Origin: an uncultured Bacteroidales bacterium
GTDB taxonomy: Bacteria > Bacteroidota > Bacteroidia > Bacteroidales > Muribaculaceae
Length of the DNA: 64,000 bases
Assembly (NCBI GenBank): GCA_902782465.1
Contig: CACZNH010000003.1
Location: 124,001 to 188,000, forward strand
Reading direction: 5' to 3'
Shown: piece by piece, positions 1-64,000 of the stretch
How positions within the stretch are numbered: the first letter of the stretch is position 1
Layout of the letters: each line of letters begins with the position of its first letter
Program-made: the position numbers and the translations under genes
The notes under the pieces: model-generated
Seen by the model: the letters and a program-made list of their open reading frames with translations, nothing else
Told to the model about the DNA's origin: nothing
The model's database searches: none

Positions 1-78
1 AATCGATTCATGATGCTTCTTTCTTTTTTATAATCAAACGCAAAACCACTTGCCATTATTGCCTATTTACAATAAAAT

Positions 79-108
79 GGCCGGGACACCACTGAGTGCG
101 CCCCGGTC
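79..108 (-). terminator. Hairpin, likely terminator of the outer-membrane receptor gene
   Basis: Arms at 81-87 and 100-106 pair over seven positions, including one G-T pair, and enclose a 12-base loop. On the minus strand the hairpin lies about 40 bases past the stop codon of the receptor gene and is followed by a short T-rich stretch. This fits an intrinsic terminator, although the T-run is weak. Confidence 0.5.
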
Positions 109-110
109 TT

Positions 111-146
111 TACTAATTTCACTAATCACTAATCTCTCATCTCTCA
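111..146 (-). repeat. GATTAGTG/GATGAGAG short repeats after a stop codon
   Basis: On the minus strand, immediately after the stop codon, GATGAGAG-like and GATTAGTG-like octamers are repeated up to the terminator hairpin. A very similar run lies after the MarC-family gene at 7706-7741. Both sit between a stop codon and a GC-rich hairpin. Function is unknown; it may be a dispersed 3'-end element of this genome. Confidence 0.5.
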
Positions 147-2699
147 TCAATTACCACCTCCCATACCGCCAGTGGCGCCACCGGTATTGCCCGACTGCTT
201 GCCGCTGCCGATGAGGTCGTCGTTCTCAATGGACTTGTCGGCCTTCTTGACACGCGTTGTGAGTGAACCGAAGCGGTAACTGATGTTGATGCCGAAGCGG
301 CGGGCCTGCTGTTCGTAGCGGGTCCAGCCCGTCACGTCACCCTGGGTGATGTAGCTCTTCATACTCATGTACTTGCCGCCGAAGGGTACGACTGCCTGCA
401 ACTGTACCGTCAGGCGGTCTTCCTTGAGGAAGGAGCGCTGCAGGCTGAAGCCGTGGAAGAACACGGTGCCCATGCGGCCATACAGGTCGGTGATGCCTCC
501 GCCCCACATGCCGGCGAATCCCGACAGCTGCAGTTTCCAGGGCAGGAACTGGGTGACGTTGGCAAAGAAGTTGCCGCTCACACGGTCATTCTTCAGTCCG
601 AGTTCTTTGCTCTTATAATAATTGTAGCCGATGGAGCCGTTGAGCATAAGGTTGGTCTTCTGGGTCAGCATCCACTGCACAAAGGCCGACACCGTCGTCG
701 AATAGGTCTTGAGCGTGTTGGCATAGGTGGAAACCTGCACCAGGCCGTCGGCCCACTTCACGGCGCCGATGCCGTTGTTGCTGAACTGGAACTGCGGCGT
801 GATGTTGAAGGTCAGCTTGGGACCCACGCGCATGTAGGTCAGGCTCACCGAGTGGTAGTGCACACTACCCAGGTCGGTATTACCGTAGCTGCGGCTCGTG
901 GGAGTCTCAATGACGGCGGGGTTCAGGTAGCTGATACCCGGTCGGTTGATGCTTGCGGCATAGGACAGCTTGAGGCTGTTGGCAAAGTTGAACTGGTAGC
1001 GCAGGCTGGCGCTGGGCACAAAGTCGTTGAGATGCGCCTCGTAGGCATCCTGTTGGCCATCGGGATAGGTGGCACGCAGGTAGCTGTGCTCATAGCGCAG
1101 GCCGGCACGGGCATCCCACGGTCCGTTGTGGAAGGTGTAGCTCATGTAGGCGGCGCCCACTTGAGTCACATGCTTGTAACGCATGTCGGTATCATAGTCA
1201 ATACCCAGATAGTCCTGAATATTGTGGCTGCGATTCAGACGGTAGATGTACTTGGCGCCAGTCTCGATAGTGTGCTTCTCAGCGAGGGGACGTGTCCAGT
1301 CGAGCTGCAAGGTGTGCTCATTGAAGTTCTCCTTCCCGTCCTGGTCAATGCCATAGTATTGCACAGGCATATTGACAGCATCGGTAAATTTTGAGTTGTC
1401 CTTGTTCTTGTTGCGGAAGGCCGAGAGCATGTAGCTCAACGTAATGGTCTCGCCCTTGAGGCCCGTGCGACGCTGATAGTCCATGCGGGTATCAAAATTG
1501 TAGCTGTCGGCAGTAGAGTGGTTACCCATGCCGTAGCTGTAGAGCGGTTGTCCTGCAGCGTCTCGCATGATGTTGGTGTTGAGGCCGTTGCCGCCATAGT
1601 TATAGGCAAATCCACCCAACGAAAGGGACACGAGGTTCAAGGTGTCAGGTTCCCAGCTGGTACTCACGTCGGCAAAGTGTACCGTCATCTTGTCCACGTC
1701 AAAGGTGCCGTCGGTCATCAGTTCCGCGCCACTCTGGGTGTAATGGTTGAGCGTTGAGGTATTGGTCTTCTGGCCATTGTTGGCGTCGTGGTGGATGCCG
1801 TAATCGACCGACAACACCACCTTGTCGAGCTGCGTGGTCAGGTTCAGTGAGCCACCCACGGCTCCCCTGTGGTCGGCACGTGCCGATGCCATGCCCGAAA
1901 CGCCCTTGAGCGTCGAATTATCGGCCATGACGATGTTCAGGATCATGGTTGTGCCCTCGGCGTCATACTTGGCGCCCGGCTCGGTGATGACCTCGATGCG
2001 CTTGACGCTGCTGGCGGGCATCGCCTTGAGGATGTCCTTGGCATTGCGAGAGAGAGATGGGTCAGGGTGTCCGTTGCGGAAAATCCTGAAATTCTGCTGG
2101 CCGTTGATGCGGATTTCGTCGCTGGCATCGACGCTCACCATGGGCACCTTGCGCAGCATGGTCAACACGTTGTTGGTCTTGCTGTCGGCATCCTCGGCCA
2201 CGTTGTAGCCGATGCGGTCCACCTCCTGCTTGATGAGCTGACGCTGGGCGGTGACCTCGATACCCTCGAGTTGGATGTTGTCAAACACGTTCAGCAGCGA
2301 GTCATTGACCCAGTCCTCGTCATCATTGTCAGCCGTTACAGGCACCTCGCGCGACAGCTTCAAGGGGATGGAGAAGCCCATCTGCGAGTAATTGCCGTCC
2401 AGCGTGTTGTCCTTCAGCGTCGCCTTGTAGCTGGCGCCAATCTCGGGGACCTCGACGGTGAGTTTGCCATCCTTAACGCTAGCCTTAGCCTTGATGCCGT
2501 AGGCCTGCTGTTGGGGCGAGTCGAGCGTGGCCGTCATGCCCTCGTCATTCTGCTGGATGTGCAGCACCAGCGGGATGGTGTAGGTTTGCACCTGGATATT
2601 GCCTTTCCAGTCGCCGCTGAAGTCCTGCGCCACCGTGACAAGACACGTCAGGGTGACCAGTGCGGCACAAAACAATCTTTTTAAAACTATACGTTTCAT
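147..2699 (-). CDS. TonB-dependent-receptor-like outer membrane beta-barrel protein
   Basis: 850-residue outer-membrane protein. Residues 1 to about 24 are a signal peptide ending at AQ. A small beta-rich domain follows (about 25-120), then a plug-like region (about 150-260, with KVPMVSVD and SSVKRIEVITEPGAKYDAEG, typical of this family) and a long barrel with aromatic-rich alternating strands. It lacks the usual carboxypeptidase-like N-terminal domain and has a different N-terminal beta domain instead. The C-terminus ends in a Gly-rich tail. The first ATG is at 2699; a TTG two codons upstream is less likely. No SusD partner is adjacent, so it belongs to the SusD-less outer-membrane barrel group. 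The substrate cannot be told. Confidence 0.88.
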   Translation of the reverse strand: MKRIVLKRLFCAALVTLTCLVTVAQDFSGDWKGNIQVQTYTIPLVLHIQQNDEGMTATLDSPQQQAYGIKAKASVKDGKLTVEVPEIGASYKATLKDNTLDGNYSQMGFSIPLKLSREVPVTADNDDEDWVNDSLLNVFDNIQLEGIEVTAQRQLIKQEVDRIGYNVAEDADSKTNNVLTMLRKVPMVSVDASDEIRINGQQNFRIFRNGHPDPSLSRNAKDILKAMPASSVKRIEVITEPGAKYDAEGTTMILNIVMADNSTLKGVSGMASARADHRGAVGGSLNLTTQLDKVVLSVDYGIHHDANNGQKTNTSTLNHYTQSGAELMTDGTFDVDKMTVHFADVSTSWEPDTLNLVSLSLGGFAYNYGGNGLNTNIMRDAAGQPLYSYGMGNHSTADSYNFDTRMDYQRRTGLKGETITLSYMLSAFRNKNKDNSKFTDAVNMPVQYYGIDQDGKENFNEHTLQLDWTRPLAEKHTIETGAKYIYRLNRSHNIQDYLGIDYDTDMRYKHVTQVGAAYMSYTFHNGPWDARAGLRYEHSYLRATYPDGQQDAYEAHLNDFVPSASLRYQFNFANSLKLSYAASINRPGISYLNPAVIETPTSRSYGNTDLGSVHYHSVSLTYMRVGPKLTFNITPQFQFSNNGIGAVKWADGLVQVSTYANTLKTYSTTVSAFVQWMLTQKTNLMLNGSIGYNYYKSKELGLKNDRVSGNFFANVTQFLPWKLQLSGFAGMWGGGITDLYGRMGTVFFHGFSLQRSFLKEDRLTVQLQAVVPFGGKYMSMKSYITQGDVTGWTRYEQQARRFGINISYRFGSLTTRVKKADKSIENDDLIGSGKQSGNTGGATGGMGGGN

Positions 2700-2810
2700 C
2701 TTCAATATCTGAGTTTAGTTGTTCTTTCTGTTCTATAGACGTAAAAGCACGTCAAAAAGTTGCAAAATTTCTAGTTTTTTTTGCCCGTTTATCGCATATC
2801 GGTGACCTGT

Positions 2811-3317
2811 TTAGTTTGGTGTTGCGTTATCCTCCAGCTCCAGGAGTTCACGCAGGCGCTCGATATCCTTATTCTTGTATGCGCCTGAAAGGATGATTGC
2901 AAGAATCAGAATCGCCCATCCGACGACTACAAGAGTTGCAATGGCAGACCCCCATAGTAGAAATGCCGCAGCCGTAAACACGATGGCGAATGGTATCCCG
3001 CACCAATATAATGAATAGTGCCGAAATTTGTCATAATGCTGCACATACTCCTCGGCATCGGAAATCGATTTCAACGTTGCGCTATATTTCCACATGATGA
3101 ACGACATAGCCAAAGCCCCAAACACGAGTAACAAGATACCGAAGAATTGAAAACCGTAGGTTGACTCGTCTCCACCCAGCAAGAGTATCAGGAAGAAAAT
3201 CGACAATGCGGCTGTATAAATCAAGTCGATAACGTTGACCGTATGAAAGCTGCCAACCCTCTTCTTGATGCGGTTCATCAATTCCTCTTTCTCTTTATTG
3301 ATCATCTCCTGTGTCAT
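2811..3317 (-). CDS. Small four-helix membrane protein of unknown function
   Basis: 168 residues. A basic, Glu/Lys-rich N-terminus (about 1-28) is followed by two pairs of hydrophobic segments (about 30-50, 57-76, 103-122 and 126-146). A charged C-terminal tail is rich in Glu and Leu. The topology suggests an inner-membrane protein with both ends in the cytoplasm. I do not recognise a named family. It stands alone between the receptor gene and the divergent YbjQ-family gene. An ATG start at 3317 is clear. Confidence 0.7.
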   Translation of the reverse strand: MTQEMINKEKEELMNRIKKRVGSFHTVNVIDLIYTAALSIFFLILLLGGDESTYGFQFFGILLLVFGALAMSFIMWKYSATLKSISDAEEYVQHYDKFRHYSLYWCGIPFAIVFTAAAFLLWGSAIATLVVVGWAILILAIILSGAYKNKDIERLRELLELEDNATPN

Positions 3318-3401
3318 AATGATTGAATTTTAATTGCTTTTTGCCTATTAGACGCAAGGCGGTGACAAAAAACTACACCGATGACCATATTTTTTTGGCA
3401 T

Positions 3402-3409
3402 TATATTTG
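3402..3409 (+). promoter_or_regulatory. Candidate -7 promoter element for the YbjQ-family gene
   Basis: TATATTTG matches the Bacteroidetes -7 consensus TAnnTTTG exactly and lies 37 bases before the chosen ATG at 3447. No good -33 TTTG is visible 19-21 bases upstream, so this is only a moderate call. It supports starting the protein at 3447 rather than at the in-frame ATG at 3381, which would lie upstream of the promoter. Confidence 0.5.
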
Positions 3410-3446
3410 CAGGGATGATTGTACATTTAAAATCCATTACAAAAAG

Positions 3447-3773
3447 ATGAATACAATGTTACTTTCAACAACTTCCCACATCGAGGGGTGCACCATCCGC
3501 GAGTACAAGGGCGTAGTGACCGGTGAGACCATCATTGGTGCCAACTTCCTGAAAGACATTTTCGCAGGCATCCGTGATATCGTCGGCGGCCGCTCGACCA
3601 GCTATGAGAAGGTGCTGCGCCAGGCCAAAGATATCGCAATGAACGAGATGATGGACCGTGCCCGGGAACTCGGCGCTAACGCCATTGTGGGCATTGATAT
3701 CGACTACGAGACCATCGGCAAGGAAAACTCCATGCTCATGGTCGCCACCAGCGGCACCGCCGTAGTCATCTAG
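3447..3773 (+). CDS. YbjQ/UPF0145 family protein
   Basis: 108-residue cytoplasmic protein of the YbjQ (UPF0145) family, thought to form a pentameric beta-barrel-like fold of unknown role. It shows the family pattern: an N-terminal STTSHIEG, then EYKGVVTGE, a variable [13 protein letters not shown] helix, and the C-terminal [10 protein letters not shown]-type signature (here [15 protein letters not shown]). Its length matches the family. The start at 3447 follows a Bacteroidetes -7 element; an upstream in-frame ATG would add 22 unlikely residues. It is transcribed away from the neighbouring membrane protein and converges with the Fic gene. Confidence 0.88.
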
Positions 3774-3832
3774 CGATTTTAAACTACGAATTACGCTAAT
3801 TCAGTAAAGGCGTCCGCATCCTAATTGTTTTT

Positions 3833-4615
3833 TCAGAAAAACAGCATCGGACGGGAGCCTTTGTGCTTTTGGTCCAGTTCGTCCTGCATCTGTTTGATTG
3901 CGGCCTTAAAGAAGAAGGCGATTAAGAACTCATCTGTGCCCTCAGTGCGCTTAGCCTTGAGGGCATTGATGTATTCCTGACGATCTTCCTTGCAGATAAT
4001 CAACTCAGGCAAGTGGTATTGCAGCAAAATGAAATTGGACAACAGGCGACCTGTGCGCCCATTTCCGTCACGGAAAGGATGCAGATATTCAAAGAAACCA
4101 TGGAATCTTGCTGCAAGCACCATCGGATGAATCGAACCCTCAGCAATGGCATTGGCCGTCGATTCCATTAAGCGTGGCAATTGTTCAATCAACTTCTCAT
4201 GGTCACCAAATAGCGTATCACCCGCTGCCATATCTACTGTGGTGAATTCACCTGGCACGGCATCTGGCACCCGATAGGGCAATGTATTGAGCGTTACAAG
4301 ACGGTTGAGTGTCTTCATCAACTCGACATCAAAGGGATGTTCCAAATTGTCGTGCATCCACTCGTATGCCTTGAAATGATCTGCCATTTCTTGACACTCA
4401 AACAAGGTCTTACCCACTGGATAATAACCTAAGCCTTGTTCAAACAGCGCCCGCGTGTCATCGACCGAGAACGAAGAGCCCTCGATACCGCAACTGTGAC
4501 ACGAGAAGATAATCTCTGAGTGCTTGCGGAACTCCAAGTCTCCCATCGGCTTCGCTATCTTCTCCAGGTAGTCTTTTGCCAATCGGTCATACGTTGCAAT
4601 CTCTTGTTCAAACAT
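3833..4615 (-). CDS. Fic-domain protein (AMP transferase-like)
   Basis: 260 residues. Fic proteins usually transfer AMP from ATP onto hydroxyl side chains of target proteins. The full active-site loop HPFRDGNGRTGR is at about 179-190, with catalytic His179, and the flap region lies about 165-175. Near the N-terminus, Ser41-x-x-x-Glu45-Gly46 fits the (S/T)xxxE(G/N) inhibitory motif of self-inhibited class II Fic proteins. No antitoxin gene is adjacent, which agrees with built-in inhibition. It lies just downstream of the GH31 gene on the same strand but is probably unrelated in function. The target is unknown. Confidence 0.92.
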   Translation of the reverse strand: MFEQEIATYDRLAKDYLEKIAKPMGDLEFRKHSEIIFSCHSCGIEGSSFSVDDTRALFEQGLGYYPVGKTLFECQEMADHFKAYEWMHDNLEHPFDVELMKTLNRLVTLNTLPYRVPDAVPGEFTTVDMAAGDTLFGDHEKLIEQLPRLMESTANAIAEGSIHPMVLAARFHGFFEYLHPFRDGNGRTGRLLSNFILLQYHLPELIICKEDRQEYINALKAKRTEGTDEFLIAFFFKAAIKQMQDELDQKHKGSRPMLFF

Positions 4616-4650
4616 TTTTGCAAAAATACTACATTTCTGTCAAACTCACG

Positions 4651-7023
4651 TTATCTGACGAGTTCGATGATGGTGGCCTGGGCGATGTCGGGGATGGAAA
4701 CAGGGACGGTGAGGGTGCCGGTGCGCTTGTCGTAGGTCACGCCGGCAGCTTTCTTGCCGTTGATTTTTACCTTAGCGGACTTGGTTGCGGGGATGATGAG
4801 GCGGTATTCCTTGCTGGGGACATCGCCGTCGATATTGCCCCTGCCCTGGATGGTGATGAAGCACGTCTTGCCCTGAGGCGTGGCAGTGAACTGGATTTCA
4901 CGATGCTTGTCCCTTGCCAGCGTGCCGGTGGAGTGCAGGTCGTCGTCAAACAGGGTGTAGGTCGATGGCGTGCTGTTGGCATAATAGACAATGTCGAGCC
5001 TGTCAGGATTGTAGTCGCCCACGTTCTGCATCTCGTAGTTTGCCTGAGGGATGAAGGCTCCGGCGCGGGCAAACAGCGGCAGCACCTCGATGGGGGCAGG
5101 ATAGTTGATGGTCGTGTGGCCCTGATAGCGCTTCTCGGGATGGTTGATGTCGACCCAAGTGCCCTCGGGGAAGGTGATGCTGCGGCTCGTGGCGCCCTGC
5201 TGCATCACGGGAGCGACCATCACGTCATGGCCCCACAGGTACTGGTCGTTGATGCCGTCAAATCGGGCAATATTCTTGTCATCCTCGTAGAAGCCCAGCG
5301 GGCGCACCAGCGGCAGACCGTTGCGGGCGTTCTCAAAGGCCAACGTGTAGTTATAGGGCAACCAGGCATAGCGTTCCTTGATGAGGCGCAGCGTGAGGTC
5401 GCCGAACTCCTTGTAGTTGTATGGTTCAGCCTGATAGGTCGAGTGGGTGCGCAGCATGGGCGAGAACAGACCCAGCTGCAGCCAGCGGATGTAGAGCTCG
5501 CCGTCCCGCTTGTTGTCAGGGTCAACGGCAAAGCCACCCACGTCGTGCGACATATAGCCCAAACCGCTCAGACCCGTGTTGAGCATAATGGTCACCTGGG
5601 GTTGCATGCCGCCCCACGAGCGGGACACGTCGGTGGACCAGGGGAGGACCGAGTAGCGCTGCAGACCCGCCGTGCCGGCACGCATCATGATCATCGGGCG
5701 ACGGTCGGGGTAATCCTCCTTGAACATGTCATAAATGATGCGGCTCCAATCGTTGCCATAGACATTGTGGTACTGCTCGGCAGTAAGGCCGTTCCAGTGG
5801 CGGATTTCCAACGGATGCTTCTCAGGCTCACCCAGGTCGCCCCACCAGCCGGTAACGCCCTCCTCGGTGAGCTGTTTATAACGGTTGCGCAGCCACAGGC
5901 GGGTGGCGGGATTGGACACGTCAAACATGCCGCCCTGCCCTACCCAAATGGTCACCGTGTGAGTCGTGTCGGTGCCGTCGGTCTTGCAGAAGATTCCCTG
6001 CGGGTCGAGCAGGCGGTAATTATCGATGGCGCGGCCGTTGGTCAGCACATAGGGCTGTGAGATGGTCACCACATTGACACCCATCTGCTTGAAGTCGCTC
6101 AACATCTTGCGGTGGTCGGGCCACTGCTCCTTGTCCCATTCCAGGCGGCCCATATCCTCCTCCTTGCCATACCAGTAGAGGTCAAAGACGATGCCGTCGA
6201 GCGGGTAGCCCTCGCGCTTGAGGGTATCTACCACGCCCTCGCTCTCGCGCTGGTCATGGTAGCCGTACTTGGAGGTGATGTAGCCCAACGTCCACAGCGG
6301 GGGCAGTTCCTGACGGCCCACGAGCCAGGTGAAGTTCTTGACCACGTTCTCGACCTTGCCGTTGCCGTCAATAACGTAATAGGACAGCGGCTGCGGTGAG
6401 GTGGAGGTGTATTCCAGATGGTCGCCCAGATAGAGCGACGACTTGCAGAAGTCATCAAAGAAGATGCCATAACCCTTGGAGGAAATCACAAAGGGCATGG
6501 TGATGCCCATCTGCTTGGTGCGCGGCTCACCCATCTGGTAACCATAGTTTTGGGCATTGTAGTTGATGAGCGTGTCACCAGCCAGGTTGAACGAGTAGCC
6601 ACGTTCACCGGCGCCGTAGAACGACTCACCCTCATTGTGCAACAACACCACCTTAGAGCTATCACGCATGGACAAGACATCAGCAACGTATTCAACATCA
6701 CCATTCCCCACCATCATCAGGCCGGAATGCTTGATATACTTCACGTTCAAGCCGCTGGCTGTGGTCATCATTTTCACATAGACGTCCTCGACTATCTTGA
6801 CCTGGGGGGTTATGGTCTTGGTCAGCGCCAGTGATGGCAGGCGGTTGCCATTCCATCCGTCAGGCACAACATCCACACGTACAACATCATCACCCACGGC
6901 AGTAACCGTGATGGTCTGGTGACGTTCCGCGTCGTTAACCGTCATGACCGTCTGCTGTGCCGTTGCGGCCATCGCCAGCATCACAGCCATGACCACAGTA
7001 ATCATCCTGAAATATCTCATCAT
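4651..7023 (-). CDS. Secreted glycoside hydrolase family 31 (alpha-glucosidase/xylosidase type)
   Basis: About 790 residues. A signal peptide (ending near AQQ, about residue 24) points to the periplasm or surface. The N-terminal beta-sandwich contains FYGAGERGYSFN. A TIM barrel follows, with WTLGYITSKYGY, DGIVFDLYW and the nucleophile motif GWWGDLGEPE (Asp near 396). The likely acid/base Asp is in PWSTDVSRSW near 465. C-terminal beta domains follow. This is the retaining GH31 architecture; substrate is not assignable (alpha-glucoside, alpha-xyloside or related). A GTG in frame at 7053 overlaps the -7 promoter element, so translation should start at the ATG at 7023 or 7020. No SusC/D pair is nearby. 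Confidence 0.92.
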   Translation of the reverse strand: MMRYFRMITVVMAVMLAMAATAQQTVMTVNDAERHQTITVTAVGDDVVRVDVVPDGWNGNRLPSLALTKTITPQVKIVEDVYVKMMTTASGLNVKYIKHSGLMMVGNGDVEYVADVLSMRDSSKVVLLHNEGESFYGAGERGYSFNLAGDTLINYNAQNYGYQMGEPRTKQMGITMPFVISSKGYGIFFDDFCKSSLYLGDHLEYTSTSPQPLSYYVIDGNGKVENVVKNFTWLVGRQELPPLWTLGYITSKYGYHDQRESEGVVDTLKREGYPLDGIVFDLYWYGKEEDMGRLEWDKEQWPDHRKMLSDFKQMGVNVVTISQPYVLTNGRAIDNYRLLDPQGIFCKTDGTDTTHTVTIWVGQGGMFDVSNPATRLWLRNRYKQLTEEGVTGWWGDLGEPEKHPLEIRHWNGLTAEQYHNVYGNDWSRIIYDMFKEDYPDRRPMIMMRAGTAGLQRYSVLPWSTDVSRSWGGMQPQVTIMLNTGLSGLGYMSHDVGGFAVDPDNKRDGELYIRWLQLGLFSPMLRTHSTYQAEPYNYKEFGDLTLRLIKERYAWLPYNYTLAFENARNGLPLVRPLGFYEDDKNIARFDGINDQYLWGHDVMVAPVMQQGATSRSITFPEGTWVDINHPEKRYQGHTTINYPAPIEVLPLFARAGAFIPQANYEMQNVGDYNPDRLDIVYYANSTPSTYTLFDDDLHSTGTLARDKHREIQFTATPQGKTCFITIQGRGNIDGDVPSKEYRLIIPATKSAKVKINGKKAAGVTYDKRTGTLTVPVSIPDIAQATIIELVR

Positions 7024-7052
7024 CTTATCGTTTTTATTATTCTTTGAAACCA

Positions 7053-7060
7053 CAAAAATA
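7053..7060 (-). promoter_or_regulatory. Candidate -7 element for the GH31 gene
   Basis: Read on the minus strand this is TATTTTTG, an exact TAnnTTTG match about 30 bases before the ATG at 7023. It would give a short leader and excludes the upstream GTG as start. A convincing -33 element is not visible. Confidence 0.45.
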
Positions 7061-7082
7061 ATAGATTTTCGGGAATTCTATG

Positions 7083-7090
7083 TAACTTTG
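7083..7090 (+). promoter_or_regulatory. Candidate -7 element for the MarC-family gene
   Basis: TAACTTTG fits TAnnTTTG and lies 23 bases before the ATG at 7114. The -33 position is poor. The divergent GH31 -7 element is only about 22 bases away, so the two promoters are packed face to face. Confidence 0.45.
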
Positions 7091-7113
7091 CGGGCAAGAA
7101 AATCATTTGGAAT

Positions 7114-7692
7114 ATGGGAACCATTAATTTCACGCAGATTTTGAGTGCGACGCTGGTGTTGTTAAGTATCATCGACATTGTGGGGTCGATACCTATCATC
7201 CTGCAGTTGAGGGAAAAAGGGCGACATGTGGATGCCACCAAGGCCACACTCTACTCCACCTTGCTGATGGTGGGCTTCTACTATGGCGGCCACTGGCTGC
7301 TGCGCATCTTCAACTGCGACATCCACTCGTTTGCCACGGCAGGCGGCTTCTTGATGTTCCTGATGGCGCTTGAGATGATTCTCGACGTGGAGATTTTCAA
7401 GAACAACACGCCCAACAAGGGTGCGACAATGGTACCGATGGTGTTCCCGCTCATCGCTGGCGCCGGCGTGCTGACAACACTGATTTCGCTCAAGGCGATG
7501 TACGACGATGTGAACATCTTCATCGGACTGGCCATCAACATGTTGTGGGTGTTTGCCGTCATCAAGAGCACCGGCAAAATACAGAAATGGCTGGGCGAAG
7601 GCGGCATGATGTTCTCCCGCAAGTTCTTCGGTATCATCCTGCTGGCCATGAGCGTGAAGATGATGACCGAAAATATCGCCCATTTGTTCTAA
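7114..7692 (+). CDS. MarC-family inner membrane protein
   Basis: 192 residues with six predicted membrane spans. The pattern is that of the MarC/UPF0056 family: LLSIIDIVGSIPI near the N-terminus, then GGFLMFLMALEMI, and the family hallmark FPLIAGAGVLTTLISL (usually PLIAGPGAIT). Length is typical. The family has been linked by name to multiple antibiotic resistance, but its real role is unknown. It is a single-gene unit facing the GHL10-type gene, with a strong hairpin between them. Confidence 0.88.
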   Translation: MGTINFTQILSATLVLLSIIDIVGSIPIILQLREKGRHVDATKATLYSTLLMVGFYYGGHWLLRIFNCDIHSFATAGGFLMFLMALEMILDVEIFKNNTPNKGATMVPMVFPLIAGAGVLTTLISLKAMYDDVNIFIGLAINMLWVFAVIKSTGKIQKWLGEGGMMFSRKFFGIILLAMSVKMMTENIAHLF

Positions 7693-7705
7693 GAGCGCTT
7701 CGCGC

Positions 7706-7741
7706 TGATGAGTGATGAGTGATTAGTGGTTAGTGAGAGAT
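7706..7741 (+). repeat. GATGAGTG/GATTAGTG short repeats after a stop codon
   Basis: Imperfect repeats of GATGAGTG and GATTAGTG lie just after the MarC-family stop codon and before a long hairpin. They match in unit and order the run at 111-146 (read on the minus strand). Confidence 0.5.
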
Positions 7742-7745
7742 ATGA

Positions 7746-7776
7746 CGACAGCCGCCCCGTGGTTGGGCGGCTGTCG
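7746..7776. terminator. 12-bp perfect hairpin between convergent genes
   Basis: A perfect 12-base inverted repeat (7746-7757 and 7765-7776) with a seven-base loop lies between the MarC-family gene and the minus-strand GHL10-type gene, which converge here. It is GC-rich with only a short T-rich stretch on the plus side (ATTGTTT). Its position suggests a shared terminator for both strands, closing the long minus-strand series of genes. Confidence 0.65.
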
Positions 7777-7802
7777 ATTGTTTGGATGGATGTCAATGAG
7801 CT

Positions 7803-9320
7803 TTACTTCCAGGCGGGTTCGCTCTCGTTCCAGCAGCGGTCGAGAGCGGTGACGGCATATTTCCATTTGCCCTTTCCGCCGTCAGGCAGCACCAGCGAGG
7901 TATCGCCCGTGATAGCGAGGATATTAGCGGGATTGTCCAGACTGCCCTTCTTGCCCTTAGGATAACGATAGACGACGTAGCGCACGGCCTGCTGCATCGG
8001 GTCGTCGGTCTTGGGGGCCTTCCAAATGAGGCTCTTCTTGCCCGACACCTTCTTGATATCAAGGCCGCTGACGCGTTGAGGTTTCTCATTGTCAAGCCAT
8101 GTGTAAGCGGGAATCAACGCCGGATGGCAAGTCTGCTTGGTCTCGAGCGAGTCGAGGACACCCTTGAAGTTGGACGTGATGGTATAGCCGGGCCACCAAG
8201 TCACGCCATGCACGTTATCCATTGCGCGCTGCAGACGCAGCTTGTGGTCCAGCTGCGTGGGATTAATCGTGTCGCCCCCCTCATCAGCAATATCGCGGTG
8301 ACTCATCACGTTGTTGAGTGCCTGACCATAATACATGTGACGTCCGTTGGCATGGTCGTTCCACCAATGCATCAGCACCAAGTCACTGGCAGCCTTGTGT
8401 TCCAGTTCCCAGTAGAGCTGCGGCACCATATAGTCAACCCAACCCTCGGCCGTCCACTTGAGGCAGTCGGCAAACAGGGCGTCATAGCACTGCAGACCAT
8501 TGGTCTCACTGCCGTCGGGGTCGCTGGCCTTGTTGCGCCAAATGCCGAAGGGACTGATGCCGAACCGCACCCAGGGTTTCACCTCCTGGATGGTATTGTG
8601 CAGCTGCTCGATGAGCTGGTCAACATTGTGGCGACGCCAGTCGTTCTTGTCCCAGCCGATGCCATAGGCATCGTAGGATGCCGTGTCGGGGAACTCTGCT
8701 CCCTTGACAGGATAGGGGTAGAAATAGTCGTCCATGTGTAGGGCATCGATGTCGTAGCGCACGAGGATGTCGCGCACCACCGTGTCGATGAAGTCACGGC
8801 TCTCGGGCAATCCCGGGTCGAAGTAGAGTTTGCCATCGGCATACTTGAGGAACCACTCGGGATGCTCGTAATAGATGTGCCCCGGCGCGGGTTTGTCCTC
8901 CTCGCTGCTGGTCACGCGATAGGGGTTAATCCAGGCATGGAGTTCCATGCCGCGCTTGTGGGTCTGCTCAATCATGAACTGCAGCGGGTCCCACACGGGG
9001 TCAGGCGCCTTGCCCGCTTCACCAGTGAGCCAGCGGCTCCACGGCTCGAGCTCGCTGACATAAGCGGCATCGGCCTGCGGGCGGATTTGCCAGATGACAG
9101 CGTTGCAATTGGCCCGCTGCAACAGGTCGAGTTGCTCGATGAGGTATTGGCGGGTCTGCTCGGGCGTCATCTTGGCATACTGGCTCTGCCCGATGATGTG
9201 CATCCACGCACCCCGGAACTCATGCTTGGGCAACGACGTGGTCGCTATCGTGCTCTCGCCAGCCGACAAACAACCCGTCAATGCCACAATCAGCATCGAT
9301 AATAAAAAAACTCTTTTCAT
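7803..9320 (-). CDS. GHL10-type glycoside hydrolase-like lipoprotein
   Basis: 505 residues. The N-terminus carries a lipobox (LTGC, Cys17), so it should be a lipoprotein. Residues about 35-370 match the GHL10 (DUF187) TIM-barrel family: FRGAWMHIIGQSQYAKM, NAVIWQIRPQADAAYVSELEPWS, LHAWINPYRV, DALHMDDYFYPYP and RFGISPFGIWRNK. A C-terminal beta-sandwich (about 410-505, fibronectin III-like) follows. Family members act on glycans, possibly peptidoglycan or surface polysaccharide, but specificity is not established. It begins 15 bases after the beta-helix lipoprotein gene, so the two are probably co-transcribed. Confidence 0.9.
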   Translation of the reverse strand: MKRVFLLSMLIVALTGCLSAGESTIATTSLPKHEFRGAWMHIIGQSQYAKMTPEQTRQYLIEQLDLLQRANCNAVIWQIRPQADAAYVSELEPWSRWLTGEAGKAPDPVWDPLQFMIEQTHKRGMELHAWINPYRVTSSEEDKPAPGHIYYEHPEWFLKYADGKLYFDPGLPESRDFIDTVVRDILVRYDIDALHMDDYFYPYPVKGAEFPDTASYDAYGIGWDKNDWRRHNVDQLIEQLHNTIQEVKPWVRFGISPFGIWRNKASDPDGSETNGLQCYDALFADCLKWTAEGWVDYMVPQLYWELEHKAASDLVLMHWWNDHANGRHMYYGQALNNVMSHRDIADEGGDTINPTQLDHKLRLQRAMDNVHGVTWWPGYTITSNFKGVLDSLETKQTCHPALIPAYTWLDNEKPQRVSGLDIKKVSGKKSLIWKAPKTDDPMQQAVRYVVYRYPKGKKGSLDNPANILAITGDTSLVLPDGGKGKWKYAVTALDRCWNESEPAWK

Positions 9321-9335
9321 ATATACTTATCTTGG

Positions 9336-10766
9336 TTATTCTTCCTCATCAGGAATGAGCACCCAGGAATAGGCGCCCAGGTCGATAGCACCGTTTGCCC
9401 TGCGGTCGACACCGTAGCGGTCATAACGGGCCTCGTCGGGGCACAGGGCGGGATTGCCCTTGCCGATGGCGTTACTCTCGTTGCCCAGGCGGTAGTCGAA
9501 CAGCTTGTCGTCACGCACCGTGAGGAAACACGGGTCAGCATCCCAGACACAATTGATGAAGTGGGCATCGTCACTGCCCTTGCTCTTCAAGAGGCAATAA
9601 CGCAGATATACATCAAAATCGTCGAGATTACCCTCGTTAATCTCACTGGAGAGACCATAGATGATGCAGTTGTCAAAGTAAGCTTTGATTTTGCCGATAG
9701 TACCGTTAGAGAATTCCACGTCAAAGACGTTGACAATGGGCAACGAAGGCACCTTGAAAAGGTAATAGTTGGCAAAGGTGCACTGACTTGCCATCACCTT
9801 GCCGCCGGCAAAATAAGCGACCTCCTCGGCAGCGTCACTGAACTCGGTGCCTATCGCCTGAACATAGCAGGCAGCCGTCGCCAGACAGGTCGATGACGAG
9901 TTGGTGAGCACGCAGTTCACCAGTTTAAGCGCACAATGGGTGGTGTCGCCGTTGGCACTGCAGTGCATGCCGATGCTGCTACCCTTCATAATCAGGTGTT
10001 TCAACACGTTGCCCATCGTGGGCGGCGTGAAGATGATGCCACCCCACTGTCCAGCCATGATGTCAAAGCTCGTGGAACCGACAATGCGGTCCAAGCGGTC
10101 ACCACGGAAGGTCACAGGCTTCTCGGCAGTACCATTGACGAGCATACGCCCCGCGCAACGCATCGCGCCCTTGTCATGGAAGAGCAGCGTTGCTCCCGCG
10201 TCGATGGTCAATGTGGCACGCTCGCTGATAAAGACCGTGTCATAGATCAGATAAGGCTTGGTGGCCGTGAAGCGCATGTTGCGGGAGATGGTGTCGCCCG
10301 ACAGACGTATTACGTCCTGTCCCCAAGCCGACAGCACCACTTTCTGTTCTACCCCGTTAGTTTCAAATAACAGCAGGTCCTCGAGCAGCGTCGGCTCGTT
10401 CTGTTCCATCTCATCGAGTTTCGCCTCGATAAAGATATAGATAGAATCATTGCCACGTATCTCGACATTACTGAAAGAATCTCCGCGGATGCCGTCCACG
10501 TTCAGGTAGAAATGGCCCTTAGGGGAAAGGCCCGCCACCTTGATGGACGAGATATTAATCTGCTTCTTGCTGCGGTTATAGACCACCATCTGCTTGGTGG
10601 CGGTGCCTTGCAGCGTGATGACGGTGTCAAAGGCCACCGTATCCATATTGAATGTCAGGATATCGCTTGACGACGTGGTAAAGCCGTCCTCAATGCATGA
10701 GGTCATCAAGCCGGTAACAGCTATCACTGCCACAACTATCCAAAAGAAAAACTTCATGTGTTTCAT
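9336..10766 (-). CDS. Beta-helix lipoprotein with choice-of-anchor-Q-like end
   Basis: 476 residues. A hydrophobic leader ends in a lipobox-like TSC (Cys24). Residues about 40-160 form a beta-rich domain; from about 170 the repeats (INAGATLLFHDKG-type strands, QWGGIIF, LKLVNCVLTNS, FDNCIIYGL) resemble a right-handed parallel beta-helix. The end, DRRANGAIDLGAY, is the usual terminus of choice-of-anchor Q proteins of Bacteroidetes. It is probably an outer-membrane lipoprotein of structural or binding function; no catalytic residues are recognised. It lies 15 bases upstream of the GHL10-type gene and 70 bases downstream of the phosphatase-fold gene. Confidence 0.8.
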   Translation of the reverse strand: MKHMKFFFWIVVAVIAVTGLMTSCIEDGFTTSSSDILTFNMDTVAFDTVITLQGTATKQMVVYNRSKKQINISSIKVAGLSPKGHFYLNVDGIRGDSFSNVEIRGNDSIYIFIEAKLDEMEQNEPTLLEDLLLFETNGVEQKVVLSAWGQDVIRLSGDTISRNMRFTATKPYLIYDTVFISERATLTIDAGATLLFHDKGAMRCAGRMLVNGTAEKPVTFRGDRLDRIVGSTSFDIMAGQWGGIIFTPPTMGNVLKHLIMKGSSIGMHCSANGDTTHCALKLVNCVLTNSSSTCLATAACYVQAIGTEFSDAAEEVAYFAGGKVMASQCTFANYYLFKVPSLPIVNVFDVEFSNGTIGKIKAYFDNCIIYGLSSEINEGNLDDFDVYLRYCLLKSKGSDDAHFINCVWDADPCFLTVRDDKLFDYRLGNESNAIGKGNPALCPDEARYDRYGVDRRANGAIDLGAYSWVLIPDEEE

Positions 10767-10836
10767 TGTGAAATGTTTAGTTTATTCTACACATATAAAA
10801 CGTGATAGCTCGTAATTTAGTGTGCATCACCCCTTA

Positions 10837-11889
10837 TTAACGCTCAAATAGTGCCACCAACGGGTAGTGGTCGCTCTCGCCTGCCTTGTCACGTCGGCAC
10901 CATAACGGCTTGAGGTCGCCACGGTAGAGGATGTGGTCGATTTTCACATACATGTGGTGGTCATTGAATGTATATATCGGCCCGAATCCCGTATCCGCCC
11001 ACGCGTCACGCAGGTCGTCGCCACACACGGTCCGGTAACAGAATGAGCCAGGCGTCTCGTTCATGTCACCCATCACCAGCACATCGCCCTCGGTTTCATC
11101 AAGCAGTTGGCGCATAGCACGAGCCTGCCCGGCATGCGTGTTGAAACCGCCCGTCAGCTTCTTCATCACCGAACGGGCACGATTACGGCGTCCTGACGGT
11201 TTGTTCATCGTCTCAATAATCTTGCTGTCGCTGGCCGACAGGCGCATCGAGCTCAGGTGCATACTCACCACGCGCAATTCACCACCCGGCGCATCCACAT
11301 CCCATGCCTTGATGAAATAACCCGTCGTGTCCTTCGAGAGGACGGAGGATTCAACCTCGGTGTAGGGGTATTTGGACAGAATACCCACGTCAAAGAAATG
11401 CTTCTTGCGGTAAGGGTATTTCTTGTACAGTTCCTGCAACATGGGTTTCACTGTCTTGAGCTGCTCATAGGAGAAATAAATCAGTCCCTCCTGAATGACA
11501 ACGATATCGGCATCCTGGTCGAGGATATAGCGCATGTTTTTACTGGGATGCTCCCCGTCAACCCAGTTGAATTGCGTCACGTTCATCGTGAGCACTTTGA
11601 GCTGCGTCTTTTCAGGGTCAGCATCGGGGTGAGTGATGTTAAACGGCGAAATGAGCCGGAGAGTGGGCCACGACAGGAAGAAGGCACCCAAAAGAATCAC
11701 CGCAGCCCTCCACTGTCCAAAAACTGCCAGCAGGGCCATCAACAGCAGGGCAACTAGCGCAATGACAGGCAACGCAAGCGTAGCCAGCGACGGCAGGGTC
11801 ATGATTTCAGGGTCCACCCGACCGCCATAGGCAGCAAACAGCAGTACAAAAGCCATGACAATGGCCAGAAGTCTAAGGATGTGTTTCAT
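10837..11889 (-). CDS. Membrane-anchored endonuclease/exonuclease/phosphatase-fold protein
   Basis: 350 residues. Three hydrophobic segments (about 5-22, 33-55 and 60-80) precede a complete EEP domain (about 97-350) with TMNVTQFNW, DIVVIQEG, VLVMGDMNETPG and the C-terminal SDHYPL. These are the metal and catalytic motifs of Mg-dependent phosphodiesterases such as DNase I and inositol or sphingomyelin phosphatases. The anchoring suggests action at the cell envelope. It starts two bases after the acyltransferase stop codon, so it looks like the last gene of the polysaccharide transcript, or the link to the lipoproteins downstream. Substrate unknown. Confidence 0.85.
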   Translation of the reverse strand: MKHILRLLAIVMAFVLLFAAYGGRVDPEIMTLPSLATLALPVIALVALLLMALLAVFGQWRAAVILLGAFFLSWPTLRLISPFNITHPDADPEKTQLKVLTMNVTQFNWVDGEHPSKNMRYILDQDADIVVIQEGLIYFSYEQLKTVKPMLQELYKKYPYRKKHFFDVGILSKYPYTEVESSVLSKDTTGYFIKAWDVDAPGGELRVVSMHLSSMRLSASDSKIIETMNKPSGRRNRARSVMKKLTGGFNTHAGQARAMRQLLDETEGDVLVMGDMNETPGSFCYRTVCGDDLRDAWADTGFGPIYTFNDHHMYVKIDHILYRGDLKPLWCRRDKAGESDHYPLVALFER

Positions 11890-11891
11890 GA

Positions 11892-12932
11892 CTAATCAGT
11901 AGTAAACGTGTGGGAGCGCAATTTCCAACCCTCATAGAAGAATGGTTCCTGTGCTGTAAAACGTGGAGCCCACGTCTTGAGCATCCATATAATGGGCCAT
12001 TCCATCAGCATCGTTACCAAAAAGACCACCAGCGACAACGTGACACCCGGCTCAAAGCCATAATGAATCAAGAGGAAGCGCACGGGCACATATATCATCG
12101 TGTGGGTTCCCAGGATAATCAGCGAGTATCGCCCATAATGGCAGAATACAGGAACATGCGGCAACGGCTTGCACGCCCAGAACAGGGCTAGAATAGCGAC
12201 AAAGGGCAAGAGGTAGAGTTTCCAATATTCGGGCAACGCCTGGATAAGCAAATGGATGTTCTCGCTCAACAGATAGACAGGTAAAGCCACAAGAATCAAC
12301 ACAAGTATGCCCCATCGGTCATAACGTGAAGGCTGCAAAGCCCCAAGGCGGTTGACCTCATGTCCCAGAATGAAATAGGGAATCGCCACGAGCGACGTGT
12401 CAAGCACCAAGGGCAACAAGACATGATAGACACCACACAAATAGCCGATAACCGATAATGCGAATGCAACGATGCAGATGAGCCATAAGGACTTGAGCCA
12501 CTGCTGCATGGCATAGTAAATGACGTTGCACCAGAACAGGCTCAACAGGAACCAGATGGGCGTAGTCATGTCCCAGTAACGCAGGAAAAACGGCTCGACA
12601 AGGTGTACAGGCGAGATGTCAATGGGCTCTGCACCCACAGCCCAGCGCACTGCGAACTCGGCCAATCTGAGGCCATAGGCCAGCACAATAAAAAAGCAAA
12701 ACGGCACAAGGATATTGTTCACCTTGCGCCGCGTGAAATCGGCAAAACCTCCATACCGCTTGAAAAAGATTCCCGATATGAAGTAATACATGGGCAGGCG
12801 AAATGCCTGCAACGCATTGTTCAGATTAGGAAGGATATGGTTAAAGAATTCATGATCGATATGGAACATCACGATGAGCATGATGCACATACATTTCATG
12901 AAATCAATGAAAGCGATTCGCTGTCGGCTCAT
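11892..12932 (-). CDS. Acyltransferase 3 family membrane protein
   Basis: 346 residues with about ten membrane spans. It has the acyltransferase-3 signature: RIAFIDFMKCMCIMLIVMFHI (catalytic-type His in the first span), then RLPMYYFISGIFF. Such enzymes add acetyl or other acyl groups to sugars of surface polysaccharides at the inner membrane. It is the first of three members of this family in the window and lies 30 bases downstream of an ACP gene, which raises the possibility that its acyl donor is not simply acetyl-CoA. It is followed after two bases by the EEP-fold gene. Confidence 0.88.
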   Translation of the reverse strand: MSRQRIAFIDFMKCMCIMLIVMFHIDHEFFNHILPNLNNALQAFRLPMYYFISGIFFKRYGGFADFTRRKVNNILVPFCFFIVLAYGLRLAEFAVRWAVGAEPIDISPVHLVEPFFLRYWDMTTPIWFLLSLFWCNVIYYAMQQWLKSLWLICIVAFALSVIGYLCGVYHVLLPLVLDTSLVAIPYFILGHEVNRLGALQPSRYDRWGILVLILVALPVYLLSENIHLLIQALPEYWKLYLLPFVAILALFWACKPLPHVPVFCHYGRYSLIILGTHTMIYVPVRFLLIHYGFEPGVTLSLVVFLVTMLMEWPIIWMLKTWAPRFTAQEPFFYEGWKLRSHTFTTD

Positions 12933-12962
12933 GAGGGAGGGTCAGTAAAGGGGAAAGAGGTG

Positions 12963-13187
12963 TTACATCTTGGACTTGACCATTTCCACAACACGGGTGA
13001 AATCGGTCATCTCGGCAATCTCCTCGGGTTCCAACTCAATGTCGAAAAGATCCTCCAGCTCCGATGCCAGCATAAGATGATGCAAAGAGTCCCATCGCTC
13101 ACAATTCTTCTGTGATGCATTGGTACTCACCTCGTCCAGCTCAAAAACCGAACGCATGATATCTAAAACGCTTTCTTCTAAATTCAT
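12963..13187 (-). CDS. Acyl carrier protein (WDS type)
   Basis: 74 residues, the normal ACP length. The phosphopantetheine site is Ser34 in the RWDSLHHL motif, with the usual Asp before it. Acidic helices II and III follow. It overlaps the FkbH-type gene (start codon of FkbH-type gene upstream; stop shares four bases), so the two are translationally coupled. In tetronate and related pathways the FkbH-like enzyme loads a glyceryl or similar three-carbon unit onto just such a free-standing ACP; I infer the same pairing here. This ACP resembles the one at 23285 more than the two WSS-type ACPs. Confidence 0.93.
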   Translation of the reverse strand: MNLEESVLDIMRSVFELDEVSTNASQKNCERWDSLHHLMLASELEDLFDIELEPEEIAEMTDFTRVVEMVKSKM

Positions 13188-14776
13188 AGCACTCTAATGT
13201 TATAGCAATTCTTTATCTCAAAAATACCGTTGATGGGCATGCTGTAATGCTTAGCGCCATCTTCATGGGTGTCGACACAGGTCATCCCGAGACGGTCATA
13301 AAAGTCCGCAGTCTGACCGTTCTTGGCAGTCGGCAGGTAGTCGGCAGTCAATTCCCTATAGCCATCCAAACGCAGGAGATTCAGCACCGTCTTGACAAAA
13401 GCATCCTCGATGCCCTTTCCCAAAATGCGGCAACTGAGCAGCAGCGTATCGATGTTCACTCCTGTTTCGCCCACCGGCTCCAGGAAAACCGTCCCCGTAA
13501 TCCCACTGTCACCGAAACGGTCGCTTACCCTCATGCAATAAACGAGCCAACCCGCATCCAGCCGCTGCTGGACCTCGGCCTGGGTATAACGGTGCGTGGT
13601 GAGGTTAAACTGGTTGGTCTTCTGGGTCATCTGGGCGATGCGGGGCAGATTGTGTTCATCGGCAGGCAGAACATCAATCTGGATATCAAGGCTATACAGG
13701 TATTCATCAAGGTCGGCAAACCTTGACTGCTCGGCACGTCGCAACGCATTGGCACGGTATTGCTCGGTCTTGGACAAGTCCTCAGTGGTCACGTTGTAGA
13801 TGCGGAAAAAACGCTCCACAAGCTCTTTAAAGAATGGCATGAGCCGATAGGGCTTGTCGGGAAAAACAGGCACCTCGACCTGCGGCAACTGCATCTTCAC
13901 CCATTCGCATTCCGAAGGATTATCGTCCAGGAAGACCATGCTGTCTAGACCGATGTTCAACTCGTCGGCGAGTTCGGCGATGTTGGTCGCCTTATCGTTC
14001 CAATTGATGCGCATGGCGCTGAAATGCTCACGCTTGAGCACCATGAAGGGGTTATTCTCCCACGCTTCCAGGACATCGGCCTCGTTGTTCTTACTGCACA
14101 CCGCCAGTATAACGCCCGAGCGGGACAACTGCAAGAGCGCCTCTTGCCACAGCGTGAAAGACTTTCCGGGATAATCCCCGCCCAACTTGATGCCATCAAC
14201 GCCGTCCTCACCCAGGACTCCACCCCACAGGGTGTTGTCCAAGTCCAGAATCAGGCACTTTTTACGAACAAGCGCAAGCTCCTCCTCTACCCTTCTCCAC
14301 CATAGACCAAAGTCATGTTTGAGCTTGGGATTGAGCAACGTCTGCGACATGAGGTAGTACTTCCAGTCAACGAGGGTTTCGCTGTCATAGCTGGAAACAA
14401 ATTCGTCGAAGTCCACCCACTTGACATGGGCATACTGTGAAGCCAATTGTGTCGCATGACGGTTGAAATCGACAATAGCGTCTTCCACCTCATGCCCGCT
14501 GCCAGTAAGCCTCACGGGGAACAGATTGGCAAGGGAGAAGATGATAAAGGGCTTGGATGCGTCAGCTGCCGCCATCACCAAGTCCAACTGGCCAATATAG
14601 GAATTGATTTCCTGTGCCAGCAGCGAAGCATCGGCACTGACAGGCACCTGATAGAACCAGATATAGCGGTCCACGTCCTGGGGTATCAGACTGATGTCGC
14701 CATAACCCGAATAAGTCATGCCATCATCGCCCAAAAAGGGTTCAACCGTCTGATTACGAAAGACAAACGTCGTCAT
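13184..14776 (-). CDS. FkbH-like HAD-IIIC family glyceryl/acyl-ACP enzyme
   Basis: 530 residues. The HAD-IIIC core carries motif I DLDNTLWGGVLGEDG (178-192), the family CSKN motif (227-230) whose Cys is thought to hold the glyceryl unit, and VFLDDNP (281-287). An N-terminal SGNH-like region (about 1-165) and a C-terminal GNAT-like region (about 330-530) complete the FkbH layout. Known FkbH-type enzymes take 1,3-bisphosphoglycerate, remove phosphate and load glyceryl onto an ACP. Here it lies between an ACP gene and GT2, VOC and KASIII genes, so it probably prepares an ACP-bound hydroxyacid for decorating the polysaccharide. The exact unit is inferred. Confidence 0.9.
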   Translation of the reverse strand: MTTFVFRNQTVEPFLGDDGMTYSGYGDISLIPQDVDRYIWFYQVPVSADASLLAQEINSYIGQLDLVMAAADASKPFIIFSLANLFPVRLTGSGHEVEDAIVDFNRHATQLASQYAHVKWVDFDEFVSSYDSETLVDWKYYLMSQTLLNPKLKHDFGLWWRRVEEELALVRKKCLILDLDNTLWGGVLGEDGVDGIKLGGDYPGKSFTLWQEALLQLSRSGVILAVCSKNNEADVLEAWENNPFMVLKREHFSAMRINWNDKATNIAELADELNIGLDSMVFLDDNPSECEWVKMQLPQVEVPVFPDKPYRLMPFFKELVERFFRIYNVTTEDLSKTEQYRANALRRAEQSRFADLDEYLYSLDIQIDVLPADEHNLPRIAQMTQKTNQFNLTTHRYTQAEVQQRLDAGWLVYCMRVSDRFGDSGITGTVFLEPVGETGVNIDTLLLSCRILGKGIEDAFVKTVLNLLRLDGYRELTADYLPTAKNGQTADFYDRLGMTCVDTHEDGAKHYSMPINGIFEIKNCYNIRVL

Positions 14777-14780
14777 TCCT

Positions 14781-15788
14781 TTATTTCTTTATCTTGCGAT
14801 AGATTCCACTTAAAAACTTCCACAAGCCCGGATGCATCATCAATCGATGAATAACGGCCCATTTCTTGCCGTCATAGTTCGCCTCAGGACCGATGCACGG
14901 GAATGGATAGAGGCCCGCCTGACGGATGCGCTGCAACACTTCATCGACGCAGCCGCTGGTCAACGCCTTAGTCATGGAGAAAAACAAGTACACATTTCTC
15001 AATCCAGCGACACTAACGGGTGCCTTGTTGCCCGAACGCGACTCATAACTTCGAATTGTGCTGTCAATCGACACGGCAGAGTCAACCTGGCTGAAAATGC
15101 GCCGTTTCACATGGTCGGCGTCAGGATTGTGCATTGCGCTGTCGCCACGATTCACATAACAATAACCCATAATGCCCTGATGAGCCACCCGGGAGGCCTC
15201 AAGCATAAAACGTGCAATGAAATCGCCGTCCTCACAGGCGATGAGCGATATGTCGAAGCGCAGTTTATTGTCCTCAATCAGACTGCGACGCACGAGGTAA
15301 CGCCACACGTAGGGACTCATGACATGCTCCTGCAAGTAACCGACGCCCGTCGTTACTACCGAGGTGTCATAATTGTCTCGGCTGGTGCCTCCGCCATCGG
15401 TGCCATCGGGCATCACACGAGTGAAATTGAAAACCAGCACATCCAAGTCATCGTCCACAACACGGTCGAGCAATATCGCTGCAGCGCCGTCCTCCAGATA
15501 GTCGTCGCTATCCACAAAGGCGACATAGCGCCCACGGGCCTGGTCCAACGCCAAGTTGCGTGCCGCACTCACACCCGCGTTCGGCTGGCTGAGGAGGCGC
15601 ACCTGCGGATAGTCCCGGGCATACCGCTCTACAATAGCACGACTGCCATCAGTAGAGCCGTCATCCACCACCAGCACCTCGCAGTCGTCGGCAGCAACAG
15701 GCTGGTCAATAATAGACTGCAAACACCTCGGCAGATAAGCCGCGGTGTTGTAAACAGGAACTATATATGTCAGCAACGGTTCACCCAT
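14781..15788 (-). CDS. Glycosyltransferase family 2
   Basis: 335 residues. The GT-A fold signature is complete: TYIVPVYNTAAYLPRCLQSI, VVDDGSTDGS, the AGVSAARN stretch and the DXD-like VDSDDYLEDG. Inverting GT2 enzymes transfer sugars from nucleotide donors to lipid-linked acceptors in the cytoplasm. The ATG at 15788 overlaps the stop of the VOC gene as TGATG; a GTG one codon upstream is possible. Its place among acyl-building genes suggests it handles the sugar that receives the acyl group, or is just part of the same repeat-unit pathway. Confidence 0.92.
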   Translation of the reverse strand: MGEPLLTYIVPVYNTAAYLPRCLQSIIDQPVAADDCEVLVVDDGSTDGSRAIVERYARDYPQVRLLSQPNAGVSAARNLALDQARGRYVAFVDSDDYLEDGAAAILLDRVVDDDLDVLVFNFTRVMPDGTDGGGTSRDNYDTSVVTTGVGYLQEHVMSPYVWRYLVRRSLIEDNKLRFDISLIACEDGDFIARFMLEASRVAHQGIMGYCYVNRGDSAMHNPDADHVKRRIFSQVDSAVSIDSTIRSYESRSGNKAPVSVAGLRNVYLFFSMTKALTSGCVDEVLQRIRQAGLYPFPCIGPEANYDGKKWAVIHRLMMHPGLWKFLSGIYRKIKK

Positions 15789-16189
15789 CACCGCTCTACA
15801 AGTTCAATCAGGCCGGTATGTTTTTGAAACAAGAATGCAATACGCCTGTCTTCCATAGCACAAGCTGGTACTGGTCCGTTGAGCAGCAGAAAACGCTGCT
15901 TGCGCAATCCGGCAATCGCTTTATCGATATCACTCACGCTATAACAGATGTGATAAGGTGCCACGCCGGAGCTGTCCAGTGTGCGAAGCACTGGGCTCTG
16001 TTCATCAAGCGGTGCCAGCAACTCGATGCGCGGCGCACCTTCCTTGTCGAGGAAACAGACCTTGACGTGTTGCAAGCAATCATCCACCACATCGGCTGGA
16101 GTATAGCCCATATTGACGTAAAACTCCATCGTCTTGCCGATATCACGGCAAGCAATACCAATATGATGGAAAACTAATCCCGGAAACAT
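15788..16189 (-). CDS. VOC (glyoxalase/epimerase-like) protein
   Basis: 133 residues from the ATG at 16189; a TTG three codons upstream overlaps the KASIII stop and cannot be excluded. Two beta-alpha-beta-beta-beta units carry FHHIGIACRD at the N-terminus, PYHICYSV in the middle and TGLIELVE at the end, giving the His and Glu metal ligands of the vicinal-oxygen-chelate family. The closest general resemblance is methylmalonyl-CoA epimerase. In this setting it may epimerise or rearrange an ACP- or CoA-bound acyl intermediate made by the adjacent KASIII and FkbH-type enzymes. That role is inference. Confidence 0.87.
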   Translation of the reverse strand: MFPGLVFHHIGIACRDIGKTMEFYVNMGYTPADVVDDCLQHVKVCFLDKEGAPRIELLAPLDEQSPVLRTLDSSGVAPYHICYSVSDIDKAIAGLRKQRFLLLNGPVPACAMEDRRIAFLFQKHTGLIELVER

Positions 16190-16194
16190 AGCAT

Positions 16195-17244
16195 TCAATA
16201 CTCAATGACAGGCGAAACGTGGCAATTACAGGTATGCATCAGAGCGGAGCCCCAACTCAAGCCTGCACCAAAGGCGCTTAGCACCACGGTGTGAGAACCT
16301 TCCAGCTTGCCGTTCAACTCGCTGGAAATGGTCAGAGGCACCGAGGCGCTGCTGGTGTTACCATACTTGCTGATACAGAAAGGCACCTTGTCAGGCTGAA
16401 TCTTCAGCTTCTTGACAAAGAAATCCATCATGAAACGGTTGGCCTGATGGAAAACCAGGAGATCCACATCATCAATGGTCTTGCCTGTTTCAGCCAACAG
16501 CTGTTTCACGCTGCGCGGCACCTTGCTGATGGCAAAATTGAACACATCCATGCCGTCCATGAACACCTCCAAGTCGGTGCGCACATTTCCTTCCTCCCGT
16601 TCACGCTCGACACATGAATCAGGCGTAATCGGATTACGCATCCCGGCGTGAATCTTTATCTTGTCCTCACCAGTGCCGTCTGTATAAAGCAGGAATGTCG
16701 ATTCCCCAAAATCACCTTTCTCGACAAGGGTTGCCGTTCCCGCGTCACCATAGAGGGGCCAATCCACCTTGTCACGGCGGTTGACAATCTTGGAAAACGC
16801 CTCACCGTCAAGCAACAGGACACGGTTTATGCCAGGCAGCGAAGCATAGGCAAACGCGGTGCTCAAGGCGTATAGGTAGCCCGAACATCCCAACGTGATA
16901 TCCATGCACATCGTTTCCCGCGGCAATCCCAAGCGATGCTGCAGCAGGCATGATGTGGCAGGAATACGGAAATCGCCAGTCTGACTCATGAACAGCAGCA
17001 CATCAATGCTGTCGGGGCTAATATCGTTATCCGCCATCAGCTGTTGTGCTGCCTTGAAACACAAGTCACTGGCCATGACATCGGGAGCAGCAATGCGGCG
17101 TTGCTCAATACCGATGTTTTCGATTACCTTATCTATTTCTTCTTCAGGGATTAAATAGCCGAGGTCTCGATTGTAGACAACCTCTTGGGGCACACAGGCA
17201 CTCAGAGCCTTTATTCCCACTCCTTGAAATGTTAACTTGGCCAT
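16195..17244 (-). CDS. Ketoacyl-ACP synthase III (FabH-like), copy 1
   Basis: 349 residues with the complete KASIII triad: Cys120 in LGCSGYLYAL, His266 in FHQANRF and Asn296 in YGNTSSAS. The enzyme family condenses an acyl starter with malonyl-ACP, or transfers an acyl group between thioester and another acceptor. A housekeeping FabH would not sit here, and a second divergent copy lies at 20764, so this is a pathway-specific enzyme. It is 129 bases downstream of a WSS-type ACP gene and ends just before the VOC gene. Likely partners are that ACP and the FkbH-type enzyme. Confidence 0.93.
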   Translation of the reverse strand: MAKLTFQGVGIKALSACVPQEVVYNRDLGYLIPEEEIDKVIENIGIEQRRIAAPDVMASDLCFKAAQQLMADNDISPDSIDVLLFMSQTGDFRIPATSCLLQHRLGLPRETMCMDITLGCSGYLYALSTAFAYASLPGINRVLLLDGEAFSKIVNRRDKVDWPLYGDAGTATLVEKGDFGESTFLLYTDGTGEDKIKIHAGMRNPITPDSCVEREREEGNVRTDLEVFMDGMDVFNFAISKVPRSVKQLLAETGKTIDDVDLLVFHQANRFMMDFFVKKLKIQPDKVPFCISKYGNTSSASVPLTISSELNGKLEGSHTVVLSAFGAGLSWGSALMHTCNCHVSPVIEY

Positions 17245-17373
17245 AATAAATGCAAAAAGAAACCTAAAATAATTTAAGTTTCAGATGACTCTTCTTTATC
17301 AATAAAAAAACGGGGAACAGTCACCTGCCAACTCAATCGAGCTACAGCGGCACACTGTTTGGAGAAACGCAAG

Positions 17374-17619
17374 TTAAAACTCTTCTTCTTCAACTCTCAC
17401 AGCGACAATGTTGAAAAGGTCCTCGACAGTCTGGCTGTCACGGATGTCATCGCCGCGAAACTCAATGTCATATTCCTCGTCGACCATCGCTATCACCGAA
17501 AGTGCGACAAGCGATGACCATTCTTCCAGCTCCTTGAAATGGGTGCCGGCATTTATAGCGTCGGGAGGTGTCTCGTCAAACAGTCCCGCAAAATTCTCTA
17601 TGAATTGCTCTAAATTCAT
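17374..17619 (-). CDS. Acyl carrier protein, WSS variant, copy 1
   Basis: 81 residues. It is ACP-like throughout, but the phosphopantetheine motif is EEWSSLVAL, so Ser36 is preceded by Ser rather than by the near-invariant Asp. The acidic tail ends in EEEEF. It is clearly paralogous to the ACP at 23525: both share ENFA, the FKEL(E/D)EWSSL block and IAMVD(E/D)E. It is the first gene after an internal promoter at 17666-17695 and leads the KASIII - VOC - GT2 - FkbH - ACP series. I infer it carries the acyl chain handled by the KASIII downstream. Confidence 0.92.
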   Translation of the reverse strand: MNLEQFIENFAGLFDETPPDAINAGTHFKELEEWSSLVALSVIAMVDEEYDIEFRGDDIRDSQTVEDLFNIVAVRVEEEEF

Positions 17620-17665
17620 TCTCTTTTACTATAACGCAAAAACTGCGCTATTATTACACGGGGCG

Positions 17666-17695
17666 CAAAATTATATAATTTTTTTTAATTCCAAC
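17666..17695 (-). promoter_or_regulatory. Internal promoter of the ACP-KASIII-FkbH block
   Basis: On the minus strand: GTTG (17692-17695), an 18-base AT-rich spacer, then TAATTTTG (17666-17673), an exact TAnnTTTG -7 element. Transcription would start near 17660, leaving a leader of about 40 bases before the ACP start codon. A terminator for the preceding gene lies just upstream, which supports a real transcription break. Confidence 0.65.
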
Positions 17696-17734
17696 CCCTT
17701 TGCAGTGTATCATATGAAAAATTCATGCTTTTTG

Positions 17735-17742
17735 CCCCCCCC
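17735..17742. repeat. Eight-base C (G) homopolymer tract
   Basis: Eight C on the plus strand, next to six A. On the minus strand this is T6G8 directly after a terminator stem and about 40 bases upstream of the next promoter. Such tracts can change length by slippage; no gene is interrupted. Confidence 0.7.
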
Positions 17743-17789
17743 AAAAAACAGGTATCAGACCTTTCAAATTGATGCCAATTCACCTGTTT
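17743..17789 (-). terminator. Intrinsic terminator after the NeuD-like gene
   Basis: Arms at 17782-17789 and 17746-17753 pair perfectly over eight bases around a 28-base loop. On the minus strand a run of six T follows at once. The hairpin starts at the stop codon of the NeuD-like gene. The large loop lowers confidence a little. Confidence 0.6.
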
Positions 17790-18430
17790 CAATAGTCGAA
17801 TTTAAGGGCCGGCACACCCAGATAGGTGCTGTTATCCTTGGGTTGGGTCATGAGTACACTGTTCGCACCGATCGTAACTTCATTACCGATGGTCATTCCC
17901 TGCAGTACCGCACAGGCAACGCCCAACAGGTTGTTGTCACCGATGGTAATGCCTCCCGACAAGTGAGCCCCAGGCATGATGTCATTGAAGTTACCGATTG
18001 TGTTATCGTGTCCCAAAACAACATGGTCATTGATGAGGTTGAAGTCACCCATTGTCACATCACATGATATCATGCAGTTATTCTGGATGATATTACCCTC
18101 GCCGATTGTGAATGTTTCCGGATCAACAAGAAACAAAGACGGGTCAATCAGGTTGGGGAACGAGATGTTGGGATTGTCTATACTCTCGCGGATGCGGCGG
18201 ACAGCCCTGTTATCATTGATGGCTATTGCCAGTGCCAAGGGCTCGTCAACACTCAACAGCGTTTCCATATCGCCCAGCACTTTACCATATCGTGAAATGT
18301 TAGAATCGGGCCTCTTGCTGTCGTCAAAAAAACCGACCAGTTGCCAGTCGCCTCCATTGCGGTTGATTCTCTCAATGAGGCATGCCACCTCCTTGCCGAA
18401 TCCACCCGCACCATAGATTGCAATATTCAT
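17789..18430 (-). CDS. NeuD/PglD-like sugar acyltransferase, variant active site
   Basis: 213 residues. An N-terminal Rossmann-like PglD domain (IAIYGAGGFGKEV) is followed by left-handed beta-helix hexapeptide repeats. PglD/NeuD enzymes transfer acetyl from acetyl-CoA to the amino group of a UDP-amino sugar, using a His-Glu pair (HEC). Here the equivalent is Gly-His141-Asp142, so Glu is replaced by Asp and the Cys is lost. It is very similar to the second half of the 416-residue fusion at 24631. Because it lies beside an aminotransferase, ACP and KASIII genes, I infer that it uses a longer or modified acyl donor, perhaps ACP-bound. It ends the middle transcription block. Confidence 0.87.
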   Translation of the reverse strand: MNIAIYGAGGFGKEVACLIERINRNGGDWQLVGFFDDSKRPDSNISRYGKVLGDMETLLSVDEPLALAIAINDNRAVRRIRESIDNPNISFPNLIDPSLFLVDPETFTIGEGNIIQNNCMISCDVTMGDFNLINDHVVLGHDNTIGNFNDIMPGAHLSGGITIGDNNLLGVACAVLQGMTIGNEVTIGANSVLMTQPKDNSTYLGVPALKFDY

Positions 18431-18470
18431 ATTATTCCTTGGGTTTTATTAAAAATCATGGCCATTCAAC

Positions 18471-19610
18471 TCATTTGCAGCAAGCAATGATTTCATGTGC
18501 CACACGCTCAACGTCCTCGTCGCTCACCCAGGGTCCACTGGGCAGGCACAGTCCTGTACTGAACAGTTCCTCGCTCACACCGTTGACATAAGCAGGTGCA
18601 CCTGAGAACACAGGCTGGGTGTGCATGGGTTTCCACAACGGACGGGACTCGATATTACAGGTCTCCAAATGACGGCGGATGGTGTCATAGTCAACGCCCG
18701 TCTTGGCGGGATCAATCAGGATGGTATTGAGCCAGTAATTGCTGTCAGAGCGCTCGTCGGCATTGGTATGCACGGTAATGCCATCGACGTTGGCGAACAG
18801 TTCCACATAGCGGTCACACAAGTGCCTGTGATGGGCGAGATGCTCATCCAGGACGGTCATCTGACCACGGCCGATGCCCGCGCAGATGTTGCTCATGCGG
18901 TAATTGTAACCTATTTCCTTGTGCAGATAATAAGGCATGGGCTCGCGAGACTGCGTTGCATAGAACATAACCTTCTTCTTGGCCTCTTCATTGGGACAAA
19001 TGAGCGCCCCACCGCCACTGGTGGTAATCATCTTGTTTCCGTTGAAACTCATGATGCCATAGTCGCCAAACGTGCCGCACAACTGACCGCGGTAACGTGA
19101 CCCGAAGGCCTCGGCCGAATCTTCCACCACCGGAATCTCATATCGGCGAGCGATTTCCATGATGTCATCAATCTTGGCAGGCATACCGTAGAGATATACC
19201 GGAATGATGGCTTTGGGCTTGCGACCCGTCTTGGCTATACGGTCCTTGATGGCATCCTCCAGCAGATTGGGGTCGAGATTCCAAGTGTCGCGTTCGCTAT
19301 CGATGAAAACGGGCACACCGCCCTGATATACAATAGGATTGGCACTTGCCGAGAAGGTCATTGACTGACAAATCACCTCATCACCGCGGCCGACGCCCAG
19401 CATCACCAATGACAGGTGAATGGCTGCAGTTCCGGCACTGAGGGCTACCACGTGCTTGCCCTGTCCGCACAAACGTTCCAGGTCTTCCTCAAAAGCATTG
19501 ACGTTTGGACCCAAGGGCACTACCCAGTTGGTGTCAAAAGCCTCTTGGATGTATTTCATTTCTTGGCCGCTCATGTGAGCGAGACAAAGCAGGATTTTCT
19601 TGTTCTCCAT
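18471..19610 (-). CDS. DegT/DnrJ/EryC1 (PglE-like) sugar aminotransferase
   Basis: 379 residues from the ATG at 19610; an ORF extension upstream lacks support. PLP-dependent nucleotide-sugar aminotransferase: ALSAGTAAIHLSL, VVEDSAEAFGS (161-171), and the PLP lysine Lys193 in MSFNGNKMITTSGGG. The sequence pattern is that of PglE-type enzymes, which aminate a UDP-4-keto-6-deoxy-sugar at C4. It sits beside a PglD-like gene, with PglC-like and PglA-like genes further upstream, as in bacillosamine-type pathways. The 4,6-dehydratase that would make its substrate is not in the window. Confidence 0.92.
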   Translation of the reverse strand: MENKKILLCLAHMSGQEMKYIQEAFDTNWVVPLGPNVNAFEEDLERLCGQGKHVVALSAGTAAIHLSLVMLGVGRGDEVICQSMTFSASANPIVYQGGVPVFIDSERDTWNLDPNLLEDAIKDRIAKTGRKPKAIIPVYLYGMPAKIDDIMEIARRYEIPVVEDSAEAFGSRYRGQLCGTFGDYGIMSFNGNKMITTSGGGALICPNEEAKKKVMFYATQSREPMPYYLHKEIGYNYRMSNICAGIGRGQMTVLDEHLAHHRHLCDRYVELFANVDGITVHTNADERSDSNYWLNTILIDPAKTGVDYDTIRRHLETCNIESRPLWKPMHTQPVFSGAPAYVNGVSEELFSTGLCLPSGPWVSDEDVERVAHEIIACCK

Positions 19611-19646
19611 ATCTAATATTCTGTTTTGTTCAATGAAAACACACAC

Positions 19647-20750
19647 TTACTGCATGTGCAAGTAATAAATTGAGCCTTTGGGAAAGACCTTCTTATATCC
19701 CTGGACTTTACTGCACTGGGCCTGGGTAGCACGTTCCACGACCTCGTCGAGGCAGTCACCAAACATTGGACCAGCCATCATCTGCGGACCCTCGACACTC
19801 GGAGCGAGGTTAAACTCAATGAGCAATGGCTCCCCATCGGGCAGCACGGTCACATCCCATCCCACATAATCGAAGTAAGGCAGGCGCTTGTGCATCTCAA
19901 TCAACGTGTCAATCACGCGCTGGTATTCAGGAATAACCAGATTATCTATGCCAGTCTCCTGCTTGAGGGAGGAAACGGTCATGTTCTTGAAACGGAACAC
20001 CCTGTCATCAACCAAACCGTTCCTGTCGATGAGACATGTGCCGCCGCCTTGAGAGACGTTGTCCTTAATGGCTCCCTTGCCACCAAAACGGAGGTGGGCA
20101 TAGGGATACAGATATTCATAACTACCATCCAGATGGCGGTAGGTGTAAAGACGCATCGAGTTGAGAGAAGTGGGGTTAACCTGCTGCAGTGTAGGATGCT
20201 GACGCACTTTTTCCTGCACGATGAAGTTGTAAGAGTAGTGACGGAACAGCTCCCTAATTGCATCGGCACCAAAGTCCCGGATTTGCTCCACGCCCTCTCC
20301 GTTGCAGGTCTCGACTGTGGGTTTAATCATCAGGTCACCAGTGGCATTCACCACGGCATCGACAGCTTGTTCCATCGTAATCTGTTCACCGTCACGATAA
20401 TACAACCCGTGCATATTCTTTATGATAGCGCGTGGCTGTTTTACCCGTGGGAACAACTCGCTGTAGATATTCTTGTCGAGGTAGGCGTCCTTAAAATCAG
20501 TCCTGTTGAGAGCCGGAATCACAAAGAAGTAATACACGTCCATCGACAGGTAACGGTCGCTGTGGATGCCATTGAGATGCGAAAAGTAGTCATCAAACAT
20601 CATCGACACCTTGAATCCGCGCGACTCAAAATAGGCCGACAGTTCCTTCTTGTGAGCCTTATAGTTGAAGTCTTCAGCCATCACGTGGGACTTGAAATAC
20701 CAATCGCCCCAGAAGAACTCCTTGTTTGTGTTGATATATTGTTGTGCCAT
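19647..20750 (-). CDS. ATP-grasp protein of the sugar-transfer-associated type
   Basis: 367 residues. The region about 100-340 has the ATP-grasp pattern: LMIKPTVETCNGEGVE, FIVQEKVRQHP, SMRLYTYR, GGKGAIKDNVSQGG and VGWDVTVLPDGEPLLIEFNLAPS. It fits the ATP-grasp family often found in polysaccharide loci (ATPgrasp_ST), which probably forms an amide or ester bond between a carboxylate and an amino sugar or amino acid. It lies between the aminotransferase and KASIII genes in the same block. I infer it joins an amino-acid-like or acyl carboxylate to the sugar made here; the substrates are unknown. Confidence 0.85.
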   Translation of the reverse strand: MAQQYINTNKEFFWGDWYFKSHVMAEDFNYKAHKKELSAYFESRGFKVSMMFDDYFSHLNGIHSDRYLSMDVYYFFVIPALNRTDFKDAYLDKNIYSELFPRVKQPRAIIKNMHGLYYRDGEQITMEQAVDAVVNATGDLMIKPTVETCNGEGVEQIRDFGADAIRELFRHYSYNFIVQEKVRQHPTLQQVNPTSLNSMRLYTYRHLDGSYEYLYPYAHLRFGGKGAIKDNVSQGGGTCLIDRNGLVDDRVFRFKNMTVSSLKQETGIDNLVIPEYQRVIDTLIEMHKRLPYFDYVGWDVTVLPDGEPLLIEFNLAPSVEGPQMMAGPMFGDCLDEVVERATQAQCSKVQGYKKVFPKGSIYYLHMQ

Positions 20751-20763
20751 AGGGCTTAAACTC

Positions 20764-21825
20764 TTAGTAAGTTATCACTTCGGGAATTGTCACACCACCG
20801 GCATAGAACTCCATGCTGGCCCATGCCAAGCCCACGCCGAAACCACATGCGATGCAGTGCTTCATGTCGCCTGCCAACTGCTCACGGCAACGCGACACCA
20901 TCGTCAACGGGATTGAAGCGCTGGTGACATTGCCGTATTCCTCGAGACAGTAGGGGGTCTTCTCGGCGGGAATCTTGATGGCTTTGCGTATCTTCTCGTC
21001 TATGAACTTGTTGGCCTGGTGCAGGAGCAGCAAGTCAACAGTCTCGACGTCAATATTGAACGTTGCAATCAATTCCTTGATGGAACGGGGCGGTTGCTTG
21101 ATGGCAAAACCAAACACGTCCATGCCGTTTACAATCATATCCACTCCACGACGGAAACTGCCAGGAGAAACCTCTTTCTCCTCTAGCGACTCGTAAGTGA
21201 CGGGGTTGCGCATACCGCCATAAGGAGCCCACACGGCATCAAATCCGGCACCGTCAACGCCATACATGAAATTCATGGGGCGGGCAAGTTCCGGGTCAAG
21301 CTCAAGTGCTGTTGCCGTTGCCGCGTCACCAAATAGCGGTCTAACAGCAGTATCTCGAGGATTACGGTTGCGGGTATTGGTTTCGGCGGCGACGAGAATG
21401 GCCCGTTTGAACGTGCCATGAGACATGAGCGATGCGACAATGCTCATGCCATAGACCCAGCCCGAACAGCCGAATGGCAGGTCGAACACACAGCAGTCGC
21501 TGCGCAGCTTCAGACGGTCCTGCATGATACATGCCGTCTGCGGGGCAATGTAGTCCCTTGAGGTGCAGACATAGGCAAAGCAGTCCACATCTTGCGGCTC
21601 CCATCCCATTTGCTGGAGGAGACCTTCAACCGCCTTGACCGAGAGGTCTGAAGCCGTGACGCCATCATCCACCTTGTGGTGGCGCTCGATTCCCGTCGAT
21701 GCTATCACTTTCAGCGCCTCACTCTCATCCTTGTAGATGGGCAGCGTGCGGTTATCTTCCACCGTCGCAGGCACACAGGCACTCATGCCTGCAATGCGCA
21801 CGTTGTTGATTGTTAGTTGTGACAT
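20764..21825 (-). CDS. Ketoacyl-ACP synthase III (FabH-like), copy 2
   Basis: 353 residues with Cys120 in FGCSGWVYGM, His269 in LLHQANKF and Asn299 in YGNVTSAS, the intact KASIII triad. It is clearly related to copy 1 but divergent, sharing ASDL, GMRNP and GMDVF blocks. Its start overlaps the end of the acyl ligase gene by 13 bases, so the two are coupled. The likely reaction is condensation of an acyl starter, activated by the ligase and held on an adjacent ACP, with malonyl-ACP to give a beta-ketoacyl-ACP; the SDR at 23867 could reduce this. This order of steps is inference. Confidence 0.93.
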   Translation of the reverse strand: MSQLTINNVRIAGMSACVPATVEDNRTLPIYKDESEALKVIASTGIERHHKVDDGVTASDLSVKAVEGLLQQMGWEPQDVDCFAYVCTSRDYIAPQTACIMQDRLKLRSDCCVFDLPFGCSGWVYGMSIVASLMSHGTFKRAILVAAETNTRNRNPRDTAVRPLFGDAATATALELDPELARPMNFMYGVDGAGFDAVWAPYGGMRNPVTYESLEEKEVSPGSFRRGVDMIVNGMDVFGFAIKQPPRSIKELIATFNIDVETVDLLLLHQANKFIDEKIRKAIKIPAEKTPYCLEEYGNVTSASIPLTMVSRCREQLAGDMKHCIACGFGVGLAWASMEFYAGGVTIPEVITY

Positions 21826-23288
21826 ATATTGTTATTTAATTTCAATCGCTGAATCTTTCCCGATGATGTTCTCGGGATAATATCCACCCATTCCCATACA
21901 ACAGGAATCTCATTGGGAGGGAGTAGTTGCGCCAGTTGGCGCTTAATGGTGTCAAAGTCAAGGTCGCTGTTTCCACGCACAAGATAGGCTTTGGGCACCT
22001 CGCCCAACACGCCGTTGGGGTCAGGTACCGAGGTGCATGCGCAATCGGGAATGCCGAGGCTCTTGATGGCCTCCTCGATGGTCACGGGGCTGACCTTCTC
22101 GCCACCGATGTTGATGAGTTCCTTTTTGCGCCCGGTGAGGTAGAAATCGCCATCGTTGTCACGATGTCCCCAGTCACCAGTGCGGAACCATTCTCCGAAA
22201 AATGCGTCCTTATTGTCCTCAGGCAGGAAATAGGATTTGGTCACCATATTGCCACGCACGCATATCTCGCCATCCACACCATCGGCCACAGGCAGGCCGT
22301 TCTCGTCTCGTACGCATACCTCAACGAGTCGTGAAGCAGGTCGACCGATGGCATTCAGGTTGTCCCTATTCCCATGAAACTCGATGAACAATGCTCGAGA
22401 TGCCTCTGTAAGACCATAATGCATACACAACCGTGTGGTTGGGAACATCTCCATGAGTAGCTCCTTATCCTCTATAGGCAATGCAGCACTTCCTATCTCT
22501 ATATATCGTATTTGTCCGGCAAAACGAGCTATTCGCTTACCGCTCAAGCGCTTGATGTACTGCCACACGGCCGGCACCATGCCGAATCCCGTCACCCCTT
22601 CGTTGTCGATGACATTGAAGAAGGTTTTCAGGTTAGCGAAATTGTTAACCAATACCAGTGTAGCACCCGCAATAAGGACACAACGCAATCGGCCTAAACC
22701 GAATGAATGGCTTAAAGGCAAGGCCAAAGCCTCGACATCGGTGCTGCAGGTTCCGATAAATCCGTTAGTATTACATGCCGAGCCATAGATATTGGCATGA
22801 GAAAGAATCACGCCTTTGGGTGCTCCTGTGGTTCCTGTGGTAAACATCACATCAGCGACGTCGTCACTAGTGATGTGCGGCAATGTCAGAATCCCGACAG
22901 CTGACTCTGGAACGCCATCAAGCGATTCGCAATGCCGACCCTGAATATCAAGTCCATTACCGAACATGACGACAGGATTGGTCACCGAAATGATGTAGTC
23001 GAGCCTCTCGCGTGGCGATGCCGAATCAACCACCACATTCACCACTCCCAACAGGTGGGCCGCCAGATAGAGATAGGCGAATTGTGCCTCCTTTTGTGCC
23101 GAAAGCAAAATACGGTCACCTGGCTTCAGCCCCAAAGACTGCAGATACAGTGCTGCAGCCTCGACGCGTTCGACCAATTGGCCATAGGAAACACGCGATG
23201 TCCCGTCGACAAGGGCAATCTTGTCAGGGGCATCTAGGGCCTTTCCGGCAATGTCACACAGCAGGGGGCTGTGAGGGGCATTAATCAT
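21813..23288 (-). CDS. AMP-dependent acyl-CoA/acyl-ACP synthetase
   Basis: 491 residues of the ANL superfamily. Motifs: P-loop-like FTTGTTGAPKGV (149-160), MHYGLTEASRA in the middle, the hinge region WFRTGDWGHRDNDGDFYLTGRKKE and the C-terminal catalytic Lys in RTSSGKIQRL. It activates a carboxylic acid as acyl-AMP and loads it on CoA or an ACP. It is overlapped by ACP (ATGA at its start) and KASIII (13 bases at its end), so the carrier protein is probably its acceptor. The acid it selects cannot be read from the sequence. Confidence 0.92.
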   Translation of the reverse strand: MINAPHSPLLCDIAGKALDAPDKIALVDGTSRVSYGQLVERVEAAALYLQSLGLKPGDRILLSAQKEAQFAYLYLAAHLLGVVNVVVDSASPRERLDYIISVTNPVVMFGNGLDIQGRHCESLDGVPESAVGILTLPHITSDDVADVMFTTGTTGAPKGVILSHANIYGSACNTNGFIGTCSTDVEALALPLSHSFGLGRLRCVLIAGATLVLVNNFANLKTFFNVIDNEGVTGFGMVPAVWQYIKRLSGKRIARFAGQIRYIEIGSAALPIEDKELLMEMFPTTRLCMHYGLTEASRALFIEFHGNRDNLNAIGRPASRLVEVCVRDENGLPVADGVDGEICVRGNMVTKSYFLPEDNKDAFFGEWFRTGDWGHRDNDGDFYLTGRKKELINIGGEKVSPVTIEEAIKSLGIPDCACTSVPDPNGVLGEVPKAYLVRGNSDLDFDTIKRQLAQLLPPNEIPVVWEWVDIIPRTSSGKIQRLKLNNNICHN

Positions 23289-23515
23289 GACTGGAGTGAT
23301 TTGACCTCCTCGACAATTGACTGTACCGATGTCAAGTCAAACAGGTCTTCGAGCGGGAACTCCACATCAAGTTCCTGCTCAATCGTGCTGATGATGGCAA
23401 GGTTACCCACCGAATCCCATTGGGGTATCTCCCCAGATGACAATTCGTCGGTAATCAGGGCGATGTCCACATTCAGGACTCGTGCTATGATTTCCTTGAC
23501 CTTTGTTTCAATCAT
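23285..23515 (-). CDS. Acyl carrier protein (WDS type)
   Basis: 76 residues. Ser35 in QWDSVGNLA is the phosphopantetheine site, with the normal Asp before it. The N-terminal helix reads VKEIIARVLNVD, as in typical bacterial ACPs. Its stop overlaps the ligase start (ATGA), and the WSS-type ACP stops nine bases before its start, so two different ACPs are made side by side. I infer one presents the starter and the other the extender or finished acyl group. Confidence 0.93.
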   Translation of the reverse strand: MIETKVKEIIARVLNVDIALITDELSSGEIPQWDSVGNLAIISTIEQELDVEFPLEDLFDLTSVQSIVEEVKSLQS

Positions 23516-23524
23516 TGTTGATGA

Positions 23525-23761
23525 TTACTTCTTTTGCTTCTTCACAACGACATTGAACAAATCCTGAATGGTGTCAGAATTCAAAATGTCATTGCCCTTG
23601 ATAATCACGTCACACTCATCATCGACCATCGCGATAATCGACAAAGCAGTGAGGGACGACCACTCGTCAAGTTCCTTGAACTTGGTGTCAGCGGTGAACA
23701 ATGCCTCATCAGTGTCATCAAACTGAGCAGCAAAGTTTTCAATAAATTCCTGAATTTCCAT
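23525..23761 (-). CDS. Acyl carrier protein, WSS variant, copy 2
   Basis: 78 residues from the ATG at 23761, which lies 50 bases after a canonical promoter; the longer frame starting at 23776 is less likely. The site motif is DEWSSLTAL with Ser36, again lacking the usual Asp before Ser. It is the paralogue of the ACP at 17374, and each copy has a KASIII and a GHD-type NeuD-like gene nearby. It leads the middle transcription block. Confidence 0.92.
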   Translation of the reverse strand: MEIQEFIENFAAQFDDTDEALFTADTKFKELDEWSSLTALSIIAMVDDECDVIIKGNDILNSDTIQDLFNVVVKKQKK

Positions 23762-23818
23762 AAAAAAATCTAACAATCAGGTGTGACAAGCAACGTCAAT
23801 AACATCGATTTCAGTTGA

Positions 23819-23849
23819 CAAAAGTACACACATATATTAATTCTGCAAA
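23819..23849 (-). promoter_or_regulatory. Canonical Bacteroidetes promoter for the middle (ACP-ligase-KASIII) block
   Basis: On the minus strand: TTTG (23846-23849), a 19-base spacer and TACTTTTG (23819-23826), matching both the -33 and -7 consensus and the preferred spacing. The leader to the ACP ATG is about 50 bases. This is the best promoter match in the window. Confidence 0.75.
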
Positions 23850-23866
23850 AATAATACCAAAAAACT

Positions 23867-24619
23867 TTATATCGAGAATCCTCCATCGATAACCAAATCA
23901 TGCCCCGTGAGCCAGCTGGAGGCATCACTCAACAGGTACAAGGCTCCGTTGGCGATATCCTCGGGATGACCGTAACGGCCCAGCGGATAACGCTTCGCGT
24001 CCTCGGCCAGTTGCTCCTCGGTAATAGTGCCACGATGGATGAGCGGGGTATCTACCATTCCGGGGCAGATGCTGTTGACGCGGATTTTGCGGGAAGCATA
24101 TTCACGGGCAGCATATTTCATCACCGAATTCAGGGCAGCTTTAGAAGCGCCATACACGCCGTTTCCAGGCATGAAGCTGTGAGTACCTCCAATAGAGGCG
24201 ATAATGACTACCGAGGCCCCTTTTTGCAGCACCTTCTTCTTGTACATCAAGCGCAGGAGCTCTATCGGTGCGAAGAAATTGACTTCGAACATCTCATCAA
24301 ATTTCTCGCGCGTACCGAACTGTAACGGAAGCGTGGTCGAATTGCCTGCACACAACACCGCTCCGTCAAGTGGCGGCAACGATGCCACCAGACGTTCCAA
24401 GTCGTCCTTGACAGTTATGTCAGCAAGGGTCTGCACCTTGGACGGAGCATCGATTTGATTGAAGGTTTCCTGCAACCGTTCTGCATTACGGCCTGTAATC
24501 ACCATGTTTGCACCCATGCGCGCACAGGCTATAGCCGTCGCCTGGCCCAAGCCTGACGATGCGCCGGTTACAAGAATCGTTTTGCCCTCCAGAGAGAAAG
24601 GATTATAATTGGTGTCCAT
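23867..24619 (-). CDS. SDR oxidoreductase, probably beta-ketoacyl-ACP reductase-like
   Basis: 250 residues. Classical short-chain dehydrogenase: cofactor motif TGASSGLG (18-25), catalytic Ser141, Tyr155 and Lys159 (YGASK), and the C-terminal LTGHDLVIDGGFSI typical of FabG-like enzymes. In viosamine-type islands a comparable SDR reduces a KASIII product to a 3-hydroxyacyl-ACP that is then put on an amino sugar; I infer the same task here. It ends the upstream transcription block, 105 bases before the ACP gene with its own promoter, and starts 11 bases after the NeuD-type fusion gene. Reduction of a nucleotide sugar is the alternative. Confidence 0.88.
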   Translation of the reverse strand: MDTNYNPFSLEGKTILVTGASSGLGQATAIACARMGANMVITGRNAERLQETFNQIDAPSKVQTLADITVKDDLERLVASLPPLDGAVLCAGNSTTLPLQFGTREKFDEMFEVNFFAPIELLRLMYKKKVLQKGASVVIIASIGGTHSFMPGNGVYGASKAALNSVMKYAAREYASRKIRVNSICPGMVDTPLIHRGTITEEQLAEDAKRYPLGRYGHPEDIANGALYLLSDASSWLTGHDLVIDGGFSI

Positions 24620-24630
24620 ATCGTTATAAT

Positions 24631-25881
24631 TTAATACTCAAATTTCTTAGCGGGTACACCGATATAGGTGTTACCATTCTTGGGCTTGGTCATCAACACA
24701 CTGCCGGCGCCCAGGGTGATATTGTTGCCCACCTTGATGCGCTGCAGCACCACGCTGTCTACGCCAAACAGGTTGCACTCGCCCACACCTACAGAGCCCG
24801 ACAAGCGCACGCCGGGCATCAGGACGTTAAAGTTGCCCAACTCGACATCATGACCGAGCACATTTGAACCGTTGAGAACATTGAAATCACCCACGGTGAC
24901 ATTACAGGTAACGCTGCAACTGTCCTGAATGATATTGCCTTGACCAATGATGAACGTCTTGGGGTCCAGAACCCTGAATGACGGAGCAATCAGGTTAGGA
25001 TAGTATATGTTCTCGTTGGTGATGCGCTCAAGAATGAGTTTTCGCGTCATCGGGTCACCGACGGCTATGGCAATTGCGAGTGGTTCGTTGACGGAATTCA
25101 GATCATCCATGCCACCCATCACTTTACCATAATGCGAGACGGGAGTGCCCACCTCCTTGTTGTCATCATAAAAGCCGACGAACTCCCAGTTGCCTCTACC
25201 GGCACTGTTAATGCGCTGAATGCCTCCAGCAACCTCACGGCCCAAGCCGCCGGCACCGTAGATGGCAATCCGGTTGGGATAATTTTTCTGATTCTTTTCC
25301 TCGTCTGTTCTGACTCGGCAGGGGTTACCAAATGCCACCACTCTATCGGGGATGTCATCGACGACGACACTGCCGGCACCGATTACCGCCCACTTGCCGA
25401 TTTTCACACCCGGAATCACAACAGCCGCCGCACCAATCCATGCGCCTTCACCAATGTGGACATTACCGCACAGGGTTGCCTGAGGAGAGATGTGCACAAA
25501 ATCTTCAATCGTACACTCATGATCGACCGAGGCACCGGTATTGAGGATGCAATGCCGTCCCACTGCGGCATCACTCTGCACGATAGCTCCCTGCATGACA
25601 ACCGAGCCCTCACCGATTGTTGCATTTGGCGAAACGATTGCCGAGGGATGAATTACCGTACCGAACTCACATTTCAGTTTCTGTACAATCTGCCTGCGAG
25701 TCTCATTGTTTCCGATGCTGACGACAATAGGTGATTCACCATTCCAGTTATGAAAAACTGGGATTGACACCAATTCGTTAATTGACTTGTCGTCATCAAA
25801 CATCCCATCGACCTCAATTCCCGATGCCTTCAGGATGTCAACAATCACTTTAGCGTGTCCGCTTGCTCCGTATAGATACAT
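24631..25881 (-). CDS. Tandem fusion of two PglD/NeuD-type acyltransferases
   Basis: 416 residues, about twice the normal PglD length. The first half (1-190) is a regular PglD-like enzyme with the His121-Glu122 pair in DHECTI. After a short linker (about 191-203), a second complete copy (204-416) begins with IAIYGAGGLGREV. Its active-site position reads GHD (His344-Asp345), as in the stand-alone protein at 17789, which it matches closely to the last residue. I infer two acyl transfers, one acetyl-type and one with a special acyl group, on the same or successive amino sugars. The ATG at 25881 overlaps the PglC-like stop as TGATG, so the two are coupled. Confidence 0.9.
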   Translation of the reverse strand: MYLYGASGHAKVIVDILKASGIEVDGMFDDDKSINELVSIPVFHNWNGESPIVVSIGNNETRRQIVQKLKCEFGTVIHPSAIVSPNATIGEGSVVMQGAIVQSDAAVGRHCILNTGASVDHECTIEDFVHISPQATLCGNVHIGEGAWIGAAAVVIPGVKIGKWAVIGAGSVVVDDIPDRVVAFGNPCRVRTDEEKNQKNYPNRIAIYGAGGLGREVAGGIQRINSAGRGNWEFVGFYDDNKEVGTPVSHYGKVMGGMDDLNSVNEPLAIAIAVGDPMTRKLILERITNENIYYPNLIAPSFRVLDPKTFIIGQGNIIQDSCSVTCNVTVGDFNVLNGSNVLGHDVELGNFNVLMPGVRLSGSVGVGECNLFGVDSVVLQRIKVGNNITLGAGSVLMTKPKNGNTYIGVPAKKFEY

Positions 25882-26495
25882 CAATTATTTCCGTTAAATT
25901 TTTCCATTGTTGCCTGACCGTCTTGGGATATGCCATCACGGGCAAGCACTTTCTTTATCGTTGTAAATATCACTTGACAGTCTGTAAGAAATGAGCAGTG
26001 GTCAACATACCACACGTCTAGACTGAATTTCTCGCTCCAGGACAAGGTGTTGCGCCCGTGGCACTGTGCCCAACCTGTGATGCCGGGACGCACCTCGTGA
26101 CGCCGGGCCTGTTCAGGCGAATACAGTGGCAGATAATCGACGAGCAATGGACGGGGACCTATCAATGCCATGTCCCCCTTGAGCACATTAAACAACTGCG
26201 GCAACTCATCAATGCTTGTGGAACGCACAAAACGCCCCACACGTGTCAGCCGCTGCTCATCAGACAACAGTTTGCCGTCGGCATCGCGCTCATCGGTCAT
26301 TGTCTTGTACTTGACAATCTTAAAAATCTTGCCATTCTTGCCTGGCCGTTCTTGGAAGAAGAACGCACCAGCACCCTTATTGGCATAATGTAGCCAGATA
26401 GTCACCACCAGGAACAGCGGCGACAAACATATTATTGCAACGAGAGAGAGCACGAAGCCCAACACCCGCTTGATACAATCACGATAAATCTTCAT
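25881..26495 (-). CDS. PglC-like initiating sugar-phosphate transferase
   Basis: 204 residues. Small monotopic phosphoglycosyl transferase: a membrane-inserted N-terminal helix (about 10-35), FFFQERPGKNGKIFKIVKYKTM written in the usual order, the catalytic Asp96-Glu97 in SIDELPQ, and GDMALIGPRPLL then RPGITGWAQ. It transfers a sugar phosphate from a UDP-sugar to undecaprenyl phosphate and thereby starts the repeat unit. With PglE-like, PglD-like and PglA-like genes close by, the first sugar is probably a 4-acylamino-6-deoxy (bacillosamine-type) sugar. It is coupled to the NeuD-type fusion gene. Confidence 0.93.
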   Translation of the reverse strand: MKIYRDCIKRVLGFVLSLVAIICLSPLFLVVTIWLHYANKGAGAFFFQERPGKNGKIFKIVKYKTMTDERDADGKLLSDEQRLTRVGRFVRSTSIDELPQLFNVLKGDMALIGPRPLLVDYLPLYSPEQARRHEVRPGITGWAQCHGRNTLSWSEKFSLDVWYVDHCSFLTDCQVIFTTIKKVLARDGISQDGQATMEKFNGNN

Positions 26496-26509
26496 GCTAA
26501 CATAGTTTT

Positions 26510-26545
26510 CTTGCGACGGTCACTTCTCTTGCGACGGTCACTTCT
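26510..26545. repeat. Tandem 18-bp duplication at the end of an acyltransferase gene
   Basis: Two identical 18-base units (26510-26527 and 26528-26545) span the stop codon of the acyltransferase-3 gene and the spacer to the PglC-like gene. The unit is a multiple of three, but the stop codon lies within the first unit read on the minus strand, so the second is not translated. Confidence 0.85.
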
Positions 26546-27578
26546 TGGAAAAAGCGCCGTGCATCAACGCCAAAACCTTCTTGTAAAACTTGCCATACAA
26601 ATAAGCCGCCAACACGCACACCAAGAAATAAGCACACACCGACAGGAAGATATACAACAGGTTCCCGTTCATATAATCCAACTTCCAATGCAACCAAATG
26701 TCACGAATAACTGGATGACACACATACAAGAATGCAGATATTGTTCCCAAGAAGACTAAAACCTTTTTCGTTAAATGCCTCTTAATCGATATAAAGAATA
26801 GCACCGCTATAGTTGTACTGAAATACCATGCGTACTCGTTGACGCTTGCAAACAACAGCAGAGCAAGAAAAGCTATTGAGCAATAGACATTCTCGATGCG
26901 TCTAAACCACTGCGGGTGCTGAGCGGCATACATTCCCAGCGAGAAGTCCAAGAGCCACCCGATGCAATGCTGGTTCAATGAATGAACCAGTTTGTCGCTA
27001 TAAAAGTAGAATGAGCATGTCACCACCAGCGAGATGAGACACAACCATTTGGCCGGAATGCGACGCAGGATTAAGGCATACAGGATATAAAACTCAAAGG
27101 CAACCCTAAGATACCAAAAAGCGGCAGGATGAATCTCGTTTTTTTCAAAAAAACTATTCAGAAACGTCAATTGACCTAACACCTGGAGAAGCGATTTCCC
27201 TTCATCTACTTCTAAATTTCCAATTATGATAAAAGGGCATGCCAACAGAAGCAGTTTCAAGTAATGGTCCTTGATAAACGAGAACATGCTCGGCATTGTT
27301 TTGCCATATTTTTCGCTTAGGCCATAACCACTCAAAAAGAAAAAGATCGGTACTCCCATCCACCCCAAATAGGAAATCGGCCCAAGTATCAGATGCCCCA
27401 GGACATTGTTAATGAAAAAATCAGCTTTCGAGGGATCAAACCATGCTTCGTTTTCCGCAAATGGGATAACATTATGCGCAAGGTTATGTAGCACAATCAG
27501 CGTTATGCAGAGGCCTCTCAACCCCAGATTCTCTTTCTTGGAGATAACGTTATCAGTGGTCACTGGTGAATGGGCCAT
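26538..27578 (-). CDS. Acyltransferase 3 family membrane protein
   Basis: 346 residues from the ATG at 27578; the longer frame to 27746 would run into the neighbouring gene and adds non-membrane sequence. The start region KKENLGLRGLCITLIVLHN is followed by about ten membrane spans and LGWMGVPIFFFLSGYGLSEKY, the family hallmark. It probably O-acylates a sugar of the growing polysaccharide. An 18-bp tandem repeat covers its stop codon. It is 43 bases from the GT4 gene upstream and 42 bases from the PglC-like gene downstream. Confidence 0.88.
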   Translation of the reverse strand: MAHSPVTTDNVISKKENLGLRGLCITLIVLHNLAHNVIPFAENEAWFDPSKADFFINNVLGHLILGPISYLGWMGVPIFFFLSGYGLSEKYGKTMPSMFSFIKDHYLKLLLLACPFIIIGNLEVDEGKSLLQVLGQLTFLNSFFEKNEIHPAAFWYLRVAFEFYILYALILRRIPAKWLCLISLVVTCSFYFYSDKLVHSLNQHCIGWLLDFSLGMYAAQHPQWFRRIENVYCSIAFLALLLFASVNEYAWYFSTTIAVLFFISIKRHLTKKVLVFLGTISAFLYVCHPVIRDIWLHWKLDYMNGNLLYIFLSVCAYFLVCVLAAYLYGKFYKKVLALMHGAFSKK

Positions 27579-27621
27579 TCTCTTCCCTCGTATCAGTTCA
27601 TTAATGAAACCAACTATCCTT

Positions 27622-28767
27622 TCAGCCGAGGATTTCGTCGTAGAAGTCGTACAGGCACTGGCGCACGTAACCCTGCTCGAAGCGTGAGGCGATGAGTGGA
27701 CGGGCATTTGCAGCCATCGCAGCAACATCGTCGGGATGCTCAACAAAGCGTTTCATCGCCAGGTAAAGGGCCTCTTCATCCTTTGAGGGAATGATGACAC
27801 CGTTCTCACCCTCAATGATGATTTCACGCGAGCCGTTGATGTCGGTGACAATGCTCGGCAAGCCCATCGCTCCGGCCTCGATAACCACATTCGGAAAACC
27901 CTCGCGATAACTCGGGAACACCAGCGCATCAGCCGCGGCATAGAAAGGCCTTACATCATGCTGGCCTCCAACAGCCTCGATACCGTCACCCAATTCGATA
28001 CGACTTCGCGTCACTTGTGACACAGGATCCAGGTTGTCTTCTCGCGGGCCAACCAGCACTAGGTGTGTGTCGGGGTGCTCACGATGCAGGCGGTCGAAGG
28101 CTGCGACCAGCTCGTTAATGCCCTTGTCGCGCACGATACGGCCAACGAACACAAACGTGAAGCCCTCGTGAGCCGGGACCTCAATAGCCGCAGGATCAAA
28201 AATGCTCATGTCAATGCCCTTCACGTTACCGTAACCCAGCACCTTGAGGGGCTTGCGGGTGATGTGATGGTTGAGCAGGTCGCTCTTCACTCCCTCGCCC
28301 TCAGGGATGATGTGGGTCGCACAGGCACAGGTAATCCGGTCTGTCGTCATCAGGACCCGACGCTTGAAACCCGTTGACGTGGGCCACACCAGGCCCGTGA
28401 ATGTGTGGACACGGCGCGGCACTCCCGCCAGCCATCCTGCCACCATTGTCATCAGCCCGGCCTTGGGAGTCATCGAGTGAACCAAGTCGGGACGTTCCTG
28501 ACGCAGAGCGCGATACATCCGCCAGAGCGACTTCAAGTCACTCACGAGCGAGATGTGCCGTTCCATGGGCACAGCGATGGTGCGGATGCCTTCGGCACGA
28601 CCATACTCCTCCAATTCACTCATCCCCTGCCCCTCTGAGCCGGATTTTGTGTTGGGCGACGATATTGCCATACACTCAAAGCCCTCTTGCTTCAAGTGCT
28701 CGAAGATGCCGCTGCAAAACGACTTCAACGACGTCGGCACCGTCGTAGTCCTTATAATTTTCGTCAT
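27622..28767 (-). CDS. Glycosyltransferase family 4 (PglA-like)
   Basis: 381 residues, GT-B fold. The C-terminal half has FVFVGRIVRDKGINEL, VGPRED, YAAADALVFPSYREGFPNVVIEAGA and SREIIIEGENG, the GT4 donor site with the E-x7-E pattern. The N-terminal half reads DLVHSMTPKAGLM and VHTFTGLVWP. It resembles retaining GT4 enzymes such as PglA that add the second sugar onto an undecaprenyl-linked bacillosamine-type sugar, which fits its place upstream of the PglC-like gene. The donor sugar is unknown. Confidence 0.92.
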   Translation of the reverse strand: MTKIIRTTTVPTSLKSFCSGIFEHLKQEGFECMAISSPNTKSGSEGQGMSELEEYGRAEGIRTIAVPMERHISLVSDLKSLWRMYRALRQERPDLVHSMTPKAGLMTMVAGWLAGVPRRVHTFTGLVWPTSTGFKRRVLMTTDRITCACATHIIPEGEGVKSDLLNHHITRKPLKVLGYGNVKGIDMSIFDPAAIEVPAHEGFTFVFVGRIVRDKGINELVAAFDRLHREHPDTHLVLVGPREDNLDPVSQVTRSRIELGDGIEAVGGQHDVRPFYAAADALVFPSYREGFPNVVIEAGAMGLPSIVTDINGSREIIIEGENGVIIPSKDEEALYLAMKRFVEHPDDVAAMAANARPLIASRFEQGYVRQCLYDFYDEILG

Positions 28768-28770
28768 TCT

Positions 28771-29592
28771 TTACTCCTTATGATAGAAGCGGATATAATG
28801 AGACTGTTTCGGAATCTGGTCTTTTTCTGGTGGTAGCTGCATATAATCACCATACAGCAATCTCAGTACCTTGTCATATTCCTTTATGACCATTAACTGA
28901 TGTCCCTCAAACTCGAGTGTAGTATATTCCTCAAAATCCTTTTTCTCATAAAAGCCCCACTCGTCACAACAAGCCAGCTGGGCACAATGAGCAGAGTCGG
29001 CATACTTGGGTGATGTGATTCTTTTGATAAACCTTTCTATCGAGCGTCTAACAAAAATGCCATTCAAGAAAAGCACTTTCTTAACCATAATCATGTAATT
29101 TGGCCGCCCCCACTTATAATGGTTAAAAGGATTAGCCTTCGCCCCTCTTGAGATAACTGTTATTATCCATGAGCGGCTCAACTTTTTCCAACGTTTCTTG
29201 TGTTCCTCTTCATTATCAGAAATCGAATCCATCGGGAAAATATCAATCCATATTCCAGTTGTGTAATTGCTCCAAGGCGACCTGGTAATGATTAATGTGT
29301 CTTTCATATCACAGACCCTTGCAAACGCGAGAAAACTGTTCTTATCCTCAGGTGACACCAACTTGAAATGATCATCAGATTGATACTCGCGAACAAACCG
29401 GTCAAAATTCTCGCGAGTCATGATGATATCAATGTCGTCATCCCATGGAATGAAGCCCTTGTGACGCACTGCGCCAATCAAAGTACCGTATGCAAGTGAG
29501 TACGGAATATCATGTGCTACGCAGAAATCATGCACATGAAGAAGTACTTTTAGACTATAATGCTGAATTTCTTGAAGTGACAGTTCTTTCAT
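28771..29592 (-). CDS. LicD-family phosphotransferase, copy 1
   Basis: 273 residues. The LicD signature AYGTLIGAVRHKGFIPWDDD spans about 34-53, with the triple Asp of the nucleotidyltransferase fold and DIFPMD later. LicD enzymes move a phospho-alcohol (phosphocholine in pneumococcus, others elsewhere) from a CDP donor to a glycan. It is closely related to the copy at 33081 (same MKEL start, EIQ and FIPWDDDxDIIM). Its stop lies four bases from the GT4 gene start, and its start overlaps the GNAT stop (ATGA). Confidence 0.92.
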   Translation of the reverse strand: MKELSLQEIQHYSLKVLLHVHDFCVAHDIPYSLAYGTLIGAVRHKGFIPWDDDIDIIMTRENFDRFVREYQSDDHFKLVSPEDKNSFLAFARVCDMKDTLIITRSPWSNYTTGIWIDIFPMDSISDNEEEHKKRWKKLSRSWIITVISRGAKANPFNHYKWGRPNYMIMVKKVLFLNGIFVRRSIERFIKRITSPKYADSAHCAQLACCDEWGFYEKKDFEEYTTLEFEGHQLMVIKEYDKVLRLLYGDYMQLPPEKDQIPKQSHYIRFYHKE

Positions 29593-30212
29593 CTTTTATT
29601 TTTGAAAAAGAAAATGAGTTTGCCTAATGTTGTAAGAGAATTATCGCTTTTACGATATGACTTGTAGATGGTAGAAACTATAGAATAACGCACTGCACAC
29701 CATCCAGGGTTGGACCAGAACCAATGATGCTTTAATTGCTTCCTGAAGATGATTGAATAATAGTTCGCATTCCAATAGGTGTGTAGAGAAACAGGATAGA
29801 AACCATTCTTCTTGTGCCATGACACTGAGCTGGCGGCAAGTTCTGCAGTATCCGACTTGATGTATTCACATCCTTGTGATTCTGCAATTCTCATCCATTC
29901 GCTCATTAATTTAGTCCCTACGCCATATCGTTTATACTCGGGCTTTACCGCTAAGTTGGAATGATAGGCCCACGTCTTGTTAGGCTTACGGATAATACTT
30001 ATCGTCGCTGTTCCAACAAGATTGCCATTATCCTTATCCGTTGCAACCAGTACTATTTTGTTCGCACTGCGGCGCTCTAACTCTTCAGGTGTATAGAACG
30101 AACAAATGAAATTCAGCCCCTGGTCAAGTCTTTCTTGAAATGACTCTTTAAAGAGATTAACCAACTCTTCCCATGAGGTGTGTTCATCTTTTTGTTGAAT
30201 CTCAATGTTCAT
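29589..30212 (-). CDS. GNAT acetyltransferase, copy 1 of three related
   Basis: 207 residues. GNAT motif A is present (LAVKPEYKRYGVGTKLM), followed by SDTAELAASSVSWHKKNGF and a Trp/Tyr-rich C-terminus. The genes at 31216 and 36568 share the same plan: a Q-E-R-L-D-Q-G-L-N-F-like start, motif A, SDTAE-like, SVxWHxKNGF and NYY...FRxQ. They probably acetylate an amino group of a small precursor or sugar. The stop overlaps the LicD start, so this enzyme and LicD copy 1 are made together. Confidence 0.88.
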   Translation of the reverse strand: MNIEIQQKDEHTSWEELVNLFKESFQERLDQGLNFICSFYTPEELERRSANKIVLVATDKDNGNLVGTATISIIRKPNKTWAYHSNLAVKPEYKRYGVGTKLMSEWMRIAESQGCEYIKSDTAELAASSVSWHKKNGFYPVSLHTYWNANYYSIIFRKQLKHHWFWSNPGWCAVRYSIVSTIYKSYRKSDNSLTTLGKLIFFFKNKR

Positions 30213-30247
30213 TCACTCAAAAAACGTTGATTATCTGGCCAAACAGA

Positions 30248-31219
30248 CTAATGATTTACGCCATAATAGTGCCTCTTCACATAAAACGTTGCCAAGTAGA
30301 ACAACGGTTTCATGTAATAATAGGTCCACAGTCGTTTTCTCCGTTCCCCATATGTTGCAGCCAGGCATTTATCCTTATTGGCACTCAAGAAACGCTTCAT
30401 CACTTTTCTGTCTTCGTGATGGGAAGGCAACAACGTGAGTCCCTGGAAACAGACTTCTACTATGGGACCGAACTGGTGCCTCTCCAATGCCGGATAATGT
30501 GTCCTAATAAACTCCAAGCGTTGAAACTCACCAACCAGCCTATCATGAATTGAAGTTGTGGACCTCAATGACGAAGTGACGCTGCCTTGCCTATCTTTAC
30601 GATAGTAATATAAAATACGATTACTGAGATAAACCCCCGTCGACATGTTGTCAAATACCAGATGCATAATCGCAACATCCTCAAACGACAGTCCTACAGG
30701 AAACCTCACATCTTTAAATAGCCGACTCTTGAAAATCTTGTTCCATGCGTAATTGTACATCACTTCACGACGACGAATCAACTCACGGATAGCCTCCTCT
30801 TTCTTCAGCAGCTTAGGGGCCGATGTCACTTTAGGTTTAAGGATATCGCCCTGCTCCCAATATAAATAATATCCAAAGGCTACAACGTCAACCTGGTGTT
30901 CTATCGCCTCATCCAGGGCCACCTGGCAATAATCCTCACTGACAAAGTCATCACCATCGACAAACATGACATAATCTCCGGTCATGACATCCAGGCCTTT
31001 ATTTCTTGCAGCGCTAATACCGCCATTAGGCTGATGGAATACCCTGACGCGTTCATCATGCTCGGCATACTGGTCTGCTATCTCTGCGCTCCCATCGGTA
31101 GAGCCGTCATCTATCAGCAGGATTTCAATGTTGGTGTAGGTCTGCTCCAACAATGACTCGACACATTGCGGCAGATATTTCTCAATATTATAGACAGGAA
31201 CAATAATCGAAATTTTCAT
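30248..31219 (-). CDS. Glycosyltransferase family 2
   Basis: 323 residues with ISIIVPVYNIEKYLPQCVES, LLIDDGSTDGS, GGISAARNKGLD and VDGDDFVSEDY (DXD-type), a complete GT2 catalytic domain. The C-terminal third, with FRRLWTYYYMKP-like basic and aromatic residues, may rest on the membrane. Its start overlaps the preceding GNAT stop (ATGA), so it is coupled to GNAT copy 2. The donor is unknown. Confidence 0.92.
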   Translation of the reverse strand: MKISIIVPVYNIEKYLPQCVESLLEQTYTNIEILLIDDGSTDGSAEIADQYAEHDERVRVFHQPNGGISAARNKGLDVMTGDYVMFVDGDDFVSEDYCQVALDEAIEHQVDVVAFGYYLYWEQGDILKPKVTSAPKLLKKEEAIRELIRRREVMYNYAWNKIFKSRLFKDVRFPVGLSFEDVAIMHLVFDNMSTGVYLSNRILYYYRKDRQGSVTSSLRSTTSIHDRLVGEFQRLEFIRTHYPALERHQFGPIVEVCFQGLTLLPSHHEDRKVMKRFLSANKDKCLAATYGERRKRLWTYYYMKPLFYLATFYVKRHYYGVNH

Positions 31220-31881
31220 TCACCTTGCTTAAGCACGGAATTGCTAAAATAACTGAGCATTTTCACAATTATCTTCAATGGCCATTTGTACCTTCCATCT
31301 TCGTAATAGCACAATTTGCACTTCATAGAAGAGAACCAATAATGTACCTTGCAATACAACGAATTATTCCACAACGGATGAGGTTCTATTTGCCATCTAA
31401 AAACCTTAGAATAATAGTTGGTATTGGCAAAAGAAGCCAAACCAACTAACTTGTATCCGTTTTTTAGGTGCCATTTGACACTGCTTGTTGCACCTTCAGC
31501 AGTATCAGAAATAGTGTAAGCGCAGCCATTTTCTCTAGCTATTTCAACACGTTTTTTCTGCATCTTACTCCCAATTCCACCTCTCTTGCATTCGGGACTA
31601 ACATATATGAGCTCTTCATAAGAAAAATTATTGCCATGTTTGTCTTTTTTAATGGTAGAGCATGCTGTGCCTAACAAGTCATTGTCCCTATAGGCTACAA
31701 TAACAATCGAATCCTTTGTTTTTTCTCGATAGTCATCAGCAGACATACTCGCTACGATAAAATTCAAACCTTGGTCCAAACGCTCTTGTACCGAGGCATA
31801 AATTAACTGCATTAGGTCATCGTATGAGAAAGGACTATCTTCTATCCTGCATATTATCAGGTCTTTCTTTTCATCCTTCAT
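31216..31881 (-). CDS. GNAT acetyltransferase, copy 2 of three related
   Basis: 221 residues. Motif A reads IYVSPECKRGGIGSKM, then SDTAEGATSSVKWHLKNGY and NYYSKVFRWQIEPHPLW. It is a paralogue of the proteins at 29589 and 36568. It overlaps the nucleotidyltransferase gene by 11 bases at its start and the GT2 gene by four at its end. This tight packing links it to the NTP transferase and HAD phosphatase; I infer it acetylates an amino group on a small-molecule substituent or amino sugar. Confidence 0.88.
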   Translation of the reverse strand: MKDEKKDLIICRIEDSPFSYDDLMQLIYASVQERLDQGLNFIVASMSADDYREKTKDSIVIVAYRDNDLLGTACSTIKKDKHGNNFSYEELIYVSPECKRGGIGSKMQKKRVEIARENGCAYTISDTAEGATSSVKWHLKNGYKLVGLASFANTNYYSKVFRWQIEPHPLWNNSLYCKVHYWFSSMKCKLCYYEDGRYKWPLKIIVKMLSYFSNSVLKQGE

Positions 31882-32515
31882 AATTCCAATCCTTTATAAT
31901 TTCAGAAACACGTTGGTAGTCATTATAGGTGTCGATGTCATAGGCTCTGATTTTCAGACCCTTCATCGGCAAATGCGGTTCCAACATATTGAACACATTC
32001 ATTGAGCTGTATTGCAGGTGAGACTTGTGGAAACATGCCGGTCCCGTCCACTCGTAATCACCACACTCTCGGGAGAACTCCAACACGTCACCCACTTCAT
32101 TCACCTTTACGTAAACAGAATCATCGGATGATTTCTCGGAATAGCATATAAACTCGCCCTCAGTGTTCAATATCTTTTTAGCATCATCGGGATGCACCAG
32201 CAGGTCACCATCCCATTCCAACACATAATCGTGGGCATGGCGTGCCCCCAAGTAGAAACTAGCACCCGTCTTGGTTTCGAAATAGCGGTGATTAAAGATA
32301 AAAGTGACATCCTTGCGATACTTCAAGACCTCCTCAATGATTTCATTAGCTTGAAAACCTATCACAATGCGGACATCCTCAACATCCTTGAACAGTTCCA
32401 ACTGCCATGAGATGAGCGAACGCCCTTGTATCTTCACCAGGGCTTTGGTTAACCCCAAGCCGAGGCGCGAGCCAATTCCGGCACAACTTATAACAACAGA
32501 TTTAATTGTCGGCAT
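31871..32515 (-). CDS. LicC/PntC-like nucleotidyltransferase
   Basis: 214 residues. N-terminal VVISCAGIGSRLGLGLTKALVKI is the NTP-binding loop of sugar- and choline-phosphate nucleotidyltransferases (usually LAAGxGxR...PK; here the first Ala-Ala is Cys-Ala). LEWDGDLLVHPD holds the metal-binding Asp. Short LicC-like members make CDP-choline, and PntC relatives make CMP-aminoethylphosphonate; LicD genes nearby support a CDP-activated small molecule. It overlaps the HAD gene by 28 bases. A role as NDP-sugar synthase is possible. Confidence 0.85.
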   Translation of the reverse strand: MPTIKSVVISCAGIGSRLGLGLTKALVKIQGRSLISWQLELFKDVEDVRIVIGFQANEIIEEVLKYRKDVTFIFNHRYFETKTGASFYLGARHAHDYVLEWDGDLLVHPDDAKKILNTEGEFICYSEKSSDDSVYVKVNEVGDVLEFSRECGDYEWTGPACFHKSHLQYSSMNVFNMLEPHLPMKGLKIRAYDIDTYNDYQRVSEIIKDWNYEG

Positions 32516-33084
32516 AATGCGGTCTCATCAAAGAATAAATAATCAGTAATCGCAAACAGGCTCTTAGCGGGAGAATGTGTCATACCTGCCGCAATGGCAA
32601 TATCGGCATGGCGCATCGCCTCCAGGTCATTGTTGCCATCGCCAACAAACACGACGGTTTCACCAGCGGCCTTGAGGGTGTCTACCACCTGCTCCTTGCG
32701 CAAGATGGTATTGATTTTCACTACCTGGTTGTTTTCGACCTGCCCCTCAGAGCAATAGTATTCACAACCAATCCGTTTCAACAGGCTCTCGCACCAGCAG
32801 GACAGATTTCCTGTGACTATTACACACTGCTCTTTATTAGCAGATATAAATTCCTGCAGTCGGGGATACAGGGGAACACTTGACAGCAAGTCATTCACTT
32901 CGTTCACAGGCAGTTGCCCCAAAATGCCCACCCTCTTGATAAAACTCTCGACAAACGGGACATTGCCTTGAACCGTTTGCCGCGTGAGTTCCATTATCTC
33001 ATCCTGGACATTGAAGTGCTCTGCAATCAACGGAAGCGTTTCCATCGACGTCACAGTGCCATCTAAATCAAATAAGAACTTCAT
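32488..33084 (-). CDS. HAD-IB phosphatase (phosphoserine-phosphatase-like)
   Basis: 198 residues from the ATG at 33084, which overlaps the LicD stop as ATGA; a TTG four codons earlier is less likely. Motif I is FDLDGTVTS, motif II VTGN, and motif IV VGDGNNDLEAM. The SerB-like cap is short. It probably removes a phosphate from a three-carbon or amino-alcohol phosphate, or makes the free precursor for the nearby nucleotidyltransferase. The 28-base overlap with that gene suggests a shared pathway. Confidence 0.88.
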   Translation of the reverse strand: MKFLFDLDGTVTSMETLPLIAEHFNVQDEIMELTRQTVQGNVPFVESFIKRVGILGQLPVNEVNDLLSSVPLYPRLQEFISANKEQCVIVTGNLSCWCESLLKRIGCEYYCSEGQVENNQVVKINTILRKEQVVDTLKAAGETVVFVGDGNNDLEAMRHADIAIAAGMTHSPAKSLFAITDYLFFDETALCRQLNLLL

Positions 33085-33908
33085 GATTTTTTCCAATAAA
33101 AATGGATGTATGAACTACCGTTCCCTACCCTTTTTTCAACAGGAGGCAACTGCATATAATCATTGTATTTTCCTCTCAAGACCTCATCATAGCCGTTCAT
33201 CACAAACACCTCGGTATCCTCAAACGGCATCAACGAACACTCGGCAAATGTCTCAATCCGGTTATGCTCCTTGCTGTTATCACCCATGCACATCATCTGC
33301 GTCCAATAATGGGTTGAGCCAAATGGAATAGATTTTCCTCTTCTGATTATAGTCTTAATGTAATAGTCTGTCATACCTAACATGCATAATATTGTACGCA
33401 CAAAATTCTTGATATTAACTATCAAAGAATAATCCTTGGTATAATTGAAATGCAAGCAGGCTCTAGAGCGACATGATTTTCCCCAATAATAACGATTATT
33501 TGTATAATATAAGACATGTTCATCAGTATCATCCAATGCTCCATCTGCAGGAAAGACATCTATCCAGACGCCAACTTCATCCTTACACCAAGGCAAAGTT
33601 GTTTGCATAACCGTTTTCTTTGTATCATAAACACGTGCAAATGCTATCATACAACGATTATCATTACCTCGATATTTCAATTTATAGCTATCCGATTTAT
33701 ATGTCTCGCAAAAACGCTCATAATCGGGGCGCGGCATAATGATGTCCACATCATCATCCCAGGGAATAAACCCCTGATGGCGGATGGCACCAAGCATCGA
33801 GCCATCCAACAATGAGTATTTGATGTCGTTCTCTACGCAAAAACGATGCACGTCCTTGAGTATCTCTAAACCCGTTAACTGGATTTCCCTTAATGTCAGT
33901 TCTTTCAT
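33081..33908 (-). CDS. LicD-family phosphotransferase, copy 2
   Basis: 275 residues. LicD signature: LLDGSMLGAIRHQGFIPWDD and following Asp, VDIIMPRPDYERF, then WIDVFPADGAL. It resembles copy 1 at 28771 from end to end, including the C-terminal YNDYMQLPP block, and the pair probably arose by duplication. It is coupled to the HAD phosphatase (ATGA). I infer that it attaches the CDP-activated unit made by the neighbouring genes to a glycan hydroxyl. Confidence 0.92.
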   Translation of the reverse strand: MKELTLREIQLTGLEILKDVHRFCVENDIKYSLLDGSMLGAIRHQGFIPWDDDVDIIMPRPDYERFCETYKSDSYKLKYRGNDNRCMIAFARVYDTKKTVMQTTLPWCKDEVGVWIDVFPADGALDDTDEHVLYYTNNRYYWGKSCRSRACLHFNYTKDYSLIVNIKNFVRTILCMLGMTDYYIKTIIRRGKSIPFGSTHYWTQMMCMGDNSKEHNRIETFAECSLMPFEDTEVFVMNGYDEVLRGKYNDYMQLPPVEKRVGNGSSYIHFYWKKS

Positions 33909-33954
33909 ATTGATGAATAGATTGATATATCGACTCTGATAACGAAACGGCTTG

Positions 33955-35289
33955 TTAAGACAGTAGCGTCACGTTCTTGTTGTAGAAGGCTTCGATGGTC
34001 TTGACGATGGCGGTGGAAATGCTGTTGGTGAGATATGGACTACCCTTCAAGGTCTGGATGGCCTTGATAAAGGAGACTATTTCATAACGGATACCTTCGC
34101 CGTCGAGTTTGTAGAAGTAGCGCTTGTTGTCAGCGGGATTCTCGTAGCGGAGTTCGAAGTAGTCGGTCTTCCACCAGGGAGCGGGAATGTAAAGATAACC
34201 CTTAGTGCCCGAGATGATGAGTTCGCCTTCGGACTTGACACCAACACCCACCTTGATTGAAGCCACAGCATTGGGATAGACGAAAGCAATCTTTGTAAAG
34301 ATGTCAAAGTCGCTGTCGGGCTGATACAGGCGTGTCGTGATATCGGCACGGGTGTAGTCGGTTCCCAGCAAGTGGAAAATGGGCAGCATGGCGGTGGGTC
34401 CCCATGCGGTGATGCTGTTCCACACCTTGGACTTGTCCTCGTGACGCTCAAAGTCGAACATACTCGTGCACACGGCATCGACCGAGACGATGTCACCGAT
34501 GCGACCACTCTTGGCCAATACGACCAGGCGGTCATAGGCCGTTGCATAAGCCGTCTTGATGCCGTCCATCAGAATCAGCTCTTTCTCTTGGGCCAACCGG
34601 TTCAATTCCTCATAGTCCTTAACACTCAGGGCTATTGGGGATTCGCACAGAACATGCTTGCCAGCCTCCAGGGCTTGCTTAATCTGACTATAGTGTTCGT
34701 GTGGCTGCGAAATGATATATACCGCGTCACACTGGTCTAGAAGCTCTTCATAGCTATTGACCAGCGGTATCTGCTTCATCTCATCAGAGAAATCGGCGGT
34801 ATCACGGGCGCAAACGGCAGAAATCTTCACACCGTTCACCGAGTGGCTCTCGCGCTCAAACTTGTTAAGGATAGTGGACTCGCCCACGAGGCCGATTCTT
34901 ACCTCGCGTTTCTCGGCACGCAGTTCTGAACTGGAAACGCCCTTGGTACGTTCGAGATAAACAACATCGCAGAATTCCTTCAGGTAGTCGAACTTGCCCA
35001 GCCAGTCACTGCCGATGGCAAAGACATCCACTCCCTTACGGCGGATGTCGTCAATCTTCTGACCCTCGTACTCCTCGACAATGATTTCGTCGGCAAGACC
35101 GGTGGCACGCACCGCATCGATGCGCTCCATGACCGACTGCTGCACGTTGATTTTGCCTCGTGCGAGGTCAAAGTTGTCGGCAGTAACGCCCACTATCAAA
35201 TAATCTCCCAGCGCCTTGGCACGCTCCAACAAGCGGATGTGGCCATAGTGCAACAGGTCATAAGTTCCGTAAGTGATTACTTTCTTCAT
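33955..35289 (-). CDS. Fusion: TagD-like cytidylyltransferase + Gfo/Idh/MocA-type oxidoreductase
   Basis: 444 residues, two domains. Residues 1-125 are a glycerol-3-phosphate-cytidylyltransferase-like domain with TYGTYDLLHYGHIRLL (HxGH at 14-17) and ERTKGVSSSEL (RTxGxSS at 114-120). Residues 130-444 follow the Gfo/Idh/MocA plan, but the nucleotide loop reads GLVGESTI rather than GxGxxG and the family motif EKP is ESP (216-218). A working dehydrogenase is therefore uncertain. The analogy is the fused reductase/CDP-ribitol synthases of other capsules. I infer it makes a CDP-activated polyol or similar unit for LicD. It overlaps the ATP-grasp gene by four bases. Confidence 0.9.
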   Translation of the reverse strand: MKKVITYGTYDLLHYGHIRLLERAKALGDYLIVGVTADNFDLARGKINVQQSVMERIDAVRATGLADEIIVEEYEGQKIDDIRRKGVDVFAIGSDWLGKFDYLKEFCDVVYLERTKGVSSSELRAEKREVRIGLVGESTILNKFERESHSVNGVKISAVCARDTADFSDEMKQIPLVNSYEELLDQCDAVYIISQPHEHYSQIKQALEAGKHVLCESPIALSVKDYEELNRLAQEKELILMDGIKTAYATAYDRLVVLAKSGRIGDIVSVDAVCTSMFDFERHEDKSKVWNSITAWGPTAMLPIFHLLGTDYTRADITTRLYQPDSDFDIFTKIAFVYPNAVASIKVGVGVKSEGELIISGTKGYLYIPAPWWKTDYFELRYENPADNKRYFYKLDGEGIRYEIVSFIKAIQTLKGSPYLTNSISTAIVKTIEAFYNKNVTLLS

Positions 35290-36488
35290 TGGTTTGATTT
35301 ATTTGTTGGTTTCTTTTTCAGTTTTAAGATATAGCAAAGCCAATAATACCTTCTTCGGACAATCATCCAAAGAAAATCAAGAAACGGCTTCTTGTCTTTT
35401 TTATCATAGATATAAAAACTGTCCGTCTTCCTGATATCTGATATCCAATTCTTCAGATTCTTGATTGTCTTTTTTCTATATGTAGTCTGAAAATCCCGGC
35501 GCTCATTCATGACGACAAGAGGGGATTTGATAATCCTTGCATCCTCAACACACAGACAACCATTCAGCTCACTCTCAGCCCATATTTTGCAGAAGTTGAG
35601 ACCCATGTCGGTCATGGAATGGTTTAATTGCGTTTGACGGAAATTAAATTCCAGAAAGAGCAAATTCCCGTCCATATCCTCCAGAAATTCGAGCTCAAAG
35701 ATGCCTGAATATTGAATCACCTTAAGAATCTGCTGGATTTTACCCTTCAATTCATCACCCAGATTGTAGGCATAATTGGTCATCCATGTGCCGTATTTAC
35801 CATCAGTCAGATGTAAATAATCCATCTGGACCGGCAAATACAGGATTTCCCCTTGATTGATGGAAATGCCCTCAAGCGATACTTCATTCTTCTTGTGAAT
35901 GAACTCCTGCAGCAACAACTTATCGTTTTTGATTGATTCATAGGCCGAAAGAAGTTCTTGTTCTGTATTACAGATGATGTAATCCTCCTTCCAGCACCTA
36001 GTGAAGCAATTATCGGTTTTGGTGAATACCGGATACCTTAATGCCGTTGGCAATGTCCCTTTTGTCACCAACTCGGACTTAGGAGCGTCAAGTCCATTCT
36101 GTACAGCGAGCTCGCATTGAACGGATTTAATCATATGCTTGGTTAACCGTCCTTGCTCTGCTGCATTAAAAAAGATGAACCTGTCTTTCAACAGTTCATA
36201 TTGCTGGTCCATCATTGAAACCAGCAAATCACTATCCGTTGAAACGACATACCGGCATTCTGGATTGTTGTAGTTCTCGATGAGATACTTCAGTCCTTCC
36301 TCGGGTGTACCCAACACTGAAAAGTGATCAATGTATTTCGAGCTCTTGGGGACATAATAATCCCCTTTAATCCACACTACATCAGGGCGCACACCAGCCT
36401 CTCCAAAACTGCGGATTTGGCCAAGGGTGTTCCAACATGACTCACCAACAATGACTACTTTGATATTTGGATCAGTTATTTTTATCAT
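35286..36488 (-). CDS. ATP-grasp ligase
   Basis: 400 residues. After an N-terminal Rossmann-like part (VVIVGESCWNTLGQIRSFGE), the ATP-grasp core runs about 115-300: FTKTDNCF, LLQEFIHKKNEVSLEG and the metal-binding LFLEFNFRQTQLNHSM (Glu and Asn as in other members). The family joins a carboxylate to an amine via acyl-phosphate. It overlaps the cytidylyltransferase fusion gene (ATGA) and follows the GNAT gene, so it may add an amino acid to the substituent or an amino sugar. It differs clearly from the ATP-grasp at 19647. Confidence 0.87.
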   Translation of the reverse strand: MIKITDPNIKVVIVGESCWNTLGQIRSFGEAGVRPDVVWIKGDYYVPKSSKYIDHFSVLGTPEEGLKYLIENYNNPECRYVVSTDSDLLVSMMDQQYELLKDRFIFFNAAEQGRLTKHMIKSVQCELAVQNGLDAPKSELVTKGTLPTALRYPVFTKTDNCFTRCWKEDYIICNTEQELLSAYESIKNDKLLLQEFIHKKNEVSLEGISINQGEILYLPVQMDYLHLTDGKYGTWMTNYAYNLGDELKGKIQQILKVIQYSGIFELEFLEDMDGNLLFLEFNFRQTQLNHSMTDMGLNFCKIWAESELNGCLCVEDARIIKSPLVVMNERRDFQTTYRKKTIKNLKNWISDIRKTDSFYIYDKKDKKPFLDFLWMIVRRRYYWLCYILKLKKKPTNKSNQ

Positions 36489-36567
36489 GCCGCTGATAGA
36501 TTCAAATAATTAGCTTTGGACGTTTAGGCTGAGAGCATCCGTCTTCTCAATTGAAATTCAAATCCGG

Positions 36568-37200
36568 TCACAGTATCTTGAGAAAGCCTAATACTTTTAT
36601 AACAGAATTTCCAAACCAAGTCAGTCCACCGTCGCGTTTTCTCATTGCTCTGGTTTTCAGATACGAAAAGCAAAACACAATATCAGTGAAAAAAGAGCAA
36701 TTCCAGATTGACGGAGACTTCAATTGATACCTGAAACGATAACTAAAATAATTGCTCGTTGTAGTAGAATAGTAACCGACTTTCTTGAAGCCATTCTTCA
36801 GGTGCCAGTTGACTGACCACCTTGCATCAACCGATGTGTTGCTGAGAATGTAACCGTATTCGCTGTTTGTAGCGATATCGATGCACGATCTGAGAAGTTG
36901 GGAGGCAATCCCTTTACACTTATAGTCAGGCTTTACTGCTAAATACTTGTGATAAGCCCATCGTTCGTTTTTCGAATGATGGATTGTCATGGTCGTGGTA
37001 CCAGCCAATATGTTCTTCTCATCATCTACCGCAACCAGGACAATAGCATCAATCGTCTTCTCGGCAAATTCACTTGGAGTGAATTGCAACAGAATGGAGC
37101 CGAGCCCGTTTTCTGTCCATTGAGCAAAGGAGTCCTTGAACAGATTTACGACATCGGCATGTGTGAATGCAGTGTCCTGAAGGCGGTAAATCTTTATCAT
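36568..37200 (-). CDS. GNAT acetyltransferase, copy 3 of three related
   Basis: 210 residues. Motif A is LAVKPDYKCKGIASQLL, then LSNTSVDARWSVNWHLKNGF and NYFSYRFRYQL, the pattern shared with the proteins at 29589 and 31216. It starts three bases after the class V aminotransferase stop, so it probably acetylates the amine that enzyme forms. A gap of 79 bases separates it from the ATP-grasp gene. Confidence 0.88.
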   Translation of the reverse strand: MIKIYRLQDTAFTHADVVNLFKDSFAQWTENGLGSILLQFTPSEFAEKTIDAIVLVAVDDEKNILAGTTTMTIHHSKNERWAYHKYLAVKPDYKCKGIASQLLRSCIDIATNSEYGYILSNTSVDARWSVNWHLKNGFKKVGYYSTTTSNYFSYRFRYQLKSPSIWNCSFFTDIVFCFSYLKTRAMRKRDGGLTWFGNSVIKVLGFLKIL

Positions 37201-37203
37201 GAG

Positions 37204-38277
37204 TTACAAGAGTCCGCGACGATGCATGTCTGCCATGGCGTTGACCAGTGTGGTGTTATCCTCGGGAGTGAGGCAGCCGATGTGTCCCACACGGAAGACG
37301 CGGTCCTTCAGGTCACCGCCGTTGGGGCAAATCCAGATGCCATATTCGTCTTTCAATGTGAGGAAAATCTGATGAGCCGATGCATTGAGCGGATGAAGCG
37401 AAGTCACGGCGTTGGACAGGCAATCGGTAAACAGCTCGAAGGGCAGATCGGCAATCTTACTGCGGAAGTCCCGAGCCAATGCAGCCGTGCGTGCCACCTC
37501 GGCGTCCACGCCACCATTGGCATCAATCTCCTTGAGACGGGCATGAATCTGACGAATAATGCCAACAGCAGGGGTAAACGGGGTCTGACCACGCTCACCA
37601 TTCTTGAGGGCATCTTTCAGGTCAAAATACATGCTGCGCACGTTATTGCCGTTGATGCGTTCCACAGCCTTGGGCGAAAGCACCATCACAGAGATGCCCG
37701 GCGGGCATGCCAATGCCTTCTGCGAGCCGGTAATCATCACTTGAGCGTCCAGCTCCTGCATGTTGAACGGGTCGGCGAGGAACGAGCTGATAGCGTCCAC
37801 GACAAGGAAGAGTCCATTGCGCTTACAGAAGTCGCTGATGAGTTGCATATCGTAGTGCACACCGGTTGACGTCTCATGCTTGTTCACCAAGAAACCGGTA
37901 AAGCCCTGATTCTCGTAAGGCTCCAAATGAGTTGCCGTCAAGGGGTGTCCCAATTCCAGGTCGATAGACACACAAGGCACATCATGGATGTGGCACAACT
38001 CAACAAAGCGATGGCCAAAGCTACCGCCGTTAACCACCAGCACCTTGTCCTGAGGCGTGAACACGTTCATCACTGCAGCCTCCATGGATGCAGTACCCGA
38101 ACCGGTAATGAACAATGAGCGGGCATTGTCATGGGCTCCAGCAAATTTCTTGAGCAGACGCTCACATTCCAACATGAGTTCCGAGAACTCCGACGTTCTG
38201 AAATAGGGCACCTGTTCCTGCCCGATGGCACACACCATGTCGCTGGACATGACGGGACCGACTGTAAAGTTAAGCAT
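37204..38277 (-). CDS. Class V aminotransferase (2-aminoethylphosphonate/alanine-glyoxylate type)
   Basis: 357 residues, fold type I. Motifs: FTVGPVMSS at the start, [22 protein letters not shown], and PLP Lys187 in [12 protein letters not shown]. The family includes AEP transaminase and serine- or alanine-glyoxylate aminotransferases. With LicD, LicC/PntC-like and HAD genes nearby, a small aminated alcohol or phosphonate is a plausible product, but no PEP mutase or phosphonopyruvate decarboxylase is in the window. I leave the substrate open. It is followed by a GNAT gene after three bases. Confidence 0.88.
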
Positions 38278-38347
38278 AATATTTCTGTTTAGGGTTAATG
38301 TTTTATTCTATAATCACACGAACTGCAAGGATAAAATCCAAAGTCCG

Positions 38348-39199
38348 TCAGGAATTTGCCTTTTGCTTTTCAGCAAGAGCCTGAGCTCTCCTTGCCTGCA
38401 TCTTTTCGAATTTACGTTTCCTCAGATAGACATACAGCCAATTTGGCAGCAAGCCTATCATCAAGGGATTCAAAGCTTTGGGATAATACTTCAACGGAAT
38501 TCCCAATTTATAATATGCCTCAAACTTGGCCAGGGTCGAGTTCCAACGCGCTCTAAGCGTCCTGCGCTTGGCAGCGCTGCGGTCATCCCGCATTTTGTAT
38601 AACGGCTCTTGCAGGTTTGACCCCTTATATCCGGCAGCATACAGCTTTGCCCACAGGTTGTAGTCCTCCACCCTCAGGTAACGCTTGGCCTCGCTGTAGC
38701 CGCCCACAGCCTTGAAAGCCGCCGTCCGGGCCATGCAAGGAGCGTGACAGAACGGAGAACCATAGATGAGATTCATCTTTGTCGGGTTCTTGCGGGCCAT
38801 GGTGTCGACGCGAAACACACCGTCCTTGTCAAAATATATCATCGGACAACTGACAACAACAAACTCAGGATGCTCGTCCAGGAAGTTGATTTCCTTTTCA
38901 AACCGCTCGGGCAACGAGATGTCATCGCCATCCATGCGGGCCACATACTCCGTGTCGGCCTGTTCCAAACAACGGTTGAGGGTATAGTTCAAACCCATAT
39001 TACGCTCATTGCGTAACAAGATGATATTGTCATGCTTACCGGCATACTGCTGAGCAACCTCATAGGTGTTATCTGTCGAACCATCTTCGCACAAGATGAT
39101 TTTGAAATCCTGATAGGTCTGGGCATATAATGAATCCAGCGCCTCAACCAACGTTGACGCACAATTATAAATACCCATAAGTACAGAAATCCTTACCAT
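38348..39199 (-). CDS. Glycosyltransferase family 2, duplicated with 42333
   Basis: 283 residues. RISVLMGIYNCASTLVEALDSL, LCEDGSTDNTYEVA, the ARMDGDDISLPERF DXD region and a C-terminal basic tail (LRKRKFEKMQARRAQALAEKQ split). The gene at 42333 is nearly the same protein over most of its length and shares a 50-base identical DNA stretch. Both copies lie just downstream of a LicD gene. It probably adds the same or a related sugar as its twin. Confidence 0.93.
   Translation of the reverse strand: MVRISVLMGIYNCASTLVEALDSLYAQTYQDFKIILCEDGSTDNTYEVAQQYAGKHDNIILLRNERNMGLNYTLNRCLEQADTEYVARMDGDDISLPERFEKEINFLDEHPEFVVVSCPMIYFDKDGVFRVDTMARKNPTKMNLIYGSPFCHAPCMARTAAFKAVGGYSEAKRYLRVEDYNLWAKLYAAGYKGSNLQEPLYKMRDDRSAAKRRTLRARWNSTLAKFEAYYKLGIPLKYYPKALNPLMIGLLPNWLYVYLRKRKFEKMQARRAQALAEKQKANS
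38952..39001. repeat. 50-bp identical stretch, copy A (partner 42877-42926)
   Basis: Direct repeat inside the GT2 gene at 38348. Its exact partner lies inside the GT2 gene at 42333, and the surrounding sequence is also highly alike. It marks recent duplication or gene conversion. Confidence 0.85.
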
Positions 39200-39213
39200 C
39201 GAAACCTAAATAT

Positions 39214-40140
39214 TTAGCTCTTGATATAGTTTTTCAATTTATACCCACGTTCCTTGATGACTTCTTTATAGGGTCTATTTGCATCAAAATATACTATGGT
39301 GTGATCGCTTGCCCCTCGAACAGGTACCATATAGTCACCATAACATTCGGTTAGGAGTTCGTCATAATCAGCTGGCACAGGAAACATCATACCCTCAAAA
39401 GCAATTTCAGTCAAATCTTCGTGCCATTTGCGAAGACGACATTCCGATTTTAAGTACATGAGATTAGCCACATAATCTGACTTGCTATACTGAGTCGACA
39501 TCGCACATAACCTTCGGTATTCTTTCTCAGAGGAGCCGTATAATAACTTATAATACAAAAAACGTAATGTAGTCAAAGGCAATTTTATCCCATCATTTAT
39601 TGACGGGCGATGCATCAGAACAAATTTATGCAAAAAAGCATCATATGTTTTTTGGTTAATTGCGGAAACAAAGTTTCTATCATTTGTAGGAATATTATCC
39701 CATACAAAAATGTCAATAAATATACCTTGGTTATATTGAGACTTATGCTTAATGTTTTCTATCTCAATAAAAGTTGTATCAGAGCGGCGCAATTTTGCTA
39801 CTGAGATATCGTACCCTTTATCCGTATAATGATCCTGCAAGAAATAGGGATAGGAAAATTCTTTCGGACCTATCTCCATTAACTTGTCATAGTCTTCACG
39901 CAACATCGACACATCCAAATCATCATCCCAAGGTATAAAACCATGATGACGCACAGCTCCAAGCAATGTGCCAAAATCAAGAATATACTTAAGGTTATGC
40001 TTCTTGCAAACGCGATCAAACTCACACAGCAAGTCAAGTTGAACTGCCCACAATTCTTTCATTTCAGCCTTTACAAGATATTCATCTCTCTCCTCATCTC
40101 CCCAAAAAGAATCAGGCAATGTCACGTTCAAGTCTACCAT
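39214..40140 (-). CDS. LicD-family phosphotransferase, copy 3
   Basis: 308 residues. LDFGTLLGAVRHHGFIPWDD with DDLDVSM gives the LicD signature; GIFIDIFVWDN follows. It is longer and more divergent than copies 1 and 2, with an N-terminal extension. The DNA is visibly AT-richer than the genes on either side of the block. It stands directly upstream of the GT2 gene at 38348, mirroring the LicD - GT2 pair at 43157 and 42333. Confidence 0.9.
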   Translation of the reverse strand: MVDLNVTLPDSFWGDEERDEYLVKAEMKELWAVQLDLLCEFDRVCKKHNLKYILDFGTLLGAVRHHGFIPWDDDLDVSMLREDYDKLMEIGPKEFSYPYFLQDHYTDKGYDISVAKLRRSDTTFIEIENIKHKSQYNQGIFIDIFVWDNIPTNDRNFVSAINQKTYDAFLHKFVLMHRPSINDGIKLPLTTLRFLYYKLLYGSSEKEYRRLCAMSTQYSKSDYVANLMYLKSECRLRKWHEDLTEIAFEGMMFPVPADYDELLTECYGDYMVPVRGASDHTIVYFDANRPYKEVIKERGYKLKNYIKS

Positions 40141-40154
40141 TATATCAAATACAA

Positions 40155-41162
40155 TTAATTACGAGAAAGCCTAGGCAAAATATACGGTACAAACAAATTT
40201 CTATGTATAAAACCCATAGCCGGGTAAGAAACTGGATGTTCCCCAATATAATTATAGATTTTACATTTCTTGTCAATCTCTTTAATTGGAAAAATCCTTT
40301 TTTTCTTTAATCTCAAGAATAATTCCCTGAATTCTGATGTCCTCAATCTTGCGCTCAACAATCTACTCATAAACGGAGTAAACTGATTTGCTATCAAAAC
40401 ATCTATGCTATCCACCAGCGTTCTATCATTCTTATGTTCTTCTTGAATACACTTGGCATATTCCAATAAAAGCTCATAACCCTGCACCGCTTTTCGCATC
40501 GATTCGGGGTCACGTCTCCTAGTCAATTGATTTTCACTAACTGTGTAACGATAAACATTAGCATTCGTACATTTTATCCTAAGATTTCTCCTATATACTT
40601 CCAAATTGAAAAAAACATCTTCTCCTATAGGAACGGTCCTAAAATGAATATCCTGAATCGCAGACAAACGATAAATATGATTCCAGACAAAATTAACAGA
40701 CCTCATACCAAATTCAGAAATTGTCGTACCCTCAAAAATGCAAACAGCATTATCACCGTCTTGCTCAGCAAAAGATTTCTGTGCTATTGCATCAAGAGTA
40801 ATCGAAGAGAAAGTACATACATCAATGCTGGAGTCTACAAATCGGTCCAGAACCAAACTCAATCCATTCTTTTTAATGTAATCATCAGCGTCACAGAACC
40901 AAATCCATTCACCTTGCGCTTCAGCCAATCCAACATTTCTAGCTGAAGAAACACCTCCATTTTCTTTTGTTATAATACGAATAATATCCGGATACCTTTT
41001 TTCATATCTAGCTAGAATACCGATTGTATTATCCGTACTTCCATCATTTACAACGATAATCTCTACATCAATATGATACTCCTGATCAAGAATACTGTCC
41101 AAACACCTTTCTATAACGTTCTGTACATTATACGCAGGAATAACTATAGATAACTTATCCAT
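40155..41162 (-). CDS. Glycosyltransferase family 2
   Basis: 335 residues from the ATG at 41162 (a GTG one codon upstream is possible). LSIVIPAYNVQNVIERCLDS, VVNDGSTDNT, GGVSSARNVGL and WFCDADDYI form a complete GT2 domain. The gene is AT-rich with A/T-ending codons. It lies between the GT2 gene at 41283 and LicD copy 3, with a 117-base AT-rich gap on its upstream side in which I see no clear promoter. Confidence 0.92.
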   Translation of the reverse strand: MDKLSIVIPAYNVQNVIERCLDSILDQEYHIDVEIIVVNDGSTDNTIGILARYEKRYPDIIRIITKENGGVSSARNVGLAEAQGEWIWFCDADDYIKKNGLSLVLDRFVDSSIDVCTFSSITLDAIAQKSFAEQDGDNAVCIFEGTTISEFGMRSVNFVWNHIYRLSAIQDIHFRTVPIGEDVFFNLEVYRRNLRIKCTNANVYRYTVSENQLTRRRDPESMRKAVQGYELLLEYAKCIQEEHKNDRTLVDSIDVLIANQFTPFMSRLLSARLRTSEFRELFLRLKKKRIFPIKEIDKKCKIYNYIGEHPVSYPAMGFIHRNLFVPYILPRLSRN

Positions 41163-41282
41163 CACACAAAAGACTAAGAAAAAAAGCTATACTATATTGT
41201 ATTATACATCTTTGTATCACATAGATTATCAATAAAAGGTATTCTCTTATCAGAAATGGTTGGCATTAATTTCTAATGATGA

Positions 41283-42326
41283 CTAATTACGAGATATCCT
41301 TTTGTAGATAACATACAATAAGAACATCAAACTATGAGTCCAGCGATGCTTTGCACACCAGAAGAAGAACTTCCAATGTATCGGCATATATTCCAACTCG
41401 ATTTTAGCTAATGCCTGCCTGTATTGTGGCAATGATATGATTGTTTTTACTTCATTGTGTTTCTGTGCATAAGGTTCTGGTGATTTCATCACATTGATGC
41501 CCAGCCCGATAATACTTAGTGCGATTCGATTGGAATATGAGTGATTTAAGAATTCCTTGTCGTTGCAGGCATTCTTTAGCCTTTTCTGTAATTCCATCCA
41601 TTGTCGAAACAATGATGGCTTGTAGCTACGCACTAGAGTGTCAGTATCTTGCTTACGGTAATGACTAAAACGATTGGGCAAGGCTATCGCAGACTTGCAA
41701 TAGTTAAAATATTCGGCATTGAATAACAAATCTTCTGTCCCGATAATTTTGGTATCAACGTAAGCCAATTCATTATCTTTAATGATTGATGCTCTATACA
41801 ATTTGCCCCAAGCCGTCGACAAGGAATCACATTTCTCGGGCGATTTAAGCAAGGGCCCAGTCAATCCAATTAATTGCTGATGAAGACTTTGGAAGGCATC
41901 ATCCCTAAAAACCGTTCTCTGTGTGAAAACATCAACCGGTGATGAATTGTTGGAATACTCCTTCATGTAATTCCATATCACCAAATCAACATCGGATTGA
42001 CACGCATTATCCACTGCCACCTCAATCGTGTCAACATCTATCCAATCGTCACTGTCAAGGTACAAGATGTATTCCCCTCTAGAACTTTTAGTCCCAATGT
42101 TGCGTGCATATGAAAGACCGTGATTTTCAATCTCTAATACCTTTATCCTAGAATCTTCTTTCTCATATCTACGCAGAATGGCAATAGAGTCGTCGGGGGA
42201 ACCGTCATTAACACAAATGACTTCAATATTAGTATATGTCTGACCTATTACAGAATCCAAACATTGAGAAAGGTATTTCTCAACGTTATAGACTGGAATA
42301 ATGACTGACACTAATGGCTTTTTCAT
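41283..42326 (-). CDS. Glycosyltransferase family 2
   Basis: 347 residues. VSVIIPVYNVEKYLSQCLDS, VNDGSPDDS, HGLSYARNIG and YLDSDDWIDVD are the GT2 motifs. The C-terminal part (MPIHWKFFFWCAKHRW) is aromatic and may contact the membrane. It starts seven bases after the stop of the duplicated GT2 gene at 42333, so the two are co-transcribed. Donor and acceptor are unknown. Confidence 0.92.
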   Translation of the reverse strand: MKKPLVSVIIPVYNVEKYLSQCLDSVIGQTYTNIEVICVNDGSPDDSIAILRRYEKEDSRIKVLEIENHGLSYARNIGTKSSRGEYILYLDSDDWIDVDTIEVAVDNACQSDVDLVIWNYMKEYSNNSSPVDVFTQRTVFRDDAFQSLHQQLIGLTGPLLKSPEKCDSLSTAWGKLYRASIIKDNELAYVDTKIIGTEDLLFNAEYFNYCKSAIALPNRFSHYRKQDTDTLVRSYKPSLFRQWMELQKRLKNACNDKEFLNHSYSNRIALSIIGLGINVMKSPEPYAQKHNEVKTIISLPQYRQALAKIELEYMPIHWKFFFWCAKHRWTHSLMFLLYVIYKRISRN

Positions 42327-42332
42327 AATCCA

Positions 42333-43124
42333 TCATTTTGAGCGGTGAACCCTCTCATACAAATACGTGGGCATTAACCACTTGATCAACGGGACCAAGA
42401 TACTCTCGGGATAATGCCACCATGACAAGCCGAATGTTTTGCAGATTTGGAGCCTCATATAGGCCTCATTACGCCTGGTGATAAAGTCGCGTCGACGAGT
42501 TGCATTGCGGTCGTCACGCATCTTGTAAAGTGGTTCTTGAAGATTATAGCCTTTGAAGCCTTTCTGATACAGTTTCAACCACAGATGCTGATCCTCAAGG
42601 CGCAATAAGTATTTTGAGACAGTGTACCCGCCAACAGCTTGATATGCCTCGCGCCGAATCATAACCGGGGCATGACAAAACGTTTTACCATTAATAAAAT
42701 CTTTTTCCTGAGGTTCAGATATAGCTGTTCCTGTGCGGAAATCGCCATTTTGGTCAAAATAAACCATCGGGCAGCTGACCAATGCATATTCAGGATGATT
42801 ATCCAAAAATAAGATTTCCTTCTCAAAACGCTCAGGCAATGACACATCATCGCCATCCATGCGCGCCACATATTCTGTGTCGGCCTGTTCCAAACAACGG
42901 TTGAGGGTATAGTTCAAACCCATATTGCGCTCATTGCGCAACAAGATGATATTGTCATGCTGTTCAGCATACTGCCGGGCCACTTCATAGGTGTTGTCTG
43001 AAGAGCCGTCCTCGCAAAGTATTACCTTAAAGTCCTTAAATGTCTGAGCATATAATGAATCCAATGCCTCGACAAGTGTCGACGCACAATTATATATACC
43101 CATTATAACCGAAATTCTAGCCAT
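42333..43124 (-). CDS. Glycosyltransferase family 2, duplicated with 38348
   Basis: 263 residues from the ATG at 43124; the frame continues upstream into the LicD gene but lacks GT sequence there. ARISVIMGIYNCASTLVEAL, LCEDGSSDNTYEVA and ARMDGDDVSLPERF match the protein at 38348 almost word for word. The last 30 residues differ. It follows LicD copy 4 and precedes two further GT2 genes. Confidence 0.92.
   Translation of the reverse strand: MARISVIMGIYNCASTLVEALDSLYAQTFKDFKVILCEDGSSDNTYEVARQYAEQHDNIILLRNERNMGLNYTLNRCLEQADTEYVARMDGDDVSLPERFEKEILFLDNHPEYALVSCPMVYFDQNGDFRTGTAISEPQEKDFINGKTFCHAPVMIRREAYQAVGGYTVSKYLLRLEDQHLWLKLYQKGFKGYNLQEPLYKMRDDRNATRRRDFITRRNEAYMRLQICKTFGLSWWHYPESILVPLIKWLMPTYLYERVHRSK
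42877..42926. repeat. 50-bp identical stretch, copy B (partner 38952-39001)
   Basis: Same orientation as copy A, about 3.9 kb away. A LicD gene and two GT2 genes lie between the copies and would be lost if the two recombined. Confidence 0.85.
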
Positions 43125-43156
43125 TAACCCATAATTTTCAAAACGAACCATTGAGG

Positions 43157-44086
43157 TTAACAATCCTCGTTCAATGGTTTCTTATTCTCAAAACGTATTT
43201 CTCTGATAAAATGCAGCCAACGCTCCTCTTCAGGTGGAATTCGCTGCCAATTACCATAATAACGCTCAAGATGTTTAATCGGTTGATGAGGCAAAAACAC
43301 ATTGCGACCTTCGAATTTGCCTATAGTAGGCGGGAAAAACTCAACAACAGGTATGGGGTTCCATGTATAATCGCCCATCAGGTCAGAAACATATCCTGTC
43401 TGATTGTCGTTAGCACAGAAACTGTCAACAAGATTCATCCATTTCTGATAACCTATGAAAGAGAATAAAAAGCCTATGGTTTGTCTAAACCAGTAGTTTA
43501 TTTTGGTGGTAGTCGAATGCATCATCAACTGACGAAAGAGTTTGCTATGTGCTTTATAGCGTCCTACCGACTCCCCAATGTACATCATAGCCATACCCAC
43601 AAAACGACTCATTTTGTTGTGGAGAGGCCTATTCTTTATAGAATCAAGAGGGAAAATATCCACAAAAATACCCTGTTTGGGACTACCATTATCCCTTACT
43701 CCTGCAGGAATGAACTTGGTATTTATATCAATCACTTTGGCAAAACGACCAAAGGTGCCATTCTTGCTATTAGGTGCATATACCCTCAAATGACTTGGTA
43801 ATTCATCAGCATACTCGTTAATGAGTAACTCATAATCTTGTCGAGGCATAAACAAATCCAAGTCATCATCCCAAGGTATAAACCCACCATGACGTACTGC
43901 TCCAAGCACCGAGCCATATGCCAACATCACTGTCAAATTGTGTTTGACACATACAGCTTCAATCTCGTTGTACATCCCTAGTAGATGATGCTGAAGTCTT
44001 GTCCTCTCTTCATCGGTCATCTGATGCACATCGTCAGATGCATAGCAAGCTTCTTGCAACAAATCTTTAGTCCTGATAAAGTTCAT
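43157..44086 (-). CDS. LicD-family phosphotransferase, copy 4
   Basis: 309 residues. LAYGSVLGAVRHGGFIPWDD with DDLDLFM, then GIFVDIFPLDSIKN. It has a longer N-terminal part (EACYASDDVHQMTDEER) and a distinct C-terminus, so it is not a recent copy of the other three. It ends 33 bases before the GT2 gene at 42333. A 108-base gap without a visible promoter separates it from the EpsG-like gene. Confidence 0.9.
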   Translation of the reverse strand: MNFIRTKDLLQEACYASDDVHQMTDEERTRLQHHLLGMYNEIEAVCVKHNLTVMLAYGSVLGAVRHGGFIPWDDDLDLFMPRQDYELLINEYADELPSHLRVYAPNSKNGTFGRFAKVIDINTKFIPAGVRDNGSPKQGIFVDIFPLDSIKNRPLHNKMSRFVGMAMMYIGESVGRYKAHSKLFRQLMMHSTTTKINYWFRQTIGFLFSFIGYQKWMNLVDSFCANDNQTGYVSDLMGDYTWNPIPVVEFFPPTIGKFEGRNVFLPHQPIKHLERYYGNWQRIPPEEERWLHFIREIRFENKKPLNEDC

Positions 44087-44194
44087 ACTTCATTCTTTTA
44101 TAATACGAATGATTGATTAGTATTCACATCATTAGCTCACATCTTCCCTTCTTGTCTAGCGATGCTTTTATTGGATGGTATTATGCCTTGCACA

Positions 44195-45385
44195 CTAGAT
44201 TCTCTTCCACCAATAAATATCGAATCCCCTAAATCCTGAAGAACCAAAGTAATAAACGAAAAACATGAAGAATGAGAATCCAGAATAGAGAAAGAAAATG
44301 AGTGCTGTCTTACGATCCTGATCCTTCCACAGATTCATGCGCAACAATGGATATGCTATCACAATAGGATAAATGAACCATGACAGATATGCGAATCGGT
44401 TTGAAAAAGTTGAGCGAATCACCATAATCCAAAATGCATTACACAATAAATAGGTGTTGGCAAACATCGTAAATGCTCTATCTGTAAACTGTCTGTAACG
44501 TGTTACATACCAAATCATGGCTACTGGGGCAGCACTATACATGAGAAAATCCCATCGAAAACCTGTACTACTGAAATACTGAGCCATATCATCAGTCATG
44601 TGGACACTAGAATATGACTCCATTCTGTCATCGAATCCCAATGACACAAAAACTCGTTCTACTGCGGAACCGGTAACAAGAGAAATTGCAATCGACACTA
44701 ACCAAAAACGAATGGCCAGTTTTGTATCTTTTACATAATAGTATGTCGCGATTGCTGCGACAGTCGGCAACATTGTAGAACGATGGATACCCAAAGCCAA
44801 AAACATCAAAAAGAAGGCAAAATACTTATTGAAATTTGACTCTTCTGCATCGGCCATAAAAGCCAATGCTATCAACTCAATGCCGCAAGCCATACCATTG
44901 CGAATGCCATTGGTACCAAAATTATAAGCCTGGAATGCAATCAAAAAGAACAGCATCATCAACCACAAGTTCGTACGCATTTTTTTCCATGCGAAAACAA
45001 ACATGCCACCTATATATACAACCTCAATTAAGAGAAAATACTCAAACACGTTTAACCCCGTTCGCTTACAAAAGATCGTGAAATTTGTCCATAACCATTC
45101 TGTATGAAATGAAATAGGACGATAATTCGTATCTATTCGTTCATAATTTATAGAATACATGATAGTGTCTATGAACGAATTGGAGACAGGTCTCAAACCC
45201 AAGTATAAAGTAATCATCACGGTCAACACCAAGGCAGCAAACTGCATCGGAGAGCTCTTCGCATGCAATATCTTCTGGGTGTTGGAGCCGACATGATACA
45301 ATATAGTGGCCCAACAAATTACTAGGAAGAATATATAATAATAGGTACTATAAAAGTACGGCTCGATAAAATCAATTGAATTCAT
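44195..45385 (-). CDS. EpsG-like polysaccharide polymerase
   Basis: 396 residues with about ten to eleven membrane spans. The pattern is that of the EpsG family: LYLGLRPVSNSFIDTIMY near the first spans, then NGIRNGMACGIELIALAF and LALGIHRSTMLP. EpsG proteins are believed to act as Wzy-type polymerases joining repeat units on the periplasmic side. It is the only polymerase candidate in the locus; no flippase was found beside it. The gene is AT-rich. Confidence 0.87.
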   Translation of the reverse strand: MNSIDFIEPYFYSTYYYIFFLVICWATILYHVGSNTQKILHAKSSPMQFAALVLTVMITLYLGLRPVSNSFIDTIMYSINYERIDTNYRPISFHTEWLWTNFTIFCKRTGLNVFEYFLLIEVVYIGGMFVFAWKKMRTNLWLMMLFFLIAFQAYNFGTNGIRNGMACGIELIALAFMADAEESNFNKYFAFFLMFLALGIHRSTMLPTVAAIATYYYVKDTKLAIRFWLVSIAISLVTGSAVERVFVSLGFDDRMESYSSVHMTDDMAQYFSSTGFRWDFLMYSAAPVAMIWYVTRYRQFTDRAFTMFANTYLLCNAFWIMVIRSTFSNRFAYLSWFIYPIVIAYPLLRMNLWKDQDRKTALIFFLYSGFSFFMFFVYYFGSSGFRGFDIYWWKRI

Positions 45386-45410
45386 ATCAGCTTAAATTCA
45401 AGTAGTCTTT

Positions 45411-46412
45411 TCAATGCCTAATCACCCTGCTCATCAAGGTACGTAAATTTATCATAAATCCAGGATAACGGAAAAGCAAGTCGAACAACTTATCCTTTGC
45501 TCCTCCAGTTATCGTTTTATAGGGATATACATTCCATTGAACCAATTGTTCCCTAACACTGTTGATTCGATTCTTATCCACCCGGTCACAACGAATGAAT
45601 AATGGAACCAAACGTCGAGCAATCCCGGTTTGTATCCTTGCAATCCTTGCTGCCATCTGCCCATCTCCCTGAACCTGTTTTTTCTGTTCCATATACTCCA
45701 GGGCAGTCATGATATCATCAATTTTCATGATATTCTGCTCTGAGATGCTGACACTAGATAGTGAGGATGGTCTAGAGTTGTAGTAGTAGGGCTTACAATT
45801 CACACGGCGCACTCTGATGCCGCCATTCAGGAAAACATCCATATTGAACAGTTCACCCTCCAGTAATGACAGATTTGGGAACTTCACACTCAATTGTTCA
45901 AGCAGTTCGTGACTATAAAAGAAATTCCAAATGTAGCTTGTAGAGTATTTCTTAAAGAATACCTTGCTGTCACCCTCCCACACAATTTGGCCCTTATAAT
46001 GCGGCAAGGGAAGAATATCTGCGTTTAGAACCAGATTAGCCTCAAACGAGAGGATATCCACGTTATTATCAAGATAATCGTTGCACATAGCCTGATAGGC
46101 GCCCGATGACAAGGCATCATCAGGATCAAAGAAGGCAATCCATCGGCCACGGGCAACTTTCAAAGCATCATTGCGGGCCTGAGCCACGCCACAATTCTCC
46201 TCCTTATTAATCAGCACGGTATTGTCTGGGTGCTTCCTGCAGAATGACTGCAACAATTCCAAAGTGCCATCAGTGCTACCATCGTTTACAAATACGATTT
46301 CCATCGATTTGTCATCATCCCACTGCTGCTCTAGGCACCAGAGGGATTGATCCAGGTATCTCTCCACATTATAGCACGGTATCAGTACCGACAACTGAAA
46401 CGGATATTCCAT
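45411..46412 (-). CDS. Glycosyltransferase family 2
   Basis: 333 residues from the ATG at 46412. LSVLIPCYNVERYLDQSLWC, VFVNDGSTDGTLEL, CGVAQARNDALKVA and AFFDPDDALS carry the GT2 donor site (DPDD in place of DXD). It is between the acyltransferase and polymerase genes with gaps of about 30 bases each side. The acceptor is unknown. Confidence 0.91.
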   Translation of the reverse strand: MEYPFQLSVLIPCYNVERYLDQSLWCLEQQWDDDKSMEIVFVNDGSTDGTLELLQSFCRKHPDNTVLINKEENCGVAQARNDALKVARGRWIAFFDPDDALSSGAYQAMCNDYLDNNVDILSFEANLVLNADILPLPHYKGQIVWEGDSKVFFKKYSTSYIWNFFYSHELLEQLSVKFPNLSLLEGELFNMDVFLNGGIRVRRVNCKPYYYNSRPSSLSSVSISEQNIMKIDDIMTALEYMEQKKQVQGDGQMAARIARIQTGIARRLVPLFIRCDRVDKNRINSVREQLVQWNVYPYKTITGGAKDKLFDLLFRYPGFMINLRTLMSRVIRH

Positions 46413-46445
46413 CAAAAGACTAATTCTTGGAAGTGAATTACGACG

Positions 46446-47453
46446 CTACAGCTTGAGCAAAAAACCGAGTTTGGACCTCATCAACAACTGGGACAAACAA
46501 GCTGACACAGCCATATTCACTATACAAATGACTGCTACAATAGCAGGACTGAAACTATACTCCGCCTCACGAATTTGCGGGAATATCGTTGCTGCCGTTG
46601 CCAATAACAGCATGTGAAACATATATATCCCGAGGGAATTGTTTGCCAGAAACAAGATAAAACGTTTAAGCCGACCATCTTTTAAATGCCAATATAACCC
46701 CCAAACAAAGAGTGCAATTGAAAGCAGCAGAGCGCCAACTGTCGGGAAGCAGTAGTTTCCGCCCTCAAACGGCCGATGCATAAGATTTACCGTTGCTATG
46801 ACTTGGATGACCATCAAGAGAAGGCCAATCGAACCAACCAGGATGATAACCCATTTTGACAATCGCTTATAATTATGTGCCAAATAGTCACCTGCATACA
46901 AATACACAACACTATATAATGTCATAAGTCCCGAACGCCTCCAATGCACCCCATAGGTATTTCCAGTCAGGGCTGTAAAGTCCCATATGAGATTGTTCAG
47001 AAACGGATATATCAGCAAAGCCATTACGACGCACCATCGACACCATTTGGGCAACTTGTTCAAAAGAAACTTAACAACATACAACATGGCCAGTGTGTAC
47101 ATGAACCAGTAGTAGTTATTGTAGAGGGAAAAGACCGACAAATCATGATTACGAATGGCCAATATTCCTTGAAATAGCAATCCCCAAATGTAACCGACAA
47201 AGAGGCAGCGGGCTGACTTTATCAATGTTTTCTTCAGGTCATAGTCTCGCCGAACAGTCAAAGCACCGTTAACCATGAAGAACAACGGCACGCCACAGGC
47301 GGTAAACAGGGCTATCAGTTGTGTGAAATTTGGATAATAATAGACACCTTCATGATAGCCTAAATCCAACATTCCAGTATGATAAAAAACCACTAGGAAC
47401 GCAGCAAGCACCTTGAGGGCATCATAAGCGAAAATTCGCTTTTTCTCTTCCAT
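46446..47453 (-). CDS. Acyltransferase 3 family membrane protein
   Basis: 335 residues, about ten membrane spans. RIFAYDALKVLAAFLVVFYH is the catalytic-type first span and FTACGVPLFFMVNGAL the second hallmark. Late in the protein, NNSLGIYMFHMLLL is also typical. It probably acetylates a sugar of the repeat unit. It is one of three such genes in the locus, at least two of which lie within the glycosyltransferase stretch. Confidence 0.9.
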   Translation of the reverse strand: MEEKKRIFAYDALKVLAAFLVVFYHTGMLDLGYHEGVYYYPNFTQLIALFTACGVPLFFMVNGALTVRRDYDLKKTLIKSARCLFVGYIWGLLFQGILAIRNHDLSVFSLYNNYYWFMYTLAMLYVVKFLLNKLPKWCRWCVVMALLIYPFLNNLIWDFTALTGNTYGVHWRRSGLMTLYSVVYLYAGDYLAHNYKRLSKWVIILVGSIGLLLMVIQVIATVNLMHRPFEGGNYCFPTVGALLLSIALFVWGLYWHLKDGRLKRFILFLANNSLGIYMFHMLLLATAATIFPQIREAEYSFSPAIVAVICIVNMAVSACLSQLLMRSKLGFLLKL

Positions 47454-47483
47454 TAACTTCTGAATTATTTCAGACTGTGTTTA

Positions 47484-48404
47484 TCACACCTTTTTAGCCA
47501 CAAAACGAGCCAACCAGTAGCAGCGGGAAACCAACCAGGCAAATTGGCTCATCTTGCGCGACGATATGCCTGTACGAGATATGAGGTGGCCATCTCTTCG
47601 CACCTCCTCCTGAAGTAAGGCTATGCTGGAATCATGTCGGTGGTCACTCGCTGCAGCGCTTTTCAAAATCTGAGTCATCTCACAGGCAAATCTAGCATGT
47701 GCAATGTCGCTGTATTGAGGCCACATTTCATCTGTATCACAACAGATTGAATCCCAGACTATATGTGCTGAAAACTTCTTGCCATTAAATTTTTGACGCG
47801 AAAGGCTGTTGGCATTCACCCGATAATGGTACATTGCCATGTCCAGGACTGATACATTCTTCACTCGCTGCAGGACATTCCAAACCATTAAGGCATCTTC
47901 GCCATAGCTGACATTCTCGTCAAACAACAATTTCTCAAACAAACTGCTCCTGATCAGTTTGTCACATAACGACCCCCTGAAAGAAGTATGCTCAAGGAAA
48001 TGTCTGATTGCCTGCTCCTGGTTATAATGAATCTTTCGTCCTGTTGACAAGCCTTTCATCTTATAGGCAACGATATCATAATCTCCATCGGCTTGTTCTT
48101 TCAAGAGCACCTCGACGGTATTCAGCTCAATCCAGTCATCGCTGTCTACAAAGAGGACCCAGTCGCCACGCACTTTACCCAACAACTGATTACGGGTTGA
48201 TGCAACGCCCCCATTGGGTTTGCTATATATCTCAATGCGTTTATCCTGGTGGGCCAGTTCCTGCATGATGTCAAGCGAACCATCGGTCGAGCCGTCATTG
48301 ATCATGACTATTTGCAGGTCAGTATATGTCTGACCCACAAGCGAAGCCACGCACTCCTTTAAAAAAGGTGCGGCATTATATACAGGAACCAGGATTGATA
48401 CCAT
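47484..48404 (-). CDS. Glycosyltransferase family 2
   Basis: 306 residues. VSILVPVYNAAPFLKECVAS, VMINDGSTDGSLD, GGVASTRNQLL and VDSDDWIELNT form a complete GT2 core. It ends 30 bases before the acyltransferase gene and begins 15 bases after the GT4-like gene. No special feature. Confidence 0.92.
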   Translation of the reverse strand: MVSILVPVYNAAPFLKECVASLVGQTYTDLQIVMINDGSTDGSLDIMQELAHQDKRIEIYSKPNGGVASTRNQLLGKVRGDWVLFVDSDDWIELNTVEVLLKEQADGDYDIVAYKMKGLSTGRKIHYNQEQAIRHFLEHTSFRGSLCDKLIRSSLFEKLLFDENVSYGEDALMVWNVLQRVKNVSVLDMAMYHYRVNANSLSRQKFNGKKFSAHIVWDSICCDTDEMWPQYSDIAHARFACEMTQILKSAAASDHRHDSSIALLQEEVRRDGHLISRTGISSRKMSQFAWLVSRCYWLARFVAKKV

Positions 48405-48419
48405 ATTTGCTTGAGCAGT

Positions 48420-49622
48420 TTATTGCGGGTGATCGGCCAGCCAGCGACGCTGCGCCTCGATAAGGTTATTCAGCAGAGACTCGGCTGCCGCACGGCCATT
48501 GAAATGGGTCCTCACGAACTCACATCCGGCTTTTGCTATAGCTTCCAGTTCCTGCTGATGTTCTGGCTGCTGGTAGTACGAAATCTTCGCCTTCAAGTCA
48601 TCCAGGGTGCCGTCATAACCAATGTAATGCACCCCTTCCTTCATACCATAATCCTCGTAGTAGCCCACCGTTTGTCCGATGTAAGCGCATCCCGAGGCCA
48701 TACCCTCGACAAATCCAATACCAGGCAGTCCCGTTATTTCTTCACCGACAATGCACATCTTGTAATCGTTAAATTTCTCCACCATGTCAAAAGAATAGTA
48801 TTTCTTCTGGTGACCGGTAAAGAACTTGTCATGCATGCGGTTAATCATTTTCCTGAACTTGCTGACCGAATTATTTACGTTCTTAGGATCCACTCCGCTC
48901 ATGTAATCACTATTGAAACAGTCAATCCACGGGACTAAATCCTTAGCATTATCAAATACCTGTTTTCTTGCAGGCTGGAGACAGGTCGTATTATAGTGTT
49001 TTTTAATATAATACGGGTAGGTAATGGTACCAACCGACACAGCCTTATTCTGACGTTCAGCAAAAGGCTTAATCACCTTGAAGCGTTCGCCATAGACAAA
49101 CGGGATGACGAGATATTGCTTTTTAAACCACCCAAAATAATCGTTGAAAGCGATGAAATGCTTCTGCATATCACTCTCATTGTAAATCAGGTCGGGATCC
49201 AGCTTTTCCATCAATTTGGCCTTGTCAACGAGAAAATGCAGCTGACTCAACGCGATAAACGCATCGGGGCGTTGACTGAAATCGAACTGTGTCCTGAAAA
49301 ATTCATATATCACAACAATGTCGTCATGCCTGATGTCGCTCTCATTCTTCAGAACCTTGACTTTCTTGTTGGGGATGCCGTTTTTACTCATCGTGATGCG
49401 GTGTTCCAAGAAACGGAACGACTGCAGCAGCGGATTACGGGTAGTATAGGACAAAGAGAGCCCTCGCTTGTTGATGTATGAGCACACTTCCACATCATCG
49501 CGCGAGAGCAGATAGTCGAGGAGATATTTATGTTTAATGGCAACCGACTGCTTGAAAATATACTTGTTGAGTGTCTTCACAAGAAACTCGTTGCCATGCA
49601 GGTTTACAAAAACAATTCTCAT
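48420..49622 (-). CDS. Glycosyltransferase, GT4-like (GT-B fold)
   Basis: 400 residues. The N-terminal half is divergent (MRIVFVNLHGNEF...YLLSRDDVEV in part), while the C-terminal half has GLPGIGFVEGMASGCAYIGQ and YYEDYGMKEGVHYIGYDG, which is the donor-binding pattern of GT4-type enzymes, with the conserved Glu in GFVEGM. The last residues (ALLNNLIEAQRR-like) are a terminal helix. Weaker resemblance to GT4 than the protein at 27622, so the family is likely but not certain. Confidence 0.8.
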   Translation of the reverse strand: MRIVFVNLHGNEFLVKTLNKYIFKQSVAIKHKYLLDYLLSRDDVEVCSYINKRGLSLSYTTRNPLLQSFRFLEHRITMSKNGIPNKKVKVLKNESDIRHDDIVVIYEFFRTQFDFSQRPDAFIALSQLHFLVDKAKLMEKLDPDLIYNESDMQKHFIAFNDYFGWFKKQYLVIPFVYGERFKVIKPFAERQNKAVSVGTITYPYYIKKHYNTTCLQPARKQVFDNAKDLVPWIDCFNSDYMSGVDPKNVNNSVSKFRKMINRMHDKFFTGHQKKYYSFDMVEKFNDYKMCIVGEEITGLPGIGFVEGMASGCAYIGQTVGYYEDYGMKEGVHYIGYDGTLDDLKAKISYYQQPEHQQELEAIAKAGCEFVRTHFNGRAAAESLLNNLIEAQRRWLADHPQ

Positions 49623-49695
49623 TTCAATAAAATCAGTTAAGGTTAAACACTTGTTGTGGTGTGCTCATGGTCATCACTGAAGAGAGCAGCGGGCA

Positions 49696-50445
49696 TCACC
49701 CCCACACCCTACTCCCGTCTATAGTTTCATGCAAAATCTGCTCATACTCAGCCGGCACACCCGAGAAAATCACATCCTCCCTTGGAATGACATGGATATG
49801 AATTCTCTTGCCGGCATTAATCAGATGGTTATAGAGCGGAGCAACATACAGTTCGGCTTTACCGTCCTTGGGATTTTCAAGATTCTGTGTATATGCGGTT
49901 ATGAAATCCGAGGCCGTACTGAAATAGTACAAACCCGTTGAACAATACCGTGAAATCTCCACTTTTTCGGCAGTTTCTACCACCAGTGTTGAGTCTTCTG
50001 ACTCGGTTCTGGCATATGACCAATTCTTGCCCGAACCGACAAACACTTCCAGATAACCGTCCCAGCCGTCCATATCATCAGGGAAGGTAAATCCTGGACG
50101 GAATGTGTCAATGTTGAAAATAAGTATCGGCTCCTGGTCGGGGACTCCAGCCCTCATAATACCCTCGAGCACGGTCTCGGCCTGTCCCTTGGTCGGGTGT
50201 GGCAATATGACAACCACAAAGTCCTTAATCCCCATCAGTTCACATTCCCTTTCGATAAAAGTCATTGTGTCAAAGACATCCCTGGCGACAAAGACAAAGC
50301 GGCAGCTGTCAAAATACTTCTTGAAACTCGACACAGCCAGGTTAAACAAACTCTTGTTCTTGACATAGAGCATATACTTTGGCAGTACATACCCGGCATT
50401 GGTGAAGCGGGAGCTGAGACCCGCCATGGGAATGATGATGGTCAT
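49696..50445 (-). CDS. Nucleotidyltransferase of the sugar-phosphate type
   Basis: 249 residues. IIIPMAGLSSRFTNAGYVLPKYML is the NTP-binding loop (AGxxSRF...PK) and ILIFNIDTFRPGF holds the metal Asp. Alone among the genes here it is followed after five bases by a gene coding for a second NTP-transferase-like domain fused to a kinase, and then by a small HAD gene. The three are likely one activation pathway for an unusual sugar or small molecule. Confidence 0.87.
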   Translation of the reverse strand: MTIIIPMAGLSSRFTNAGYVLPKYMLYVKNKSLFNLAVSSFKKYFDSCRFVFVARDVFDTMTFIERECELMGIKDFVVVILPHPTKGQAETVLEGIMRAGVPDQEPILIFNIDTFRPGFTFPDDMDGWDGYLEVFVGSGKNWSYARTESEDSTLVVETAEKVEISRYCSTGLYYFSTASDFITAYTQNLENPKDGKAELYVAPLYNHLINAGKRIHIHVIPREDVIFSGVPAEYEQILHETIDGSRVWG

Positions 50446-50450
50446 TTTCT

Positions 50451-52001
50451 CTAGGATTTTAATTCGACATATAATCGCAAGGCATTGGCAAGCATCGCCT
50501 TCTGCCTCTCACTGTTGTCACTATGCAGGGGGAGCATCGAGAGAAACAGGTGAATCATGATGGGATAGATGTTCAACTCGTCCAAGCTGTATCCAGCAAA
50601 TGCCAGGTTCTTGAATTTCTCCTGTGTCGATTTGATGCTGTCAGTAACATTAAACGCAAGTTTGACATCATACGGAGACTGCTCACTGTAGGTAAACATC
50701 CCAGCAATGATTAAATCGTAAAGTCCAATGATTGAATGCGACAGCTTACCCACATCATATCTCAAGTCTCCATAAACCGACAGATTCCCATCATTGTCAA
50801 CTCCTCGGGGGTCGATGACCTTGATGCTCTTGGACTTGAAGTCATACAGGATATTGCTGAAGCAGAAATCGCCATGCATCAGGGTGACAAACTCACTCTT
50901 GTCTTCGGCAATCATTGCCCCTGTCTCGCGGATAATCTCAGACAGCGACGGCACATGGATGCCGTTCACCACCCACGGATGATCCATCGATATACCCGCC
51001 TGGGCACAATACTGAGCCAACCGCTTGAGGGTCTTGGATTGATACAATTCGTTGTTATTGTGCGCTATCCGTTGAATTTCAGACTCACTTGAAGGCCTGT
51101 ATTTTGCGACATCGGCAATGAAGGCCTGACAAGCGCTCAGGATATCGGTCCACACAAACTGCGGATGACGACAAAACACAAACAGGTTGGCCAGCGACGT
51201 CAGGTAATAATACTCCATCTCGTAGAAACCAGTTGTGCCGTCATCACCACTGTCCCAAATAGCGGGAGCATAATGGCGAAGATTCTTGGGCAGCGACTGA
51301 ATCCAGTTGGCCTCGGCATGCATCTTGTTGATGTCCCGGCTCGACTTGCGAATGGAAAAGCGATCAATGTCCATGGAATTGAAGGCTCGCTCGGTCGTCA
51401 GGTTGGAAATTGACCTGTAATAGGTATTGACCAGCCCGAAGTCCATCCAACTGTCACTCATCACCCTGGTGAGTGGTCGCACGGTGCCGTAATGTTTTAC
51501 TCCGCCCATGAAGTCGTTCTGCATCTCAGTAATTGACTTGATGAGCAGTTTAGGCGACGAGAAGGCAAAGAATCCAGCATAGACCGTCTCGTCCTGAGCA
51601 TCCACCTCGGCCCATGTATAGTTATCCTCGGCCTTAGCCACGACATAGGTGTCGGGTGTCAGGGTGATGGAGCTGAATAACGTGTCACCATGCAGGATGA
51701 ACAGCGGCTCGTCAAAACGGCCGATGATATTCAAGCTATAGATGATGGACTGTCCCAACGAGAGATTGTCAGGTACCGACAACACATTGATGCCACGGGT
51801 TGCCAGCTGCTTCTCGTCATAGGGTGGCATCTGATAGGACGCCGGCAACGAGATATAGATAGCATCTTGGCAGCCTTCAAACAATGAAAGTTGGTGCATG
51901 TACAGCCTCCTGTTCTGAACGGGCAGCATACAAGGAGGCAATTTACCCATCTCGGAAGCGAGACTGGGGTTGACGTAGGCGGCAGAAGTTATCAGTATCA
52001 T
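50451..52001 (-). CDS. Fusion: nucleotidyltransferase-like domain + choline/aminoglycoside-kinase-like domain
   Basis: 516 residues. Residues 1-200 resemble an NTP transferase (LITSAAYVNPSLASEMGKLPP, FILHGDTLF with the metal Asp), but the loop GxGxR is poorly kept, so activity is uncertain. Residues about 215-516 are a kinase of the APH/choline kinase fold: LMHGDFCFSNILYD (His376-Gly-Asp378, Asn383) and VIDPRG (Asp397). I infer phosphorylation of a small alcohol or sugar, then activation by this or the adjacent nucleotidyltransferase. It overlaps the HAD gene by four bases. Confidence 0.87.
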   Translation of the reverse strand: MILITSAAYVNPSLASEMGKLPPCMLPVQNRRLYMHQLSLFEGCQDAIYISLPASYQMPPYDEKQLATRGINVLSVPDNLSLGQSIIYSLNIIGRFDEPLFILHGDTLFSSITLTPDTYVVAKAEDNYTWAEVDAQDETVYAGFFAFSSPKLLIKSITEMQNDFMGGVKHYGTVRPLTRVMSDSWMDFGLVNTYYRSISNLTTERAFNSMDIDRFSIRKSSRDINKMHAEANWIQSLPKNLRHYAPAIWDSGDDGTTGFYEMEYYYLTSLANLFVFCRHPQFVWTDILSACQAFIADVAKYRPSSESEIQRIAHNNNELYQSKTLKRLAQYCAQAGISMDHPWVVNGIHVPSLSEIIRETGAMIAEDKSEFVTLMHGDFCFSNILYDFKSKSIKVIDPRGVDNDGNLSVYGDLRYDVGKLSHSIIGLYDLIIAGMFTYSEQSPYDVKLAFNVTDSIKSTQEKFKNLAFAGYSLDELNIYPIMIHLFLSMLPLHSDNSERQKAMLANALRLYVELKS

Positions 52002-52405
52002 ACCAGTGAATGGGTGTACTCTTTCTCCCGCTTCAGCATCTCCTTAATTTCGTCGTATGTCATGTTATGGAACTCTGAGGGACGGATGCTCTTGTCGTCG
52101 ATATAGAAGCCTTCAAAGCCACACCAGGGTTTGCCAACGATGACTTCGTCAAAGGGCACACCGTTGTTTGTCAGCCAGTTGATGATGTTAGGCAACGTGT
52201 AGATGTTGATTTTACCGACGTTGGCCTCGTAGGTGCGCATCTGACGGCTGGAATGGATGATAATCTGGAAACCCTCCTCCTGATACTTCTTCAGCAGGTC
52301 AATCGTACGCTGAATGGGTTTACTGTGGACGTAGTCGCCATTCTCGGTGACCGAGATGGTGTCGTCCAAATCGACGATAAGTTTTTTTACTTTATTTAAA
52401 TCCAT
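51998..52405 (-). CDS. Small HAD-family phosphatase-like protein
   Basis: 135 residues. Motif I is LIVDLDDTI (Asp-x-Asp), motif II IIIHSSRQM, and the C-terminal GFYIDDKSIRPSEF carries the last acidic pair. It is a minimal HAD protein without a cap, as seen near nucleotidyltransferases in other capsule loci. Its start is 68 bases downstream of the pyruvyltransferase gene and its stop overlaps the kinase fusion. It probably acts on a phosphorylated precursor in that pathway. Confidence 0.87.
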   Translation of the reverse strand: MDLNKVKKLIVDLDDTISVTENGDYVHSKPIQRTIDLLKKYQEEGFQIIIHSSRQMRTYEANVGKINIYTLPNIINWLTNNGVPFDEVIVGKPWCGFEGFYIDDKSIRPSEFHNMTYDEIKEMLKREKEYTHSLV

Positions 52406-52473
52406 ATATTCTCTTATTAATGAGACGCAAAAAGTTGTATCTCAGGCTATAAGGTGCCAATTCCGAATTCTTA

Positions 52474-53553
52474 TTATTTCAGGGCTTCTGACAGAAATGC
52501 TATACTCTTCTGCCGCTCGTCATGCAGGCGCGAATAAACCATAGCCCAGTCAATGTTTCCCGCGTTGGACTCATCGGGTTCCTTGTCCGACAATAGGCGG
52601 TGCTGCAAGCCCAGCATATCCAGAAGACCCGTCAGGCGAGTATTGCCGCGAAGGGGATTTCCCAGGGCGTAAAACTCTTTACCGAACAGGATAGAGAAAA
52701 CCGTACCGTGGAAAGAATCAGTCACAAGCATCGATGCATGAGAAAACATCGCCAGCCACTGTCCAATGGTGAGCTCTGCCTGCACTCCTGCCGTGAAGAA
52801 ACTCACCTTCAGACCCTTTTGACGAGCAAGTCGGTCGAAAAACGCTTTTTTCTCGGAAGTGATATCCAAGCAATATACAGCAAGGTAGGGTTCATCCGCA
52901 GTCCATTCTGTATCAATGATTTGCTGATAATCTTCAGCTTCCAGCAACAGAGTCGGATCCAGAACCTGTTGTGCCACAACTCCAAGATGGTCGCGGCACA
53001 AAGCGATTGCTGTCTGCTCACGTACCGACACCGCATCGAACTGTTGCAACAAGGGTGCACAAACGGCCACCTGCTCTGGCGTATATGTCCACTGGTCAAC
53101 ACCAAAGGATGCCGCATAGGCGATGCGCCTCAAGGGCAGCCCCTCGGCAAACTTAAGGAACTTGTCATCGAGGTGTGACCGGTTATAACGTGGCCGCCAC
53201 ACCTGATCACTACCGACGATAATGGCCTCCATGCCATAACGTTTCACCGCCTTGCGCTCATAATGCCACATCACGCGGGTCTTGCTGATGTGCTCTTCAA
53301 CAAAGCGGCCAGTCTCCTTGCGACGCAAGCTGCCATGGTAGCGCTTGGGATAGAACCAACCAGGCTTGCCACGGGTGCGCATCCACCATGCCCTAACGTA
53401 ACTGTACAGATAATGGGGAAGCGTGAAACGCTGGTAAGCGTCAATCGTGATGGGGTCATGACCCAGGCGTTGCAGCACCTGCTGCAAGGCCCAATTCTGT
53501 AAAATGCCGCCGTAATTCATCTCCAACGGCTGTGTCACTATCCCTATACGCAT
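52474..53553 (-). CDS. Polysaccharide pyruvyl transferase family protein
   Basis: 359 residues from the ATG at 53553 (a TTG two codons upstream is less likely). RIGIVTQPLEMNYGGILQNWALQ, AIIVGSDQVWRPRYN, RIAYAASFGVD and LVTDSFHGTVFSILF (split) form the family pattern. The enzyme usually adds pyruvate ketals from PEP to sugars of surface polysaccharides; some members have other roles. It is the first gene of the whole locus and its promoter should lie within the 463-base region next to it. Confidence 0.9.
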   Translation of the reverse strand: MRIGIVTQPLEMNYGGILQNWALQQVLQRLGHDPITIDAYQRFTLPHYLYSYVRAWWMRTRGKPGWFYPKRYHGSLRRKETGRFVEEHISKTRVMWHYERKAVKRYGMEAIIVGSDQVWRPRYNRSHLDDKFLKFAEGLPLRRIAYAASFGVDQWTYTPEQVAVCAPLLQQFDAVSVREQTAIALCRDHLGVVAQQVLDPTLLLEAEDYQQIIDTEWTADEPYLAVYCLDITSEKKAFFDRLARQKGLKVSFFTAGVQAELTIGQWLAMFSHASMLVTDSFHGTVFSILFGKEFYALGNPLRGNTRLTGLLDMLGLQHRLLSDKEPDESNAGNIDWAMVYSRLHDERQKSIAFLSEALK

Positions 53554-53767
53554 AGGCAAACAAAGGGGTCACCGGCCCTTGAGGAGCTAGTGAACCTATG
53601 GAGAGCGGGTAAGGCTGGGGACACTATCACAGTAGTCATTATCAGCTGGTTACCTGTTGGTATGTCTGCAAACGTGCACACCATCACGACAAGAAAACTG
53701 CTCGCGAGAGGGCACATTTAGCTTGCAAAGTAAAGCAAAATTTCGAACGTACACAAATAAATAAGGG

Positions 53768-53775
53768 CAAAAATA
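53768..53775 (-). promoter_or_regulatory. Weak candidate -7 element for the polysaccharide locus
   Basis: Read on the minus strand this is TATTTTTG, an exact TAnnTTTG. No TTTG or TTG is found at the right distance upstream, so the call rests on one element. Transcription from here would give an untranslated leader of about 200 bases before the pyruvyltransferase gene. Confidence 0.35.
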
Positions 53776-53834
53776 GCGCAAGTTGAACACAATAAAAGCC
53801 TCGATGAATTCAGCAAAAAATATTTACAAAAAAA

Positions 53835-53850
53835 ACAATATCCCTATTGT
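53835..53850. promoter_or_regulatory. Inverted repeat over the -33 box of the LRR gene promoter
   Basis: ACAATA - TCCC - TATTGT, a perfect six-base inverted repeat. Its right arm contains the TTG of the -33 element, so a bound dimeric protein would block the promoter. It may be chance in AT-rich DNA. Confidence 0.3.
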
Positions 53851-53877
53851 GCACTCAAGGAAAACAATCTATTTTTG
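53846..53877 (+). promoter_or_regulatory. Promoter of the LRR surface-protein gene
   Basis: ATTG (53846-53849), a 20-base spacer and TATTTTTG (53870-53877) fit the Bacteroidetes consensus well. The transcript start should be near 53884, which leaves a leader of about 130 bases before the ATG at 54017. Confidence 0.7.
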
Positions 53878-54016
53878 CGTCGCGATTATTTCGATAAGAA
53901 TCTACCCGTCTACTGTATCGTAACTGATGCCAAAACGAGCAAGTCAGTATTCTTATCAACCATTAGTTTTTTCAGTGAATAACCAAAATTTTAAATATTT
54001 ATTAAATTACATCTTT

Positions 54017-57000
54017 ATGAAACGTTTACTCATTTTTAAAACATGTTGTGCTTTGCTTTTGGCCATGCTAGGCACGGGCCAAGCACACGCTAGCGTGACG
54101 CTCAGCTCAACCAATTTCCCCGATGACAACTTCAGGCTAGCCGTAGCGTCTGCAGCGGGTGTGTCTGACGGTTCGACGATTGACGAAGCGTCACTTACGA
54201 CCCTTGAAGTGTCCAATGCAGGCATTACCAATCTGAAAGGCTTGGAACTGCTGACGGGCCTGACCTACCTCGACATCAGCGACAACACCTCGCTTGCTAC
54301 TGGCGCCGACATCACGACGCTGAGAGCATTAAAAACGCTCAAGGCCAGTAATTGCAATCTGGTTTCTCTCCAAGGAACAACAGGAACCAGCGGCGTGTCA
54401 CAAGTCAGCGGTTCAGGATTAAACATCAATTTCTATAATGCCGCCATCACTTATCTGGACATCTCCAACAATCCTGACTTCTACTCCAGCGCCAACCTTA
54501 AAAACCTGACGAATCTGGAAACGCTGATTATGCACCATTGCACCCATTTTGACTATTGGGGAGCTCCTGGCACTTATCTGGAAAGCCTCAAGTATGTCGA
54601 CGTGAGCTATTGCACCAACATGGACCGCATCTACTTGCCCGTCGCGACAAAACTTGAAGTGCTCAAAGCTGCAGGATTGCCCAAAATAAAAGGGTTTATC
54701 TCAAAAACTTCTTATTCGAGTTCTGACCAAGCGCAATACTACATTGCTCTAAAAAACGGTCTGACTACACTCAAATGGCTTGATGTGAGCAGCTGTACAC
54801 AACTCAACAATATCTACCTCCCCAACTGCGCCAATCTGCAACATCTGAATGCAGAAGGCACGCAACTCATAGGTTTCTCGGCAAGTGCTTCCATTAGCAA
54901 TGGCATCCCCACCACTGGTTATATCCAGCTGAAGAACGGCTTGACGACACTTGATTACCTGAACCTTGCCGACTGCTCGTCCATGACCTCGTTCCGAGCC
55001 ATCAAGGACACCTATAACATCACGTGTCTGGACACACTGATTCTGACCAACAACACCCATCTGGGATGGTCTAATCACGGCATTGAGGCTCAGACGGGAC
55101 TGAGATACCTTGATGTCACCGACTGCAACATTTCCACCGAAGGTCCAGATTACATTCCCAACTTCGATAATCTCAAGTCACTTGAGACCCTGCTCTATGG
55201 TGAGAATCCCAATGTGGGCTATCTGAGACTCACTGGTTGCACCTCATTGACGACCCTTGACCTGCACGATGACACAGGACTCACCATGCTTGCACTTGAC
55301 AACTGTGGTCTGCCTCGCAACAACCTCAGTATCAACAGCTCAGGTTGCCCAACCTTTACCGGACTTAAACTCAACAACAACGGCTACAGTTCTGTTGCCG
55401 AAGCGATGGGAAATGCCACAACATGGGGTTTGGGTGACATCCGTTTCCTGTATCTGGAAAACAATAGCGGCTTCACTGGCGGGCCTTTAACCTTAGGCGA
55501 AAGCGACTGCGCAGGACTGACCGGCCTGGACTTGAGCAACAACGGCTTTACCAGCTTCAGCGCCCCCACTCTCCCTGCCAGCCTAACGGCACTGATGATT
55601 GGTAAGAACCCCAGCATGACACGTCTGGAAATGCATAATAATCCAGGAATCACCAAGATGGCTGCCGACACCGTCATGTTTGACGGAAGTGGTCTTTACC
55701 TGTTGGGCAACAGCGCATTAACCTATATGGATATCAGCGGAACCGCCGAGCAGCTCAATCACTTCAAACATATCGGCAACAACGGATCACTTAACGGCGT
55801 TCCCATCGACACCTTGAAGGCCAGCTACAACAAGTTCTACACCTTCAGGAATCTGACGACTGTTCCTGGCGGCAAGTATGAAGTGTGCAGCAGAAGCAGC
55901 TATGTCTACAGCATGTCCGACACGCCGCCCAACGCAAGGTACTACTACTCTGCATTCTGGCCGACTATGGCAGCCTGTCCCGACAGCGCATCACTAGAGC
56001 AGCTGACAGGACTCAAATATCTTGACTTGAGCCATTGCCAGTTGAAAGACTCGGTCTATCTTCACAAGAACACTGAGTTACGTTATCTTGATGTGAGCCA
56101 CAACCGCACCATCACCCGCTACACATCATCGCAGGACAAAGGCAAGGGGTACCGCGACTCGGGCGGCAGTACCACCCACACCAACACCAGTTATCCTGAT
56201 TATAAAAAATACCTTTGGCTAGCCGAAACACAATGCAGATACCCTGGCAGGCAAGAGGCCTATGACCAGGAGTATTACACCATGGACTACAACGACACCA
56301 CCGGCTTGTATATCCTTGACCTGATGGACAATGACAAACTTGAATATCTTGACATCAGTTATACTGGAATTGAGCAGACTGCATTGACCCATTGCCACGT
56401 TTCCAATGCCCGTTTCATTTGGATTCAAGACCTTCACAATTTGAAGTATTTTTATGCAAATTACAACGGCATGCGCTCGATGGGTATCGGCTCCCTGAAC
56501 GGCAAGCATCACCAAGAGGCGCTCAAATCCCTTGAAAGGCTGTCAGTAATCGGCATGCGCGGTGCCGACGTGACCACTATGCAAGGCTCAATGAACTTCT
56601 TGAACAACGGCAGATGTCCGAGGCTCCATTACGTCAATGTATCCTATTCGGACTTTGATTCCATTGGTGTCCACAACCCATCCATCGACACACTTATCGT
56701 CAAGGGCAACCCGATTCATTATATTGATGTCCAAGATGTTGACAACATCACTTATATTGATGCCACCGAGTGCGCTTTCAAGCAACGCGGTTATGATCCG
56801 GAAACAAAAAGAACCGTGGCTATCCCCGAAACCATCACGATGCGGTTCAAGTGGACAAATTACAATACCACGCCTCCCGTAACTTATGACTCAATCCAAA
56901 CAATCACGATGAACGGAGCCCGCTCCAACGGCCTCTATTCAGGTGCTGTCACAACTCCGTGGAGTGGTTTGCGAGGTATCCGTGCCCATCATCGCCCTGA

Positions 57001-58468
57001 ACTGACGACACTTTTGGTCAACAAGAGCAATGCATTGACTGACGTGTATTGCCATTTTGACCCCAAATTGACAGGCATTACGGGCTTTGACGATTTGGCT
57101 TATCCCAAAGACTCGGTGGACGCAGTTTTCGGATACCAGGCAGATGTCGACTCCCTAAATCTTGTATGGGTCAATGACGACTATGCTCTTGTCGACCTCA
57201 ACCTCACCAAAAACGTCAATCTGCAATACCTGCACGCCTATAACGACAAAGCACTGGGCGATATGCTGGGCGACAACGGTATGGACCTGAAAGAGAACAC
57301 CAACCTCGTCACAGCATGGGTATCCAATTCCAACCTGCTGAAGTTCAACAACAAGGCCTATGCCACATTAGATACTCTCAAAATTTGGCAGAATCCCCAA
57401 TTGGCAACCCTTGATGTTACAGGAAACACCGCACTCAAGTACTTTGACTTGCGCAACTGCATGATTCGTGAACTTGACGTGACCGGCAACAGTCATCTCA
57501 CCTACTTTGACTGCAGCAACCAGGACAGCATCCAGGCGCAGTGGACCGCCTTTGACAACTATGGTTTCACTATGCCACGACAAGTTCCCACCAGCATGTC
57601 CCAGCCAGGCAAGAACAGTATTGCCGACCTGCACTTCACCAGTAAGGAGTTGAAGACAGTTCATGCCGACAACAATGACCTGTACTGTATGGATGGTCTG
57701 AAGGACAACAGCAGTCTGCAGACCCTCACCTATAGCTACAATCACATTAACGGCATCGACTTGAGCGGTTGTCCCTCCATTCAGACCTATGACTGTTATC
57801 ACAACGTCAGAGGACTCTTCATGGGTGAATTGGCAACTTGGGAAGCGAAGGTCAACAACGAAACGAACACCTACAAGTTCTATTACTTGCAACTCAAGAA
57901 GAACGCCGGTGATGCCATTGGCAACAATGACACCTACCTCGGGCACAAATGCGGTCAAGACTCCCTGGAAACGGATATTGGCGGCTGGCCATACGTCAGA
58001 CAACTCGAAGACGATGGCTTCGACCCCGACAAGGTCATCAGCTTTACCGTCAATTCGGCAGGACCTTACAATGGCAACAGAGGCACAGAGCAGCCACAAG
58101 GCGCACCACGACGTGCCACCATCGTTTATGGGCCTGACACGGTTCCCGACCCCGACCTGATATACGGCAAAACCGTTGTGCTGCGATGCTATGACCAGGA
58201 ACGCAACTATATCGAATACCTGTATGACGACGGGCGTCCCAACATGACGCGTGGCAGCGGTTCGGCCTTCGGACTTGCATGGGCACCTCCTGGACAGCCC
58301 ACCGGCATTGAAGAAATCAGTGATGACAACCTGGCAAAGCCCAGTGTGGTGAGTGAGCGTTACTATGACGTGAACGGCGTTGAACACAGCCAACCCGTGA
58401 GCGGCGTGAACATTGTCGTTCGACAAATGGATGACGGTTCGACCCAAACCGTTAAGGTCATCCGATAA
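54017..58468 (+). CDS. Giant secreted leucine-rich-repeat surface protein
   Basis: 1483 residues from the ATG at 54017, where a clear signal peptide begins (MKRLLIFKTCCALLLAML, cut near AHA-S). The frame continues 30 residues upstream but without signal features. Most of the protein (about 45-1290) is leucine-rich repeats of the irregular bacterial type, for example LTYLDISDNTSL, LEYLDISYTGIE and LATLDVTGNTALKYFDL. A linker (about 1290-1400) and the end, GIEEI followed by RYYDVNGVEHSQPVSGVN, resemble the type IX-like C-terminal sorting region of Bacteroidales. It is probably exposed on or released from the cell, binding proteins or glycans. It has its own promoter and terminator and is not part of the polysaccharide transcript. 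Confidence 0.88.
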   Translation: MKRLLIFKTCCALLLAMLGTGQAHASVTLSSTNFPDDNFRLAVASAAGVSDGSTIDEASLTTLEVSNAGITNLKGLELLTGLTYLDISDNTSLATGADITTLRALKTLKASNCNLVSLQGTTGTSGVSQVSGSGLNINFYNAAITYLDISNNPDFYSSANLKNLTNLETLIMHHCTHFDYWGAPGTYLESLKYVDVSYCTNMDRIYLPVATKLEVLKAAGLPKIKGFISKTSYSSSDQAQYYIALKNGLTTLKWLDVSSCTQLNNIYLPNCANLQHLNAEGTQLIGFSASASISNGIPTTGYIQLKNGLTTLDYLNLADCSSMTSFRAIKDTYNITCLDTLILTNNTHLGWSNHGIEAQTGLRYLDVTDCNISTEGPDYIPNFDNLKSLETLLYGENPNVGYLRLTGCTSLTTLDLHDDTGLTMLALDNCGLPRNNLSINSSGCPTFTGLKLNNNGYSSVAEAMGNATTWGLGDIRFLYLENNSGFTGGPLTLGESDCAGLTGLDLSNNGFTSFSAPTLPASLTALMIGKNPSMTRLEMHNNPGITKMAADTVMFDGSGLYLLGNSALTYMDISGTAEQLNHFKHIGNNGSLNGVPIDTLKASYNKFYTFRNLTTVPGGKYEVCSRSSYVYSMSDTPPNARYYYSAFWPTMAACPDSASLEQLTGLKYLDLSHCQLKDSVYLHKNTELRYLDVSHNRTITRYTSSQDKGKGYRDSGGSTTHTNTSYPDYKKYLWLAETQCRYPGRQEAYDQEYYTMDYNDTTGLYILDLMDNDKLEYLDISYTGIEQTALTHCHVSNARFIWIQDLHNLKYFYANYNGMRSMGIGSLNGKHHQEALKSLERLSVIGMRGADVTTMQGSMNFLNNGRCPRLHYVNVSYSDFDSIGVHNPSIDTLIVKGNPIHYIDVQDVDNITYIDATECAFKQRGYDPETKRTVAIPETITMRFKWTNYNTTPPVTYDSIQTITMNGARSNGLYSGAVTTPWSGLRGIRAHHRPELTTLLVNKSNALTDVYCHFDPKLTGITGFDDLAYPKDSVDAVFGYQADVDSLNLVWVNDDYALVDLNLTKNVNLQYLHAYNDKALGDMLGDNGMDLKENTNLVTAWVSNSNLLKFNNKAYATLDTLKIWQNPQLATLDVTGNTALKYFDLRNCMIRELDVTGNSHLTYFDCSNQDSIQAQWTAFDNYGFTMPRQVPTSMSQPGKNSIADLHFTSKELKTVHADNNDLYCMDGLKDNSSLQTLTYSYNHINGIDLSGCPSIQTYDCYHNVRGLFMGELATWEAKVNNETNTYKFYYLQLKKNAGDAIGNNDTYLGHKCGQDSLETDIGGWPYVRQLEDDGFDPDKVISFTVNSAGPYNGNRGTEQPQGAPRRATIVYGPDTVPDPDLIYGKTVVLRCYDQERNYIEYLYDDGRPNMTRGSGSAFGLAWAPPGQPTGIEEISDDNLAKPSVVSERYYDVNGVEHSQPVSGVNIVVRQMDDGSTQTVKVIR

Positions 58469-58476
58469 TGTTTAGC

Positions 58477-58512
58477 CTTTAGGTGTCAAGCATCCACCTA
58501 AAGCCTTTTTTA
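58477..58512 (+). terminator. Intrinsic terminator of the LRR gene
   Basis: Arms at 58477-58485 and 58495-58503 pair perfectly over nine bases with a nine-base loop, followed by a T-run (58506-58511). It begins nine bases after the stop codon. A textbook structure. Confidence 0.88.
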
Positions 58513-58540
58513 GGGGCACGATGATAACATTGTGCCCCTA
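58511..58540. other. Second hairpin between the LRR gene and pdxA
   Basis: Arms TAGGGGCAC (58511-58519) and GTGCCCCTA (58532-58540) pair perfectly; flanking T and A runs extend the stem by about four A-T pairs. On the plus strand the T-run precedes rather than follows the stem. It lies just upstream of the pdxA promoter. It may be a back-up terminator or a structural barrier; the function is open. Confidence 0.6.
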
Positions 58541-58545
58541 AAAAT

Positions 58546-58577
58546 GTTGTGTGGATAGAATAAAAACACTACCTTTG
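58546..58577 (+). promoter_or_regulatory. Promoter of the pdxA operon
   Basis: GTTG (58546-58549), a 20-base spacer and TACCTTTG (58570-58577) match the Bacteroidetes promoter. The leader to the pdxA ATG is about 43 bases. Confidence 0.7.
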
Positions 58578-58626
58578 CCCTCTAATAGAAAAAACCATTC
58601 AACCTAATAACACGATTATCATCAAA

Positions 58627-59733
58627 ATGAGTGAAGAAAATAAGAACAAGCGATTGAGAGTTGGCATCACTATCGGTGACACCAACGGCATCGGAATCGA
58701 GGTTGCCCTCAAGGCAGTGAGCGTTCCCGAAATGATGGAACTTTGCATCCCGGTAATATATGGCTCCAGTAAAGTCATCAGCTATCACCGCAACGCATGC
58801 AACATCCCCGGATTCCAGATCAACCACGCCCGCAGTGCCGAGCAACTGAGGGAAAACATGCCCAATCTGGTAGAATGCATCAACCAGGACATCAAAATAG
58901 AGTTGGGACATCCTGACAAGCAGGCGGGACAGGCTGCATTCATGTCGCTGGAGGCAGCAGTACAGGACCTCAAAATGGGCCTTATCGACGTACTGGTTAC
59001 CGCTCCCATCAGCAAGGAGAACATCCAGAGCGACCAATTCCACTTCCCCGGCCACACCGAGTATCTGGAGAGTGCGGCCGGCGAGGGCGCCAGGGCTCTG
59101 ATGGTGCTGTGTACCGGCAATCTGCGCGTGGCACTGGCGACTATCCACACGCCACTGGGCAAGGTTCCGTCGCAGCTCACCGTCGAAGGTATCCGTGAGA
59201 AACTGCGTCTGCTAAATGTTTCAATGAAACGTGACTTCAACATCGATGGTCCCCGCATCGCTGTGCTGGCTCTCAACCCACATGCCGGCGAGAACGGCAT
59301 ACTGGGTAACGAGGAACGTGACATCATCGTGCCTGCCATGCAACAGGCTCTCGACGAGGACGGTGTGCAGTGCTTCGGGCCTTATGCTGCCGACGGCTTC
59401 TTCGGTGCTCGTCAGTACCGACGTTTCGACGCCGTTCTGGCCATGTACCATGACCAGGGGTTGGCTCCTTTCAAGACCATTGCTATGAACGAGGGTGTGA
59501 ACTTCACGGCAGGTCTGCCCATCGTGCGCACAAGTCCTGACCATGGCACAGGCTATGACATTGCCGGGCAGGGCATCGCCGACGAGACGTCGATGCGGCA
59601 GGCCATCTACACCGCCATCGATGTGTACCGCAACCGAATCCGCTACGACGAGGCGCACCAGAACCCGTTGCCCAAGCTGTTCCAAGACCGTGGCCGCGAC
59701 AACGTAAAACTCGACCTCACTAAAGGGGAATAA
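58627..59733 (+). CDS. pdxA: 4-hydroxythreonine-4-phosphate dehydrogenase
   Basis: 368 residues. PdxA oxidises 4-phosphohydroxy-L-threonine with NAD in DXP-dependent vitamin B6 synthesis. Family motifs run in order: GITIGDTNGIGIEV at the start, LVTAPISKE, FPGHTEYL, LALNPHAGENGILGNEE and MYHDQGLAPFKT, with the metal-binding His residues in the last three. Length is slightly above average, as usual in Bacteroidetes. It heads a three-gene operon (5-base gap, then ATGA) with its own promoter. The partner genes do not look like B6 genes. Confidence 0.95.
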   Translation: MSEENKNKRLRVGITIGDTNGIGIEVALKAVSVPEMMELCIPVIYGSSKVISYHRNACNIPGFQINHARSAEQLRENMPNLVECINQDIKIELGHPDKQAGQAAFMSLEAAVQDLKMGLIDVLVTAPISKENIQSDQFHFPGHTEYLESAAGEGARALMVLCTGNLRVALATIHTPLGKVPSQLTVEGIREKLRLLNVSMKRDFNIDGPRIAVLALNPHAGENGILGNEERDIIVPAMQQALDEDGVQCFGPYAADGFFGARQYRRFDAVLAMYHDQGLAPFKTIAMNEGVNFTAGLPIVRTSPDHGTGYDIAGQGIADETSMRQAIYTAIDVYRNRIRYDEAHQNPLPKLFQDRGRDNVKLDLTKGE

Positions 59734-59738
59734 GAACT

Positions 59739-60431
59739 ATGATAAAAGGCATCATCTTTGATTACGGCGGGACGCTCGACAGCCGTGGCGTTCACTGGAG
59801 CGAGGTACTGTGGCAAGGCTATCGGCAAGCGGAAGTACCCATCAGCAAGGAGACTTTCCGAACGGCATATGTTGAAGCCGAACGCGCCCTGGCACGTGAA
59901 CGTATCATCTTGCCTGGCGACGACTTCCACACCCTGCTGCGCAAAAAGGTTGCCATAGAAATCAGCTACTTGCCTGAAAAGCCCGACGAGACGACACGCA
60001 AACGCTGGACGGAAGAGATTGCCGCCTACTGCGACAATGCCGCCCGCGGCTGCATCAACGAGGCGCTGCCTGTACTGGAACAACTGCATGAGCGTTACCC
60101 CATGATGCTCGTGAGTAACTTCTACGGCAATATCGACGAAGTGCTGCGCGCCTACGGTATCCGCCACCTGTTCAAGGGCATCATCGAGAGTGCCGTGGTG
60201 GGTGTGCGCAAGCCCAACCCCACCCTGTTCCGCCTCGGTGTGGATGCCCTGGAACTGAATCCCGAAGATGTACTCGTCGTGGGCGACAGCCTGCGCAAGG
60301 ACATTGAGCCTGCCGAGAAACTGGGTTGTCACGTGCTGTGGCTCAAAGGCAAAGGATGGACTGACGAGGAAGACCGACAGACCCACCCTAACACCATCAC
60401 CCGTATCACCCAAATCTTAGAAACATTATGA
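59739..60431 (+). CDS. HAD-family hydrolase
   Basis: 230 residues. Motif I is FDYGGTLDS (Asp8, with Tyr-Gly in place of the second Asp at 10: DYGGT), motif II MLVSNFYGN, and motif IV VVGDSLRKDIEPAEKLG. The missing second Asp of DxDx(T/V) suggests a non-phosphatase HAD activity, or a weak one, although some HAD proteins of this layout are phosphatases. A good ribosome site (AAGGGG) precedes the ATG. The stop overlaps the next gene as ATGA. Confidence 0.87.
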   Translation: MIKGIIFDYGGTLDSRGVHWSEVLWQGYRQAEVPISKETFRTAYVEAERALARERIILPGDDFHTLLRKKVAIEISYLPEKPDETTRKRWTEEIAAYCDNAARGCINEALPVLEQLHERYPMMLVSNFYGNIDEVLRAYGIRHLFKGIIESAVVGVRKPNPTLFRLGVDALELNPEDVLVVGDSLRKDIEPAEKLGCHVLWLKGKGWTDEEDRQTHPNTITRITQILETL

Positions 60432-61126
60432 ACTACGCGATTATTGCAGCCGGAGAAGGCTCACGACTGGCACAAGAGGGTGTGGCTAAGCCCAAGCCCC
60501 TGGTTGAGCTACAAGGCGAGCCCATGATCGGGCGTCTCATTAACATTATGCTCAGATGCAATGCCAAGAGCATCAGCATCATCGTCAACGAACACATGAC
60601 CGAAGTGCGTGAATACCTCATGAGCCTGGACCTGCCTGTTCCGTTCAACCTGGTTGTGCAGACCACCCCCAGCTCCATGCACAGTTTCTGGCACCTGAGC
60701 CGCGTGATTCCCAAGGGCAAATTCTGCCTCACCACGGTAGACACCATCTTCCGCGAAGAGGACTTTAAGGGCTATATCGAGGCTTTTGAGAGCAACGACA
60801 GTCACGATGGAATGTGGGCAGTGACCCCCTTTGTTGAAGACGAGAAGCCCCTGTGGGTTGATGTCGATGAACAGATGAACATTACAGCATTCAAGGACAA
60901 GGGATGGGAAGGCGCCAAGTATGTCTCTGGCGGCGTGTACGCCATGACCCACGAGGCCTTTCCCGTGTTGGACTACTGTATCGAAAACAACATCAGCCGT
61001 ATGCGCAACTTCCAACGCGCACTGCTTGAGCACGGCAAACGCCTCAAGGCCTACAGCATTGACAAAATCATCGATGTTGACCATGCCAGCGACATCGCCA
61101 CTGCTGAAGGCTTCCTTTCCGCATAA
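60428..61126 (+). CDS. Sugar-phosphate nucleotidyltransferase-like protein
   Basis: 232 residues. YAIIAAGEGSRLAQEGVAKPKPLVEL is the NTP-binding loop (AAGxGxRL...PKPL), and LTTVDTIF gives the metal Asp. It is shorter than full NDP-sugar synthases and lacks a beta-helix tail. It is coupled to the HAD gene. It may activate a phosphorylated sugar for cell-surface glycans, possibly serving the polysaccharide locus 7 kb away; that link is speculative. Confidence 0.87.
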   Translation: MNYAIIAAGEGSRLAQEGVAKPKPLVELQGEPMIGRLINIMLRCNAKSISIIVNEHMTEVREYLMSLDLPVPFNLVVQTTPSSMHSFWHLSRVIPKGKFCLTTVDTIFREEDFKGYIEAFESNDSHDGMWAVTPFVEDEKPLWVDVDEQMNITAFKDKGWEGAKYVSGGVYAMTHEAFPVLDYCIENNISRMRNFQRALLEHGKRLKAYSIDKIIDVDHASDIATAEGFLSA

Positions 61127-61149
61127 AGCAATTGTCATTTAATAAAAAC

Positions 61150-61181
61150 TGCGGGGGTGGGCCACATGGTCCATCCCCGCA
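61150..61181. terminator. Long hairpin between convergent genes
   Basis: A 14-pair stem (two G-T pairs) with a four-base loop ACAT. On the minus strand it is followed by GTTTTTATT, so it should terminate the dockerin-protein gene; on the plus strand the T-run is weaker, but the stem could also end the pdxA operon. Confidence 0.8.
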
Positions 61182-61210
61182 TCATATCATCATCTTCTAG
61201 CAGCGAGCCA

Positions 61211-61987
61211 TCATGCTGCCGGTCCGTTAAGAACCTGGTCAATCAACGATGTCACATCCACGATTTCGATATTGTTATTGTTGGATAAATCGGCATTGAA
61301 CTTGTTGATAACAGTCGTACCATTCAAGATGTAATCAATCAGGTCTGTAATATCCACAATGTCAACAACGCCGTCATCGTTCACGTCGCCAAGCAAGGTA
61401 ACGGGCTTGTCACAGATTTCCCAATAAACGATGTCGGAATATGATTCCTGGTCACCAACAATGTAGTTGGTGCGGATACCGATGCGCCACTGGAAGAAAG
61501 GCTCCACATCAAAGCCAGCCTCGAGAAGCGGTTCAATGTTGTTGGTCTTGCCAGGGAAATGCACAAACCAATACTCAATATCACCACCCATATAACCGAA
61601 GGGAATACGGGTTGTCGGTTCCTCAAACTGCGGATACATCTCGGGGGTGAAGACAAACACCTCGTCAAAGTCGGTGAAAATGGTGTAGGAAACATATTGC
61701 TCGTCCAGCAACGTGTAAGTCAACTCACCAGTAATGCACTCGTCAATCTCCCAACCGGTATAGTCGTCAGCAACCGGGCGCTGCATGATGTCCATACCGA
61801 TAGTGAAGCCCAGTTGAGAACTGCTCTGATAAGCTACAGGCTCGCCGGTAATCGTGTCATTCCAGATGACGGGCTGGTAGTCAATCCACTCATCTATCGA
61901 TGGATTCTTCGGACGGGGAAGGGTACTCTGGGCAACAGCACTTACAGCTACTGCCAGCATCGCGATAAGTAAAGAGAATTTCTTCAT
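61211..61987 (-). CDS. Secreted protein with dockerin-like tail
   Basis: 258 residues from the ATG at 61987, the start of a signal peptide (MKKFSLLIAMLAVAVSAVAQ). Residues about 30-190 form a beta-rich domain that I do not recognise (EWIDYQPVIWNDTITGEP, IPFGYMGGDIEYWFVHFPGK). The C-terminal 65 residues hold two dockerin-type calcium repeats: DVNDDGVVDIVDITDLIDYI and DLSNNNNIEIVDVTSLIDQV. No cohesin is in the window. The tail is shared in kind with the protease at 62210. The longer frame to 62035 has no signal at its start. A strong hairpin follows the gene. Confidence 0.85.
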   Translation of the reverse strand: MKKFSLLIAMLAVAVSAVAQSTLPRPKNPSIDEWIDYQPVIWNDTITGEPVAYQSSSQLGFTIGMDIMQRPVADDYTGWEIDECITGELTYTLLDEQYVSYTIFTDFDEVFVFTPEMYPQFEEPTTRIPFGYMGGDIEYWFVHFPGKTNNIEPLLEAGFDVEPFFQWRIGIRTNYIVGDQESYSDIVYWEICDKPVTLLGDVNDDGVVDIVDITDLIDYILNGTTVINKFNADLSNNNNIEIVDVTSLIDQVLNGPAA

Positions 61988-62051
61988 AAGTCTTGATATT
62001 AAAAAGTTATTATTAAATTGATAGTCATTCTCCAAAAGAAGGTTTATTGCG

Positions 62052-62059
62052 CAAAATTA
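62052..62059 (-). promoter_or_regulatory. Candidate -7 element for the dockerin-tailed protein
   Basis: Read on the minus strand this is TAATTTTG, an exact TAnnTTTG, about 65 bases before the ATG at 61987. A TTTG at 62076-62079 lies 16 bases upstream, shorter than usual spacing. Confidence 0.45.
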
Positions 62060-62140
62060 CAACATTTTACCAAAACAAAGCTCATTTTTCCGACATTTTT
62101 TACTACAAGACATCTTTATAATAACACATTGACAACAAGG

Positions 62141-62164
62141 AGAGGGACGCTGGCACGCCCCTCT
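62141..62164 (-). terminator. Hairpin after the protease gene
   Basis: Arms at 62142-62149 and 62156-62163 pair over eight positions with one G-T pair. On the minus strand a short CCTTGTTGT follows. It lies about 45 bases after the protease stop codon. Moderate terminator. Confidence 0.5.
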
Positions 62165-62209
62165 ACACAAATTATCAGTTCTGGTTTTCAGACAGTTTCA
62201 ATGTGAATC

Positions 62210-64000
62210 TTACTCCTCACCGCTAAAGAATCTGCGATAAGGCACGATAGGATTACTCACATTCAAATTGTTATTCAAATAGCTTTCTCTCAACAGCCTG
62301 TCAATCAAGTCAGTCACATCGGCAATGTTAATGATCTGATTTCCGTCCACGTCGGCGCAAATCTCGCACACATCATAGCCATAAAGGAGATGATCGATGA
62401 GGGTCGTCACGTCAGCGATACCGACATGTCCATCATGGTCCACATCACCTAACGCGTAAGCGTGACCTCCGATGAGTGATACTGTAACAGCTTCGGCCCC
62501 ACCGCCACTGATGGTGACCGTGGCATTGTGCGTACCTACAAGGACAGGCTTGTATGTCACAGTGATATCCATGCCTGCCATAACTCTGGAAGCAGATGCC
62601 GTAGTACGGCTGATGGTATAAACCCCGTTAGGGTCATCCAAGGTCAGAGCCACGCTACCGTTAAGGTTGCTGCCCGACAAGCGGAAAGTCTTGGTTTCCG
62701 TTTGACCCGGGAAAGCCTCAAATGACAAGACGTCGGGATCAACAGTAATGGTTCGGACGGCTTCCTGGGCTGTGCCATTCAGGGAAACGGTCCGTGTCAA
62801 GCCGCTGCTGGTGATAGTAACTGTGCCGTGATGTGTCCCCGCATCATAGGGGTCATAGGTAACAGTAACCGTCACACCGCTACCAACAGCATTCTTGAGG
62901 ATATTAAACTTGTCAATGCTAAAGTCATCAGAGCCTTCAGTCACTTGTAACGTCACATTATCACTCAAGTTCGTACCAGTAACAACAAACGTCTGGGTCA
63001 CAGGAGAATCCACCATGGTGTTGAATGAGAGCGAAACGGGATCCACCGTGAGTGTCGGCGTCAATGTGACGGTTCCAGTAAGCGCTACCGTGGCACCTTC
63101 AGCACCAAGGCTCGAGACAGTAACGGCACCGGTCCTGGTACCCGTGGATGTGGGTGAATAGGTCACAGTAACAGTGGCGCCAGCCATTGCTTCGGCAGCG
63201 CTGATAGTCGTTGGGCTCACAGTGAAACCAGTACCCGTCACGCTCACGTTAACATCAGCAAGCAGGTCGCTTCCAGTAACGGCAAACGTCTTAGTCATTG
63301 TCGAGCCAACCTCTCCCGAGAAGTTGAGCGAGGTGGGATCAACCGACAGCTCAGGACGCGGCACAGCATTGCCCAAAATATAATTGATACCCTCCAATGC
63401 GTTAATCTTGCCATAACGTCCAAAGTTCTTCTTGTTCGTGTAGTTGTCATGGATTGCCGTATTGGCAAACACGTCGCGGATGCCCTCGGTGTTCAAGATC
63501 TTATTTGCATATTTGGCAGCCTGAAGATAAAGAGCGATAATACCAGCAGCACAGGGCGTCGACATCGACGTACCATCCATGCTACCCAGCGAAGATGCCC
63601 CGTTATTATAAACCAGATACTGACCATAGTCTGACCATTGATTGTTCATGAAGGTGTTGTCGTAGTGGTTGATACCTGCTACAATCGTTGCACCGGGAGC
63701 GCAGATGTCAGGCTTGGCGACACCGGTGGGACCGCAACCTGCTGCCTGATAGCTCGAGAAATAGGTAATATCGTTAAGGGTATAGCTATAAAGGGTATGA
63801 GACTGGTTGTTATAGTCTCTAACCGTGCGCTTGGAGCAATAGGCGCCAACCGAGATGACATCGTCACTGGAAGTCTCATCGCTCAAACTGCAATCATCAG
63901 AGCCTGCGACAAAAGTATAGCCGCCATAGGTTCCCGACATGGTGCCAAAGGCGTTATAGCCACTCACGTCCCAACCATCAATCGCGCAAGTGCCACTAGT
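62210..64000 (-). CDS. Subtilisin-family (S8) protease, partial, with Ig-like repeats and dockerin-like tail
   Basis: The frame is open to the window edge, so the N-terminus (with catalytic Asp and His) is missing; at least 596 residues are present. The catalytic Ser is in MDGTSMSTPCAAGI (about residue 145 of the visible part), and FVAGSDDCS, VISVGAYC and KPDICAPGATI precede it. Three beta-sandwich repeats of about 95 residues follow (each starting like LSVDPTSLNFSGEVGS), and the end carries two dockerin-type repeats (DVDHDGHVGIADVTTLIDHL and DVDGNQIINIADVTDLIDRL). It should be a secreted or surface protease. The same type of tail occurs in the neighbouring gene at 61211. Confidence 0.92.
   Translation of the reverse strand, partial: TSGTCAIDGWDVSGYNAFGTMSGTYGGYTFVAGSDDCSLSDETSSDDVISVGAYCSKRTVRDYNNQSHTLYSYTLNDITYFSSYQAAGCGPTGVAKPDICAPGATIVAGINHYDNTFMNNQWSDYGQYLVYNNGASSLGSMDGTSMSTPCAAGIIALYLQAAKYANKILNTEGIRDVFANTAIHDNYTNKKNFGRYGKINALEGINYILGNAVPRPELSVDPTSLNFSGEVGSTMTKTFAVTGSDLLADVNVSVTGTGFTVSPTTISAAEAMAGATVTVTYSPTSTGTRTGAVTVSSLGAEGATVALTGTVTLTPTLTVDPVSLSFNTMVDSPVTQTFVVTGTNLSDNVTLQVTEGSDDFSIDKFNILKNAVGSGVTVTVTYDPYDAGTHHGTVTITSSGLTRTVSLNGTAQEAVRTITVDPDVLSFEAFPGQTETKTFRLSGSNLNGSVALTLDDPNGVYTISRTTASASRVMAGMDITVTYKPVLVGTHNATVTISGGGAEAVTVSLIGGHAYALGDVDHDGHVGIADVTTLIDHLLYGYDVCEICADVDGNQIINIADVTDLIDRLLRESYLNNNLNVSNPIVPYRRFFSGEE

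Follow-up and report, generated by a model that had tools for sequence, protein, structure and literature searches.

Gene content of the locus

The window, i.e., the whole stretch of 64,000 nucleotides analyzed here, carries on its minus strand an acyl-building gene run that would be the part of a surface-polysaccharide locus devoted to N-acyl substituents (R-groups). Read along that strand, there is a PglC-type initiating sugar-phosphate transferase (positions 25881 to 26495; PF02397, 204.7 bits), followed by a fused protein made of an ordinary NeuD/PglD domain (N-terminal half, 25276 to 25881; TIGR03570) and a variant of it that we call GHD2 (C-terminal half, 24631 to 25275; TIGR03570 and alignment). 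In some relatives, a different N-terminal part takes the place of the NeuD/PglD half of this fusion. Next come an SDR (23867 to 24619; PF13561, 185.6 bits) and the second set of acyl-building genes (set B), to which GHD2 also belongs, with the WSS carrier protein wACP2 (23525 to 23761, recognized by its sequence and by its own family profile, the ATG at 23761 being a more likely start than the TTG at 23776), the ordinary (WDS) carrier protein ACPn (23285 to 23515; PF00550, 32.5 bits), the AMP-forming acyl ligase LIG (21813 to 23288; PF00501, 227.8 bits) and the KASIII enzyme KAS2 (20764 to 21825). A sugar-transfer-associated ATP-grasp protein (AGST, 19647 to 20750; PF14397) and a DegT/PglE/LegC-type aminotransferase (18471 to 19646, likely start at the ATG at 19610; Pfam, and TIGR04181 LegC with 364.2 bits, under the cut-off of 420) separate it from set A. 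The latter comprises the acyltransferase GHD1 (17789 to 18430), the WSS carrier protein wACP1 (17374 to 17619), the KASIII enzyme KAS1 (16195 to 17244), a VOC protein (15788 to 16198) and an FkbH-type HAD-IIIC protein (13184 to 14776), with a family 2 glycosyltransferase between the last two (GT2, 14781 to 15791; Pfam) and the ordinary (WDS) carrier protein ACPf (12963 to 13187, recognized by sequence) adjoining FkbH. The end gene of the conserved run encodes an Acyl_transf_3 membrane acyltransferase (11892 to 12932; Pfam, 79.9 bits), which was found in 22 of the 25 loci fetched from the same genus. There is a single SDR and a single DegT gene within the run.

The original prediction had listed two KASIII enzymes, two WSS carrier proteins, two GHD transferases, a ligase, an SDR and an ordinary carrier protein, and all of them are open frames on the minus strand where it had placed them. 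Its inventory missed FkbH, ACPf and VOC (12963 to 16198), which lie just outside the segment that it covered, and gave no interpretation of the DegT and ATP-grasp genes inside it. The DegT enzyme probably makes the 4-amino sugar nucleotide.

Condensing enzymes, carrier proteins and acyltransferases

KAS1 and KAS2 both match the Pfam families ACP_syn_III and ACP_syn_III_C, and the Cys/His/Asn triad (C112, H244 and N274 in Escherichia coli FabH) is intact in each, as had been claimed. At E 0.001, the genome (completeness 94.76%) contains three matches to the KASIII C-terminal domain: KAS1, KAS2 and one on another contig. The locus enzymes share their domains and triad with E. coli FabH but are not FabH proper, the acetyl-CoA-primed enzyme: their NCBIfam fabH scores (213.5 and 154.1 bits) do not reach the cut-off of 292.1, and the CoA-site residues W32 and R36 are missing, by alignment only, in all 22 intact locus KAS compared, whereas the genome's own FabH has them. 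The position of R36 is occupied by Lys in 6 of these 22 sequences and R151 is retained in 8; some locus KAS have a Trp four residues ahead of FabH position 32. In PqsD, R36 and R151 are described as part of a belt that binds CoA/ACP (PMC3734052), and the lack of W32 and R36 therefore makes it plausible that the locus KAS use a carrier-bound starter.

In a quick tree for which 7 of the 25 double loci were sampled, KAS1 and KAS2 belong to different old clades. One clade (SH-aLRT 99) takes in every KAS that is the nearest one to FkbH (12 of 12 sequences), among them one from a Flavobacterium-genus locus (L124). If the label is instead given to any KAS within 3 kb of FkbH, it covers 15 sequences and has to change twice along the tree; in three loci from the window's genus (L059 to L061), the more distant KAS also bears it and falls elsewhere. 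In one locus (L092), a KAS from a different clade lies 4.9 kb from FkbH. A profile of the KAS1 clade found matches in 54 of 344 genomes of the order, and 20 loci were fetched from among its higher-ranking matches. Only one of them, from another family and with the top score outside the window (L215, 582 bits), has VOC-FkbH-ACPf; FkbH was seen in none of the 19 other fetched pieces, which score at most 425 bits and of which several are short.

The FkbH protein passes the cut-off of its family (TIGR01686, 273.9 bits against 146.65), has ACPf beside it, and its nearest solved chain is BF1531 (3slr). Judging from these sequence features, it likely puts glyceryl, for which an FkbH synthase would draw on 1,3-bisphosphoglycerate, on ACPf, which would likely be the glyceryl carrier; no match to ACPf came out of the Pfam search, and it accompanies FkbH in all 25 fetched genus loci. 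The VOC protein aligns with the whole TIGR03081 profile at 62.8 bits, under the cut-off of 114.95, and together with its solved relatives this makes it a relative of methylmalonyl-CoA epimerase and not a member. It is possibly an epimerase acting at the alpha carbon of an acyl thioester. LIG, in turn, probably puts a free acid on ACPn.

wACP1 is detected by Pfam PP-binding at 21.6 bits and wACP2 stays under the Pfam threshold. Each scores ca. 129 bits with their own family profile, in which both were included, and the next match in the genome is the ordinary ACP with 21.3 bits. The two have fixed differences at only 4 positions. The WSS motif does not mark this family, since among 107 profile matches in loci L034 to L133 the residue preceding the Ser is S in 60, D in 34, N in 5, G in 2 and C in 1, and the motif was unmatched in the remaining 5.

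Both GHD proteins belong to the NeuD/PglD sugar acyltransferases: GHD1 scores 161.6 bits with TIGR03570 (cut-off, 160.8) and the whole fusion with GHD2 368.4 bits, and the catalytic His is conserved in 125 of 125 aligned NeuD/GHD sequences. They share with the PglD/NeuD N-acetyltransferases (TIGR03570; solved relatives 4m98, 3bss and 7txp) the PglD_N domain and the hexapeptide repeats, but the second His of ordinary PglD (FVHISP), present in all 16 NeuD halves, is missing in all 51 GHD domains of double loci. We infer that their donor is an acyl-ACP. In a tree sampling 9 of the 25 loci, GHD1 (SH-aLRT 100) and GHD2 (SH-aLRT 99) are separate clades that join inside the genus (SH-aLRT 93), so that they look like the products of a duplication within it. 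There are 17 fixed differences between them, those at 132, 135 and 137 being close to the catalytic His 141. The SDR is probably a 3-ketoacyl-ACP reductase common to sets A and B.

Conservation and variants of the double set

The order PglC-GHD2-SDR-wACP2-ACPn-LIG-KAS2-AGST-DegT-GHD1-wACP1-KAS1-VOC-GT2-FkbH-ACPf is conserved, and at least two KAS, two wACP and two GHD are found in 23 of the 25 loci fetched from the genus, one of which (L055) has one more ACP and two more KAS than the other 22. Median dN/dS values of 0.03 to 0.10 across 14 genes (for the pairs where it was computable) indicate purifying selection. The comparison of gene order proposed originally bears out the double set. The families also occur together, as had been expected: in 45 loci chosen by wACP alone, a KAS lies within 6 kb in all 45, an SDR is present in 39 and a GHD above 75 bits in 33. 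Among 54 other loci bearing the wACP family, 48 have an SDR match and none has two GHD together; 21 have at least two KAS matches and exactly one GHD, the second KAS match being weak and divergent in two of them (L116 and L117).

Each half of the double set exists as a stand-alone unit elsewhere. Set A is alone in the Flavobacterium-genus locus L124 (PglC-GHD-wACP-KAS1-VOC-FkbH-ACPf-SDR-DegT), and set B in a locus of the window's genus (L062; PglC-GHD-wACP-SDR-KAS2-SDR, then 1.8 kb without a match and ACP-LIG). This makes two custom acyl groups, as proposed in the original prediction, plausible, although that proposal left out the FkbH-VOC-ACP part, the likely source of the set A starter. The strict pairing of one KAS, one carrier protein and one GHD that went with it is not supported, and several loci depart from it. 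In L056 (genome G043), wACP2, ACPn, LIG, KAS2 and AGST are absent and both GHD are still open; L058 (genome G032) has a single GHD for its two KAS and two wACP, and the 21 loci above combine two or more KAS with a single one. L059 to L061 combine the KAS1-FkbH type with an adjacent KAS2-type enzyme, a single wACP and a single GHD; L215 has the same two KAS types and one wACP, no GHD being seen up to the contig end.

Relation to known systems

The closest known system is that of the fish bacterium Flavobacterium psychrophilum, in which wfpC to wfpG are described as two KAS, one ACP, one reductase and one PglD homologue (PMC6519341). Its authors assign wfpC, wfpD, wfpE, wfpF and wfpG, by prediction, to the 3,5-dihydroxyhexanoyl on Qui2NAc4N, a structure established by NMR. 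Our comparison is of gene order and families, through other Flavobacterium genomes; in a single scan of genome contigs, the 80 highest-ranking of 230 relatives included no F. psychrophilum locus. With wfpC to wfpG plus wfpB, pglE and pglF as reported there, the window shares two KAS, an ACP, a reductase and PglD-like, PglC and PglE genes in one locus, and the joint presence of KASIII, ACP, SDR and a PglD-like acyltransferase with PglC- and PglE-type genes makes it, by gene content, a locus of that kind. In F. psychrophilum, the 4-amino group of a Qui2NAc4N-type sugar carries the acyl, and the same type of target is predicted here. The described locus has one ACP and one acyltransferase, whereas here there are two of each, and the window adds two loading ACPs, the ligase, FkbH and VOC to the wfp set. 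The statement that no system with a doubled set had been described was thus too strong, given the two KAS of wfpC to wfpG and their known product structure; the double set is an enlarged version of this simpler, single system and not wholly new.

KASIII enzymes using glyceryl-S-ACP are reported from tetronate pathways (PMC12144888; PMC7489565). The glycerate operon described for tetromadurin (mad7, mad8 and mad16; PMC7489565) has an FkbH-like protein, an ACP that stands alone and a FabH-like enzyme for which glyceryl-ACP is the proposed substrate. Such operons are given as five genes including an Agg4/Agg5-type acyltransferase/dehydratase pair, and the three compared here, FkbH, the ACP and the KASIII, are present. 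In the window they lie in a sugar locus together with VOC, wACP, SDR and GHD, and the run has no type I PKS match. The viosamine island of Pseudomonas syringae (PMC3927599), to which the locus had originally been likened, is described as a single gene island for a modified 4-amino sugar, which is also the type of product predicted here.

Proposed pathway

From the gene families, triads, order, conservation, co-occurrence and relative age of the duplications, all established by the analysis, we infer a scheme in which every substrate, the carrier-bound starters, the common SDR, the GHD-KAS pairing and both products are predictions. The 4-amino sugar nucleotide, probably UDP-QuiNAc4N, would be produced by the DegT enzyme together with a PglF-like dehydratase whose gene lies in another part of the genome, and two short type II assembly lines would build one acyl group each for its amine. 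In set A, FkbH would put glyceryl on ACPf and VOC may invert its alpha carbon; KAS1 would join it to malonyl carried by wACP1, the SDR would reduce the ketone and GHD1 would move the predicted 3,4,5-trihydroxypentanoyl onto the amine. In set B, LIG would put a free acid on ACPn, KAS2 would join it with malonyl on wACP2, and after reduction by the same SDR the product would be transferred by GHD2. PglC would then place the acylated sugar phosphate onto the lipid carrier. The reading that we favor, at about even odds, is that the two lines run in parallel and start differently, KAS1 from glyceryl-ACP and KAS2 from an acid supplied by the ligase. The full version, two dissociated mini-lines, each with its own loading ACP, a KASIII that uses a carrier-bound and not a CoA starter, wACP and PglD-derived transferase, giving two different polyhydroxyacyls, one of them glycerate primed, on the amino sugars of a single glycan, is put forward tentatively. 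Unusual N-acyl groups help to set the serotype of surface polysaccharides, and F. psychrophilum strains that vary in their R-group genes are reported to differ in LPS antigenicity (PMC6519341). If two lines, each with its own starter, do operate side by side, the acid could be predicted from whether a locus has FkbH-VOC-ACP or ligase-ACP, and the KAS1/FkbH link would provide glycan chemistry with a testable KASIII that is primed by glycerate. Conservation of the locus across some two dozen species in a single genus makes this directly testable.

Somewhat less probable is a single acyl chain on which the two KAS act in series, each extension being followed by a reduction, so that a longer polyhydroxy acid results, as with 3,5-dihydroxyhexanoyl in F. 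psychrophilum; the additional wACP and GHD copies would add capacity, or GHD2 would place the same acyl on another amine. The F. psychrophilum report assigns the two KAS of wfpC to wfpG to a single acyl group (PMC6519341), and one chain may thus be built by two KAS; a single GHD also accompanies two KAS in L058, in L059 to L061, in the 21 loci and in the order PglC-KAS-ACP-KAS-SDR-GHD-...-DegT (L125 and L127, and L128 and L130 with a single unmatched gap of ca. 1.1 kb). Serial action fits less well with the halves found alone in L124 and L062, with L056, which lacks the whole KAS2 part while the remainder is open, with a separate loading ACP in each set (FkbH-ACPf and LIG-ACPn) and with GHD copies that have stayed distinct at 17 positions after duplication.

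Two loci (L065 and L066) have GHD-VOC-FkbH-ACPf and no KAS match, so glyceryl could reach the sugar unextended. An unlikely extension of this to the window is that set A transfers glyceryl, with KAS1 as an acyltransferase and not a condensing enzyme, and the locus adds short groups, e.g., N-glyceroyl, whose chain is hardly extended or not at all; however, KAS1 and KAS2 have both retained the triad that is typical of decarboxylative condensation, and this and the frequency of SDR in the wACP loci argue for condensation and reduction instead. We give very little credence to the double set making a secreted small molecule or a lipid, its position in a polysaccharide locus being accidental. Metabolite clusters, too, can contain KASIII, ACP, ligase and SDR genes; at the celluxanthene locus, for instance, two KASIII are described along with an ACP and an AMP-dependent synthetase (PMC12144888). 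A PglC or DegT match is absent from the counted span in 15 of the 54 wACP loci, but DegT is interleaved with the genes of the run in 25 of 25 fetched genus loci and PglC is upstream in 24 (the exception, L046, stops at a contig edge), and GHD1 and GHD2 are both of the PglD/NeuD family.

Gene content of the locus

All of the proteins named in the original prediction are present, within a long run of polysaccharide genes on the minus strand. Two KASIII-type condensing enzymes, KAS1 (16195) and KAS2 (20764), each carry both KASIII Pfam domains and an intact triad (Cys112, His244 and Asn274 by the numbering of FabH from an E. coli K-12 record); the C-terminal domain has one further match in the genome, FabH, on a different contig. 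The profile of the WSS carrier-protein family has just two strong matches in the genome, wACP1 (17374) and wACP2 (23525), at 129.7 and 129.4 bits; an ordinary ACP follows at 21.3. As for the GHD transferases, i.e., PglD/NeuD-like proteins without the second His, one stands alone (GHD1, 17789) and the other (GHD2) is the second half of a fusion (24631) that begins with an ordinary NeuD/PglD. The set as first delimited holds for its genes but not for its extent: the conserved run continues below 16195 with a VOC protein (15788), a glycosyltransferase, an FkbH-type protein (13184; 273.9 bits against a cut-off of 146.65), a carrier protein (ACPf, 12963) and an Acyl_transf_3 protein, and the system is larger than first predicted. 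The run has four carrier proteins: besides the two of the WSS family there are two of the ordinary WDS kind, of which ACPn (23285) adjoins the acyl ligase (21813) and ACPf adjoins FkbH. Between the two halves lie a LegC/PglE-type aminotransferase of the DegT family (18471; 364.2 bits, below its cut-off of 420) and an ATP-grasp protein (19647). The genome has a single long dehydratase match (398 bits, in a frame of 652 aa), located elsewhere and taken for PglF-like, and three strong DegT matches, the copy in the window among them.

Several neighboring features deserve mention. An acyltransferase frame (26538-27746) overlaps the next one (27622-28767) owing to a far TTG start, and its true start is probably at a lower coordinate. 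Further along (33955-44086) there are two LicD-family genes (39214 and 43157), a transaminase resembling PhnW (37204) that scores below its cut-off, and a cytidylyltransferase-oxidoreductase fusion (33955). Together they suggest that this glycan is also decorated with a phosphonate- or phosphocholine-like group. A leucine-rich-repeat protein of 1513 aa (53927-58468, plus strand) adjoins the polysaccharide run on the opposite strand.

Conservation within the genus

With the GHD1 protein as query and a cut-off of E 1e-20, 38 of 101 genomes (the genome itself and 100 relatives) had a match. Both GHD types were held by 26 of the 101, all from the same genus as the window, with one genome (G002) having them split over two contigs. 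We fetched 25 loci, from 24 of these 26 genomes (leaving out the window and G002) plus one genome with a single GHD (G032). Their gene order is identical except for losses, and counts of KAS, wACP and GHD near the wACP are 2/2/2 in 22 of the 25. The others are L055, which adds one ACP and two KAS to the 2/2/2 set, L056 (one KAS, one wACP, two GHD) and L058 (two KAS, two wACP, one GHD). Median dN/dS values for 14 genes range from 0.034 to 0.102 (Nei-Gojobori on distant pairs, leaving out those for which the calculation failed). The kept order, the 2/2/2 counts and these low ratios indicate that the genus has long had the double set and that selection acts on it.

The additional genes of L055 (L055:181-2519, genome G031) are arranged KAS-ACP-KAS and lie upstream of its double set. 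All 25 fetched loci also have an open frame between the ATP-grasp gene (SDR in L056) and DegT (e.g., L034:10463-11056), with a THxHxDH motif in the displayed portion of 21; the two copies scanned both have the metallo-beta-lactamase fold (PF00753), and such a protein could be an editing thioesterase. The window has no such frame between 18471 and 20750, and the L034 copy had no matches in the window.

Co-occurrence of the families outside the genus

A wACP profile built from 13 rows matched 26 of 395 phylum genomes (cut-off E 1e-10, the one studied here included) and 42 of 299 Flavobacterium genomes. All 25 other phylum loci and those of 20 of 40 further Flavobacterium genomes were fetched, i.e., 45 loci chosen by the ACP alone. 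The expected co-occurrence was borne out for the families, with a KAS within 6 kb in 45/45, an SDR in 39/45 and a GHD row above 75 bits in 33/45, but KAS and GHD counts are not coupled: 20 loci have at least two KAS rows and none has two GHD. Adding nine loci chosen earlier by GHD or KAS (n = 54) gave KAS in 54, SDR in 48, GHD in 39 and at least two KAS rows in 24. Outside the fetched genus loci with the double set, two GHD were found in none of these 54 loci with the wACP family, and 21 combine at least two KAS rows with exactly one GHD (L116 and L117 with a weak second KAS row of 113 and 85 bits, that of L116 without the triad). The proposal that each KASIII works with one WSS carrier protein and one GHD is contradicted by these 21 loci and by L056 and L058, and strict pairing was discarded as a rule.

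The WSS motif was also abandoned as a mark of the ACP family; the residue preceding the Ser varies, and many of the more distant profile matches are ordinary WDS carrier proteins. Two Flavobacterium genomes have a wACP match with an internal TAA (G121:C11:113916-114131 and G556:C41:32270-32488). In one Flavobacterium set, the KAS2-type gene and the SDR are separated by a Rieske/ring-hydroxylating oxygenase gene (L074:7721-8800), whose product may hydroxylate the acyl chain; similar-sized unmatched gaps occur in L078, L120, L128, L130 and L215.

A relative with a single acyltransferase

The main correction concerns the statement that no such system had been described, since wfpC-G of Flavobacterium psychrophilum is a published example of two KAS in a sugar locus. 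There, wfpC and wfpE are different 3-ketoacyl-ACP synthases, wfpD an ACP, wfpF a reductase, wfpG a PglD homologue and wfpB a PglC homologue (PMC6519341). The authors link wfpC-G to the 3,5-dihydroxyhexanoyl substituent of Qui2NAc4N, a predicted assignment of genes to a structure determined by NMR (PMC6519341). The wfp set has one acyltransferase and one ACP (PMC6519341), whereas the window has two GHD and two wACP.

L125 and L127 (F. haoranii type) have the order PglC-KAS-ACP-KAS-SDR-GHD-...-DegT; L128 and L130 show it too, apart from a single stretch of about 1.1 kb without a match. A contig scan with a KAS of L127 listed other Flavobacterium species, including an F. haoranii MAG (L135) and Flavobacterium sp. 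CF136 (L138), F. psychrophilum being absent among the best 80 of 230 relatives. Neither a double set nor a glyceryl-primed KASIII in a glycan locus was found among the best matches in the open-access literature, which excludes most subscription papers. The window set has a known close relative with a single acyltransferase, and the doubled set is an enlarged variant.

Starters and acyl transfer

FabH residues W32 and R36, both present in the genome's own FabH, are absent from all 22 intact locus KAS in the alignment (a divergent, triad-less 23rd row, L116_2, was not counted). The position of R36 is Lys in 6/22, R151 is retained in 8/22, and in some rows a Trp stands four residues ahead of position 32. 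R36 and R151 are part of a belt in PqsD that binds CoA and ACP (PMC3734052). In FabH, W32 stacks on the adenine of CoA. The loss of W32 and R36 in the alignment would fit a starter bound to a carrier protein.

For KAS1, the genomic neighborhood points to a particular starter. The 12 KAS closest to an FkbH, from which they are separated by VOC alone or by VOC plus a glycosyltransferase, group in a single clade (SH-aLRT 99) that includes L124 from Flavobacterium, in a quick tree with several long branches. The looser label of any KAS within 3 kb of an FkbH covers 15 rows and requires two changes on the tree, the second KAS of L059-L061 being placed elsewhere; in L092, a KAS from another clade lies 4.9 kb from an FkbH. 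Searched forward against 344 genomes of the order, the KAS1-clade profile matched 54, and 20 loci were fetched from the upper part of the list, leaving out those analysed before and passing over G080. Outside the window, the highest score belonged to G863 (582 bits), whose locus L215 keeps the window's order KAS1-VOC-FkbH-ACPf and has a KAS2-type gene interrupted by a stop. FkbH was absent from the other 19 fetched pieces, several of them short (next score 425). In tetronate pathways, FkbH-like proteins reportedly load glyceryl from 1,3-bisphosphoglycerate onto an ACP and FabH-like enzymes use glyceryl-ACP (PMC7489565, PMC12144888). From these roles and the link of the KAS1 clade, L215 included, to FkbH, we infer that KAS1 would be primed with glyceryl-ACPf.

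The VOC protein scores 62.8 bits against the methylmalonyl-CoA epimerase cut-off of 114.95, which makes it related to these epimerases without being one of them. Such enzymes invert the alpha carbon of a thioester, and the VOC protein may be an epimerase here. Regions in two genomes of the same genus (L065:10563 and L066:9721) have GHD-VOC-FkbH-ACPf with no KAS rows, a possible N-glyceroyl system.

On the transferase side, the catalytic His is present in 125/125 aligned NeuD/GHD rows. The second His (FVHISP stretch) is found in 16/16 NeuD halves, 0/51 double-locus GHD, 0/29 other GHD of at least 140 bits and 6/29 weaker ones. In PglD, this second His contacts the acetyl donor. His 125 of PglD is described as conserved in the UDP-sugar site (PMC8040287). 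Loss of the second His need not mean an ACP donor, because GHD-family proteins are also found next to PglC or DegT in places that lack KAS and wACP rows in the vicinity (L095-L103), and the domain was rejected as proof of such a donor. The ordinary NeuD partner of GHD2 (25276-25881, minus strand) recurs in 15 of the 25 fetched genus loci; nine have a longer N-terminal part and one is cut by the contig end. This longer part is PylC-like/ATP-grasp in the four scanned (L036, L044, L049 and L058), with an additional HAD domain in L049. An acetyltransferase thus alternates with a probable ATP-dependent ligase, another sign of varying N-acyl chemistry at the locus.

Two lines or one chain

The original reading, in which each KAS builds its own acyl group on an amino sugar, is plausible as a prediction from the genes, and we give it an even chance. 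The other arrangement, two KAS acting in series on one chain, we consider less probable. The single product of the wfp set suggests such a series for that set (PMC6519341). Each half is found standing alone: L124 has GHD-wACP-KAS1-VOC-FkbH-ACPf-SDR between PglC and DegT, and L062, from the window's genus, has GHD-wACP-SDR-KAS2-SDR with an ACP and a 705-bit ligase about 2.6 kb past KAS2. L056 lacks the contiguous block wACP2, ACPn, ligase, KAS2 and ATP-grasp gene and keeps the remainder, which also speaks for separable lines, but on the other side its GHD2 is still open. Also against two lines, L058 manages without GHD1, L059-L061 place a KAS of the KAS1-FkbH type next to one of the KAS2 type with a single GHD, and only 4 fixed positions separate wACP1 from wACP2; their tree, built on few columns, resolves poorly and puts two wACP1 rows and one foreign row on unexpected sides. 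GHD1 and GHD2, on the other hand, have 17 fixed differences, among them three (132, 135 and 137) directly ahead of catalytic His 141.

On the side of two lines, KAS1 and KAS2 fall in different old clades, whereas GHD1 and GHD2 (separate clades, SH-aLRT 100 and 99) join inside the genus, at an SH-aLRT of 93, below the 95 mark. Since the KAS clades are old and the GHD join within the genus, duplication seems to have supplied an own GHD and wACP to each of two KAS that, in the compact loci L059-L061, share one of each.
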